NCBI GenBank assembly: GCA_963971425.1
Contig: OZ020518.1
Span: 13,398,190 to 13,462,189, forward strand
Direction of reading: 5' to 3'
DNA from: Bryoerythrophyllum caledonicum
Lineage: Eukaryota > Streptophyta > Bryopsida > Pottiales > Pottiaceae
DNA: 64,000 bases
Position 1 is the stretch's first letter. Every line of letters starts with the position of its first letter. Shown piece by piece: positions 1 through 64,000 of this stretch. Position numbers and translations under genes: made by a program. The notes beneath the pieces were generated by a model. That model had not been told where the DNA came from. It saw only the letters and a list, made by a program, of their open reading frames with translations, and ran no database searches.

Positions 1-58
1 TGTATGTTTAGAATAAAATACGTGGCTGTATATATGGTCTACCACTGACCTTTAAGGA
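1..58 (+). repeat. Tail of a dispersed ~200-bp repeat
   Basis: These bases resemble the last part of the repeat seen more fully at 2846-3005, 6060-6275, 30785-31018 and 31019-31240: an AAAATAC block, then a 'tatacata-cggttc' type block, then 'tgac-tttaagga'. The copy is cut by the window edge. The family is probably a non-autonomous transposon; no coding capacity is visible. Confidence 0.45.
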
Positions 59-479
59 CTAAAGGTCCTATGGTGGAGAGCCTTGTACAAAGGACATGCC
101 TCCTATTTATGTAAAGAGCTGCAAAGCTGGTACTTGTCAAACAAATGAAGTTGCAAGGAGTGCACCTTTTGAGCACGGTTCCAAGTCCATTTTCTGCAAA
201 GTGAAGCCACAAAAGTTGAAAGAACCACCAAATCACACATTCTTAACCCTTTAAAGCCAATATGGTTGTTTTTGGGTCGATTTGGGTATGTTTATGGTGA
301 GATCTCCTTGTGTATAAGTTGGATGCACTTTTTTGGGTTGGAATGTGTCTGGCAATACCTACGCATTGGTCGGGTTCGTACATAATTAATTCAAAATGGA
401 GGGTGTCCAAATTTTTTGGAAAATCTATATCTGTATAAGAATACAGGATGATAAATAAACCTGTAGATGAAATGACGCG

Positions 480-745
480 TAGATGAAAACACACTTTTGG
501 ATGAAAAAACGGTTTTGGATGAAAAGCTAAAAGTTAGGGTTTTGGATAAAATGAAAAGCTAAAAGTTAGGGTTTTGGATAAAAGGACAGGATGAAAAAGT
601 GATGCAAAGTAAAAGCTAAAAGTTAAAAGCTAAAAGTTAGGGTTTGGATAAAATGAAAAGCTAAAAGTTAGGATTTTGGATAAAATGAAAAGCTAAAAGT
701 TAGGATTTTGGATAAAATGAAAAGCTAAAAGTGAGGGTTTTGGAT
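480..745 (+). repeat. Tandem repeat, ~32-bp unit with telomere-like core
   Basis: About six imperfect copies of a ~32-bp unit follow one another, each containing 'aaaagctaaaagttaggg' followed by 'ttttggataaaa'. The core TTAGGGTTTTGG resembles the plant telomere repeat TTTAGGG but is embedded in a longer AT-rich unit, so this is a minisatellite rather than a telomere. It runs directly into the GGGGAC tract. Confidence 0.8.
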
Positions 746-751
746 AAAAGG

Positions 752-1000
752 ACGGGGCGGGGATAGGGACGGGGGCGGGGGTGGGAACGGGGACGGGGAC
801 GGGGACGGGGACGGGGACGGGGGACGGGGGACGGGGACGGGGACGGGGACGGGGACGGGGACGGGGACGGGGACGGGGACGGGGGACGGGGACGGGGGAC
901 GGGGGACGGGGACGGGGACGGGGACGGGGGACGGGGGACGGGGACGGGGACGGGGGACGGGGGACGGGGACGGGGGACGGGACGGGGACAGGGGCCGGGA
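752..1000 (+). repeat. GGGGAC / GGGGGAC simple repeat
   Basis: About 40 copies of GGGGAC with some GGGGGAC units give an almost pure G/A/C strand about 250 bases long. Long open frames cross it on both strands with Gly-Thr, Gly-Arg or Pro-Val/Pro-Arg dipeptides, but these only reflect the repeat period and are not genes. The G-runs could fold as G-quadruplexes on the + strand. Confidence 0.95.
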
Positions 1001-1060
1001 CGAGATGGGGACTCAACACAAAAAATTGTTGTGTCCGGAGGACACGGGTAACTCTCTAGT

Positions 1061-2065
1061 ATAAAATATTTGTCTAAGGTGATACTCATGTGATGCCAAG
1101 GACATACCCTTGTAATAACTAGGCAACACTCATGTAATACCTAGGTGATATCCATTGTGCCCGAACTACTATGTTGAAAAATAATAATTGGTTCATACAT
1201 AGGGCGTCCAAACCAGACCGATGTGTACGGTAGTGAATATCTTTCAAATGGAACAATTCTTGGGCGTAGTGGTGCAAGCATAGGAGAGCTAGAATGATTT
1301 TTGCAAAGTAGGGTCAACATGAAATGTACTCAATCTGTCAATGTTGGTGTGCATTATCTACTACCTTCTTGGCATGATCTCTTACACTCGTGGATTCTCC
1401 CAAGCCTTGTGAGGACCTCTTGGTTAACTTTGTGAGGAGCTTCCATGAAATTACTCCGATGATATTCCATAACATTCCATACCAACGATATGATATGCGT
1501 ACATTTCAAAGCATTTTGCTGCATTGACAACAATATGTTCAATAGGTCTCCTTGAAGAGAAAGGAGCTCATAAATTTTGTGAGTTTTGCGGGTTCGATGT
1601 GCTGAGCTTGAATACGAAATACGCACGAGTTCGGAATCTGAAGCTCAAACTCGCAGCCGTCACAGCCGCTGATCGGAAGCAGGACGACATGATTTCGGCT
1701 TGCAGCTGGATGGGCTTGTGGTCAGAACCCCGAAGACTTCACCTTGAATTCATACGGCTTCTTTTTTCTTCAAGGCGCGTATCATGTGGTGCTTCTTGTG
1801 CACGTAGAGAGGTCGTGCCAGCTGCAGAGAGTTAGCCCCAACCAAAATCCTACTTGTTAAGCGCAGCCAACATCAATTTAAGCCCTCTATTTCTCCAACT
1901 GAAACCCTCTGTTCGTTCGGCGCATCCCCAAGGAACATATCACACACAACATTCAATTGCTTCTGATTCTCAAGCTCAACTTCCAGGTCGAGCTACAGTC
2001 CGAACACCTGCATCAGAAACTCGCAGACGCCGACTCGTGTCTGCTGGCCCCCGAAGTTCGTTGAG
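1061..2065. other. Intergenic, no gene recognised
   Basis: Short scattered open frames, none with a recognisable domain. At about 1080-1150 there is a 'ctaggtgatatcc'-type motif that recurs near 18,460-18,540 and, more loosely, near 30,410-30,500, so part of this stretch is dispersed repeat. Confidence 0.5.
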
Positions 2066-2240
2066 AGACCTGGGGAGAACCGGAGAGAACCGGGGATACC
2101 CACGGGAGAATCGGATACCCTCGAGAGAACCGGGGATAACCTCTGAAGAACCGATATACCCTCGAGAGAATCGGGGATACCCTTGGGAGAACCGGGCATA
2201 TTGCCGAGAGAACCGGGGATACCTCGGGGAAGTTAGAAGG
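2066..2240 (+). repeat. Tandem repeat, ~22-bp unit (GAGAGAACCGGGGATACC)
   Basis: Seven or so imperfect copies of 'gagagaaccggggatacc' plus a 4-5 base spacer lie head to tail. All three frames are fairly open on both strands, which again reflects the repeat and not a gene. The flanks carry no recognisable coding sequence. Confidence 0.85.
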
Positions 2241-2244
2241 GGCA

Positions 2245-5200
2245 CCCCACCCAATTATACACCGTGGTCCCCACACCCCCTCCCACTTTTCTCCAAATAC
2301 TCTCCCTCCACTTGGCAATATCTAGAGGGTCTCATCCTAGAATCGGAGATATCCGTTTCTGCATTTATTACATTTCCACACATATTTAATTAGTTTTGTA
2401 TTTTCAATTTATACAAATACACAAAAGGAATGAATTATCTTTATTTGGATAAACTAAACCATATCAATTTGTATAAGTGGCCACCATGCTCTTTCATATC
2501 CAATAGCAATGAAGAGTTTAAAACTCCTTCAATACTAATTTAAGAAATCCTTCTTAGATTTTCTTTTTAATTTCGTACGTTTTGTTATTTTTTATTAGAC
2601 TCATGCTCACTTTCCTTACATTAAAAACAAGATTATGAATTGTTGGAATCATCAATGATAACATAAAAATGATTTTCAATGGAGAAACTTTTAGAATTCA
2701 AGGCTTTACTTTTCATGAAGGGAGGCTTGTTGGATCTTTGTTGCTTTTCCAAGAAAGCTGTATTTGTAAATTCTCTTTACAAGTCCTCCCTCCCTTTTTT
2801 TCCCCCAAAGTCAATCTAATTTCACCACGTGTTACTTTATCCTTAAATGACAAGGTTCAAATATTGAAATGACCTCTAGATGAAAGATGTTAGTTGAAGA
2901 ATCTTCAATCTAAAGGAGTAAGTCTTACTAAACTTTAATACATTTTTCATATTTTACAAAGTAAAATACGTGTTTGTATATACAATTTCCAACCGACATT
3001 TAAGGATTAATACAAAGGGAAAGATAATAATATTAATCAATAGTACAAAGCTTGAAGGGTTGGATGGTGTATAGTTACCGACATATTATTTGTTTATAGA
3101 CATATTCCATAAATTGTTCTTAATAAATGAAGGATTGGTTGCGGTTGGGGATAGACCCTTAATATTTTAGTCATGCTTGCAACAAAAGTCTATCATGTAG
3201 GTAGCAAATTATTCAAACCACATGAATCATTAATAACCCAATAGATTAACCATCTCTATCCATGCCATATTAAAGGCAAAAAGAAAAATAGATAAATATA
3301 TTAGCCATGTTTGACTTGACAAAATCAAATTTTCTCAAGTAGTTTGATATAACTTGGACAAAATCCTCTCATTTTAGCATACAGCTAAGACTACCAGGTC
3401 ATTTGGAGTTCTACACCCTCAAAAGACACGTTTAATTGATATTGTTTCTCACCATAGTCTTGAGCCTTTGATTTGAATAAATACTTTCATTTTTCTTTCA
3501 ATGGACTAAAGGTCCATATGTTTCAACCGAACCACCACCATCATGACAACAACAAATCAGTTATATAATTTGGAAAATGAGATGATAAGTCAACTTTGCA
3601 ACCTCTATTCTCATTGTAAATTCCAAACTTATAATCTCAATGCATTATCTTCTTGCCATTATAGACATATATAAAGGTCATTGATTCCGACTACAACTAA
3701 AGACAACTCCCTTAACTACAACCTTGTTGGTTTTGCCTGCTATATTGAGAGGTTGTTCTAATAGAAAGGGGAGGAAAATGAGTGTAATCCAAGTGTTGCT
3801 CTAATAAAGGGAGAAGATCGATTCCAATTTCAAGTGGCTCTTAAAAATAAATTGTTGTTGTATCAAATGCTTGTATAAAGAAAGCTGATTGTATAGCATT
3901 TGAAGTGACTTGTGTAAAACCCTTGATAAATTTATAGGTTCAATACAATTTTCTTTCTTTCATAATATGAAAATTTTGCCACCATGATTCATGTACTTTT
4001 CCACAAATTTTTTGAATGTAGTAAAGGTGTCTAGCACATTCAAAACAATTATGCAACGTGAAGGGGTCCAAACTAGAATGAAATATGTATTAATTTTTGA
4101 GCTCTCATTTTTTCACCAAATCATAATCCAAATGGTGAAAATATAGTTTTTTTTTCTCTTGAAGTTGAAAAAGAATAAATTAAAAAATTCAATAAATTTT
4201 GTATATACAAATGTATAAGGAGGAAAGATTTTAGCATGGTGCCTAATTTTTTTTACTGCTTTAGGAATGAAATTTCGTGTTTAAAATTTATTTATTTTAT
4301 TATTTTCTTAGAATCTTAAAGAAGGTTATATTGGGTACTTATGTATGAAATCTCAAAGTATACTCATGTATCTTTAATGGTGAAAGTCTTATCGCAACGT
4401 GAGCCCAAACTAAGAAATAAAAAAAGAAAGGCTGGAATAATGCAGTGAGAATGAGGCAGTGTGAGTATACAACAACTATAAGACCTCATTCATAGCATGC
4501 CTATAAGAATGATATCCGTAAATAAATTACATGGTATAGTATTAGATGGTAGATTGTTTAACATGTTTTTTTTAATAATCTTTGAATTAGTACAATTCTA
4601 TGATGTAAATGACTTGTATATAACATTTAAAATATACTAAATTTCTCGTTATTTACATTTTCTCCAAATTTTCAGATTATAGAAAAGATTTATGATTAAA
4701 TTTGTATTAAATTTTTTTATTGGTTTGTATTAAAAGTCAAGTTTTATTTATTTATTTTTATTTGATGGTTTTTGAAACTTTATGCTATCAATCTTATATA
4801 AATGTTGTTTATGAAGTTGCAATGCTGCATAAAAATCTAAAGTTCATTCAATTATTTTTAAGTAAATAGGAATTGCGACATTATTTAGTTAATAGGAATT
4901 GCGATTATTGTGACTTTTTATACTTGGGTGTACAATGCTTTGTGTGTCAATCACATTTACTTCATAACACTACAAGTGGTCTTGGACTATTAACATATGC
5001 CTTTCCACTTTTAGATACTTCTTTGACATCTAAGCCCCATGAAAGATCTTAAAATGTAGCACTATAAATTATGGTTGGCTAGTCCAAAATTTTCCTAGTT
5101 GTTACATATAATATCAACAAAGGTCTACCTTTATCAATTGGATACTATAAAAAATAGTTTTTTCTTTGTGACACAAATAAGTACCTTCAAAGCATATGTA

Positions 5201-5500
5201 TAGTGAATGTTTTTGATACTAGTGATTCTAATGTTTTTAATAATTGATGACCACTTGTCACAAATATATTGCCTACATTGATGAAGGTCACATTCATCTA
5301 TGCACTTTGACAATACACATTATGTTACTACATTTAGTAAAATTTGCAGCTCTTGGACATTTATTGTCATTCATGAAATACATCTTTTACTACAATTGCA
5401 AATGCACAAAATAAATCTAATTACATGATTGAAAAAAAATGATTTAAAAATCACTGTATTTAATTGAAGTTGATATTATTCTTACAAGACTAGATTTTGA
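2245..5500. other. AT-rich intergenic region
   Basis: About 3.2 kb of AT-rich sequence with no recognisable exon or RNA gene. It contains one partial copy of the dispersed repeat (2846-3005). The last part lies just downstream of the kelch gene, whose 3' untranslated region probably extends into it. Confidence 0.5.
2846..3005 (+). repeat. Dispersed ~200-bp repeat, partial copy
   Basis: Shares with 6060-6275 the ordered blocks 'gatattgaaatgacctc', 'agatgttagt-gaagaatcttcaatc', 'aatacattttt' and 'acaaagtaaaatac'. Divergence between copies is substantial, so this is an old family. Confidence 0.7.
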
Positions 5501-7685
5501 TCATGACATATAACATATTTCAGATAAATTTACTGAATCAAGTTGGAAAAGCTTAAAAGGGCAAATAATATCTTGATCCCATGTTACTTTGCAAGTATCA
5601 AAATCTATAGTGCCATGCCATAGTTGATGTAACCTAAACCCATAAGGAGAAACGAGAGTATATACTTCGAGTTTTTTGTTTGAAGATTCTACAACAACAA
5701 GATCATATACTTGACAAGATGGATGATAAATGTAGTCATTATCAATGTAAAAACTCAATGGTATTTGATCTCCTTTATACATATCTACTTGACCCTGCAT
5801 AAAAACATATATATGAGCACATTCGAAAGATAGTATTGTAATTAAATAAACTACATTATTCTAAAAAATATGATTTTGATTAAAAAATGCTAGGTATATG
5901 CAAAGTCTTCAACTTCCAATTCCCTTCTATAGTATGAATATTTGAAAGCTATTATTTTAACTTACTACAAACTAATTTTGGTGATTGCTTCTACATTAAG
6001 CAACATCAAAGTATATACTTCCTACCATATTAGAGCTCTTATCATCAAGTTAACCCTTTAATGTTAGAAGGTGCCAGTTGTGGCCACAATATCCCACATG
6101 TGCGATGTTGTGTTTGAACATGATAAGATTAAGATATTGAAATGACCTCCAATGGAAGATGTTAGTCGAAGAACTTTCAATCCAAAGGTGTAAAGTTTGC
6201 TAATTTGTAATACATTTTTGATTTCTACAAAGTGAAATACACTGCTATACATACGGTTCACGATTGACGTTTTAAAAAAAAACTCTTGCAATTCTCTTCA
6301 CATGAGATTGTACTCAACTTTATAATTATCATAATTGTGATTTTTAGTGAATGGAAACTGTAAAGTTGTGGTGACAGAAAGAAAAAACAACTTGAAATTT
6401 GAGATTAATACCTACCCTGAATATTGACAACTTCCAACCGTGCATGAAGGTTGCTTTTGTCGATGGGTCCAAACCCAAATATAATAATAAACATTATCAA
6501 TGAACTTACATGTAATTGGCCATCATAGAGAGTGGTATTCTGAGTGGCTGCATCATAAGTAACAAGTGTGCCATCAACGATGTCAAGCACCAAGTGACTG
6601 GAAGCGGATGTGCAACACTTGGAGAAATCAAATTGCACCGTGGTCCAATTCCACGTCAAGAGGTCATACACTCGAGCAGAGTTGACATATGGTTCAGCCA
6701 GAACATCCGGGTCAAGAATGTCATACCCATAAGCGAAAATCTGATTATCAAGCGCCAGGATTCCATTGCAAAAGAATTGCACATCCACCATTTCGGGCAG
6801 GCGATGCCATGAGTTGTCGTTGACATTGTAAACCTCAGCCGGGCACGTGCCACCTACCACATAAATAAACCCCTCCTGGGCCACACATTTCACATATGCC
6901 CTTGAAAAATGCATACTTGCACACGGCTCCCACCACCAATGCCCCTGTGGAATGCTCCACACTGACATACGGTGATTTTAGGGTTGTCACACGTCCAAAA
7001 CACAAAATAAAAAACAAAACACAAGTACTGACCACAAGGCCGCATATTTAAGCTAGAAGGAACAAGTGGGTAATGTTAAGAAACATAGAGGAAAACATGA
7101 ATACTTCCACTATCAAAGGAAGCGAAATGGATGATACAGGCATGTTGAACTTACAAAGCCAATGTTGAGCATGTGCATCTCCGCACTTTCTTTTGCTTTG
7201 GAACGATCTGGAATGCCACCCATGACAAAGAGCTTTCCATCCCAGCAAACAAAGCTGCAACGCAAAGGGGTTTCCGATGGACATGAGGGGATGGGTGGTA
7301 GTCGGTGCCAGCATTTATCTTGCATATCATACATCTCAATTGCATATTTCTGAAGAAGAAAAATGTCGGAGGATTCATCATCCGAATCCTGTGATGAAAG
7401 TCGTGCACTTGGGGACATGGAGAGTTGCTCTTCATCACACATGCCCGGGGAGTTTCCTCGCAATTCATGGATTAAAAATAATCCACTGGGTTTGTAAAGT
7501 TCCTTTGTACGAGCATCCAAGAACCTGCAATTGAGAAACACTGCTTTCCATGCCTTTGAGACGGAGAGCATGCATGGTCGTACAAACCATGAAAGCCTTG
7601 GTAGTATGAAATGCGTCACAAGCTGATCAGGCAACCCTGGTATGAGTTCTTGCTCCACAAATTCTTGCTTGGAGATCGCCATCAA
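5501..7685 (-). CDS. Kelch-repeat (F-box/kelch-like) protein
   Basis: Probable substrate-adaptor protein of the plant F-box/kelch type. The first exon (7685-7155) starts MMAISKQEF and contains 'LPDQLVTHFILPRLSWF', an F-box-like start, then an acidic Ser-rich linker and the first kelch blade ('CWHRLPPIPSCP', 'LFVMGGIPD'). The second large exon (about 6975-6510) carries further blades ('IYVVGGTCPAEVYNVNDNSW'). A short exon near 6450-6415 joins in phase to the last exon (5794-5501, TGA stop). The GT-AG pair between the first two large exons (GT beside 7155, AG before about 6970) does not join the two frames cleanly, so either that junction is different or the copy has a one-base indel. The F-box is weak; a plain kelch protein is the alternative. 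Confidence 0.75.
6060..6275 (+). repeat. Dispersed ~200-bp repeat inside a kelch-gene intron
   Basis: One of the more complete copies of the family, lying between the last two exons of the kelch gene. It begins near 'ttaaccctttaatgt' and ends near 'gattgacgtttt'. Two further copies lie back to back at 30785-31240. Confidence 0.75.
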
Positions 7686-10234
7686 TCAGTCAACCTGGCA
7701 GTTTCCCATGTACCAACATCTCACAGCTTCAGTCTGACAATTTGGTAAGAAATAGGGTGTATCTAATCCCAAAGCAAATGGATGATATCTCAAGTTGGAA
7801 ACGTACTGCTTGAAGAAGTTTCCAGATATCAAAGCTCACATATTTTAATATTTGGAATGATCTTCAACAGGTTTTCAAGATTATTACCCTGATCTTTAAC
7901 GTCGTAACAGAAAGCTTGAAGAGTTTGAAAAGAGTTCACGTGAAAAGGTGAAAGTGGAAGACAGAATTCCTTGAATTCTGATGACTTTTCATGGCACCAA
8001 TAAAATGAAGAGACAACTTATTGTCAGGACCATACCAGCTGCGCCTTTGGGAGATTTTGAAGATCCTGTGTAAACGCATTGGACTAGTTCTGCTCTGACT
8101 GGGTCTTCCCAAATCTACGAAAGTCGACTCGAGGTGGGACAAACTGTGCCTCGAGGTGTGTGCCTCGAGGTGAGAGCCAGCCTGAACACTAGCAAATCAT
8201 TACCGTCGCATCGAGTCACCACCTTGCAACAGTCCAAACAGCCAAGTCAGTAAGTTCCAAAAAGGTGCCAGGTTTGCCTGCCATGGCGCAAACAACTAGA
8301 TACAGTACTTTCAATCGTGGGAAGCGATGTAAACAGTGGCACTGTGGCCATGCTTCAATCATTGTCAATCCATGATGCCGCACCTGCCCCCGAATGGTCA
8401 TTAGGTGAAGATGATGACTTGCTATCCTGAGTCGGCAGCGTCGTGTATCTAGGAACGCGGTGGGTGGAGTACTAAATCCGGGCACAGTCGAGCTACACAC
8501 TTCCCAAGTAGCTATCATCATTGCACTCCTGCTACAGTAGCTTTAACAGGATCATCGCACGACGAGGTTCACTGGTGCAGTCAAAGCTGTTGTTCTCGAG
8601 TCTTTGCATAACCTCCAAGCAGCGAATGAGATTCGATTGTGCTGATTCGTACAGTAATGGAAAGGTGTACAAAGTCCGGTGGCGAAGCCCATTTATGGAA
8701 TTCCCCATCTATTTCTGCTGCTGCTGCCACTCCAATCTTGCATCCACTGGATTCGGGGAATCCGCTCGATCCACTCGAAGACATGTGTATCTGACCAATG
8801 GAAGTAGCTCGCCAACAGGGTAGCATCTGTAGAATCCAAGGGGCCCCTCCAAAGATCTGAGTTCTATGGTATAGCTTGATTCTCTGACCTGATTCACTAG
8901 AGGAGCATCGCAAGATGAGCTTTCTCCCCTAGAGTAAGTACTTATTGGATACCCTACGCGTTGGTCGGGTTCGTACATTTTGCATGTTGGTAAGTCCCAC
9001 TTCGAATCTCATAATATTCCAGCTTATCGACTCTCGAGAACCGCGGCGGCTGAATGCCACATGATAAATGAGCACACCTTCACGCTTGTTGGACCACCCA
9101 GCAGCCATCATTGCTTCAGTACCGAAGTATGTACAGTAACTCTGACAGGTATTGTTGTAAATGGTGCACAGGCTTGAGATTCTGAGCTTTGGATCACTGG
9201 GTGGATATTCAACTGAACTTGTCCTCGAACAATTTGTAACCTCAGATCGTTCGAAGTACTACCAAGCTGAAATCCGTAACTTGAGGGACCTGTCTGATGA
9301 GGGAAACTGTGAGGACCCCAGTACAGGAGGTGAGAACATCCCAGAGGTTGTCTGAGGTGCCTCGCAGAAGCTGATCCAGTTTCATCGCATCGAGGAATTA
9401 GACTTGAGCATCCCACCCTCGCATGTGAAAGCATTTGACCACTGCCAAACAGATAGTTTCTTTCCTGAAACGCACGTTGCGCTCCTTCTGAAGGTATTTT
9501 GAGATCTAGTTCCTGATCGCCAACAAGTTGTATGTCAGTAAATGGTGAATGTTTCTTTGGTAACCTTGATGCTTAGCTATATCGAAGTCTATAAGGTTCA
9601 TTCAGATGCTGGCCTTTGTCTGGAGTGCAAAAGTAAACTTAGCATTAGATACTAATGCTATAGGTTCGAAATATATACAGTTCAGGATCTGTTCCTAACC
9701 AAAATAGCATCATAGAGACGAATTTAAAGACTAGTATCCCTTATCATTCTTGGTTGGACGTTGGATATTTCTTGGAGTTCTGCATAACTCTTGGGTCTTG
9801 GAAAACGGGAAAATAGAAGTTCACAGAAACAGAAGCAGGGCAAGCATGGCAAGGAGAACTGAAACATTGAAAGGGAAGTAGCTCAGCTAGTATGGTCTCA
9901 AATCAAGTGATAGGATAGGTACACTTACATGATATATCGTAGTCGTTGAGAGTAAGGGCTGGCATTCACCACGTTACTCCATGTAATCGGCAGAACTCCA
10001 TGCTTTGTGAAACAAGATGTCACCTTCTTTTCTGTGAAAAGTTTGAAGTGTGAGTAGTATTCAAATCATGACACCCTCTACTCAAATATGGGGTTTACTT
10101 GTAACCATCGTAGTCTAACTGCATCAACAACGACTAGTTGAAATATTGGCATCATGTCAAGGAACCTCTCAAAGTTCTATTCCACTTTACAGATCAACTT
10201 ACTTTCTGAGGTGTATTGTCGGTGCAGTCTCAAA
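7686..10234. other. Intergenic between kelch and dioxygenase genes
   Basis: About 2.5 kb, with higher GC than the first 5 kb. Many short open frames but no convincing exon. Around 8108-8170 'cctcgaggtg' occurs three times. At 8946-8980 lies a motif ('acgcgttggtcgggttcgta') also found near 360-392 and inverted near 30,567-30,597. Upstream regulatory DNA for both neighbours is likely, but no specific site can be supported. Confidence 0.4.
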
Positions 10235-11918
10235 ATGGAGGCGCAGGGAGTTTTCCAGCCACAACACAATCTTTCGGACCTTATTCCCATGATTGATCTC
10301 GCAGCACTGCAAGACAGTCATGTAGACGAAAGTAAACGCAAGCATATAGTCGCCGAAATTGCTAATGCCTGCAATCATTGGGGCGCCTTCCAGGTGGTCA
10401 ACCATGGTATTCACCTAGATGTCATTGAGAAGGCCAGAGATCAAGCACGACAGTTGTTCGAACTACCAAGTGAAACACGGTGGAAGGCTAAACGGGAGCC
10501 AGGCAGACTATCTGGTTATGGTAATGGCGCTGTAATTGCAGATGCAGTCAACAACGAGATTACATCCGAAGCTATTACCTTCGGGTATCCGGAGTCTGAG
10601 GCCGCTGTAATTGCTCACAAGTTGTGGCCCAACGGCAATCCGAATTTCAGGTAAGTGCCAAACAGGCTTATGATCCTGCAAGAGCCTTTCGTCCTTAGCA
10701 ATTGATTCCAACCATAAAATGTGAAATTCAGGTGGTCCACTAGTTCTAGTCTGCCATGCCGAGGGCTCAAGTTCTATTTTTACATCTATTGAATTCCTGC
10801 TGAGGTCATACACTTTTGTCTCTTGGGACTCAACCGAAATCCTCACCTCAGTTCCTTCTTGCTGAGTTAGTTGAGTTGTGAGGCAGACTCTGCACAACAG
10901 ACAGAAGTAGCATTATCCCCCGGTGCGATTGATTCACGCAGATCTCTAGGTTTCATCTTTGACTATCTAACAGATAGCTCAAACATTATGATTTTCAGCA
11001 ACAAAATCTAGAAGAGAACGTCTTCGAGCAAGAGTAACGTACACTGACGATTACAAGTGTTATGACCAAACCAGGCCGAGCATTGATAAGTATAATGCGG
11101 ACTCCCATAAGCTGGCCTTGACAATCATGAGACTCATGGTTGAAGGTCTCCAGCCTCGGGCAAGCTTAGCACATTTTCAACCTTACTTTACAGAACAATT
11201 TGGAGTACTGAGAATCAACAACTACCCCATAAGCAACCATCCAGATCGAGATATCGGACTTCCACCGCATATTGATGATACACTGCTCACCATAGTGCAC
11301 CAAGGACGTGACGTTGAAGGGCTTGAACTAGTAAAAGATGGCCAGTGGGTGAGTGTGCCACCGCGAAGCGACACTCTGATTGTGCTTGTGGCGGCCGTTT
11401 GTCAGGTACTCCCAACTCCTTTCTCATATCGTTTCGTTTGACGACAGCCTCAAAAACAGTAGAAGACACAGTAAAAAAGAACAGGAACATCCTGAAACAT
11501 TTCAGCAAATAGCAATCCGTTCCGCGTATTTTCTCACTTATTCGTTGAGACTTGTTAAACACATCTCTATGACTGGCAGGTAATTACAAATGATGTGTAC
11601 AAAGCTGTTCGACATCGTGCAGTCCCAAACCGGAACAAAACTCGGCTCTCTATGGTGTATTCAGCGTATCCCCCAGCGAATATTTCCATCACTGCCGCTC
11701 CTGAGTTTGTGAGCCATACTCACCCTCCTTTGTATAAACCATTCACATGGTCAGAGTATCTGTGTGGTAAAGTTAGACACATCCTCGACCCTCTTGATGG
11801 TTTACAATCAGAAAAGAAGGACGCAGAAGCTCAAAACCTATATTCAAAATCCTCAGGCAACGGGAGCGAACCTCTCCATCAAGATCGAGGGATAAGGAGG
11901 GAAGTCAGAAGTTACTGA
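10235..11918 (+). CDS. 2-oxoglutarate/Fe(II)-dependent dioxygenase (gibberellin-oxidase/flavonoid-type)
   Basis: A soluble oxygenase of the plant DOXC class, which couples 2-oxoglutarate decarboxylation to oxidation of a small molecule. Exon 1 (10235-10650) starts MEAQGVFQ and holds the DIOX_N domain ('LIPMIDLAALQD', 'WGAFQVVNHGI'). Exon 2 starts near 11012 and ends at 11405; exon 3 is 11580-11918. The iron site is complete: HxD in 'LPPHIDDTLLTIVHQ' and the distal His in 'VRHRAVPNRNKTRLS', with RLS as the 2-oxoglutarate-binding RxS. About 382 residues, normal for the family. The exon 2 acceptor is uncertain: AG at 11010-11011 or 11013-11014 keeps the frame, whereas the stronger-looking 'ttttcag' just upstream leads to a stop. 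The substrate cannot be told from the sequence. Confidence 0.85.
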
Positions 11919-12727
11919 TTCAGGAACATTATCAACATCGTACCTTAAGAAGACAGAGTGCGACGATTTGCAAAGCAGAGCCTGCGTGGTAGACGATTGC
12001 ATAAGTCAGCGACTACAGTCTTAGGGCCATCGTATGCAGAACTCATTCTCAATGATAGGAAAATTCTGAGACTTGAGAAGCAATTTTCCAATAATAATCA
12101 GTTTTTTCATTTAAGGTTGCATAGAGCATAGTGGCACTCGTTCAGGTTCCCCCAAAACTTACTGTACTAAAGATTAGCTTAGAATAATTTTGACACACGT
12201 ACGCAATGAGGTGAATCAATTAACTTACAATTATTGCTGCCGTCTGCGTTGCTGGAAAGATGCATTGCTCCTTACAGCGAAGGCCACCTGCTAAGCTCTT
12301 TAGATAAACCGTGTCAATAGCCTCTGTCTACTGTCATATCAACATTCTGAAATGTTTTCAGTTGATTACAAAATGTGGTAAAGAAATTATAAAAATACAA
12401 GAGCGAGTATCTTCACAATATTCACCAGCTTCAATACTAATCACTATACAGCCACAAGTGTCCAGTATTCCTGAAGAACAACAAAAACACATGCTGTTGT
12501 TCGAAAAACTTCAAAAAGTAAACATTAGCCAACAACCTCTTCACCACAATACCCCAAGAATAGACCTTTCTCAAGGAAGAAAACTATATGCTTATGTGAT
12601 ATGCAAAAGTATGCATGACCAAATCAAGGTTTGCAAAAATGTGCATGCAGCTGTAGCTTTATCATCAGACTCTTTTCAAGAAGAACTACGAAGTCTACAA
12701 GAGAATTAGGATGCAGTACGTCTAATT
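11919..12727. other. Intergenic between dioxygenase and RPN12 genes (tail to tail)
   Basis: The two genes converge here. An open frame at 12311-12709 has no recognisable domain and is low in complexity. I see only likely 3' untranslated sequence. Confidence 0.5.
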
Positions 12728-14971
12728 CTATACAATGCGCTCCAACTCTCTAGCATAACCCAGAGTTTGGTTGATCAGCTGCAGAGAGGGAATCTCCTTG
12801 CATGGTGCAAGCTCCTTAGCTTTCTGAAAGTACACTCTGGTGCCACGGATCTCCCAATCGGGATGATCCTGCATAAGCCCAGGCCGTAAACCCCGTGTCA
12901 GTTGCTTGTTATGAATCCGTTTAGATTTCAAATGTTAACTGGAATGATCAAAAGTAACTAAAATGTAAAAAGTCAGTAAAATTAAACAGAAAACATGATA
13001 CGTAAGCATGTGCAGGAATACTTACGTCCAAAACATACGCCTGCAGCTCCTGATCAGATGCGAACATCAGAATCTTCTTTGCATCCGCCAAAGACAACGA
13101 GTCATAAGCCTTCTCACTACATCCTGCAATTTCATCTCTGTACACAATCATACAATAAGAGCAAATCATTTGAAAGACAAACCGGGTAAGAACGAAGACA
13201 AAAATGCGAATCAGCAATAATCAGCCAATCACACAAAGAGAAGCTCGGAGCTTGTCACACCTGACGGTCTTGGCGAGAAGGTCCATAAAATAGACATAAG
13301 TTTCATGTGGAACAGCTTGACGTGCACTCAGAACACGGTTGTATGCGCCTTCCATAAAAGACTGCTCTAGCTCTACAGCATGCTTTATGCAGGTATGATC
13401 GTGGGCTACAGGTGGTAGAAGCTCTAGTTCTGAAGAACGCATCCACACCAATTTTTAGTGTTGCGACAATCAGAAATCAATAATAAACGTCTACAACTTC
13501 ACAATCAAGAGCTCTAACCCGAATAGATGTGATAGAAAAATCTGGCAATTCAAGACGGAGAAACAAATACCGCAATTTCCAAAGCAAGCAAATTCTGAAG
13601 GCAATTCACTGAAACAAATCACGACATTTGAAACCTGTCGAAAAAATGGAAAATAACGAAAAGTTTTATCGACCTGTATGGAACTCCGCAATTCTGTTCT
13701 GAACTAACAACCGCAGCAAGTTGAGGCCAAGAATGGGGTACTCTTGCTCAGATGGAGGAATCAGCTCCCTGCAAATAACAGCCGAAACTCAGATAGACAA
13801 ATGAATCTGAGATATTTGTAGAATTCAACTGAATATAGAGAACAACAAAAAATTGCATCCTAAAGAGCCCATGAGTGAGTTGAAATTTTGCTCCAGCTAA
13901 GCTGAATTTGAGAATGATGATGTTACAGCAGTAAACATCATGAGATGTAGAATCCTATACCCTAAAAGATTTAATAAACCCTTCCCAGAAAAGCCAAGGA
14001 TTTAGGCTTAACATCCGTACTGTAATCAGACTAAGAAGTAGAAGACATACCTGGTATCAGTATAGTACGACTTGAGCTGAAGAAAGTGGCGCTCAAATGC
14101 ATCTTGATCTTCCATTTTCACACTCAGAACAACAGCATGTTCAAAGATATCCCCTACGAATATCAAAAATACTCTGCAGGTTAGTAAAAAAGTCGAGAAA
14201 GGAGGAAGTGACACTGCCTCAAAGAAATTCATAACTATATGAATTCAAAGCAACACATGGAAATCGCAGATGCATAACTCGAGTCTCTTGCAATGCCTTA
14301 AATCATGCCATTCACCAGCTCTGAGTCATAATATTCGCTACGAACAATATGTTGAAAAACTGATACTACCGCTACAAAATGACGTCAAGGTTTGAGATAT
14401 GCTAGCACAAGAATAGGCCAAAACATTAACCCTAATCCTAGCTTCGCAGAAGCTAGGATGTGGCCTGCTTCTGTATTCTAAGTAAGTCCGTCATCCAGAT
14501 GAAATCAAACCTAGACTAAAATACAAAGGAACGCCAAGCACCGGCAGGACATCAATTCGACAAGCCGATCAATGACAAAGAAAACATACAATCGATGTCG
14601 CCAAAAGGTCCTCAGAAAACACATGCAAAGAAGCTACACGTACTTGCAAGCAGAAGCTCCTGCTTAGACGTCGCAGACGATTTGAAAAGCGGTGGAAGAC
14701 CAGGCAGCTCCGTCAACTTCACCTGAAGTATTAACAAACATTGCGGTGAGAAAATAAATAACCTCCTTCCTCTTCGAACAACAAAAATCCTCCACGATTT
14801 CCAAACACCGCACCTCGAAACCCTAACTTGCAAGAACAAAACCTAAACAACCAGAAGGCGACGAACCTTGATCTGCGAGAGGAGGTTGTCGCTGGTGTCC
14901 ACATCGTTCTTGTCATAGGCAGCCTTGAACTTCTGGAAGAGGCGAGTGATGTCCGCAAGCTTTGCCTCCAT
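12728..14971 (-). CDS. RPN12: 26S proteasome regulatory subunit RPN12 (PSMD8)
   Basis: Non-ATPase lid subunit of the 26S proteasome 19S particle, with a C-terminal PCI-type fold. Seven exons join in phase: 14971-14867, 14722-14644, 14153-14051, 13768-13674, 13429-13261, 13137-13026 and 12868-12728, giving 267 residues, the usual RPN12 length. Diagnostic stretches are 'ADITRLFQKFKAAYDKNDVD' at the N-terminus, 'PGLPPLFKSSATSKQELLLA', 'DAFERHFLQLKSYYTDTR', 'EYPILGLNLLRLLVQNRIAE', 'FMEGAYNRVLSARQAVPHET' and 'SLSLADAKKILMFASDQEL'. All introns have GT-AG borders and there is no stop or frameshift, so this is the best-preserved gene in the window. The start is the ATG at 14971, matching the conserved N-terminus. 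Confidence 0.97.
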
Positions 14972-15204
14972 TGTAGACCACGAAATGCCGCAAAAAGTAG
15001 CTCAGAAGAAAGAGGAAAGACTGCTCTCTCGATCCACAGGAGGAAACAACCAGCGGATAATCGATCGACGAGAAAGGCCGGCTGTCAACACACCGTGGAT
15101 CACTCGAAAACAAACCAAACCCTCGTGCCTCTCGCAACCAACGACTTGTCCACATTTCGCTGCAGTACTCGTCCACGGTCCCCTGTTCACATACCTTTGT
15201 CTTC

Positions 15205-15290
15205 CACAGTATCACAGAAGTATCACATCAGTATCCCACGAGTATAACTCGAGTGTCACAATAGTATCACGATAGTATCACACGAGTGTA
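15205..15290 (+). repeat. Short tandem repeat of AGTATCAC-like units
   Basis: About seven imperfect copies of a 10-12 base unit with core 'agtatcac' or 'agtgtcac' lie within 240-320 bases upstream of the RPN12 start codon. Confidence 0.7.
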
Positions 15291-17144
15291 CTAAAAAAGC
15301 TGCCCGCACGAGTCAAATTGAAAAGATGACGGATTTCTTTCGCACATTTCGCTTTTGCTGTTACATAGTTCGCCTCATTCGTAGTTTTTTCCGCCTCAAC
15401 GCTCTCGCGCTCCCAAATCTACTACAGTAGTTGTTCCTCTGTTCCCATACATATTCGACGTTCCCATGTTCCTATTATATTTCTGAGACAATTTCGATAC
15501 AATTTAAAACATAGTAATTGGTTTTCACATGAATAAACTAGAAACTGTTGAAGTTGAGGTTGCAATTGAAGTTGAAATTGAAATTGAAATTGAAATTAAA
15601 GTTCTTGAAGTTCAAACATGTTAACAAGGCTCTTTTAAGGGGGGGGCAAAGTCATGGAACGTTGGAGGAGCCAAAAAGTGGCTTCTCGGATGACAATCAA
15701 TGTGAATAATCATTTTTTATCCAATTTTTTTTTTGGAGAGTTCATTGAATGTGCAAAATCAAAAAAATCTCTGACCATTGGCTTAATTTGAAAGCAATAT
15801 GAAATTCAATTTATGAAGTATATACTCTTGTAGATTCTATATGGATGGTATATACTTTCATTATAGTGTAGACCATATCATATATATAGAAAGTAGTGGA
15901 ACCCCCGTCGTAACCGACGGGCCAAGAGCAATCCCAAGAGATTGGGTCAAAGACATTGTTATATAGTTCTTTTTCTAATCACAACTTGAGGTGTCTATCA
16001 TTCAACCCACCAATATACCTGTGGACCGCAAACTTTAAACTCATTACAACATACTTGTGGAATGCACCTTACTTCATTGCTAGATAATCAAAGTATTCGA
16101 TTACTAGAGCTACTAGCTTATCTTAACAGCCATCAACTAAAGGTAATATGGTAAGTTATCAAGAACAGAACCATTGAAACTTAAATCAAGCTCTTTCACC
16201 TCAGTTCAAACATGTGCAAGACTTCTAAAGTGGGAAATGCAGTTGGCACTTAAGTGACTCTGTGTTTTTGGAAGAGAAACAATCAAAGCAGTAATGTTGG
16301 AATCAAAAGTTCCACCTGAGGCGTTTATTTGACACTTCCAAGTAATGTTGCCTCTGCAGGTCAGCTGAGCCAAAATGAAACAATACCATGCTTAGAGGCT
16401 CTAGTTATATAAAAAATAATTTCCTCTTTAGCTCATATCGTAAAACCACTACATGAAAATCGTACGCAATATTTTTCAACATAACAAATATAAATATAAT
16501 ACAAAAAATAAAAATATTTAATGTTATATGGTGTTAATAATATATTGTAACTATACAGATTTCAAAAATAATATAGTTTATATCCAAGTATTATATATTT
16601 AATGTAAGTATAATTTTATACAATATATATTATTTATTTAATACACCAAAATCACATCAAAAAATGATATTTGGATGAAAAAATTATATACATATATGAT
16701 ACTTTTGGAAATGTACCAAATTATGTCAATTTGTTATTTAAACCTTTCCATTATTTTGATTCTTCTATTTTTTTCTCCACTCCTCTAAAATATAGTTGAA
16801 TTAATTTTCTTCACCTCTCTTTGTATATTGTAATGGAACATAAAATGAAACCTTACTATAATGTAATTTTTTAATTTATCAAAATAATGATATATATTGT
16901 TCATTTGAATTGTTCATCTAAATACTGAAGTAAATTGTTCATTTGAATTGATTACATTTCTTACACTTAAATATTGTTTGATTGATTTTTATATGTGGAT
17001 GATATTGTCTTTTGGCCAAAGATTCAAACTTGTTTTTTATAACCAATTATGTGATTAAATCCAAGACATTTATAACTTACTAGGATTGGCACCCGTCATC
17101 CCGACGGGGAGAGACCAAAACACCTCACAAAAATATTATTTTTT

Positions 17145-17240
17145 GGATTTGAAACCCTTGAAACCCTTGAAACTCTTCAAACTCTTGAAACCCATGAAAC
17201 CCTCGAACTCTTGAAACCCTTGAAACTCTTGAAATGTGAA
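17145..17240 (+). repeat. Tandem 10-bp repeat (TTGAAACCC / TTGAAACTC)
   Basis: About nine copies of 'cttgaaaccc' or 'cttgaaactc' with small variants. No gene is associated with it. Confidence 0.75.
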
Positions 17241-18076
17241 AGGTAGATGGATTATATCTAAGAAAATCCTTCACATCGGAAAAAGAGCGTAGCGGCGGAC
17301 AGACACGCTAACACCTTTTATATAGGTAGATTATATTTAAAAATTTTAAATTCATTTGAATAAATATTACATGTTTATTATGTTATAGATTGGTCTTTTT
17401 GTCACCATAAATTAATGGCATTTGTGGTGCCAAAGTAAACACAATTTTAAAATATTCTTGAACATAATTATAATATATTGATCTTATTTTAAACATATAC
17501 AACATCCTCTGCTAATCATTTTAATTTCATTGATTTTTCAATGTCAATTTTTACTCTTCAACCATAATGTGATTTTTATATAGTGATTAAACATTATACA
17601 TTTATGTGTTGTTTTAAATTGGCTTGTATAGATTGAATATTTAGAAGTATACAAGGATTAAATAAATTAAACTTAACCTAAATCAAAATCTCCATTTGTC
17701 CCACACATTAAAATAGTGGCTAGGACCATCCCATGTGGGAGGTTTGATGGCTATAACTCTACGAATTGTTGGCTGTTTGTAGAAACGAAGACACTGCCAA
17801 GACCATAGCCGGGGCACCCTCAGGACAAGGCTACAACAACACTTGGGTGATCACGGATGGATTCAATGGAAAAGGGGGTGGGTGTAGAGCAGGCTTGGCA
17901 CAGAGTCATCCAACAGCTCTTTTGCCGAGATCCTGTCTCCTTCTCGCGTCATCTCATCAGGTACCAAGCTGTTGCAAGCCGGAAGCGATTGAGGGTCTTA
18001 GTCCTTTGTAACAGTAGATATAGGTGCCATTTTTTTACCATCCATCTTGGTACTCTTTAGGTCCGTTTGGGTTCCA

Positions 18077-18086
18077 CATTGAACGT
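18077..18086. repeat. 10-bp target-site duplication, left copy (CATTGAACGT)
   Basis: CATTGAACGT lies immediately outside the left terminus of the Mutator-like element and is repeated in the same orientation at 29195-29204, immediately outside the right terminus. The flanking bases differ (A on the left, terminal G of the element on the right), so the duplication is exactly 10 bp, within the 8-11 bp range of MULE insertions. Confidence 0.9.
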
Positions 18087-18129
18087 CAGGATTGCTATCT
18101 TGTGAGCCGTGAGCGGCGAGCGGTGAGCA
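18087..18129 (+). repeat. Left terminal inverted repeat of the MULE, built of heptamers
   Basis: After CAGGATT the sequence GCTATCTT is followed by four head-to-tail heptamers: GTGAGCC, GTGAGCG, GCGAGCG, GTGAGCA. This matches the inverted right end over about 40 bp with several mismatches. Repeated heptamers at a terminus look like an array of transposase-binding sites. Confidence 0.88.
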
Positions 18130-18748
18130 CTGAATTTTTTTGTTTTTTTTTCACAATTTTTTTACAAAATTTGAAAGCAACGCCTATGGCCGTTGCTTAT
18201 ATATAGTCTATCTTGACATATGAAAAAATCATGTAAAACTCTACAATATTTGGACATATTGAAGTCTGAATTGATGACAACTTGATGGGCTTAGAGCAAA
18301 AATTTTTCCTCAAAATGAAAGGGGCACTTATGGGTTTGGTATATAGGTTAGGGTAACAAAACAGGTTTGAATTACTCATTGGTCGTATTTGTATTTATTT
18401 CATTGAGAATGGAACTCTCCCAATAATTTTAAAATTAAATGGATTAATAGAAGGCCATACCCTTACAATACATATATGATATCCATATAATACCGGGGCA
18501 ATATCCATATAATACCTAGGTGATACCCGTGGTGTGGGAACCACCTTTAATTGAGAATTTGTAATACTTCAATAAAAATTGTTTGATACTGACGATTGCG
18601 TATGGTACGAAGCACGGAAACACGTTCATGTTGTTCAGCGTACTATGAAAGACGTGGTAAATTCTCAAACACAATAGATAAACGATTATACTGAAGATAT
18701 AAAAAAACAACACGCATTGTTAACTGGCTAAAAAATCAAATGGATAAT

Positions 18749-21700
18749 TCAAGTTTCCTCCCCTGATAGATCGTCCGAGCTATCCTCATAAATACCAGGC
18801 GAACTACTATCCGTACCACTACCAACCGCTTCTCCGTCTATGAACTGCTCTACTGCGGACCTGCGCTGGGCTACTCATGAAATCCGTGGAGGAGATGGTA
18901 ACGCAGCCATCGCATGTGCAATGCCCCAATCCCAAGGATTCATGTGATACGAGCGAGGCGGAGTCATCAAAGACCGTGACAAGCGCGATAGCATCCTAGT
19001 CTGAGATGTTGATGGTGAAGCCATCAACGACGTCGACTGACTGCATTGATCAAATAAAACGTTGATGTCAACGAATTAAAAAGATCAAAGGCAGTAAACT
19101 TCAGAGCAAAGTCATTTAACAAAACTCAAGACTCTAAACTTACTTACAAGTTCTCTTGCGAGCTCTCTTCACCTCGGGCTCGTCATCATCGACCTCCAAT
19201 GGGCGTTTTCTGGATCCTTCTTCAACCGGTATATTGACTGCTGACTCAACTTCCAAGATACTGGGAATCAAAGGGCGCAAGACCTCATCCACCAAATCAG
19301 CTTCTTCTTCTAATGCAAGGATGTGGCGCTTCAGGGCCATACATGCCTTGATGGATGCACCTAAACGGTTGAAATAAGTACGATGAAGTTAGCAGCTGAT
19401 GGTAATTAAACAATGACAGAAGAAGAACACGAAAGAATGCTTACCAGTTGATGTTGTAAGATCAAGGACGATCTCATCTTCCTGGGTACAAAGGTCAACA
19501 AGAGCCTCCATGAGGTTGGAGGACTTCTCACGAGCTCCACGCCATGGCTGGTTGGTGGAACCTCTCATCGTCAAGGTCTCCTGTGTGATCAGATTGGTCA
19601 AGTGACCATCTGATGACAACTGAATCCCCTCCAGCAATAATTCCATTCTATCATTGAATGAAAAAGGAACCCAAGGCTCCAAGTTCCTCACATAGCACTT
19701 CACCATGAAGCACTTGTGAGTGCGCCCGGGATAGCCCTCGCGTGAGAGAGACAAGCCGTTAATGGCAAACCACTTTGTCTCCTCACGGAAGTCTGCCCAC
19801 TCTGCCCATGCATGAAGCTCGTTAGAGATGAACTTCGAGTCCGGGTAGAACACGATGAGCGGTGCCCCGTCGCGAAGCAAGGCTTCTGCCATCTCAAAGC
19901 ACCGATGAATCCATTGGGATTCCCGCTTACCTCCATCAAACTGTTGAGTTGGAAGTATGTTCCAACTCGGCACCACACCACCGCCCTCAATTCCAGGGAC
20001 CGGCAAATCCTCTGGGACATCAAAAAGAATCATGTCCACTAAACCGTCATCGCAAGGCTCTCCACGGTGATGGCGCAACCGCGACCCGGAATGTACCTTC
20101 ATGAACTCCAGCATCTCTGACCAAACAGATGGCAAGTCATCCTCTTCAGCTATATTATCGAACAGAGTCATAACACTAAGAGCGCCATTACAAATCACCT
20201 CCACTCCGACATTAGACTCCAGATGCTCCACCGCTGGAATGGTGTAGATCGTCTGCGAAGGCTTGGCCACATAGGTGGAGGGTCGGCTACTGCCCGAGGG
20301 GGAAATGCCTTGTGTCGGTGCCATGGCAGCTGGAATAGCAAACGCTGCTGCCCCTCCAAGTTGAGCAAACAGTTTCTCAGGCCCCTTTTTGCCACCAATG
20401 CTGCCAACTCTCTGTTCCTCTCCCTCCTCTCCTTCTTCAACGTCTTGGCTTTGAGATTCTCCACCCTCAAAGCTTCCTTCTCCGCCGCCCTTTCCACAGC
20501 CTTTGCACGATCTTTCTCCAAGAGAGAAGCGTCAACTGGCTCAATCGAGGCAGAGACAGAAGATGGAAGCATGTCGCCATCTCCACCGATGGCTAGGGTG
20601 TTACAGTCCCTTCGAAGCTGAAGTTCTTCACCCAGAGTAGGATCAGAAGTCTTCAACTCTAGGTACCAAGGGCACTACCCCAAGTGATGTCGAGAGAAGC
20701 GTTGCCTCTGCTGCTCGGTGAAGATGCAGTCTGGTGAAGTAGGGTCCGTCCACTTCTTGAAGCGGATGGGCATTTGACTCGGTAGCAAGGCACCTTTAGC
20801 GACGAGCTCCCTCCAGAAATACCGAAGCACCGCCCGCTTCATGGTCTTCTCACATCCCTTCTGCTTTAAAAACTCCTCCGACTTCGACAAGACACCTTTC
20901 CTCCCAAGGTGGTCTTTGAAGGCCTTCGCCCACAGCATGATACTCCAAGCCTCCATCCAAGAACCAATGTCTTGAATGGGATTAGGGAGCCCGTCATTCC
21001 TCAATACGACGTTGTCCTCTTCAATTAGCTCCGAGAACTTCTTCTCAATTTCCTCCTCCAACTATAACATACAATACAATCTCTTAGACAAAATCACCAT
21101 TAAATATGATAACGCAAATACAATAGACAATGGGGATTTGGAATACTCACCCCAGCCCAAAAGGCAGCAGTATCGATCCATCCCCGGAGACTCGTGTCTG
21201 ATGCTGGCGATTTGGGGAAATTATACTCCGCCCTACTGTCCTTGCTCATGTTCCACCACTTGCACCATCTTCCCTTGAACTTCCCAGCCACCTTTGCCGT
21301 GTAAAGGAGTTGGAGCTTCTCCAGTGTCATCTTTGGCTTAGTCTGGTAAATATCGAAATCACGCATCACCTAAAGTAGAGGCACATGTACTTGGATTCAG
21401 TTATGGTTCGATACTTAAGCAAAATGATACAATATGGGAAAAACAAGAACAGGTGCCATCAAATTTGATATTCACATACCTCCTTGAAGAATTCCTCACC
21501 GTTCGATGGATTTGCAATCGCCAACATTCGTATGAATGTTGTTTGACAAGCAATTTTCTTCTTTTGGACAGCATCAATGCAGAGTCTCACCAACTCTGCT
21601 GGACTTCCAACGCGATCAACACCAACGCCTGTGACAAGGCTATCCTTGTAATTGCGTATGCACTCCTCTTGGGCAGCAATAATCTCCCGCTAGAAACCAA

Positions 21701-22866
21701 CGTTCATCAGAAATAGATAATGAATATTAAACAATTACGGAACTAGGCAACAATAGTAATTGAAATTTAGGTGTTCACTGACAAATACCTCAAACATGAG
21801 CTTCTGAAATGCGTCATACGTCATGTGATACCATTTCTTTGTTGCCTTCTTCCCCCACTCGTGCACACTTGCTTCGTAATCATCATCGCTAATCAAGCCC
21901 TTCAACTGCTCAAAGTCCAACAATCCGAAATGTTGGACCCTCTTCAGCTCATGTGATAAATGCTGCGTGACGTGATCAGCCTCTTTTTGCCTAGAATACC
22001 AAAACCATTACTTAGATACGTGCATGAACAATATAGATTTGTACCACCTAATACGACCATGGCATTGATGATAAATGGAGAATAGCATAAATATTATTGA
22101 CAAAAACTAGGTGGAAGGAATCTTACTTGTTAAGATCAGTCATGGCGTTGAGAAGAATGTGGCGGTTTGCCAAACACGGCTCTAGAACCACTGCCCTCAC
22201 TGGTGAATGGAAGATGAAGTCCCGAGTGTGCATCTGGGATATCACCTCCATCCACGCAATGTGGCGGTGGTTGCCATTCCAGATGAAGAAGTACTTGTTT
22301 GAGAACGACTGCAACTCTGGCCTCATCTGCAACATCATCTCAAACTTGCGATCCTCCTCTTGCCAAAGTGTCGACCAATTGGCTCGCTCAGAAGGAAGCA
22401 CCTCTTGCTCGGTCATTGAGAAACTCTTTGCTGCTACATAGAAACATGTGGATCCGGGTCGATATCCCTTCACGAACTCCGCCTTGAGCTTCTCAACATC
22501 AATCTTCAAGGGGAGACGAAGCTTTGTCATAGATAGCATGCGGCATAGTGGAATGAGTAGCTCCTCGATTGAAGGGTAGAATGACCTTTGCAGGACATCA
22601 GACGCTGTCCCCCGAATAGACTTCTTCAACGCTTGCTCGGTCGATTCCATCTTGGAGTCGCCCTCCAACTCATGCATCTCTTCATCCTCAAGTTGATTCA
22701 TCGGATCTAAACCCTCAGTACATGATACCGTCCCTAGTTCTTGTTGTGCCATCTGAAATATTGTAGTACATTAATAACATCATCAAAGATCAGACGAAGC
22801 CAGATAAACTCTCTAACTCAGAACGCAGAAACATACCTCATCGAGGAGAACGCTAGCTCCAGTCAT
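18749..22866 (-). pseudogene. ParB-like / beta-class amino-methyltransferase-like fusion gene, cargo of the MULE
   Basis: Eight exons join in phase: 22866-22837, 22752-22127, 21990-21789, 21689-21480, 21369-21151, 21063-19445, 19360-19144 (second GTAAGT donor) and 19040-18749, about 1,138 codons. Exon 2 contains 'YFFIWNGNHRHIAWMEVI', resembling the GNHR(x)xA core of ParB/sulfiredoxin-like domains. The long exon has a charged coiled coil (about 20,540-20,400) and then the order typical of beta-class N4C/N6A DNA methyltransferases: 'VDMILFDVPEDLP' in place of DPPY (motif IV), 'RGAREKSSNLMEALVDLC' (pre-motif I helix) and 'DEIVLDLTTSTG' (motif I, FxGxG-like), continuing across the next intron with 'ALKRHILALEEEADLVDEVL'. 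The DPPY and GxG residues are degenerate, so activity is doubtful. Defects: TAG at 20675-20677, a one-base loss in an A-run near 20,390, and TGA at 18875-18877. The stops fit CAG and CGA with C-to-T changes. Function is inferred, not shown. Confidence 0.6.
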
Positions 22867-22965
22867 GGTCATAAGAATGGACCTAACGTTCCTTGTGCGC
22901 TACTGATCCACCGCCGCTTGAAACCAACAGAAATACCTCAGCATCGAGCATGCAATCAAATTCCT

Positions 22966-23710
22966 AAAAAATCAGCTGCGTACCTCCTCCACGTGCACAA
23001 CAGATTGCAGCAAGTTGCCCGAGAGTCCTCACGCGCGAACCTGAACTTAAACTCCTAACCTAAACGCATCAAACCAGCACCTCAACTTTCACAAAGAAGA
23101 CGAAAAAAAAAACGACGAGCAACAGGCCCCACGAAGGAAAAAAAAAAACGACATACCTCAGACCACCCTCGGATCCAAGGGTCATTTCGAACTCCCAGAT
23201 TTTCTTAAAAAATCAGTTGCGTACCTCCTCCACGTGCACAGCAGACTGCAGCAAGTTGCCCGAGAGTCCTCACGCGCGAACCTGAACTTAAACTCCTAAC
23301 CTAAACGCATCAAACCAGCACCTCAACTTTCACAAAGAAGACGAAAAAAAAAACGACGAGCAACAGGCCCCACGAAGGAGAAAAAAAAACCGACACACCT
23401 CAGACCATCCTCGGATCCGAGGGTCATTTTGAACTCCTTGATTTTCTTAAAAAATCAGCTGCGTACCTCCTCCACGTGCACAGCAGACTGCAGCAAGTTG
23501 CCCGAGAGTCCTCACGCGCGAACCTGAACTTAAACTCCTAACCTAAACGCATCAAACCAGCACCTCAACTTTCACATAGAAGACGAAAAAAAAAACGACG
23601 AGCAACAGGCCCCACGAAGGCGAAAAAAAAACGACACACCTCAGATCACCCTCAGATCCGAGAGTCATTTTAAAGCCTCAAATTTTTTAAACAAAACTGC
23701 TTACCTCCTT
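22966..23710 (-). repeat. Tandem repeat, ~241-bp unit, three copies plus a diverged fourth
   Basis: Units begin near 22,971, 23,212 and 23,454 (period 241-242), with a diverged partial copy from about 23,690. Each full unit contains CACGTG (inside 'cctccacgtgcac') and an A-run followed by 'cgacgagcaacaggcccc'. On the - strand each carries exon-end-like sites ('GGAG|gtacgc' and 'CTGAG|gtatgt'). It lies just upstream of the start of the methyltransferase-like gene, so it may be a promoter array or a duplicated leader exon. Confidence 0.9.
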
Positions 23711-23988
23711 GACGAGCGCACGAGATTGCAGGCCGGAGACCTCTACGGTTAACTCATCCTCCTTGAAATGAAGAGCAACAACCCTAGATGGAGGGAACTC
23801 GCGCCTCTAGGAATACTGGGGTGGGAATTGTAATATTATTGGTTGACCCCCGATTCGCGGGATCGTCGCCAACTCAGAATATCATGGCGCTTAGAGTACA
23901 TATGAATGTACAATATGTCTCGACGGGAGACATTGAGACCCTAGGAGTACTATTCGGGTTTTACGGGAAGGAAGTTTAAGAACAGTAC

Positions 23989-24615
23989 CTGAGGCGATGA
24001 GCCTGGTCCTGGCTCAAGGAGTGCTGGGGTTTTGCTGTTCTTACTTCGATGATGAATTCTAGCTAGACTTGCGAGTGTTTGAGCTGGGGAAGTGGGGATG
24101 ATCTCTGTAGGCCTTGATGGATTTCCTCGGCTTCCAGATGCAATAGTTGACTTCATCGTTCGACACTGAGACTCCTCAGAACTGTCGTCAGTCCCCTTAC
24201 CTCTTTCCAACGAGGTATCCGAGGCACTTGATCTCTGATACCAACTCATCGTATTAGCTTGATCTAAGTCCTCTTCTACTCTCTTCCCACAAAAATGCTT
24301 ACTAGGCCTGTTCACCTGCACAATATTGGAAGACCCGTAGTCATTCCCTAACACCATTCAACTAATCTGCTTCAGAAATTTCTGCAAATCAATGGAACAC
24401 CAATAAAAGAATACCTGATCGTTGGAACTGGATAATGAAGCTCCTTTGTGGATAGTTGTCACATCCCTAAGTTCCTTACTAGATATTGCGCCCACTACTT
24501 CTATATTGTGAGAAGCTAATAATGCTAGCTTCTCTCGACGTCTCTTCTGAGCCCGTACTTGCTTAGGATTTGAAAACTTAGTAGGTCTTCTCCTCTGTCT
24601 AGCACTCTTAGTCAT
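23989..24615 (-). pseudogene. Small basic protein gene in the MULE, function unknown
   Basis: Exon 1 (24615-24415) starts 'MTKSARQRRRPTKFSN' and is very rich in Arg/Lys ('RAQKRRREKLALLAS'), like a nuclear-localisation or DNA-binding segment. It ends at a GT donor. A second exon (from about 24,390 or 24,372 to 23,989) is in phase, but has TGA immediately before an ATG near 24,357, again explicable as CGA to TGA. The product is Ser/Thr-rich further on. It could be a separate gene or the true 5' part of the methyltransferase-like gene, which starts 1.1 kb downstream on the same strand. I do not recognise a family. Confidence 0.45.
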
Positions 24616-25219
24616 CCTCTTAACTCAACCCTAAACCGTCATCTCCAGTCCCTAAACATCACAACCCAGCAGGTAAATCACAAACCTATAGCCACAACTG
24701 CAAGGACGCAACCGTGCAATTATACATAACCCTTCATGCTACCTTCGACGGGTGGTAGATTCAGTTCTCGAAAATATTGGATCTTGACAGTCTTTAGTTT
24801 AAATGGAGACAGCGTTGTAGTCTCTATTAATGTTACTTTCACCATATATATTCTACTGTAACGCTCAAACTCCATATTTTTAGGGATATCCAGCACCACA
24901 ATTGAAAAATGACTGCAGGCATGGTATTAATACAATAGGCAACCCCTCCGTTTCAAGAAGCCCCGATTAGATTATTTGATATATTAAGATATTTATGGAC
25001 TACTACAAGCATGATTTACTTTGCATTTTGTCGTATCCGTCCAGGAGGAAAGAAAATTGTTGCATGAGCATCCTACGTGTAATATGAAATTATTATCCCA
25101 CCGCAAAATGGTTCATGAACCATCTTATTTAAATGTGGACGCAAGCAGTTACTCATTCTCTTTCTTCAACCCGAGGTCATTTCACAAAGTTGTTCAACCT
25201 TCTTTGAGAGCCCTGGAAC

Positions 25220-28200
25220 ATGGCGTCTCTTTCATCATGCCGAGGGGGCATTCCTTTTCTCATGCCTGTTGATGAACGGGGCACTGTCAATGTCGCAGAG
25301 TCTTTGCTATGTCTTCGTTTCGGATTTAGGAGTAGAACGGTTTAAGTGGAACAGGAAGTATTTGATAGTGATGGGATTCACACGCAATCCGTTTATCAAA
25401 TAAAAGATCGTGATGCGGTAGGATTTGTGTGGAATTTATGTTCAGGTTCGTTCAAAGTGTACGGTGTGTTAGATGCTCAGATGTCTGGTCATGCATCTAT
25501 AGTGGCCACCACTTCTTCGGAGGATTCCGGAGATATAATACTCATACGTGCTTTGGGCACGAGGTCTATCCCGATTGTCCATACACTTAGCGACATAGAG
25601 GAAGAAGATGTCAGTGATCCTAACTTAGGTAACTCAAGAAATCTCAACAATTGTCTCAAGTCATTCCTTCCTAGTATGTCTATTTCACCCGCTTCGATAT
25701 CCGATACGTCCCAATCTGTTTCACTAGGAAAGCCACTCGTCGATCCCAAATCCAGAAGAATACGGAGTATTCTTTTACAAGTGCGTAAAACAGGTCTCAG
25801 GAAGGGGTCCAGATCGGAGTTGTCACAAATTGATCTAGATAGTCTAGAATTGAAGAGTGTGAAGTACTTGCCACCAAATTACAATGGAAACCAGATCTTT
25901 GAACTACCGCCACTTCCAGAGGGTATCCCTCCACAGTTTGGAGGGGGCCTCGATGGTATGAGTAAACAGTATGATGGTCACGCTTGGTGCAGGACGATGA
26001 CTACAAACATCAAGAACGACTTCGGCCTCACATACCAGAAGTCAATGTGTACCGGGCATCTCCAGTGTCCCAACGCAAATTGTGAATATATATGCAGAAA
26101 CGAAGGGCGCACGAATCAAACCGAGTGGAGCGGGTTTGCCTTCACCCCGTTCCCTGTCAATGGAGCACCTTCCGAGAAGTCAACATTGGCATGTAAGCTT
26201 TGTCGGACTCCTCCTATTTGTATATCTCTCTGTGATGCTCGTATCTACTACGTGACATCGACCGATCCGTCACGCGCTCGGGCGGCCATTCATCTTGGGT
26301 GCCATGACCATCCCATCTCGAAAGGCGTCGACCAATGCGCGATGGACGTTGTGCACGACTGTGTTGCCAAAGAAGTCCAACGCACACCGAAGGCTATGAA
26401 CTCCGCAATCATCATGGCAGCGAGCAAAAACTTTCTTTCTGACTACTTGATTCGTCCGGCATCCGAGTCATCAACTTTGGAAGGAGTTTCTATGGACGTT
26501 GTCCTAGATCAATTCGAGACACTTTCATCTCCAAATATTAGAAATCTTGTGTCAACCTGCAAGAGGTTCTACAGTGGTGGTAAGGGAGTGATGGACAACA
26601 TTATGGCCTTGAAGGAATCGTCCAAATTTGTGTTCATCCATGAGAACAAGTTCCCCGGTCAATCCAAAGGTAAAGTCTTTGTCTTCAAGATGTCAGTCGA
26701 TCGAGCAGGTAGTGGTGTGGATCTCGTCAAGCGTATGCAACCCGGGAATGACCTACAGGATTGTTGGTTGATGTTCGATCATGTAAAGCGGGTCAAAGAC
26801 TGGACTACCATGGCATGTCATGTATATGATAGTAAATATTGTCGAGTCATGACAATAGCCATGTGCGATATGCAATCCGAGGATGCCGACGCACAGCAGC
26901 TTTTCTGGGAGAATTTAAATGATACGATGAAGAACCATGGATTGGAGGCGACTAACTTCAAGGGCTTCATGGCGGATAGTGCTGGGGCGAACTGGCACGC
27001 CGTTCGTTGAGTTTACGGCAACGGCGACAAAGACAAGCCCATGGACAACAAGAAACGCACATGTTTATTCCATTGGACAAAATGCCTCCAGCGAGCCACC
27101 GCTCGGAACATTCTTGTCGGCTTCCAAGACTAGCATATTGCCCTTTGCAAGATCTGGAAGAATGCAAAGTCTCAAGAGGAGGCCGAAGCGCAATACAATG
27201 TGATAAGAGGGTGGTGGGTGTCCTCATGTGCCACTACTGAAGTAGGGCGGCGAGCTCTTGAGGATTGGATGGCGTTCTGGCACTTTCGGTATCGACAATG
27301 GGGCGGCGCAATGCAACTTGTAAGTTGTCTGAGCTTTTCATACAATCTATTCTCCAGTTCTAATTGTTATAGTTCTTTGAAATCATTTTATGACTCTCGT
27401 TGACTCCTGCTAGGATCTGACACTGGATGAGAGGGCGGACATGCCATAATGCAACCTCGCTGAAACCGTCCACAACCGGTGGCTTCAACAATCAGGGAAC
27501 ACGATGACATGCTTGTACGCTGCAACCGTGGACGACCTCATCCGTGCTTTCATGCAGATAACTTCATATCGTGCATGGTTGAAGGGTGGAACATCTGGTA
27601 CAGGACCCGACAAAGGCACGTTGAGGCTCCGTTCTGCTCAACGTTCAGGTGATCCCAAACTCATTGCTGAGGCTGTTAGAAACTTTCCAAATGCTGCAGA
27701 TCTATTAACCCGAACTGGCGGACTAGAAGGTTCGGAGATTTTTGGGTCAACGAAGCGCAAGCTTGATTTGCCCCCAAGGTCCGAACATGATTCTCACCGT
27801 TCCGATACGGTGAACTACTCTATTCCACGAGATGGGACGAGGGTGACTCGGGCACGTATTGAGGAGTCTCTTAGCGGTCACAACTCCGGAGTTCAGCACA
27901 CAACCTCCGTCTAAGAGTCGGACTGTGATCCATTGAAGTGGCACATTGCTCGTCTTCCAAAGAAGTCCGCTCGAAGATGCCAGGCATTGCAAGCTCATAC
28001 AAGTCAGCAATGCAACGCTAGAGTACAACGTGGAAGTTATGGAACTCCGGCCCCAACATACGCCGGTTTGAAGAAGGATTTCAGGAGTCCACGGAATGTT
28101 GCTGCGGAGTTTTGGTTTTGCCCTGATGACATTAGCCGTTGTGTGAAGGAATCGAAGCGATCATTTGTACTGGATTGGCCAGCAGTTCCGATGACGTGGC

Positions 28201-28780
28201 CTGTAAGTTTAGCACAAACCTAACAGTGCAGGAGGTTTTGGCGTTAGAGGAAGCTGGTTTCCAACTACAGCAACGTGGTGCTCTTTCACCGCGTAGACAA
28301 TTCCAAGTGTCTTTGGACATGCCCCTTCCGCGTTCCCACTTCTCGGTTCCCTTGAATCCGGATTCATTCCACACATTTCGTCACGGCTATGCGATCCGTA
28401 GGGGCTCGGACGTTCCCACAATTGAGCAACGCAATAAGTGGTCAAGCGCGGCTCTTATGAATAACTGCTACGTTTCGAACGTCATTGCCATACCATACCC
28501 AGGTTGGGGATGTGTTATTACCCTTGACATAGGCTCTGAAAAGTCCTATTGCATCACCTTTACAGACCTCCCGGGGTGTTCTTGTCCTGATTTCTTGAGA
28601 ATGCAGTCGGAGGCATTGGGAAAGAAGGGGCAGTGGAAGTATTACAAGCATGTGTACTACATCCTTCGTTACCTGTGTAAGATGGATTACAAGGTGGACG
28701 TATTCATGCACGCTCCCAGTTATAGCTTCAGCAAAGTGATGCGCATTCTCGAACTTGCCAACATTGCAGAACAGGCATGA
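25220..28780 (+). pseudogene. MULE-type transposase with zinc-binding N-terminal region and SWIM-like finger
   Basis: Encodes a DDE transposase of the Mutator-like superfamily. The start ATG at 25220 follows an in-frame stop. The N-terminal half has a Cys-rich FLYWCH/WRKY-GCM-like region ('CTGHLQCPNANCEYIC', 'HLGCHDHP'). The core shows 'CWLMFDHVKRVKDW', 'MTIAMCDM', 'GFMADSAGANWHAVR' (second Asp), 'RTCLFHWTKCL' (CxxH) and 'CNLAETVHNRWLQQSG' (Glu). After an intron (27320-27413) a CxC motif, 'GCSCPDFL', with a later His looks like a SWIM finger that has lost one Cys. In-frame stops lie at 25343 (TAA), 27008 (TGA), 27131 (TAG), 27447 (TAA) and 27912 (TAA), all one C-to-T step from CAA, CAG or CGA. 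A one-base shift near 28,200 moves the 3' part to another frame. Clearly inactive. Confidence 0.88.
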
Positions 28781-29145
28781 GTAACTCGAGTTTGTAGCAA
28801 AGATCAGACGTCGTGATTTGGTCTTAAGTAGCATCACAGAGTGAGGAAGATATCAAATTATACTTTTGAATTTATTAGTTAGAATCATGAATTCGTCACA
28901 TATGAGACATGATATTGTGCTAAGTAATAAATTGAATGTTTATAAAAACGTAGTCACGGAAGAGGAGAAGGCCCCAAGCCCGAAGTTGTCCAATACTGCG
29001 GTGACCACGGTTATAGGACACATTCTTAATTTAGTAAATTGTATCAAACTTTGTGTGCAATTCTTTCGTTTCTACGGTTTTTTCCCTGAATTTCACATTT
29101 TTTTTTTAAAAACACATTTTTTTTTTAATTTCTCAGAATTTTTAG
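28781..29145. other. Right subterminal region of the MULE
   Basis: Contains the 3' untranslated part of the transposase gene and, near 29,050-29,140, long T-runs. Similar T-runs lie just inside the left end (18,130-18,175), so the subterminal regions are mirror-like. No gene is visible. Confidence 0.55.
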
Positions 29146-29194
29146 GCTCCCCGCTCGACGCTCGCCGCTCACCGCTCACAAGATAGCGTCGCTG
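29146..29194 (-). repeat. Right terminal inverted repeat of the MULE, built of heptamers
   Basis: Read inward on the - strand it starts CAGCGAC, then GCTATCTT and five heptamers: GTGAGCG, GTGAGCG, GCGAGCG, TCGAGCG, GGGAGCC. It pairs with 18087-18129 and stops at the same relative point next to CATTGAACGT. Confidence 0.88.
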
Positions 29195-29204
29195 CATTGA
29201 ACGT
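29195..29204. repeat. 10-bp target-site duplication, right copy (CATTGAACGT)
   Basis: Identical to 18077-18086. Together they fix the element boundaries. Confidence 0.9.
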
Positions 29205-30021
29205 ATGTAGTTCCATCAAAATTGAAGGGCATAGTGATCTGTTACTGTTGATATCGCATAGTCTGTATGATTCCAGTTCCCTGGTTCCTGGTTTGTAAAC
29301 ACATCGTAAGAGTTCAGTGGACAGTGATAGACTTCATCCAAAACAAATATAACAACTCTGAAAATGTTTACTCAAAAGAATCCAACATATATTTTATTGC
29401 TATAAATCTTAAGTCATGATTTGTCGCAAAGAAGAAGAACTCTGGTCTCTGATGTGAATATAGTGTTTGTTCATTCTATTCACTAAGCATATGGTCATGG
29501 GACATAGGCTACAGTAGTGTAATAGAAATACTACCCCCTCTCGAGGGTAAACACTTTTCTACACTAAGTGCTTCCCTATTAATTTTATTCCGTAGGGTAT
29601 TTGTCATAGTATGTGACACTTGGTGCTAGACCATGTCAAGTTTTTATGTTATGATAGATTAGTTTACATTTTGGAGACATTAATATGCAACCATTCTTGC
29701 ATCTGATAGACGATTTCATCCACAGATTTTTAGGATAACAACTGAGGACCGTCATATAGGGGTTGATTTTGATGATTATGATGATCACAACGAGTTTTAT
29801 GTGCATGGTAAACGTAACGAGGAATGTGAATATTTTGAAATAGTGAAGGTATCATGAGAAATCATGAGTATTATAAGTAGTATGTTTATTATGAGTACAA
29901 GCATTTTTGAATGATATGAGTGTTGAGGATATAATATCCTCTACTACTTAATTGTATGCGTGTTGTTCATTCTACTAGCTGCAACAATGTGCCATGGGAA
30001 AGTTGACAATGTAGAAGTTAA

Positions 30022-30628
30022 CCCTTAAAAGGTCCAATGGGGACCATATATTTAATCTTAGAATACAAAAATGTATTAAAGTATAGCAAGACATACACCT
30101 TTGGATTCAAGATTCTTCAAGTAACATCTTTATTTGGAGGTCATTCCAATATTTGAACCTCATCCATGTTCAAATATGACACCACATATTTAAAATATAT
30201 GACCATTTTGGCTTCTAAAGCATGAAGAAGGTGCAACAATGAATTAAATTTGAAATGTCATGTGTTACTCTATCAGGCTCTACACAAATACAAACTTTTG
30301 TAACTAGTGCATACATCAATTCTTACAGCTTGAATGTCATATACAAATAAAATATTACCTACTTGTCAAATGAATTATTTTTCATGGACACAGTGTTTTG
30401 GACACAATGGGTATCACCTAGTTATTACATGGATATTATATGTATTATACAGGTATCACCTATACATTATTCGAGTATCACCTTGATATTACATGAGTAT
30501 CATCTAGACAAATCTCTTAAATTGTCCAAATTTTGTGTACAAGCCCCATTTTTAATGAATTTTGTACGAAACTGACCACTGCATAGGATACATTGCAATC
30601 CAAATATGGCTTCTCAAACCTCAAAGGG
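30022..30628. mobile_element. Possible TTAA-flanked non-autonomous element
   Basis: TTAA at 30018-30021 is followed by CCCTTAAAAGGTCC. At the other end an inverted CCCTTTGAGG is followed by TTAA at 30629-30632. The ends resemble those of the well-defined TTAA element at 60673-61596 (CCCCTAAAGGACCA). The terminal match is only partial, so this is a weaker call. Confidence 0.4.
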
Positions 30629-30784
30629 TTAACATGGCTAAGTATCAATTCAAAACCGAGAAGTTGTTTTGGTGGCACACTTCCACGAGAACTCTGGTCT
30701 CTCAAGGTGTGAATAAAGTGTTGATCTATTCTACTTTGATTGGAATATTCTATGACATTGTGGTAATTGATCCCTCCACATTAA

Positions 30785-31018
30785 CCCTTAAATGTCTAAT
30801 TTAAAACTCACTGGTTGCCACAATATTCTACATGTATGGTGTTGTATTTGAACATGATAAGGTTGCGATAGTGAAACGACGTCCAAATGAAAAATGTTAG
30901 TTGGGAAATCTTCAATTTGAAAGTGTAATTCTTGCTAAACTGTAATGCATTTTTTAATTCCAAAAAGTAAACTCTGTGTATGTACATACGGTTCCCGACT
31001 GACGTTTAAAGATTAACC
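30785..31018 (+). repeat. Dispersed ~200-bp repeat, copy
   Basis: Starts near 'ttaacccttaaatgt' and ends near 'gactgacgtttaaag'. It contains the shared blocks 'gccacaatattctacatg', 'tttgaacatgataag' and 'aaaatgttagttgg'. Directly followed by another copy. Confidence 0.75.
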
Positions 31019-31240
31019 CTAAGTCAAAAGGTGCCAGAGGTGGCCACAATATTCTCCATGTATGATGTCGTATTTGAACATGATAAGATTGAGATATTGA
31101 AATGAACTCCAAATGAAAGATGTTAGCGCTAGAATCTTCAATCCAAAGGTGTAAGGTGCTTGTTAAACTTTGATACATTTTATGTAGTCTACAGAATAAA
31201 ATACATACCAATACATAAGGTTCTCGAGTTAAGTGGTACA
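31019..31240 (+). repeat. Dispersed ~200-bp repeat, adjacent copy
   Basis: Second of two head-to-tail copies, sharing the order 'ggtggccacaatattc', 'gatattgaaatgaactcc', 'atcttcaatccaaaggtg' and 'aaaatacat'. Confidence 0.75.
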
Positions 31241-32626
31241 ATTCGCTTCAGTTCCGGCGCTAGTCTGAAGCCGAGGTCAGATCCAGCTATCGTAATCCAA
31301 GTCTTGTTCCCGCGTGGAACTTTTCAACCGCGAGCGGCTGTTTCAGGCGCTCCAAGTTGGTGCCACAAGCGTCAAATTCACACTTCGTCGCAAGCCTGTT
31401 TTAAGGTACAATAAGGTAAGCCCACCTAAAACCGACAAGTTAAGGAATGTGCATATATGGAGAGAGGAGATAATTACACTATTATTTTTCAGTGATAGCC
31501 AATAGAATTACAATTCCAACCCAAGTGATTTCATATTTTTTCGATAAAAACTAAATTGTTTATTAATTTTCAAAGTGTGCAGCCATGTTTAGTGGGTGGC
31601 TAGCAGTAGGTATCCCCCATAACCAACGACCAAAAGTAAGGGTCTTGGCTAATAGCAAACCTCCATTTGGAGTTCAATTGGTGGTAATGGGGTGAAAGAG
31701 GGTTGGATATACCCCAATTTTATAGGCGTTGGCTATGGGTTTCTGTTGGTTATGGAGAGGCTTACCTTAGTATCCTACTACATGGCCCACCTCACACAAT
31801 TACGCGCTGAAATGTCCCAGACTTGGATAATCTTGACTAGATGTCTGGAGATCGTTCTCCAAGATGTGATGCAATCATAGATGCATCGTTCTTCCTGTCG
31901 CTGGGCTAAAGTTGTCATAAATATCTCACCGAGGATGGCGTGCACTACATCTTCTTTCATCTCGTTCAGTTGGAGAGCATGTGTCGTCGGAGGGCGTTCC
32001 TGACCTGCTTCGTGTACGCTCCGGAGTGCACGATCGGTAGTTCATCAAGTTTGTTTTCTGTCACGTAGTGGTGCTCTTTCCTGGGCTCTTGATTCCCAAC
32101 GGAAAGTGGCCGGTAGCTTGTTTCTTCAACAGGTTCGACGGTCTAAGTTGCACCTCCATGCTTGGTTTCTTTTGAGTCTGGAATCTGTGTCGCTTGTCAA
32201 TAGTGGAGGTTGTGATCTGTTTGCTGCTGGCACGGTTACCAATCCAACATCCTTGGGGGTCTGAGAGCGTCCTAGGACGTCCTAGAACGAGGACGTCCTG
32301 ACGTCACGTCGGACGCAGCGTCCGGGGCGGGGATAAAATGCATTTACGGAAGGCCGTGGTAAACTTTCTAGACCGTCAGATTCGACAAAGTGCCACGTGG
32401 CGAGATCGCAGCCGTCAAAATGCGGCAGGTCGTCCGATCGTTCCCTGCCATCGGAGCCATCGGACGGCACCTCGGCCGTCCGCCTGAACAGATGGCCGGT
32501 GGACCGATCGTACGGACGCCATTTGATCGCGCGGGCGCACGACGGCCGTCCGATCATGGAGACGGCCGCTCGACCGTCCGATCGGACGGCCGTGGTGGCG
32601 GTCGGCCTCATGGCCGTCCGCCACCT

Positions 32627-32635
32627 TATAAAAGG
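32627..32635 (+). promoter_or_regulatory. TATA box of array unit 1 (TATAAAAGG), repeated in most units
   Basis: TATAAAAGG follows 'ccgccacct' and precedes a pyrimidine-rich 'ctctctctcac' leader, as in a plant core promoter. Equivalent boxes occur in most other units; some are mutated (for example TTACAAAAG in units 5 and 8, TTAAAAAAGG in unit 6). Unit 9 has the box and its flank duplicated near 40,033 and 40,055. The repeats may thus be serial copies of a transposon promoter. Confidence 0.6.
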
Positions 32636-33736
32636 CCGTCTGTTGCCTCTCTCTCTCACTTTTTCATTGCCTTCTTGACATATATTTTTCAATGAATGCG
32701 GAGTGGCTTTGGCTGACATATTTCCATCCATTGGCTCCTCATCGTTGGGAGAAAAAAATGATTTTTTTTTGTCTGCATATTTCATTTTACATTCAGACGG
32801 GGGGAATTTCCTTTATAACAGTATTCCAGGGAGCAAAATTTTCTCCAGGGAGCGGTGTGTACCGCTTGTGGAGCGGCGGTGGGCTCCAACGAGTGGATAT
32901 TTTGCCACCACACTGCGAGCCTTGAGAAGGTTGTTGACGCGAATTACGAGCTGGTGAAGAGTCAAATCGGAGATCTAACGAGCCTGATGGAAGAGGTAAA
33001 GAGTGGCATGAAGATCTTGTAGGGCGACACGAAGGCAGCTTTGAAAGAGCTGAAGGTTGATTTGAAGGCCCTTTGTAGATATAAGTAAGCTTGAACTATG
33101 CTTCTTTGACCCGCAGTAAGCTTCTTTGATTGGAACTTGCAGGGTTACCAATCCAACAACGGTACAACCTTCGGGGTCTGAGAGTGTCCTAGGATGTCCT
33201 AGAACGAGGACGTCCTAATGTCACGTCGGACGCAGCGTCCGGGAGGAAGGGTGAAATGCATTTACGGAAGGCCGTGGTAAGTTTTCTAGATAGTCAGATT
33301 CGACAAAGTGCCACGTGGCGAGATCGCAGCCGTCAAAATGCGGCAGGTCGTCCGATCGTTCCCTGCCTTCGGAGCAATCGGACGGCACCTCGGCCGTCCG
33401 CCTGATCGGACGGTCGATGGACCGATCGTACGGCCGCGATTTGATCGCGCGGGCGCACGACGGCCGTCCGATCATGCCGACGGCCGCCCAACCGTCGGAT
33501 CGGATGGCCGTGGTGGCGGTCGGCCTCATGGCCGTCCGCCACCTTATAAAAGGCCGTCTGTCGCCCCTCTCTCTCACTATTTCATTGCCCTCTCGAAATA
33601 TATTTTTCAATGGATGCCGAGTGGCTTTGGCTGACATATTTCCATCCATTGGCTGCTCATCGTTGGAAGAAAAAAATGATTTTTTTTTGTCTGCTTATTA
33701 TTTTAAAAAGGATTAGCTTTGGCTTTGGCTTTGGGG

Positions 33737-33798
33737 GTCTGAGAGCGTCCTAGGCTTTGGCTTTGGCTGGGTCCTAGGACGCTCTCAGACCCCCAAAA
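33737..33798. repeat. Perfect 22-bp inverted repeat inserted in array unit 2
   Basis: The unit-head sequence 'gggggtctgagagcgtccta' plus GG appears here out of place and is followed, after an 18-base CTTTGG-rich loop, by its exact reverse complement. The flanks also repeat 'ttggcttt'. This looks like filler DNA copied by template switching during break repair. Confidence 0.85.
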
Positions 33799-36700
33799 AG
33801 GAAATTTTGACTGGGGAATTTCCTTTTTAGCAATATTCCGGGGAACAAAATTTTCTCGTGGGAGCGGTGTGCACAGCTTGTGGAGCGGCGGTGGGCTCCA
33901 ACGAGTGGATATTTTGCCACCACACTGCGAGCCTGGAGAAGGTTGTTGACGCGAATTTTGAGCTGTTGAAGAGTCAAATCGTGGATTTGAAGAGTCCGAT
34001 GGCAGAGGTAAGGGTGACATGAAGATCCAGTAGGGCGACACGAAGGCAGCTTCGAAAGAGCTGAAGGGTGATTTGAAGGCCCTTCGTAAATATAAGTAAG
34101 CTTGAACTATGCTTCTTTGACTCGCAATATGCTTCTTTGATTGCAACTTGCACGGTTACCAATCCGACGTCCTTGGGGGTCTGAGAGCGTCCTAGGACGT
34201 CCTAGAACGAGGATGTCTTGACGTCACGTCGGACGCAGCGTCCGGGGGGGGGGGTGAAATGCATTTACGGAAGGCCGTGGTAAGTTTTCTAGACCGTCAG
34301 ATTTCACAAAGTGCCACGTGGCGAGATCGCAGCCGTCAAAGTGCGGCACGTCGTCCGATCGTTCCCTGCCGTCGGAGCAATCGGACGGCACCTCGGCCGT
34401 GCGCCTGATCAGACGGCTAGTGGACCGATCGTACGGCCGCGATTTGATCGCGGAGGCGCACGACAGCCATCCGATCATGCCGACAGCCGCCTGACCGTTG
34501 GATCGGACGGCCGTGGTGGCGGTCGGCCTCATGGCCGTTCGCCAGCTTATAAAAGGTCGTCTGTCGCCTTTGTCTCTCACTTTTTCATTGCCCTCTCAAA
34601 ATATATTTTTCAGTGGATGCGGAGTGGCTTTGGCTGACATATTTCCATCCATTAGCCCCTCATCTTTGAGAGAAAAAAATGATTTTTTTGTCTGCTAATT
34701 ATTTTAAAAATTCTGACAGGCGGAATTTTCTTTTTAACAACATTCCGGGGAGTGAAATTTTCTCTTGGGAGTGGTTTGCACCGCTTGTGGAGCGGCGGTG
34801 GGCTCCAACAAGTGGATATTTTGCCACCACACTCCGAGCCTTGAGAAGGTTGTTGAGTCGAATTTCGAGCTGTTGAAGAGTCAAATCGCGGATTTGAAGA
34901 GCCCGATGGCAGAGGTAAAGGGTGACATGAAGATCCAGTAGGGCGACACGAAGGCAGCTTTGAAAGAGCCGAAGGTTGATTTGAAGGCTCTTCGTAGATA
35001 TAAGTAAGCTTGAACTATGCTTTTTTGACTCACACTATGCTTCTTTGATTGGAACTTGCAGGGTTACCAGTCCGACGTCGTTGGGGGTCTAAGAGCGTCC
35101 TAGGACGTCCTAGAACGAGGACGTCCTCACGTCACGTCGGAGGCAGCGTCCGGGGGGAGGGGGGATAAAATGCATTTACGGAAGGCCGTGGTAAGTTTTC
35201 TAGACTGTCAGATTCAACAAAGTGCGACGTGGCGAGATCACAGCCGTCATAATGCGGTAGGTCGTTCGATCGTTCCCTGCCGTCGGAGCCATCGGACGGC
35301 ACCTCGGCCGTCCGCCTGATCGGACGGCCGGTGGACCGATCGTACGGCCGCGATTTGATCGCGCGGGCGCACGAGGGCCGTCCGATCATGGGGACGGCCG
35401 CCCGACCGCCGGATCGGACGGCCGTGGTGGCGATCGGCCTCATGGCCATCCGCTACCTTATAAAAGGCCGTCGTCCGCCTGTCTCTCTCTCACTATTTCA
35501 TTGCCCTTTCGAAATATATTTTTCAGTGTATGCGGAGTATTTTTTGCTGACATTTTTCCATTCATTGGCCCCTCAACCTTGACGGAAAAGAATGATTTTT
35601 TCTGGTCTGCATATTACTTTTAATATTCTAACGGGGGAAAATTCTTTTTTAGCAATATTCCGGAGAGCGAAATTTTCTTCTGGGAGCGGTGTGCACCGCT
35701 TGTGGAGCGGCGGTAGGCTTCAACGAGTGGATATTTTGCCACCACACTGCGAGCTTGGAGAAGGTGGTTGACGCGAATTATGAGCTGCTGAAGAGTCAAA
35801 TCGCGGATCTGAAAAGCCTGATGGCAGAGGTAAAGGTGACATAAAGATCCAGTACGGCGACACGAAGGCAGCTTCGAAAGAGCTGAAGGTTGATTTGAAG
35901 GCCCTTCGTAGATATAAGTAAGCTTGAACTATGTTTTTTTGACTCGCTTTATGCTTCTTTGATTGGAACTTGTAGGGTTACCAATCCGACGTCCTTGGGG
36001 GTCTGAGAGCGTCCTAGGACGTCCTAGAACAAGGACGTCCTGACGTCACGTCGGACGCAGCGTTCAGGAGGGGGGATAAAATGAATTTACGTAAGACCGT
36101 GGTATTTTTTTTAAGACCGTCATATTCGACAAAGTGCCACGCGGCGAGATCGTTCCTTGCGGCAAGGAATGATCGCAGCCGTTATAATGCGGCAGGTCGT
36201 GCGATCATTCCTTGCCGTCGGAGCCATCGGACGGCACCTCGGCCGTCCGCCCGATCGGACGGTCGGTGGACCGATCGTACGGCCGCGATTTGATCATGCG
36301 GGCGCACGACGGCTGTCCGATCGTGGCGACGGCTGCTCGACTGTCCCATCGGACGGCGGTGGTGGCGGTCGGCCTCATGGCCGTGCCACCTTACAAAAGG
36401 GCGTCTGCTGCCTCTCTCTCTCTCACTATTTCATTGCCCTCTTGAAATATATTTTCAGTAGATGCGGAGTGGCTTTGGTTGACATATTTCCATCCATTGG
36501 CTCCTCATCGTTGGGAGAAAAAAATGATTTTTTTTGTCTGCATAGCTTTTTTTACATTCTCACGGGGGGAATTTCCTTTTTAACAATATTCCGGGGAACA
36601 AAATTTTTGCGTGGGAGCGGTGTGCACCGCTTGTGGAGCGGCGGTGGGCTCCAACGAGTGGATATTTTGCCACCACACTGCGAGCTTGGAGAAGGTTGTT

Positions 36701-38405
36701 GACGCGAATTATGAGCTGCTGAAGAGTCAAATCGGAGATCTAAAGACCCAGATGGTAGAGGTAAAGGGTGACATGAAGATCCACTAGGGCGACACGAAGG
36801 CAGCTTCGAAAGAGCTGAAGGTTGATTTGAAGGCCCTTCGTAAATATAAGTAAGCTTGAACTATGCTTCTTTGACTAGCACTATGCTTCTTTGATTGCAA
36901 CTTGCAGGGTTACCAATCCGACGTCCTTGGGGGTCTGAGAGCGTCCTAGGATGTCCTAGATCAAGGACGTCCTGACGTCACGTCGGACGCGGCGTCCGGG
37001 GGGGGATAAAATGTATTTACGGAAGGCCGTGGTAAGTTTTCTAGACCATCAGATGCGACAAAGTGCCAGGTGGCGAGATCGCAGCAGTCAAAATGCGGCA
37101 GGTCGTTCGATCGTTCCTTGCCGTCGGAGCCATCGGACGGCACCTCGGCCGTCCGCCTGATCGGGCAGCCGGTGGACCGATCGTATGGCCGCGATTTGAT
37201 CGCACGGGCGTACAACGACCATCCGATCATGCCGACGGCCGCCCGACCGTCGGATCGGACGGCCGTGGTCGCGATCTGCCTCATGGCCGTCCGCCACCTT
37301 AAAAAAGGCTGTCTGTCGCCTCTGTCTTTCATTTTTTCATTGCCCTCTCGAAATATATTTTTCAGTGGATGCGGAGTGGCTTTGGCTGACATATTTCCAT
37401 CCATTGGCTGCTCATCGTTGGAAGAAAAGAATGATTTTTTATGGTCTGCTTATTATTTTAAAAATTCTGACGAGGGGAGTTTCCTTTATAGCAATATTCC
37501 GGGGAGCGAAACTTTATCCTGGGAGCGGTGTGCACCGCTTGTGGAGCGGCGGTGGGCTCCAACAAGTGGATATTTTGCCACCACACTACGAGCCTGGAGA
37601 AGGTTGTTGACGCAAATTTCGAGCTGTTGAAGAGTCAAATCGCGGATCTGAAGAGCCTGATGGCAGAGCTAAAGGGTGACATGAAGATCTAGTAGGGCGA
37701 CACGAAGGCAGCTTTGAAAGAGCTGAAGGTTGATTTGAAGGCCCTTCGTAGATATAAGTAAGCTTGAACTATGCTGATTTGACTCGCACTATGCTTCTCT
37801 GATTGGAACTTGTAGAGTTACCAGTCCGACGTCGTTGGGGGTCTAAGAACGTTCTAGGACGTCCTAGGACGAGGAGGTCCTGGCGTCACGTCGGACGCAG
37901 CGTTCGGGGGGAGGGGGGATAAAATGCATATACGGAAGGCCGTGGTAAGTTTTCTAGACCGTCAGATTCGACAAAGTGCCACGCGGCGAGATCGCAGCCG
38001 TTATAATGCGGCAGGTTGTGCGATCGTTCCTTGCCGTCGGAGCCATCGGACGGCACCTCGGCCGTCCGCCCGATCGGACGGTCGGTGGACCGATCGTACG
38101 GCCGCGATTTGATCGCACGGGCGCACGAGGGCCGTCCGATCATGGGGACGGCCGCCCGACCGTCGGATCGGACGGCCGTGGTGGCGGTCGGCCTCATGGC
38201 CGTCCGCCACCTTATAAAAGGCTGTCTGCCGCCTCTCTCTCTCTCACTATTTCATTGCCCTCTCGAAATATATTTTTCAGTGGATGCGGAGTGGCTTTGG
38301 CTCACATATTTCCATCCATTGGCTCCCCATCGTTGGGAGAACAAAATGATCTTTTTTCGTCTGCATATCTTTTTTGCATTCAGACGGGGGGAGTTTCCTT
38401 TATAG

Positions 38406-38671
38406 CAATATTCCGGGGAGCGAAATTTTCGCGTGGGAGCGGTGTGCACCGCTTGTGGAGCGGCGGTGGGCTCCAACGAGTGGATATTGTGCCACCACAC
38501 TACGAGCCTGGAGAAGGTTGTTGACGCGAATTTTGAGTTGTTGAAGAGTCAAATCGCGGATCTGAAGAGCCCGATGGCAGAGCTAAAGGGTGACATGAAG
38601 ATCCAGTAGGGCGACACGAAGGCAGCTTTGAAAGAGCTGAAGGTTGATTTGAAGGCCCTTCGTAGATATAA
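38406..38671 (+). pseudogene. Repeated short exon: CxxC...CxH zinc motif plus coiled coil (unit 7 shown)
   Basis: Between an acceptor ('tatag|caatattcc') and a donor ('gatataa|gtaagc') lies an open frame with 'VCTACGAAVGSNEW', then 'CHH', then a heptad-like segment ('SLEKVVDANFELLKSQIADL', 'AALKELKVDLKALRRY'). An in-frame TAG (38607-38609 here) is at the same place in nine of the ten units; unit 4 has TAC. The fragment therefore seems to have been amplified after it was broken, or the stop is the real end. No full-length parent gene is in the window. Confidence 0.5.
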
Positions 38672-41493
38672 GTAAGCTTGAACTATGCTTCTTTCACTCG
38701 CAGTATGCTTCTTTGATTGGAACTTGTACGGTTACCAATCCGACGTCCTTGGGGGTCTGAGAGCGTCCTAGGACGTCCTAGAAGGAGGATGTCTTGACGT
38801 CACGTCAGACGCAGCGTCCGGGGGGGGGGGTTAAATGCATTTACGGAAGGCCGTGGTAAGTTTTCTAGACCGTATGATTTAACGAAGTGCTACGCAGGGA
38901 GATCGCAGCAGTCAAAATGCGGCAGGTCGTCCGATCGTTCCCTACCGTTGGAGCAATCGGACGGCACCTCGACTGTCCGCCTGATCAGACGGCTAGTGGA
39001 CCGATCGTACGGCCGCGATTTGAGCGCGCGGGCGCACGACAGCCGTCCGATCATGGCAACGGCCGCCTGACCGTCGGATCGGACGGCCGTGGTGGCGGTC
39101 GGCCTCATGGCCGTTCGCCAGCTTACAAAAGGCCGTCTGTCGCCTTTGTCTCTCACTTTTTCATTGCCCTCTCAAAATATATTTTTCAGTGGATGCGGAG
39201 TGGCTTTGGCTGACATATTTCCATCCATTAGCCCCTCATCTTTGAGAGAAAAAAATGATTTTTTTTGTCTGCTAATTATTTTAAAAATTCTGACAGGCGG
39301 AATTTTCTTTTTAACAACATTCCGGGGAGTGAAATTTTCTCTTGGGAGCGGTGTGCACCGCTTGTGGAGCGGCGGTGGGCTCCAACGAGTGGATATTTTG
39401 CCACCACACTGCGAGCCTTGAGAAGGTTGTTGAGTCGAATTTCGAGCTGTTGAAGAGTCAAATCGCGGATTTGAAGAGCCCAATGGCAGAGGTAATGGGT
39501 GACATGAAGATCTAGTAGGGCGACACGAAGGCAGCTTTGAAAGAGCTGAAGGGGTATTTGAAGGCCCTTCGTAGATATAAGTAAGCTTGAACTATGCTTC
39601 TTTGACTCGCACTATGCTTCTTTGATTGGAACTTGCAGGGTTACCAGTCCGACGTCGTTGGGGGTCTAAGAGTGTTGTAGGACGTCCTAGAACGAGGAGG
39701 TCCTGGCATCACGTCGGACGCAGCGTCCGGGGGGAGGGGGGATAAAATGCATATACGGAAGGCCGTGGTAAGTTTTCTAGACTGTCAGATTCGACAAAGT
39801 GCGACGTGGCGAGATCGCAGCCGTCATAATGCAGCAGGTCGTGCGATCGTTCCCTGCCGTCGGAGCCATTGGACGGCACCTCGGCCGTCCGCCTGAACGG
39901 ACGGCCGGTTGACCGATCGTACGATCGCGATTTGATCGCGCGGGCGCACGACGGCCGTCCGATCATGGCTACGGCCGCTTGACCGTCGGATCGGACGGCC
40001 GTGGTGGCGGTCGGCCTCATGGCCGTCCGCCACCTTATAAAAGGCTGTCTGCCACCTTATAAAAGGCCGTCTGCCGCCTCTCTCTCTCACTATTTCATTG
40101 CCCTCTCGAAATATATTTTTCAATGGATGCGGAGTGGCTTTAGTTGACATAATTCCATCCATTTGCTCATCATTGTTGAGAGAAAAGAATGATTTTTTTT
40201 TGTCTGCATATTTTTTTTTACATTTTGTCGGGGGGAATTTCTTTTTTAGCAATATACCGGGGAGCGAAATTTTCTCCTGAGAGCAGTGTGCACCGCTTGT
40301 GGAGCGGCGGTGGGCTTCAACGAGTGGATATTTTGCCACCACACTGCGAGCCTTGAGAAGGTTGTTGACTCGAATTACGAGGTGGTGAAGAGTCAAATCG
40401 GAGATCTAAAGACCTAGATGGCAGAGGTAAAGGGTGACATGAAGATCCAGTAGGGGGACACGAAGGCAGCTTCGAAAGAGCTGAAGGGGTATTTGAAGGC
40501 CCTTCGTAGATATAAGTAAGCTTGAACTATGCTTCTTTGACCCGCACTATACTTCTTTGATTGGAACTTGCAGGGTTACCAATCCGACGTCGTTGGGGGT
40601 CTGAGAGCGTCCTAGGACGTCCTAGAACGAGGACGTCCTGACGTCACGTCGGACGCAGCGTCCGTGGGGGTGGGGATAAAATGTATTTACGGAAGACCGT
40701 GGTAAGTTTTCTAGACCGTGAGATTCGACAAAGTGCTACGCGGCGAGATTGTAGCTGTCATAATGCGGCTGGTCGTCCGATCCTTCCCTGCCATCGGTGC
40801 AATCGGATGGCACCTCAGCTGTCTGCGTGATTGGACAGCCGGTGGACTGATCATACGGCCGCGATTTGATTGCACGGGCGCACGACGGCCGTCTGATGAT
40901 GCCGATGGCCGTCTGATCATGCCGACGGCCGCCTGATCGTCGGATCGGACAGCCGTGGTAGCGATCTGCCTCATGGCCGTCTGCCACCTTATGAAAGGTC
41001 GTCTGCAGCCTCTCTCTTTCACTTTTCATTGCCCTCTTGAAATATATTTTTCCATGGATGCGGAGCGGCTTTGGCTCACATATTTCTATCCATTGGCTCG
41101 TCATCTTTGCGAGAAAAGAATGATTTTTTTTGGTCTGCTTATTATTTTTTACATTCCGACGGGGGGAATTTTCTTTTTAGCAATATTCCAGGGAGCGAAA
41201 TTTTCTTCTGGGAGCGGTGTGCACCGCTTGTGGAGCGGCGGTGGGCTTCAACGAGTGGATATTTTGCCACCACACTGCGAGCCTTGAGAAGGTTGTTGAC
41301 GCGAATTTCGAGCTGCTGAAGAGTCAAATCGCGGATTTGAAGAGCCCGATGGCAGAGGTAAAGGGTGACATGAAGATCCAGTAGGGCGACACGAAGGCAG
41401 CTTTGAAAGAGCTAAAGGTTGATTTGTAGGCCCTTCGTAGATATAAGTAAGCTTGAACTATGCTTTTTTGACCCGCACTATACTTCTTTGATT

Positions 41494-41501
41494 GGAACTT
41501 G
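41494..41501. repeat. 8-bp target-site duplication of the hAT, left copy (GGAACTTG)
   Basis: GGAACTTG stands directly before CAGGGTT at 41502 and directly after the right terminus at 49698-49705. Eight bases is the standard hAT duplication. The same octamer also precedes most array units, so the left boundary is not unique. Confidence 0.8.
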
Positions 41502-41781
41502 CAGGGTTATCAATCCGACGTCCTTGGGGGTCTGAGAGCATCCTAGAACGAGGATGTCTTGACGTTAGGTCGGACGCAACGTCCGGGGGGGATGAAATGC
41601 ATTTACGGAAGGCCGTGGTAAGTTTTCTAGACTGTGAGATTCGACAAAGTTCCACGCGGCGAGATAGGTGTCGTCAAAATGCGGCAGGCGGTCTGATCGG
41701 TTCCTACTGTTGGAGCGATCGGACGGTACCTCGGCTGTCCGCCTGATCCGATGGTCGGTGGAGCGATCGTACTGCCGCGAT

Positions 41782-41936
41782 CAGGGTTGTTCCGGGGTCC
41801 GTCCGTCCGGTAGTGTGCGTCTGATAGAGGCTACTGTCCGTCTGGTAGTGAATATTATAGAGTATTCGGGTACATTCGGATGTAGTTGGGAATATTCCTA
41901 TATTTTGGAGTATATTCTTTGGAATATTTTAGGTCG
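41782..41936. other. Foreign segment replacing part of the hAT subterminal region
   Basis: Relative to the array units, sequence after 'gccgcgat' is replaced by ~155 bases beginning CAGGGTTGTTCC. The segment contains an AT-rich 'gaatatt' stretch and ends at the second copy of 'gatagaggctactgtccg' (first copy near 41,824). It could be a small insertion or a rearrangement junction. Confidence 0.6.
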
Positions 41937-42255
41937 ATAGAGGCTACTGTCCGATCGGACGGCCGTGATGGCAGTCGGCCTCATGTTCGTCCGCCACCCT
42001 CTAAAAGGCTGTCCGCCGCCACTGTCTCTCACTTTTTCTTTTCCCTCTTGAAATATATTTTTTAGTGGATGTGGAGTGGCTTTGTCTGGCTTTTTTCCAT
42101 CCATTGGCTCCTCATATTTGGGACGGAAAAAGTAACTCACATTGGGGGGGAGAGGTTTTGCGGTTTTTTTCAAAGTTTTTTTAAAACTTGTTCTAAACAG
42201 TTTTTCCTAAAAGTTTTTTAAAGAACTTGTTTCAAACAGTTCTTTTTTTAAAGTA
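41937..42255 (+). repeat. Left arm of a ~320-bp inverted repeat inside the hAT
   Basis: Reads in the same direction as the array units (GATCGGACGGCC, TATA-like 'cctctaaaagg', leader, 'ttccatccattggctcctca') and then a T/A-rich tract. Its reverse complement, roughly 85% similar by eye, is at 43246-43605. The arms flank about 1 kb of unrelated sequence. Confidence 0.88.
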
Positions 42256-42328
42256 TTTTAGAATAGCTGTTGTGGACCTCGTTCATGATGCGCAACAACG
42301 CCCACGTAAGCTCGGTTCGTTTTTTGTT

Positions 42329-43230
42329 TTAATGAAAATGAATTCGAATAATCTCATCCTCGGGGTATGTCCCATAGTTCAAATGTACAATGACATCGTC
42401 ACCAAACTCGATATCCCGGTTGAACATCTCTCGAATTGTCCCGCCATTCCACCAATAGGCATAGCCTTCGTACCTGTCCGGATGAATGGTCACGAAACAG
42501 ATGACACCTGGATGTGGAATCCTCACCGCCATCGACTCGTTCTGATGGTCCACTTTGATCCGGCCGTGTCTCCGATTGGTTGGACAATTTGGCGGCAAAT
42601 TCCCAAAATGGTTCAATGCCCGGAGTACCTTCAATGCCGACTCCACGAATGGTGGCATATCCACCTCTCCGGTTGGCATTGTCCATTCGTATAACCGTGG
42701 GTGTTGACGGAATGGCAATGAGATGGGCTTTTCGCCACAGATCTTCTTGGTGCCCCTCTATCGAATTCCACCATCCCACGGAGCCACGCCTGTTTCGATT
42801 CTTGGCGAATGGCTTCATTTGGGCCACGAATAGATGTGCCTTCAAGATCACGTCGTTTAAATCTCCATTTGCCGCCGATTGGACCTCCCAAACTTGATCA
42901 ACAAGTTCTTGGCATTCTAGAGTGCATCGTGCACTCTAGCATCCAAGAACTTGAAAAACCTCCGCTTCTGGGTCTCCGTATTCCACATCGGGGCTTGAAG
43001 CGCGTCCATCATGTGCTGTCGCATGTCTGTACGGAACTTCTCGGGGCCTTCATCTCTATATCTGACGTACTTGCTGTCTAATGATGGAATAGAATTTCTC
43101 TCATAGAATTTGACGGTCAGTTCTATGAGGAAATTCTTGCAAGCCTCAGATGGAACGTCGTGGATTGGATGAAGCTATACTCCGAAGTTCGCAACCTTCT
43201 GCATCTTTTTGTCCTACGGCATCTTCTTAA
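42329..43230 (-). pseudogene. Gene fragment between inverted arms, unknown function
   Basis: The - strand shows protein-like sequence in one frame with interruptions. An upstream part near 43,130-42,900 reads 'NFLIELTVKFYERNSI' and 'MDALQAPMWNTETQKRRFF'. A clean 129-codon stretch ending at 42,329 contains 'MAVRIPHPGVICFVTIHPD', 'YWWNGGTIREMFNRDIEFGD' and 'VIVHLNYGTYPEDEIIRIHF'. A perfect-looking hairpin near 42,899-42,949 and several stops separate the two. The right arm (inverted) places a TATA-type promoter pointing into this strand. I do not recognise the family. Confidence 0.45.
42899..42949. repeat. Hairpin (near-perfect ~24-bp inverted repeat)
   Basis: 'caagttcttgg', a short spacer and 'ctagagtgca' are mirrored after a TCG loop by 'tgcactctag' and 'ccaagaacttg'. 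It lies inside the gene fragment and interrupts its reading. Confidence 0.85.
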
Positions 43231-43245
43231 ACCCGCCGCCATTCG

Positions 43246-43605
43246 AAGGTTTAAAAAAAACTTTTTAGAACAAATTTAAAAAAAACTTTAAGAAAAAAAC
43301 TGTTTGGAACAAGTTCTTAAAATAACTTTTAGGAAAAAATTGTTTGGAACAAGTTTTTAAAAAAACTTGGAAAAAAACCTCAAAATCTCCCCCCCCTAAT
43401 GTGAATCATTTTTTTCCTCCCAAAGATGAGGAGCCAATGGATGGAAAAATGCCAGCCATAGCCACTCTACTTCCATTGAAAAATATATTTCGAGACGAAA
43501 TAGAAAAAGTGAGAGAGAGTGGCGGCGGACGGCCTTTTATAGGGTGGCGGACGGCCATGAGGCCGACTGCCACCACGGCCGTTCGATCGGACAGTAGCCT
43601 CATTC
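43246..43605 (-). repeat. Right arm of the inverted repeat inside the hAT
   Basis: Reverse complement of 41937-42255, including the 'cctataaaagg' TATA-type box, the leader and the A/T-rich tract with 'aacttgttccaaacag'. The RING-gene start codon is ten bases beyond its outer end. Confidence 0.88.
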
Positions 43606-43615
43606 GGACATATCA

Positions 43616-45625
43616 ATGGCTCATACGTTTTCAACTATCACTCCAAGTGTGCTACAAGCTGCTGATGGCTTCGACACGTTGGCTTGTTCTATAACGCCAA
43701 TGTTAAAAGACAAGATCGCGCTAACTCAGAAAATGATGGATATGGAGGAGGAGGTCCATAAAAATGAAATCCTCACTAAACACTTTAAATGGGAATTGGA
43801 AGACAACAAGCGGCAGGTAGAGGCCAGTAGAAGACTCATTAACAAGATGTCGGAGAAGATGAATGCGCAGGTGCCTGAGGTGGATGTGGTGGTCATTGAG
43901 GATAGCGACGGAACTTTGGACGACCTCGCTCTTTCTAAGTTTGTTGGGAATGATGTAGAGGATGCCACACCGGTCAAATCTAGCAGATCCGCCGGGCCTT
44001 CTTCTGTTCAATTGGCAGTACCAGCTGGGAGTAGCCTAGTAAGGCCAGAAGCGCCTGGAAAATGGAAGGCAATAATGGAATGTGAGGGAGAGATGGAATT
44101 GATGTCACAGCAGTTGGTGGTGGCAAATAAGGAGAAGGACGAGGCACGAGCGGAACTAGAGACACTGCGGAGGACATTGAGATCGGTGGACGACACACCA
44201 TGGAATGAGAACACAATGCTTTGGTTGGGTTGGGTTCATCGCTTTCAGGACATGGAGACCATGTTCTCGAAAGCACAACACGATCTCAAAAAATTTGCTG
44301 CCGAATCACAAGAATCATGTGAACTCGTGGATACCTCATTGGAAATATTGAAGAAATTCGTTAGACAACATGGACATGAGTCCACGAAGATTACTATTTG
44401 GGATGATGTACCGGAGATGATGGATCGCACAAACTATCATCGGAAGGGAAAGAGCCATGGTATTGACTGGGCTTTAGAAGTGGAAGAAGGATGGATGCCC
44501 TACAATACCTTCTCATCACATTTTGTAGAATCGGACCGAAGAGTAATTCATACTTGCGACCATGTCCCGGCATTCCTCAATGACAAATGCAGCTTGTGCC
44601 AAGATCATTTTGGTTCGGAGGGAGCGTATAAGTTGGGCCAATGTGATCATAACTTTCATATTACTTGCATTTCCGCAGGTTCTATGATACAATCGGCGTG
44701 TCCTATGTGTCGCTCTCCAATTAGCACAAGATTCTACGAAGTGATGGGAATAAGAGATGTTATGCCACCGGGGCACGAGTTCAACCAATAGAATCTCCCC
44801 TTGGATGAACTTCCGAAGAAATCCCTGAACTATTGTGAGTGGGGAAAACCACTTATGTGGAATAGTGGGTTTTCTTGTCACCAACTATACGAGGAGTATG
44901 GGATGGAAATTGATCCATTATTTTGGATGACACAAGCCTATGAGGTGGAGATACGAACGCAAGAGATTGAAGATGGCGAGCAACAAAAGTTGTTTTGCCG
45001 CAACTTTGGGGGGCATTGGAGCACTGAGCACAAGAGTTTCTTTTGATCTCCTTCAAGGAGAGCTGAGAAAGGAGAAGATGGTGTATGGCATGAGGTAAAC
45101 GATGGCATTGAGTTCAGAGATGAGTACAAGAAATACAATCGTACTTTGGTGGGAAGAGCCTTGGTCCTTGCAAAGTTGGAAGAGGCCGCAAAGCTACGGA
45201 GTTCAACGGAAGAGGATTCTTCTAAAGACGTAGACTGTAATTATTGGGATGCGGTGCAAACATTTGATCGGAGGATTGGAGACATCATTGGCTATTGGCG
45301 GAACGTGCTACAGAAACCGGAAGGAAAATTATTGGTATTATTCTCAGAGAATGACGCTTCTGTGAACAATGTGGTGGAACGAATCAAAAAGGCCTTGGAA
45401 ATCTTTGTGGCGAAGGTGGATCCTGGCGGGAAGCAGAAAAGGGATGATGGCAATGACAGCGATGATAGTTGGTGGTCGGAGATGCATAGAGAAATTGCAG
45501 CCGTGGATCGAGAGTACGAAGAGGGGGGAGGATTGCTAGGCCAAGCCAGAGACCGCGGACTCGTAGTAGCACTCGAACGGATCATACTGACGAGCCTTTT
45601 TCTTCAAGGCAATAGAATGTGGTAG
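43616..45625 (+). pseudogene. RING-finger, coiled-coil protein gene inside the hAT
   Basis: One frame runs for 670 codons, interrupted only by TAG at 44789-44791 and TGA at 45044-45046 (one C-to-T step from CAG and CGA). The N-terminal part is coiled coil ('MMDMEEEVHKNEILTKHF', 'ELMSQQLVVANKEKDEARAE'). Around codons 330-370 is a RING-H2-type finger: 'CSLCQDHF', 'CDHNFHITC', 'CPMCRSPI'. The C-terminal third has no recognisable domain; it is acidic with 'WDAVQTFDRRIGDIIGYWRN'. RING proteins of this type are usually ubiquitin or SUMO E3 ligases. It sits in the same element as the hAT transposase, convergent to it. A captured host gene or a regular accessory gene of this hAT lineage are both possible. 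Confidence 0.75.
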
Positions 45626-46130
45626 ATGAATGTAAATCTTAGCGTAGTTGTTGTTTATGGAATGGTGTGGCAAGAAGTCGGAAGCATGCCGTGGTGGGGC
45701 ATACTTTTTGAAATAAAGGTTTACAATTTGTAAGATATTTTGTCAACTTGTTAGTTTTTTAATTGTATGTGGGTGTTAGAAATATTGTGGTGCATCAGGT
45801 GGATGCGAAGTAGTGAAATGAATAGAAGTTTGCAAACTCGAATTACATTCTGCATACAACAAGAATGTCATGTTTAAGTCATTTCGTATGGGATGACTAA
45901 ATCCATACACAAAACACAAGACAATAGAATAGCAAAAGAGATGGATGTAAAACTTGTGCATATATGAAAAAACTTTATTGATATTTGGAATAAATCCAAG
46001 AATCAATTGAGACAATAGAAGCCTTTAATGCATACGTAGAACTACTATAAAGTACCTTAAACTTGAACTACACAATTTACAGACAAAATAAGTGCGATGA
46101 ACGCATACTACGTAAATGGGCCAAATTTTC
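45626..46130. other. Short region between convergent hAT genes
   Basis: About 500 bases between the 3' ends of the RING gene and the transposase gene. AT-rich, with AATAAA at 45,712 and 45,990-type sequences that could serve as polyadenylation signals. No gene seen. Confidence 0.4.
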
Positions 46131-49100
46131 CTACTCATTCACGTCGGTAGGAAGTTCGTAATCGTTGTCATCTTTGATTTCAGCTCCACTAGATCGGGTC
46201 GGATCGTCTTCATTATCCGTGGCGGGTTCTTGTTTGATTCTCCGTTTGATCGACAATGTATTAATGGTTTTGAATGTCTTGCAAGTTCCAATGACATCAG
46301 TGGGATTATTAAGTCGGGTGCGAAGAAATGGATGCATGGGAGCTTTACGTTTCTTCGTGTCGTTTGTAGGCCGCTTAGGTTGTAACCCTAAACCTCCCTG
46401 AACCTCGAGGTGATGTATATAGAGCTTAGACATAGGGACATCGCCATCACTAGGTATGCCATTGGATTGGCGTTGCGGCGTTCGGGGTCGCACATGTTTT
46501 GAAAGGGACACCAAACCGTGGGAGGATTTCAAATTGGTTGTAGTGACCGTTGCAAGAGGAGTTGCAAATAGAGACCGCGACGCGTGACCATGCAAGGGCG
46601 GTTGATCCTTAGAGGAGGATGCCTTCTTCTCCGTAACGTGAATGGGACTCCGTGTACCGCCGTATGTACCGCCCTCCATAGTTTTCTCCCCGAGAACAAC
46701 CGTGTCGTCTAAGAATGGCTCTTTTGTTGCTTGCTCGCAGTTCTCCGCAAGTGCAAGACCGTGGACGCTTTCTTCAACACTCTTCACTGATGGCCCTTGC
46801 GTTTATTAACTGTGTAGTGCGGTTGCACGTGAGGATGATAAATCTTCTCCTCCCTTGTCCTTCGTGTCTTCCGGAAGCGGAGTCGGTCCACGACTAAGGA
46901 TATTATTGCTATTGACCATGCCATCTCCATTCAAATACCGCGCTATGGGTAACAAGTCATCTTTTTTTCCTGCAAGAACGTTGTCATCGACAAAATCGTA
47001 CTCGGTGATTGGGGCGTCGTGAGTATGATCCATACGTTGAGAAGGGCTGATGTCGATGTCATCGTCTAGATGCTCTGCATCGTAATTGGCAAGGGCACCG
47101 GTGCTAGAATCGTCAGAGTAGTCCGGGTCATCTGACTCACGTGGTTGTGGATCCTTTAAATCCAAGTTCTCCGCATACCACCTCTTCTCATCCGTCAATT
47201 TTGCATTTGCAAGCAACTACGAGTTCGTATATACAAAGACCAAGTCATCAGTCCTTTCCGGCAATAACCGATTTCGTTTCTTGTCATGGACGAAAGAGTA
47301 GCTACTCCAATTGCGTTCGCAAGAAGAAGATGACACTGTCTGTGCTAGTACTCTCTTTGCAATTGGTGCAATGAGCTTTCCACAAGCACCTTCAAAATCC
47401 CACCAAGCATACGGAGAACATTTTTGGTCCTTAGCATCCAACATGTCATGGAATAGTACATCCTTGTTTCGAAATGCGAGAAACTCGTTCACCACGTCCG
47501 GGTAAATGTTAGGATCACATAGCTTTTGTAGTACTCGTTTGCATGTCGTGATGACATCCGGATCATCGGCCAACTCTTCGTCATGGAGTAAATAAGGATT
47601 GAGAAGTGCACCGGCGGAACGTAAATCCGTGGTCATCATCCGTTTCCGTGCGTAGAACTCGTCCTCAGTAATGAACGCTAAATCGCTATCGAGACAGAAT
47701 GGTTCATTACGCAACGCTAGGACATGCTTCTCGAGGTCGCAAAGGATGTGCAAAACCTTGAGCATGCAAAGTTCCTTGGCATCGAATTCCCGAAGCGCAT
47801 ACATTACAAGGGCTACCATCTCCTGGAAGTTCGTGCACCACTCCCAGAAATGCTCATCTAGAACCACTCTTTTGATGGCTCGAGAGATGACTACTTTATC
47901 TTTAGCCGAGAGTGACTTCTTGGACGCATATGCCCGCCATTCAGGATCAACGACGGTTTGCTCCAATGATTCTTTGACCTTCAGCAGGCAATCTATCATT
48001 ATGAAATTACATGCAAATCTTGTTTGCCCAGGCAGCAATAGGCTAAACTTGGCCTCGTGTTTACAAAACACGGCGAGGGGCATTTGCCGATTCTTAACAA
48101 ACTTAACCAAGAACTTGGACTTTTTGAGAGTTTCTTTTATCCATGTAGCCTTCCCCAAGTCCTCCAACAATAAGTCCATGGCATGAGCGGCACATCCTTG
48201 AATGTATATGTGTGGATATTTCTTGACGACCAATTCTGAGGCATTGAGCATGACTGGAGCATTGTCAGTACACACCTGAACAATGTTGTGGGGGCCAACT
48301 TGTTCAATGAACTTGAACATGATGGATGCCAGGTACGCAACATTCTTTTCTTTGCCCGTAGTATTTACAACTCCCAAGAAGAGCTCTCCAGCAAGAGACA
48401 CGAGCATTGCATTGCACAAAGGGCGACTAGTCACAGATGTCCACCCATCTATGACTAGAGTTCCTCCAAACTTCCGAACACTCTCGAACAGTCTTTTATT
48501 GAGTTGTGCTTCCAAATCAGCCTTCGCTTGTCCCAGCAACCTTGTCCGAATGTCATGGTAAGAGGGTGGGACATATGGTTTTTTTAAAGAAGCAGTCTTC
48601 ATCACGGCTTCCTTGAATGCAACATTCCGTGCTATAGCAAACGGCACGTTTCCTTCATACAAAAACTTCGCCCACACTTTGTCTAGCTCCCGCCGCTCCA
48701 CTTCTTGAAAGCCCTCTTCGAGCACGGATTGCCTCACCAATCTTGGGAACGTGGCACCTACACTCCCTTGTTTGGTGAAGTCGTGGAAGGTGGGGGTCGG
48801 TTCAACCATGGTTGATGGTAAAATCACGGGGGGAGGGGCTTAAGTGGACTCTACACAAGAATCTCCACCAGTGGACTTGGGCGTGCTATATCCTGAGGCA
48901 GGCGCAGATTTCAATGGTGGGTTGGGGCAATGTTCGAAGAAAAGTTCTCCATTGTGTTTCGGGTAGTGGCCACAACAATTTTTAAATAAAGTCTGTACGC
49001 GGGTTGTCAATTTGGTGCAGAGGCCAACACCGCTACTGCACTTGCCAGGAAGTTTTTCGTACCCGAGATGACTTAGCTGTCATTCTAGCCTTCTTGCAAG

Positions 49101-49196
49101 AATGCGGTGACAAAGATTGCATCGGACGAAGTCGGTCTCCCTGCCTTGTACTTCAGTGATTTTGATATACCAAGGAGACCAACGTTTGGTGGCCAT
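46131..49196 (-). pseudogene. hAT transposase (BED finger, DUF659, hAT dimerisation domain)
   Basis: A single frame of 1,022 codons from ATG 49196. The N-terminus has a BED-type zinc finger ('FVRCNLCHRILARRLE' then His and Cys in 'LSHLGYEKLPGKC'). The core has DUF659 features ('LVIDGWTSVTSRPLCNAMLV', 'VQVCTDNAPVMLNAS', 'GCAAHAMDLLLEDL'). Near codon 650 is the dimerisation domain ('SSSSCERNWSSYSFVHDKKR', 'LLPERTDDLVFVYTN'). A long polar C-terminal tail follows. Five in-frame stops: TGA 49080-49082, TAA 48840-48842, TAG 47217-47219, and TAA TAA at 46808-46803, all one C-to-T step from CGA, CAG or CAA. 536 consecutive codons between 48827 and 47220 remain open. Its position at the right end, reading inward, is usual for hAT elements. 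Confidence 0.92.
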
Positions 49197-49439
49197 TCTG
49201 ATGGGTGTAGTATCGAGAAATGAACAAACGTGATAGGTAGTATGTGGAAGAAATATCAGGAGTTCCGACAAAAACTCTGATATTCAAGACTTCCGAACTC
49301 GATGATTACCAAGCAATGGATTCAAAATGCACCTCAAAGCTCTTGGGAAACAAAAGTTCAGAAGTGAAGTGAGGCTCCATGTGTTGTTTTCTTTAAACTC
49401 ACGGTGATTCTGACCGTTGAGAGACGATTCATTGCCAAT

Positions 49440-49697
49440 CTAATAGGGGGCGGGGGAGTTGTCGTGAGAAGGCCGTTCGCCGCGGACGGCGGGCAACGGA
49501 TGCCCGTCTCCTGAAGCGGACGGCCGTGCGGTCGGCCCAAGCGGACGGAATGGGCGGTCGGCCGGGGCTGCGGACGGCTATTTAGCCCTGGGTAAACTGA
49601 CAAAAGTCGTTATGTCACCGGACTTCCTGATAGGCCCAAGGACGTCCTCCGTGTGGACGTCCGCATGTCAGGGACGTCGAGCGTGTTGACAACCCTG
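49440..49697. repeat. Right subterminal region and terminus of the hAT
   Basis: GC-rich stretch with CGGACGGC repeats in both orientations, then GACGTCC motifs, and finally ...GTTGACAACCCTG at the terminus. The motif set mirrors the left end and the array units. Confidence 0.8.
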
Positions 49698-49705
49698 GGA
49701 ACTTG
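49698..49705. repeat. 8-bp target-site duplication of the hAT, right copy (GGAACTTG)
   Basis: Identical to 41494-41501; immediately follows the terminal CCCTG. Confidence 0.8.
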
Positions 49706-51022
49706 AGTCTTGTATCGTTGCTATCAGTATCGATGGCAAAGGGCTATTGGGAAATAGAATTTATGAGGGAGAGAAAGCCTAAGTTTTTTGAGGTGCATGA
49801 ATTTGCTTGCATTGAATTCTGCTGTTACTGAAGGATCTTTCGCTACACATGTAAAGAAAATTTTGCAAAACATGTTGCAAACCTGCAAAATTTAGTTTGA
49901 ATACTAAGGTAACTCAGCCCATCATTGCCATCTTCATAGCCACTCTACAAATGGTCCCATTTTCACTCCATATTCGCCCATTCACTCTTTCCATTAAGGC
50001 TTGCTAAGTCATAATAAACATTAAATACAACATCGGCAAATAAAATTAATAATAATTAATTATTAATAAGATTCAATATTAAATTATTTATTGTTGGAAG
50101 AAGGTTCATTTACCACGTACTACTTACCCCTAAGAAATCGCTGTGCACTCATCCTCCACACCTGTAGTAGATCGCTGAATTAGCTGGTGGCAGGAATCCT
50201 TCACCAACTACAGTCCAGAGTACATGGGAAGGACGTTCGCGCACAGGAGTAGTCAAGGGCCAACTTGGGACAACGACAACAGATAACTCGTTCCTGACCT
50301 TCCATCCTGCGCTTCAAGGCTAAAGCTCTGCTCCAATTCATGAGATCCGCCATAGATCACCGTCCGAATCCGTTGTTGATGACGCCTCGCTCCAATCGTC
50401 GAAGGAAGACAATTCATCCTTCACCGCTGATGCACACCGAGTGCGATCAGACAAAACAAAAAAAGCTCAATACAGACAGGAGCATGAATTTGAGGTTGGA
50501 CATCTCGACCATGAGCCTACTTTCCTGGGCCATTTGAACATACTCTGAACTGATGGATAGAAGGTTATACGTTACACGATGACTCTTGTGATTTGTTGAT
50601 GCCTAAAGAAAAGTGCAATCACATAACTCTCTCTGCGTAATGCTCACTTGTTTCTAACCCTTTATCGGAAGGCACAACAAAACTCTCTATAAAAGGACCA
50701 ACTGACACTTCCATTGACGAGGAGAATCTAAGAGAGCCAAGTTTATTTACAGTTACAGTGGGCAACAAAGAAACCTCTGAGGAGCGCAGGACGGTTATAG
50801 ACCGTCTGGACCAATTACAAGTTGATGAAGGCACACTTCAACAACATCCCAACTAAATCCTAGACCTATCTCAAATTTACCAGAACAACCTGGGAACCTC
50901 GCAGACTGCAGGCCAGCCTGAATGATTCTAAATGAATAGAAGGGATCACAAGTGTACAAAATTAACACTACACAAATAGGAAATCCGATAAAGATTAGCA
51001 AAAAAATGAATGCCGTGGCTTA
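49706..51022. other. Intergenic between hAT and GRV2-like gene
   Basis: About 1.3 kb with no recognisable gene. Small AT-rich block at 50,030-50,095. The last few hundred bases are downstream of the GRV2-like stop codon and probably hold its 3' untranslated region. Confidence 0.5.
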
Positions 51023-54000
51023 CTATTTTCCAGCACCAATATCCGAATTAGGATGGGTGCCAGAAAGTCGAACCACTGCTGACCGGGAAGAAGGTGATGG
51101 AAGGGCATATTTTACAGCTTCGGACTTGTCCTCAAGGAGGCCAGCTATACCTGCTGCAGCAATTTGAGCATTCGACGGCAGGAAAAGATCGTGCCCCTGA
51201 TCCTTGTAAGCATTCCACATCTGAAAAATTGGACATTATTCATATGTCAGTAGTTGCAAATACAAGAATGAACCCAAAGTAAGGAGCAGAAAAAATGGTT
51301 CCGTTCTAGTCTGAGTAGCCTATGAGTTCTCGTTATGTCGTGAAAAATTTGAATGACCAAGGTCGACTAAAAATTGAATAAAGTAGAGAAATTGTACATC
51401 TGACGACGACAAAACGCTTTGAACTCTCGCAGAGTGTGCACCCTCGCCAGCAAATGCTTGCAAAACCTGTAGCCCAACCAAAACCAATCCAAAGGAACTC
51501 TTAAAACATGTAGAGAATAGACTTATGAAAGGAAACTCAGAAGTTCACCATCTACGACGATGCATAATAACCAAGAGCAAGATCATACATTCACTAGCAA
51601 CATTACTACAAGGCCCTCAATAGGACTTCAGAAACATGTAAAAGGAAATCAGTCTTGGGCTCAAAAACCATCAGGATGCTGGCCACACACAAAGCTTTTA
51701 AAGAAAGCCACTATTCGATTACACAAGATCAACTATATATCGGGAAACACAGATTATGAAGGTACCTCAACAACCAAGACACGGCCTACAGAGGCTTCGT
51801 TTTCGTTCCATTTCATTTGAGAACACAAACCGTTTCTTCCTCGAGCACGCCAGTCCAAAATACCCAGCAGAATCTCCACTAATCCAACCCTACACAAGAC
51901 ATGTAACACGAAGTTTAGCCCACCAGTCAGAAATAAAAAACTACATTGAAATAGCCAGCCTCAAGATGAGGTTGAACAGCGTTCATTAGTCACTTTGCGA
52001 TAGGATTCTTTGCACTTGGATAGAGGATGTAAACAAGAAGCTACGGAATTCAATTTGCTACACATAATGCAAGAAAATACTTACTTCAACCCTTGAGCAA
52101 CAAGAGCATCACAAGCACGATTGCCTGCAGCGACTACTCTCTTGAGTGTTTCCAGTGCTAATACACTGCCTCCGGGCCATCCAATGCCCTTCATTAAGAG
52201 TGGTACAATCTGAGGTTCATGCAAGACAGAGTTTAGAGTCAACGACCACGGACAAGGTCCATCAAAAAAGAGTAACCACCACTTTTGACCCCGGCATCAC
52301 CAACACACAGACAAACACTTCCTTAGGGCGAACCCATTCTTGGGTAGCCATAGCTTCTGCACATGCAGTAGAGGCAGCCAAGTGGTGCAATACTCGAAGG
52401 CAATTCAACCGAACCATTTCTTGAGGGGTATGACCCCCCAAGCCTTCTCCATCTTCAGCTTCCCAGACAACTTCCCCCTCTCGGCTCCCACTTTTCACTA
52501 AAACTCGCTGAGAAGAGGCCGTGGAGACGATACGGCCTTCATTAGCCATGGTTGAAACCAGCTTTGGAACATAGCCCAAATAAGCAACATGGTCAGCAAG
52601 CAGGGGCTGGACAGGGAGCAGTGACACAAGAGCTGCAGAGAGGAGTAGAGGGAGCTGTGGGTCCACTTGAGACCCTCCTCTTGCATGCGTAGCTGCCGTT
52701 GCTGAGACATATTAGTCAAGCAAGCCTTCTAAGAATCGCTTTGGGTTCCGCAGAGGGAACTTTGGATCTTCCAAAACAAGCGAACATACACACCACCAAC
52801 CTGCGGCCAAAACAACCAAACCAAAGCAGTTTGTGAGAACCAAGAACAAGGAAAATTGATAAACTAATTCTTAAGAGTACAATATAGAGTTATTTGTAAA
52901 GTGAGACAGACACTAAGAATTTCACCTCTTTTCCCATCGTAAGAAATTAAACTCAGCCCTGAAAAGCTCTGAATATCTATATCAGCTCAAGGAGGGAAAA
53001 TGAGGCTAAGGTTCAAGGTACAACATGACCTCCCATTCATTCTCAAAAGCGTCTAAAACTAGTTCTAATTTGAGTTTAGAGACCACCAAGCTCTTCCATA
53101 CTTGATAAGGATTCTCATTGAGATATCACCAAGCTCTTTTATATCTAATCACTATTTGATCAAATAGTAGTATTGGAAATCAAAAGACGAGTATCTTACT
53201 GAAACTTTGGATCACTTAAAAAATAACTCAAATATCAAGGAAAAACTCACCTGAGGTTCTTCATTGACGTCTTGCTGACCAGATGAAGTCTCTGGAAGAT
53301 CCCACTCAACCACCTTCCCATTGGTTTGTTCTCTGTACAGGTCAGCCGCCATGGTTGCCAGCTGCGCACCAAGAGATGCAGCCATTGCAGGACTCCACAT
53401 AGGTTCTGGTGTCTCACTACTTTGCTCCAAGGCTGCCACTACTGCATCCTCTGGTCCATCACGTATGGCGGAAACCAACCCATCCGGGAGGAACCGTGCC
53501 ACAGTTGTGCCTACTCGAGGCCCATGCATAGGCTGTCCTATAAGATTCCCAAATAAGGATGATATCCTCGTCTGAATAGAAACTTCCTCTGAAGCATAAA
53601 AGTCGCAAATGAGATAGTAATGATGTCATGGAATATGCCAAAAGACTAACTCTTGATATCGATACTGACCAAGAGTCTAATGAACTAAACCTGATAGATT
53701 ATTTACAGATCGCCGAAACTTGTCTAAGCGTACACATTTAGGATTGCGGACAACTTTCATGTGGATCAATAACAAACCTTGTCCAGGCAAAACAAGCTGA
53801 AGAATGTACACTACTCCTCCATGTTTGGCAGCCGCCCAAGCAAGTTCAGAAGTGCTTGCAAGGAAATACAGAACTCCTAATGCGTCTGACCTGCAAGCTA
53901 GAGCACAGTGCAACAACTGGAGAAGCAGAAGCAATGCTGAACGGTCAGCTGCCAAAGCTTGCACACATGATGCTTGCCTGGTGAGCCTTGCAAGGACATC

Positions 54001-55796
54001 GAGGCAGATTTGCGGCACTTGATCCCTGGAGGATCCAGTATCCAGTAAGCAACTCAGCAAAGGTGCCAGTCGTTTTTTACAGGAGAAAACTGATGTCAGT
54101 TCTGAGTTCACGTTTAAAATATTCTGCAACAAGCAAATGAACGTCATGAGCCTTCCCATCTTTGTTCAAGAGCTGGAAATATGAAAGGAGTTGGCTTCAT
54201 GAAATTTGCGGAACAACCTTCTTTCGTAGTCTCTAAAGGGCATCAAGTGAGAATAAATAAAAATACACAGTACTGTGTCAGTCAGTACTGTGTAAAAAGA
54301 ATGGCTCTAAAAAGGTTCGGTTTCGGATTCAGACTTGCAATGCTTTCAACGCCATGGTGAGTTTCTTGACAAGGATCTTCCAGGGTGATTTGTAGGAGCT
54401 TGAACTAACATCACTTGTGACTTTTGAAGAAGCATCCTCCCCTTTCTCTTCTCCATCCTCTGTGGGTGCTTTAACATCGGATTCATCTTCGACAGGAACT
54501 GGAGGCAGCGGGTTTTCACTTGGCCGTGCCTCCGTGTACGCTTGAGAGGTAGGCTCAGGCTCGGGAACCACTTCAACCTCTGATAATCTCTCTCTTTCCA
54601 CATTGATGTTGCTGATAAAATCTACCAAGGACTCACAAAGATATTTCTCATTCATGATTTCCGAATCTGGCTGCTCGTTGAAGACTCGCAAGTATACATC
54701 CCCAACATGTAACTCGTTCAAAAGGGCTTTATATTTGAAATTTTGCGCTACTTGCATGTCATATGTGCCATCCGCAAGCTGAGACATCTGTTGATTCTCA
54801 ACAAAATTTAAACAATTCAGCCCTCATTGCTGAGTTCCAGATTACCTGCACAAACAAAACTTGTAATGATGAGAAAAGCCATGGCTTATAATTATAATGG
54901 TTGAGTAAGGTAGCTGACTGGTTAAACATGCATTCAAAAAAACAATTCACTCTAGTGTCTTCTTCTCCTATCCAAAACTAATGACGTATATATTCCTTGA
55001 AGTCAACAAAATAAAAAGCAAGAAAAATGTACGTAAAGAAAAATAGAACTCGGCAGACCTGTGGAGACTCAACGTTAGAGTTGAGGTTTCGAAGCAAGTC
55101 TCTAGGAGACTCATTACTCAGCATGGCAGCAAGTTTTGGAGTTAACATCTCCCGCAAAGCTTTAGCAGCAACATCATTAGAAGGGGTATAAAGGTCATCG
55201 TCAAGGAGACCAGCTAATCTTGCTAGTGCGCGAACTACAAGCATCGCATGCATATTCTTAGATGCTTGAATATTATTTCCAATTTGAGGTCCACTTGCAG
55301 AGCTGTTCTCAACTGTGGAGTCGTACTGCAGAAGCAGAGGCATCAAGTACCTGAAACATACGACCACCAAAATCAAAATATGACACTCATCAATTTTATA
55401 AAAGACGAGATACAACTGCATCACAAAAGTCATCAAATCGCCAGAGCACAATCGGAAGAAATTTAAGATCAAATCGATTCCTAAACTCCACATAATGAAG
55501 ATTATACATAAGAGCATTTAGTCCTAAGACCAAGGCTGCAGGCTACGTAGTGCAATTGATTCCAATTGATATGGTACAACAAACTAACCATATTACACTA
55601 GCCTTCAGAAGTGCATCTTGGAACTTTGATGAAGCTGCCAGATGAGCAACAGTTTGTAATGCAGGCTCCACTGCTGTAGTTGCCAACTCTAACTCACAGC
55701 AGTGTACAACATCCACCGTGAATTCTGCATAATGCAGCATCTCTTGACGTGCACTTTCAATATGACGTGCACAAATTTGACAATCTGCTGCAGATT
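51023..55796 (-). pseudogene. GRV2: GRV2/KATAMARI2 (RME-8, DNAJC13-type) homologue, C-terminal part, disrupted
   Basis: GRV2/RME-8 is a large endosomal DnaJ protein needed for vacuolar sorting. Exons read from about 55796-55589, 55350-55059, 54787-54335, 54123-53778, 53588-53251, about 52795-52275, 52209-52085, 51889-51766, 51466-51398 and 51220-51023 (TAG). Recognisable stretches: 'SQLADGTYDMQVAQNFKYKA', 'VGDVYLRVFNEQPDSEI', 'STSELAWAAAKHGGVVYILQ', 'ARFLPDGLVSAIRDGPEDA', 'LPLLLSAALVSLLPVQPLLA' and 'NAYKDQGHDLFLPSNAQ'. The exon at 52.8-52.3 kb has a one-base loss in a T-run near 52,772 (after 'VGGVYVR') and TAA at 52712-52714 where the family has Gln. The J domain and the whole N-terminal two-thirds are absent: a retroelement adjoins at ~55,797 and no GRV2 exon appears beyond it. 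If those lesions are sequencing errors this would be a real gene cut by a retroelement; otherwise a pseudogene. Confidence 0.85.
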
Positions 55797-57702
55797 GTCA
55801 AGTATATCATTAGTTTTCCTGGTAATTTACTAGGCGAAGCTCAACGGTGGTATGCAGCTTTGAATCCTAGACCAGTAGATTGGGAAGCGTTAAAAGATTC
55901 TTTTAAAACGAGGTTTAGACCTCAGTCCTACCATAACACTTTACAAGATCAGCTCCAAAGTTTTCAAATGTATTCCACTGAAACTATAGCTGGATATTAT
56001 ACTCGTCTAAAAAACTTGTTGAATAGATGGCGAGATGATAATATGCCAGAAGCATGGATCACCAATACCTTCACTAGAGGATTATTAGATCCTATGTGCA
56101 TATACCAAGTTAAACTTTCCAACCCGGAATATTTAACTGCAGCATATGAAGCTGCTAGAAATTGGGAAGCTGCTATGGAGCGATCTAATATGTTGTTACA
56201 GACGAGAAGAACTCCATATCTGAATCCATACCTCTTACCTATATCTACGCATTATGGAATGGATAACAGTGGAAGAGATTATTAGGGGGGTTTCACACTA
56301 GGGGCCGAGCTCGAGGGGCCGAGCAAATCTAGCAATTTGATTGGCCTAGAGTTGAAAATCGGTCCGTGGGCCTTCACACTAGGGGCCAAGGGCCAAGGGC
56401 CGAAGGGCACCAAAATGCTTACATGGCAGCACTTTTTGAGAATTTTGGCGCCAATAGTTCGGCCCCTCGAGGAGAGTTTGGGTCCAACAATAATAGAAAC
56501 CCAAACTCTTGCCGAGGGGCCGAACATTTTCTCATTAAAATAATTTTAATAATTTTTTACAATTCCAAAACTCGGCCCCTTAGCATAGTTTGGTCTTCAA
56601 TGGAGTTCGGCCCTTGGGCTTGATGTGAAACGCCCCTTATCCTAGGTCAATATTTGGTCAACCTCAATTAACTATACAAGGACCACCTCATCCGAGAGAG
56701 CAACAACCTGCATTGATGTCTCCTGATCATGAGGAAAGTGAGATACAAGCCTTACAAAAACAATTTAAGGAATTGTCAGTACAAGCTAATGAAGGTAGAA
56801 ATAAGAGACCTAAATCTACTAATCAACGAACTAATATTTGGTGTAGTAATTGTAAGGGTCATGGACACTTAGCCACCAAGTGTAGATATCCTATAGGAGG
56901 AATTCCTAAACTTAAATGTGCTTATTGTGGTGCAAAAGGTCATGACATAACTACTTGTAAAAATATCAAGGAAGTTAAAGCCTTAGTGCAAGTACAACCT
57001 TCTCAAGATAATAACCAAAAACAACCTTATAAAATTACATCTAAATGATCTTTTATCAAACATGGGAATAATAATAACCATCTAAGAGGAAATAGCGGTT
57101 ATAGTCAACACCAAGTTTGGAAAGGACCTAACCAAGATGGGAACAAGGAAGTAGTGTGTTACAGGTGCGGAGAGCCAAGTCATTATTATAGAGAATGCAC
57201 AAATAAGTGACAACAAGTAGGTTTTAATCCCTTGTGTGGGAGATGTGGGCAAACAAGACATGTTTCTACCTTTTGCACAGCTATAATTACTAAGTTTCCT
57301 AATGTTAGAAAATAAGTTCAAATTCAAGAAGTAGAGTCTGTTAATTCCAGAAATGTTAACTATATGGCTATTGATACACTTCATGATGTCTTTATCACTA
57401 GATCACAAACCAAAAAAGCTCTTGAAAAAGAACCTGCTAGTAGCTCAGAGAGTGATTACAGTAAAGTGAAACTTAATCCTGTGTTTGATAGAAATATGCC
57501 AACTATATTAAAAAGACCAGAAAATCTTAAACCATCACCACAAATAGTGGAAATGACAAGTAGTGATTTCCAAGAAAAATCTAAACCACCTCCTTTATCG
57601 GAAAAAGTGGTCCTTAAGCCTGCAATTATAAAAAAATCAAATACTTCAATGAAACCATTGGAACAACCTACTTTTTATTTAGCCTTCAAAGAAGATAGTT
57701 AA
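55797..57702 (+). pseudogene. gag: gag (capsid and zinc knuckles) of the Ty3 element
   Basis: The retrotransposon gag domain is recognisable from 'FPGNLLGEAQRWYAAL' through 'YYTRLKNLLNRWRDDNMPEA'. After the inserted MITE, four CCHC-type knuckles follow ('CSNCKGHGHLATKC', 'CAYCGAKGHDITTC', 'CYRCGEPSHYYREC', 'CGRCGQTRHVSTFC'). Stops in the same frame: TGA 57046, TGA 57208, TAA 57313. The N-terminus is missing. The open frame visible from 55749 includes antisense GRV2 exon, not gag. Confidence 0.88.
56285..56636. mobile_element. Harbinger/Tourist-type MITE, 352 bp, TSD TTA
   Basis: Ends read inward GGGGGGTTTCACA and GGGGCGTTTCACA (one mismatch in 13), flanked by TTA at 56282-56284 and 56637-56639. 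A 3-bp TTA duplication and GGG-starting ends are typical of PIF/Harbinger MITEs. Element plus duplication is 355 bp, which is exactly the frame shift seen between the two halves of gag. The interior is GC-rich with repeated 'ggggccgag' motifs. Confidence 0.88.
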
Positions 57703-57712
57703 AGAACCATCT

Positions 57713-58561
57713 TTGTCCTTAAAAAAAAGAAAACACAATAGAATCATGAGGTTAGCTGTTGGGATGCATCTATATGATATACTCACGGATTTGGATAGGT
57801 TACAACCTCAAATATCATTAAGACAATTACTTGCTTTATCACCATATTGCAAAAATGAATTAACATCCTCATTAATTTGTAAGAGAGCTAAAACAATTGA
57901 AGAGAGTAATGTTAAAAATCCTAAGGCAAAAACAAAAAGTGAGGCAAGTAAAGTTCAACCTGAAGTAAATGTCCATGATATTTCCTTAGATCCAGGGGCA
58001 CCTACAGTTGATGTGATTATAGATGGAACTTTGATTGATGGAATACAAGTAGATAGTGGAAGTAGTGTTAACTTAATGAATGTTGACACTATGGAAGAGT
58101 TGGGTATAACCAACATAGCTCCTACTCCCATTATCTTAAGAATGGTTGATCAAAGTAGAGTTAAACCTTTAGGAAAGTTCATACAATTAAATACAATAAT
58201 TGGTGGAATTGATTATAAAATTGATTGTATTGTCTTTAAAGTGAGTGAGTCCATTTCCACGTATCCGATCCTCCTTGGCAGACCTTGGTTGTCATTCGCC
58301 AAAGCCAAGGACGATTGGGATAAAGGGACTTTGACTATTGGGAAGGGTAAAAGTAAAATCATTCTTCCTATATTTCCAGCCAACTACCATGGTGAGACCC
58401 AGGATGATAATTCAGAGTGGACCATTGTTCCAAAATCAAAATCTCAACTTGAGGACACTAATGTTGTCCAGGATATGCCTACGTATAAAAGCTTAAGTCC
58501 TGGAGAGTATTTTGTCCCTCCTAGTCAAGTCGATGACTCGGATGCAGCTATTACAGCATGA
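57713..58561 (+). pseudogene. pr: Aspartic protease region of the Ty3 element
   Basis: The retropepsin active site is in 'IQVDSGSSVNLMNVDTM' (D-S-G), followed by 'YPILLGRPWLSFAKA', the family's second conserved strand. A frameshift near 57,705 separates it from gag. The frame continues to reverse transcriptase through TGA (58559) and TAG (about 58,592). Confidence 0.85.
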
Positions 58562-58599
58562 CAAAATTCTCCTATTTTTAACATTACTATTTAGGGCGA

Positions 58600-60220
58600 A
58601 TTTGATAAGAATCCTCCCTATGTGTCAGATTCTGATGAGTTGTTGGGTGACAAAATACCTAATGTTCGTCCTTTAGTAAAAAATACTATGAAAATGAATT
58701 TAGGCACTAAGGAAGATCCTAAGCCTATTAAGCTCTATGATGGACTAAGTTCTAAAGAATATGATGAGTGGTTGGAATTCTTTAAGAAGGAAAAGGATGC
58801 TTTTGTTTGGACTTATAAAGACTTGAAAGGCATACCTCCTGATGTTTGTCAACATTGGATTATCCTAGAAGCGGATGCTAAACCTGTTAGGCAAAGGCAA
58901 TATAGGATGAACCCAAAGTATTCTCTAATGGTTAAAGAGGAAATTGATAAATTACTAGAGTGTAATTTCATATATCCTGTGCCATTTAGTGAGTGGGTGT
59001 CACCTATTGCCATAGTACCTAAAAAGAATGGTAAGATCCGTATTTGTCAGGATTTTAGACAATTGAACAAAGCAACCAAGAAAGATTTCTTTCCTTTACC
59101 ATTTTCTCATGCAGTCTTGGATGGTGTAGCTGGCCATGAGTGTTACTCTTTCCTGGATGGATTCTCGGGTTATAACCAAGTTCAGATAGCCCCAAAAGAT
59201 AAACCATTGACCACTTTTACCACAGACTGGGGGACTTTTGCATATAATGTCATGCCATTTGGATTGTGTAATGCTCCGGCAACATTCCAAAGAGTTATGA
59301 CTCAAGCCTTCACAAAATATCTTAGAAAATTCATGGAGATTTTTTTAGATGATTTTTGTGTGTTTGGTTCTAAGGCAGATCATGCAAAAGATTTTTAAAA
59401 AAAAATTGATCGATGTAGAGAATATGGTATATCCATAAATGCTGCTAAGTCTGAGTTTGCCACTGTATGTGGTAAATTATTAGGTCATGTTGTTTCAAGT
59501 GAAGGAATATTGGTTGACCCAGACAAAGTTGACATTATCCTCAAAATGGACATACCTGAACATCTGACTGGACTAAAAGGATTTCTAGGTGCAACGGGCT
59601 ATTATAGAAGATTTATATATAAGTTTGTTTTTATAGCAGAACCTTTGAATGTTTTAACAAAACAAACTTTATTACCAGGGGTATGGACAGATGATTGTAT
59701 TAAGGCCTTTAATAAGTTAAAACGTCGTCTTAGTAAAGCACCTGTTCTAATTCGCCCAGATTGGTCAAAGCCTTTTGAAGTGTATGTTGATGCTTCTAAT
59801 GTAGCAATTGGAAGTGTCTTAAGTCAGAAAAATTCTAAAGGTCATGACAGACCAATTTATTTTGCAAGTCGGTAGTTGAGTGCCTCAGAAAGGAATTATT
59901 CTATAACTGAACGAGAAGGTCTTGGCATGATTTTCTCTGTTCAGAAATATAAACATTATTTATTGGGATATAAGGTTTACCTTTCATATTGATCATGATG
60001 CTTTAAAGTACATGATCAATAAACCTCAACTAAATGGCCGTATTGCACGGTGGGTTTTGTTATTGCAAGAATTGGACTTTACCATCAATGTCAGACCACG
60101 GAGAATACATCAAAATGCAGATTTTCTATCATGATTAAGTAAGACCATTATTCCACTAGAGTCTATAGATGATAATTTTCCAGATGCACACATCTTTAGT
60201 GTTAAAGAGGGTGTGGACTC
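58600..60220 (+). pseudogene. rt: Reverse transcriptase and RNase H of the Ty3 element
   Basis: Reverse transcriptase motifs: 'SPIAIVPKKNGKIRICQDFR', 'YNVMPFGLCNAPATFQRVM' and the catalytic 'FLDD' in place of YxDD. RNase H follows: 'PFEVYVDASNVAIGSVLSQ' (first Asp), 'FASR', and 'FHIDHDALKYMINKP'. TAA at 59396-59398 and TAG at 59873-59875 interrupt the frame; two compensating indels lie near 59,978 and 60,212, and TGA is at about 60,134. Confidence 0.9.
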
Positions 60221-62426
60221 GTGGAGATACTTGATATAATTTCAAAAGAAAATGCCGATATCATCTACAATTTGACTAAAGGCACCTTTCCTATTGAATA
60301 CCCTAGCAAAGATAAAACTAAATTAATTCATCAATCTTTACCATACACTATGATAAGTGGTGTTCTCTATAAGAGAAGTAAAGATGATGTACTTCGACAG
60401 TGTATAAATCCTAGTGAGGTGTCTATGATTTTGGTAGGGTGTCATATTGATGCTTGTGGAGGGCGTTTTGCGGGTTGGGCTACAGCTCAAAAAGCATTAA
60501 GAGCTGGATATTGGTGGCCCACGCGTTTTGCCGATGCCACTAATTATGTTAAAAAATGTGATCCTTGTCAACGAGTCGGTAAACTGACAGCCACTAAGGC
60601 TATGCCATTAACACCAATTTTAGCACAGATCCCTTTTGAGAAGTGGGGGATTGACTTTGTAGGTTCCATTAACCCCTAAAGGACCAGAGTCTCCTTTGGG
60701 GGGATTTCTGATTTTGGGCAGGTTCCTAAAATTCTAAAAAAAATCCTTTTTCTATGAAATTTTTATTGTAGATTATCTCTGATAAGAGCTTTGTGGACAT
60801 ATTTTTATTTTATTTTTTGGGTTTGTGGTTTGAAAGTTAGTACCACGTAAAGCCAAAAGTGGGGACACCGGGCACCTCCAAAATTTATGACAAAAGTTTC
60901 TATTGACATTGAGACTTTTCACACACAAATAATATTTTCTTTTTTGGAAATTTTCAAAAAAATATCTTGTCTTTAATGTAAAAAGGCATTTTATTCCAAG
61001 TCAAACATTTTCACACATTGTCGGACAACGGGGGAAAAAAACTTCATCTTTTCTACATAAAACCTAGAGATCTTCATATTTTTCACTTTTTATTTTTTCA
61101 ACTACAATATGTGGTGAAAACCTTCTTATTAACCGTTTGGATTATCATTTGAATACATACGTAGTTCACAAAAAAATAAAACGTGAAATGGCAGTTTTTG
61201 AACCTCCACTCCTTGCACACTTGTTTTGAATATGTTACACCCCTTTTTTACCTCTAAAAATTGGTGTGTTGGTAAATAACATCATGCTTAAGACAATGGT
61301 AAAAGATTTAGACCTTGTACAATTCAAAAATTTGATACAAAGTGAAGTCTAAGTCTACTTATCTACTCAACGCAGGGAAGAAAATGAACCATTGTTTTGA
61401 CTTTAAACACTAAAATCTATCAATCTGTGCAGTGGATTGCAACCAAAATTTTACGGCATGTTTATATAGAAGTCTATTTTAAGATCTTACGGTTGAAAAA
61501 TTGAATTTCACTTTAAAATGTGATTTTCATGTCTCTTTTTAGCAATGACAGTTTTGGACTGGTTTTAGAGCGAAAGTGGTCGTGGTCCTTTAGGGGTTAA
61601 ACCACCTAGTCGTGAGGGTCAAAAGTTTTACATCTTAGTTGTAACAGAGTATGTGACTAAGTGGGTAGAAGCCCTTGCCACTAAAAATGATGATGCGGAT
61701 ACTGTTGCTAGATTCATTTATGAACATATCATTACCAGATTTGGGTGTCCAAAAGAAATTGTTAGTGATAGGGGGACTCACTTTATCAATGATACTATTG
61801 ACAAAATGTTGCAAAAGTATTTCATTAAGCATCGTAAGTCAACACCCTATCACCCTAGAGCTAATGGACAAACTGAAAAGTCTAATGGCATTCTTTGTAA
61901 GATCATAACTAAAACATTACAAGGGAATGCATCTAATTGGGATTATGAGCTAAATAATGCATTATGGTCATATAGATGCACCATAAAAACTACAACTAAA
62001 GCAACACCATTTCAGTTAGTATATGGTTTGGAGGCCATATTACCAATTGAAGTGGAGGTACCTTCATTACGGGTAGCAATATCCGAGAGACTTGGAAATG
62101 TTGCATCTTTAAGAGAACGTTATGACACTTTAGAGCGTCTTGATGAGGTAAGAGCTCAAGCCTTCCTAAACATGGAAGCTATACAAAAACGACGAAAAAC
62201 CTACTATGATAGTAAGTTACAACCAGAAGTTTTAAATGATAATGATTTGGTGTTACTATATGATAGTCGATTTGAGAAATTCCCAGGGAAATTTAAGATG
62301 AGGTGGTTTGGTCCATATCGCATTCTTAAATCCTACCCTAATGGTTCAGTAGAATTGCAAGATTTTCAGAGGAATGTACACGCAACACGCTATAATGGTT
62401 ATCGTTTAAAACAATATATAACATGA
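60221..62426 (+). pseudogene. int: Integrase of the Ty3 element, split by a MITE
   Basis: The zinc-binding HHCC region ('HIDACGGRFAGWATAQKALR', 'CDPCQR') is upstream of the MITE insertion point. The rve catalytic core follows: Asp in 'LVVTEYVTKWVEALAT', 'IVSDRGTHFIN' and Glu in 'NGQTEKSNGI'. The C-terminal 'RWFGPYRILKSYPNGSVEL' is the usual small SH3-like end. Apart from the 928-bp interruption (element plus TTAA) the integrase frame is open to TGA at 62424. Confidence 0.9.
60673..61596. mobile_element. TTAA-flanked (piggyBac-type) non-autonomous element, 924 bp
   Basis: Both ends read inward CCCCTAAAGGACCA, a perfect 14-bp inverted repeat, and both are flanked by TTAA (60669-60672 and 61597-61600). 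TTAA duplication and a CCC-beginning terminus are the piggyBac hallmark. Taking out 928 bp rejoins the integrase frame exactly, proving a clean insertion. No coding sequence inside; it is AT-rich. Confidence 0.92.
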
Positions 62427-62454
62427 GGGCAAGTTATGACTTAAAGAAGGGGGG

Positions 62455-64000
62455 CAATAATCCTAAACAAAAATGATTGTTAAATTAAGCCCTTAGCTAC
62501 AAATCCACTAAAATTCTCTTAAAATAATTAAATTTTGGTCAAAAAAAAGAAAAAATTCATATTACTAATTAGCATGACATTATAACTAGCGATAGAACTT
62601 GGTTCTTTTATTTTAGTTTCAAAATGTCACTTTTGGTAACTTAAAAATTTGATTATCAAAAGAGGATAGGGGAAGACAAAAATTGAAAAATTAAGAGATG
62701 AAGAGAAGGATAAACTACCATTAAAAAACTATTTTTTTAGTGGTCTGGAATGACCCTAAACTACTCGAGGGAAAGTGAAGAAATGTCTAAAGTTTTAGGA
62801 ATGAGTATGAGTCAAATTTATTAAAACTCATAGCTTAAAAACCTCTCACTTGATCGGATTTGCCACAAAGTGCTACAATAGTCACTATGGTGTGCTAAAA
62901 AATAAATTATTTTTAGAAAAAATAAAAACGGAGATAAAAAATAATTCTCTAAGATTAATGTGGGACCAGAAAGGGAAAGCCACACTAATTTGATAATTTG
63001 TAGGGCACTATAGAACCTTTTGGCACTCACTAAATTCATGTTTCTAAAATTTAAAAAAATTTAAAACACATAAAAGCTTTTTAATTAAGTTATAAGAAAA
63101 GGAAAATGAAAAGATTAAAATTCAGAAATTGGAAAATAATAATTGAGAGAAAAATTAATTATGGGGACTGAATTAATCGGTACAAGAAAGTACAAAAGTA
63201 TAGTCTGATTGATTGATTGTATACAAGTACGTATTCAATTGGCATACATGATAGGTTGGAATACTCGTATGTGTACAAAGGTGAGATTTGTAAGGCATTG
63301 AACAAGCCTACGCATAGACGTGCAATGATTGCATGCAAAACTGGACAGTCGATTAGTGAGACAAAATGAGTAAAATTTTAAAACCTACACTTCAAGATGG
63401 GGAGTCTCGAGTGTAAGAAATTAATTTAGGGGAAAAGAACCTCAAATCGTAAGTATTCTAATCATATAACACAAACAGTCATTCCCGCCTTGAGGAAGAC
63501 GGTTCAAGAAACTTGAGGTCAGTGAGTTCACTACAGTTGGTTATGAAAACGTGGCGTGTGAAGAAGTTACGCAAATCCTGCGGATATGGAGTATCGAATC
63601 CCTAATTGGAGTGAGCGAAGGTGTGAGAAGTAGGGAGGCACACACGTCAGCAATGAACAGATAAGTTCATGTTTGACATATTGTTGATCCAGGTTTAGAA
63701 GGCATCATGTTTGTGGAATCATACAATAGCAGAGGAGTAACTGGAAGAACTTGCATGCGGTGTGAGTCTGATTGCAAAAGTTATACACAATTGCTTGGAA
63801 AGAACCAATTAGCACAGAATATTTTGGGGAAGAGATTGTAATCCTCACCATGAATAGAAAGACCTTAAGGTGATTGCCAAGAATATGATCTTGAGAGTGG
63901 TTTTACAATCTAAAAGTAATACATCTTGTTTAGACTTGAAACCCTAACGAAGCACTGAGATTGGGGAAGAACAGTCGGCAACCTTACGGGTGGAAGCAAG
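62455..64000. other. Probable 3' LTR start and flanking DNA
   Basis: Begins just after the polypurine tract, so the first several hundred bases are probably LTR. Its end cannot be fixed because no second copy is in the window. No GRV2 exon or other gene is recognisable to the window end. Confidence 0.45.

Follow-up and report, generated by a model that had tools for sequence, protein, structure and literature searches.

A multi-gene MULE-like transposon family of Bryoerythrophyllum caledonicum carries a gene with a predicted amino-methyltransferase fold next to palindrome arrays

The 64,000-nucleotide stretch of contig OZ020518.1 analyzed here (the window) contains what is almost certainly a decayed member of a high-copy, recently active family of MULE-like DNA transposons, a family that carries at least two genes of its own and probably three. 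Besides a transposase, the element has a second gene under purifying selection whose product is predicted to adopt the fold of a beta-class amino-methyltransferase (N6A/N4C), and repeats 5' of this gene bear the palindrome CTCGGATCCGAG. By analogy with the VANC proteins of VANDAL MULEs, we propose that the element encodes a sequence-specific DNA factor that would act at CTCGGATCCGAG and counteract silencing, and we assign this entire chain a probability of roughly 0.45.

The features of the window copy, numbered from the first nucleotide of the window, are as follows.

18077-18086: left target-site duplication (TSD), CATTGAACGT, identical to 29195-29204
18087-29194: window copy of the MULE-like element, 11,108 bp
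18087-18131, + strand: left terminal inverted repeat (TIR), which begins CAGGATTGCTATCTTGTGAGC and has near-identical starts in L055 to L058
19024-22752, - strand: second gene, predicted amino-methyltransferase fold; coding sequence in seven exons bounded by GT/AG splice sites
22752-22127, 21990-21789, 21689-21480, and 21369-21151, - strand: second-gene exons 1 to 4, from splice sites and relatives
21061-19445, 19360-19148, and 19040-19024, - strand: second-gene exons 5 to 7, from splice sites and relatives
22127-22752, - strand: exon 1, ParB-like by motif only, with GNHR near 22264-22275 (GNH conserved)
20010-20021, - strand: motif IV position, DVPE, aligned to the DPPY of phage methyltransferases
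19445-19473, - strand: motif I position, VLDLTTSTG, the last codon split by an intron
22961-23671: tandem array, 2.9 copies of a 242-bp unit, 5' of the second gene, with counterparts in other copies
23168-23179 (one mismatch), 23410 (exact), and 23651 (one mismatch): palindrome CTCGGATCCGAG, one per array unit
23990-24615, - strand: third small basic ORF, two exons at about 24615-24412 and 24319-23990
25220-28780, + strand: MULE-like transposase gene, exon 1 at 25220-27319, then 27414-28780
29150-29194, - strand: right TIR, common to 12 of 20 sampled copies with 0 to 2 mismatches in 28 bases
29195-29204: right TSD, CATTGAACGT, exact 10-bp partner of the left TSD

A reading of the sequence alone (the sequence-only reading) had posited matching inverted ends, a perfect 10-bp duplication, and a Mutator-type transposase, and all three were borne out. 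MULE transposases are marked by a catalytic D, D, CxxH, and E and by a SWIM-like C-terminus; in an alignment of 30 sequences including that of the window, D477 and D543 are invariant and the C and H columns nearly so, and AET and SWIM patterns occur in ORFs of three of the five loci scanned (L036, L041, and L047). The TIR arms (18094-18128 and 29153-29187) are 35 nt long and 91% complementary, the TIR pattern matches twice within the window and not once in 100 shuffles, and the TSD lies within the 8 to 11 bp given for MULEs (PMC6446971). Searches of protein collections returned 172 transposase relatives among 5339 candidates, of which 120 were listed. The Pfam profile PF00872 (Transposase_mut) matches 2 of the 30 sequences weakly (best E value of 0.034; L001 gives 0.038 and 13.3 bits, below the cut-off of 21), PF10551 is not among the Pfam hits of the transposase sequences, and a search of IMG/VR confirmed no viral homologue. 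A 4.1-kb contig assigned to a cyanobacterial metagenome-assembled genome, presumably through plant contamination, bears an open relative with 78% protein identity (78% over DNA). The transposase and the second gene are divergent, on the + and - strands, respectively, and compared with open relatives (for the transposase, L001, L036, and L047), both are decayed in the window copy. In-frame stops interrupt the transposase at no fewer than five places and the second gene once (near 20675), and each gene also contains a single frameshift, that of the second gene near 20390.

To place this copy among others, the species' own genome (437,360,962 bases in 894 contigs) was searched with exon 1 of the second gene, which gave at least 150 scored matches (from 1805 candidates, the window's own included) at 57 to 100% identity, many of them without stops; genome counts here are samples or hold among the matches listed, and the loci are mutually dependent. 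In 20 other copies, picked by hand at identities of 60 to 94% and examined over 9.9 kb of the 5' side each, a transposase stands beside the second gene in 15, divergent every time (116 hits on one strand and 0 on the other). It is partial in L039 and extends past the end of the examined stretch in L051, and it is absent within 9.7 kb in the remaining five (L038, L043, L044, L049, and L052). Beyond the shared right terminus, which in L053 takes a 6-mismatch form, the flanks differ from copy to copy. Where the 3' side was examined, four of five copies have the left TIR and an exact 10-bp TSD (AGTACAATCC, AGACCTCATA, ATAACTCGGG, and GGGAAGAGAT); in L034/L054, no left TIR was found within 4.8 kb. 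Counting the window, five of the six copies read at both ends have both TIRs and an exact 10-bp TSD, and element lengths range from about 11.1 to 13.6 kb. Further elements in this genome carry the two genes enclosed by the shared termini, an outcome that the sequence-only reading had named as supporting evidence. Exons 1 to 4 and the start of exon 5 lie in order at all 20 of the loci inspected around exon 1 (the window copy among them), a set that favors intact copies because the best-scoring loci were taken. L036/L056 and L047/L057 have open main exons in each of the two genes, and in its overall anatomy the family is a multi-gene MULE-like one, some copies of which look autonomous.

Purifying selection acts on the second gene: the median dN/dS is 0.20 for exon 1 (92 pairs, computed on the best-scoring copies), and the methyltransferase part gives 0.10 (L055-L056), 0.13 (L056-window), and, between the two decayed copies L055 and the window copy, 0.38. 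For the transposase, the value is 0.146 (48 pairs). The second gene is therefore an integral gene of the element and not a captured fragment. Copies located on different contigs can be free of synonymous differences in exon 1, which points to recent movement. The small basic ORF, which sits between the two main genes, has a conserved N-terminus and is weakly constrained (median dN/dS of 0.62 and 0.69 for its two exons); its first exon is matched in 12 of the 20 sampled copies and is open in 12 of 13 sequences, the window included.

With up to one mismatch, CTCGGATCCGAG occurs 2 to 39 times in 17 of 21 loci, mostly once per array unit, and the units are mostly 220 to 275 bp long. At one mismatch, it is absent from L043, L046, L052, and L053, of which L052 and L053 retain its 10-bp center, which is present in 19 of the 21 loci. 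For L040, L042, L044, and L046, Tandem Repeats Finder gave no palindrome array, and what stands for the first three of these is therefore two or three spaced palindromes. Across the genome, CTCGGATCCGAG forms 324 pairs at array spacing, and the reversed control forms 0. Among the matches listed, 15 of 22 array clusters lie within 3 kb 5' of a listed exon 1, and the other 7 have none of the at least 150 listed exon 1 matches nearby. In L038, palindromes occupy positions 599 to 9838 of the examined stretch. A separate TAGGTGATACCC-type motif was dropped: it matched 12 times (shuffle mean, 3.25), but its shorter forms were near or below expectation.

The second gene comprises seven coding exons, their final positions set by eye on splice-site outputs, and possibly an extra 5' exon ending near 22837. 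The oppositely oriented gene first described, with eight exons, is real; GNHR in exon 1 and the IV-then-I order of methyltransferase motifs in exon 5 were recovered, but motif IV is not canonical. Protein collections hold 8 relatives of exon 1 at E values up to 0.01 (78 candidates) and 22 of the methyltransferase exon (4143 candidates). When a relative was modeled with AlphaFold and compared by Foldseek, a Rossmann-type beta-class amino-methyltransferase fold was obtained, which agrees with the methyltransferase-like character originally ascribed to the gene.

This fold raises the possibility that the protein is a working amino-methyltransferase, writing 6mA or 4mC (e.g., at the central GATC of CTCGGATCCGAG) and thereby marking or protecting the element's DNA. 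Motif order, purifying selection, and conserved residues (motif IV begins with D in all 23 sequences, and of 17 sequences, motif I keeps its D in 15 and its final G in 13) are in its favor, and the nearest enzyme model, bdelloid N4CMT, is described as methylating transposons and certain tandem repeats (PMC8885841). Against it, the catalytic (D/N/S)PP(Y/F/W) is canonical in 0 of 23 sequences, which instead read DVPE (16), DIPE (2), DVPK (2), DVHE (1), DMFE (1), or DMPE (1), with neither the second proline nor the aromatic residue. Replacement of SPPY by APPA abolishes N4CMT activity (PMC8885841), and because loss of the catalytic Ser and Tyr kills that enzyme, DVPE counts against plain methylation or else for a changed chemistry. 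At E values up to 1, 9 of 23 sequences match the profile PF01555, the best at 8.3e-4, and the exon of the window copy, at 13.7 bits, falls short of the 26.7-bit cut-off. On balance, we regard methylation by this protein as unlikely, if deserving of serious attention.

The divergence of motif IV would also suit a noncatalytic methyltransferase-fold protein that aids transposition in the manner of mudrB, for instance through DNA binding or end pairing, and MULEs are known in which a second gene is apparently needed for integration (PMC6446971). However, the palindromes lie 5' of the second gene and not at the element's ends, with none found on the 3' side of that gene in the four copies scanned, and we consider such an accessory role improbable.

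The arrays might instead be an ordinary satellite of a promoter or 5' untranslated region that is bound by a host transcription factor, the palindrome being unrelated to the proteins that the element encodes. They do lie in the presumed promoter region and have no direct link to the protein. Counting against our own proposal, the core is not clearly special within arrays, where between 4% and 51% of 16-bp windows vary no more than the palindrome does. Across subfamilies, however, the palindrome is what is best shared, by a wide margin: in nine array representatives, chosen for containing it, the core is 98% identical, compared with 33 to 47% for the flanks and 71% for the best other 12-column block. 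The satellite interpretation is, like the accessory role, an improbable one.

We place somewhat less credence still in an operator- or partition-like system, in which a repurposed prokaryote-type ParB/amino-methyltransferase (with DVPE) would act on the tandem palindromes to mark or insulate the element and so evade silencing. ParB-methylase fusions have been described in bacteria (PMC5512222) and are common among the phage records that we searched. The ParB-like identity proposed from the GNHR motif is not supported: apart from that motif and weak PHROG matches of second-gene relatives (E values of 0.055 to 0.26 in three of eight; a ParB family in two of eight), Pfam hits include no ParB family, the structural model has a pLDDT of 38, and the real score of the profile comparison, made with a thin profile, was reached by 76 of 100 shuffles. 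As to the uptake of such a module that the sequence-only reading inferred, no phage or viral homologue of the second gene was confirmed by tblastn against phage records, whether exons 1 to 4 or the relative P0025 served as query (best E value for the latter, 2, at an unrelated annotation), and none was confirmed in IMG/VR. Finally, MULEs often carry fragments of host genes (PMC6446971), but a Pack-MULE that caught a host gene by chance in the window copy is rejected as extremely unlikely, given that a transposase is present and linked to the second gene in 15 of 20 sampled copies, that exon order is kept, and that purifying selection acts across copies.

We therefore return to an element-encoded, sequence-specific regulatory or anti-silencing factor, our preferred explanation for a selected methyltransferase-fold protein that stands beside repeated palindromes 5' of its own gene. 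Under this proposal, the second protein would act on the element's own DNA, and either it or the small basic protein would recognize CTCGGATCCGAG between the divergent genes; the reader of CTCGGATCCGAG could also be a host factor in place of an element protein. Recognition would then keep the promoters of the element accessible despite silencing by the host, the part that VANC plays in VANDAL MULEs. If correct, a DNA transposon would be bringing along a protein of methyltransferase fold together with the repeated DNA site that matches it, a protein-site pair that would have been kept by selection while subfamilies diverged and of which near-identical copies are still present. Whether transposons beyond the VANDALs encode sequence-specific anti-silencing would become a directly testable question, and the element offers a natural amino-methyltransferase fold with an altered active site. 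The picture suggested is of a DNA parasite carrying its own tool for acting on DNA.

Among known proteins, CcrM, M1.HpyAVI, M.RsrI, PvuII, and bdelloid N4CMT resemble the second protein in fold and in the IV-to-I order of motifs, but they have DPPY or SPPY where it has DVPE or near variants. Its DLTASTG likewise differs from the DPFxGSG-type motif I of beta-class amino-methyltransferases, and structural alignments with the named enzymes give 11 to 19% identity. Known selfish elements with a DNA methyltransferase domain include retrotransposons: DIRS elements with Dam-like enzymes and, with DNMT, LINE and DIRS elements of Symbiodinium and Gypsy of Klebsormidium, purifying selection being reported for the last (PMC5890265); those enzymes are Dam-like or C5, whereas here a DNA transposon carries a beta-class fold. 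With MuDR (mudrA/mudrB) and other two-gene MULEs, the element shares a SWIM-like transposase C-terminus, TIRs, a TSD falling within 8 to 11 bp, and a second gene (PMC6446971). Additional ORFs or motifs named for MULEs in that review include FAR1, PMD, SET, ovarian tumor, DUF, and unknown ones, and the word "methyltransferase" does not occur in its main text (PMC6446971). Titles and abstract openings from a literature search that was thin on subscription journals named no MULE with such a gene. The closest parallel in organization is with the VANDAL MULEs of Arabidopsis, which are also multi-gene elements with an accessory protein gene and a short motif in noncoding tandem repeats, motifs that are described as the targets of the anti-silencing protein VANC (PMC5735166). 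VANC, however, has DUF1985/DUF287 domains where the second protein has a methyltransferase fold, and the VANDAL motif and repeats differ from the CTCGGATCCGAG arrays; the third small ORF and the repeated CTCGGATCCGAG 5' of the second gene are new here.

Immediately outside the MULE-like element, at window positions 30407-30508, lies a tandem repeat with a 22-bp unit that contains the motif TAGGTGATACCC. This motif also occurs once within the left end of the element and is in modest excess over chance; its shorter forms show no such excess. Other genes of mobile elements and other protein-coding ORFs in the window are as follows.

6405-7685, minus strand: Kelch-repeat ORFs
43598-44791, plus strand: RING-H2 finger protein ORF
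47217-48839, minus strand: hAT-type transposase (DUF659 and hAT dimerisation)
57683-62426, plus strand: retrotransposon pieces (a weak aspartyl protease, reverse transcriptase, and integrase)

The palindrome found 5' of the second, methyltransferase-fold gene of the element is present 39 times in locus L038 of the host genome assembly (G000:C11:1307870-1317770), at a spacing of ~243 bp and at positions 599 to 9838 from the second-gene side, such that the array occupies nearly all of the fetched stretch. Seven palindrome pairs in the same assembly (C1:4101475, C2:21530418, C2:22065537, C3:20022172, C3:25476891, C3:32045399, and C4:6575318) have no second-gene exon nearby among the matches listed, and these may represent other subfamilies or solo arrays.

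An open relative of the element's eukaryotic transposase, split over two exon-like ORFs, is present at positions 2-3548 of CADCWO010000080.1 (L001), a contig from the cyanobacterial MAG AVDCRST_MAG81, where it probably originates from plant contamination.
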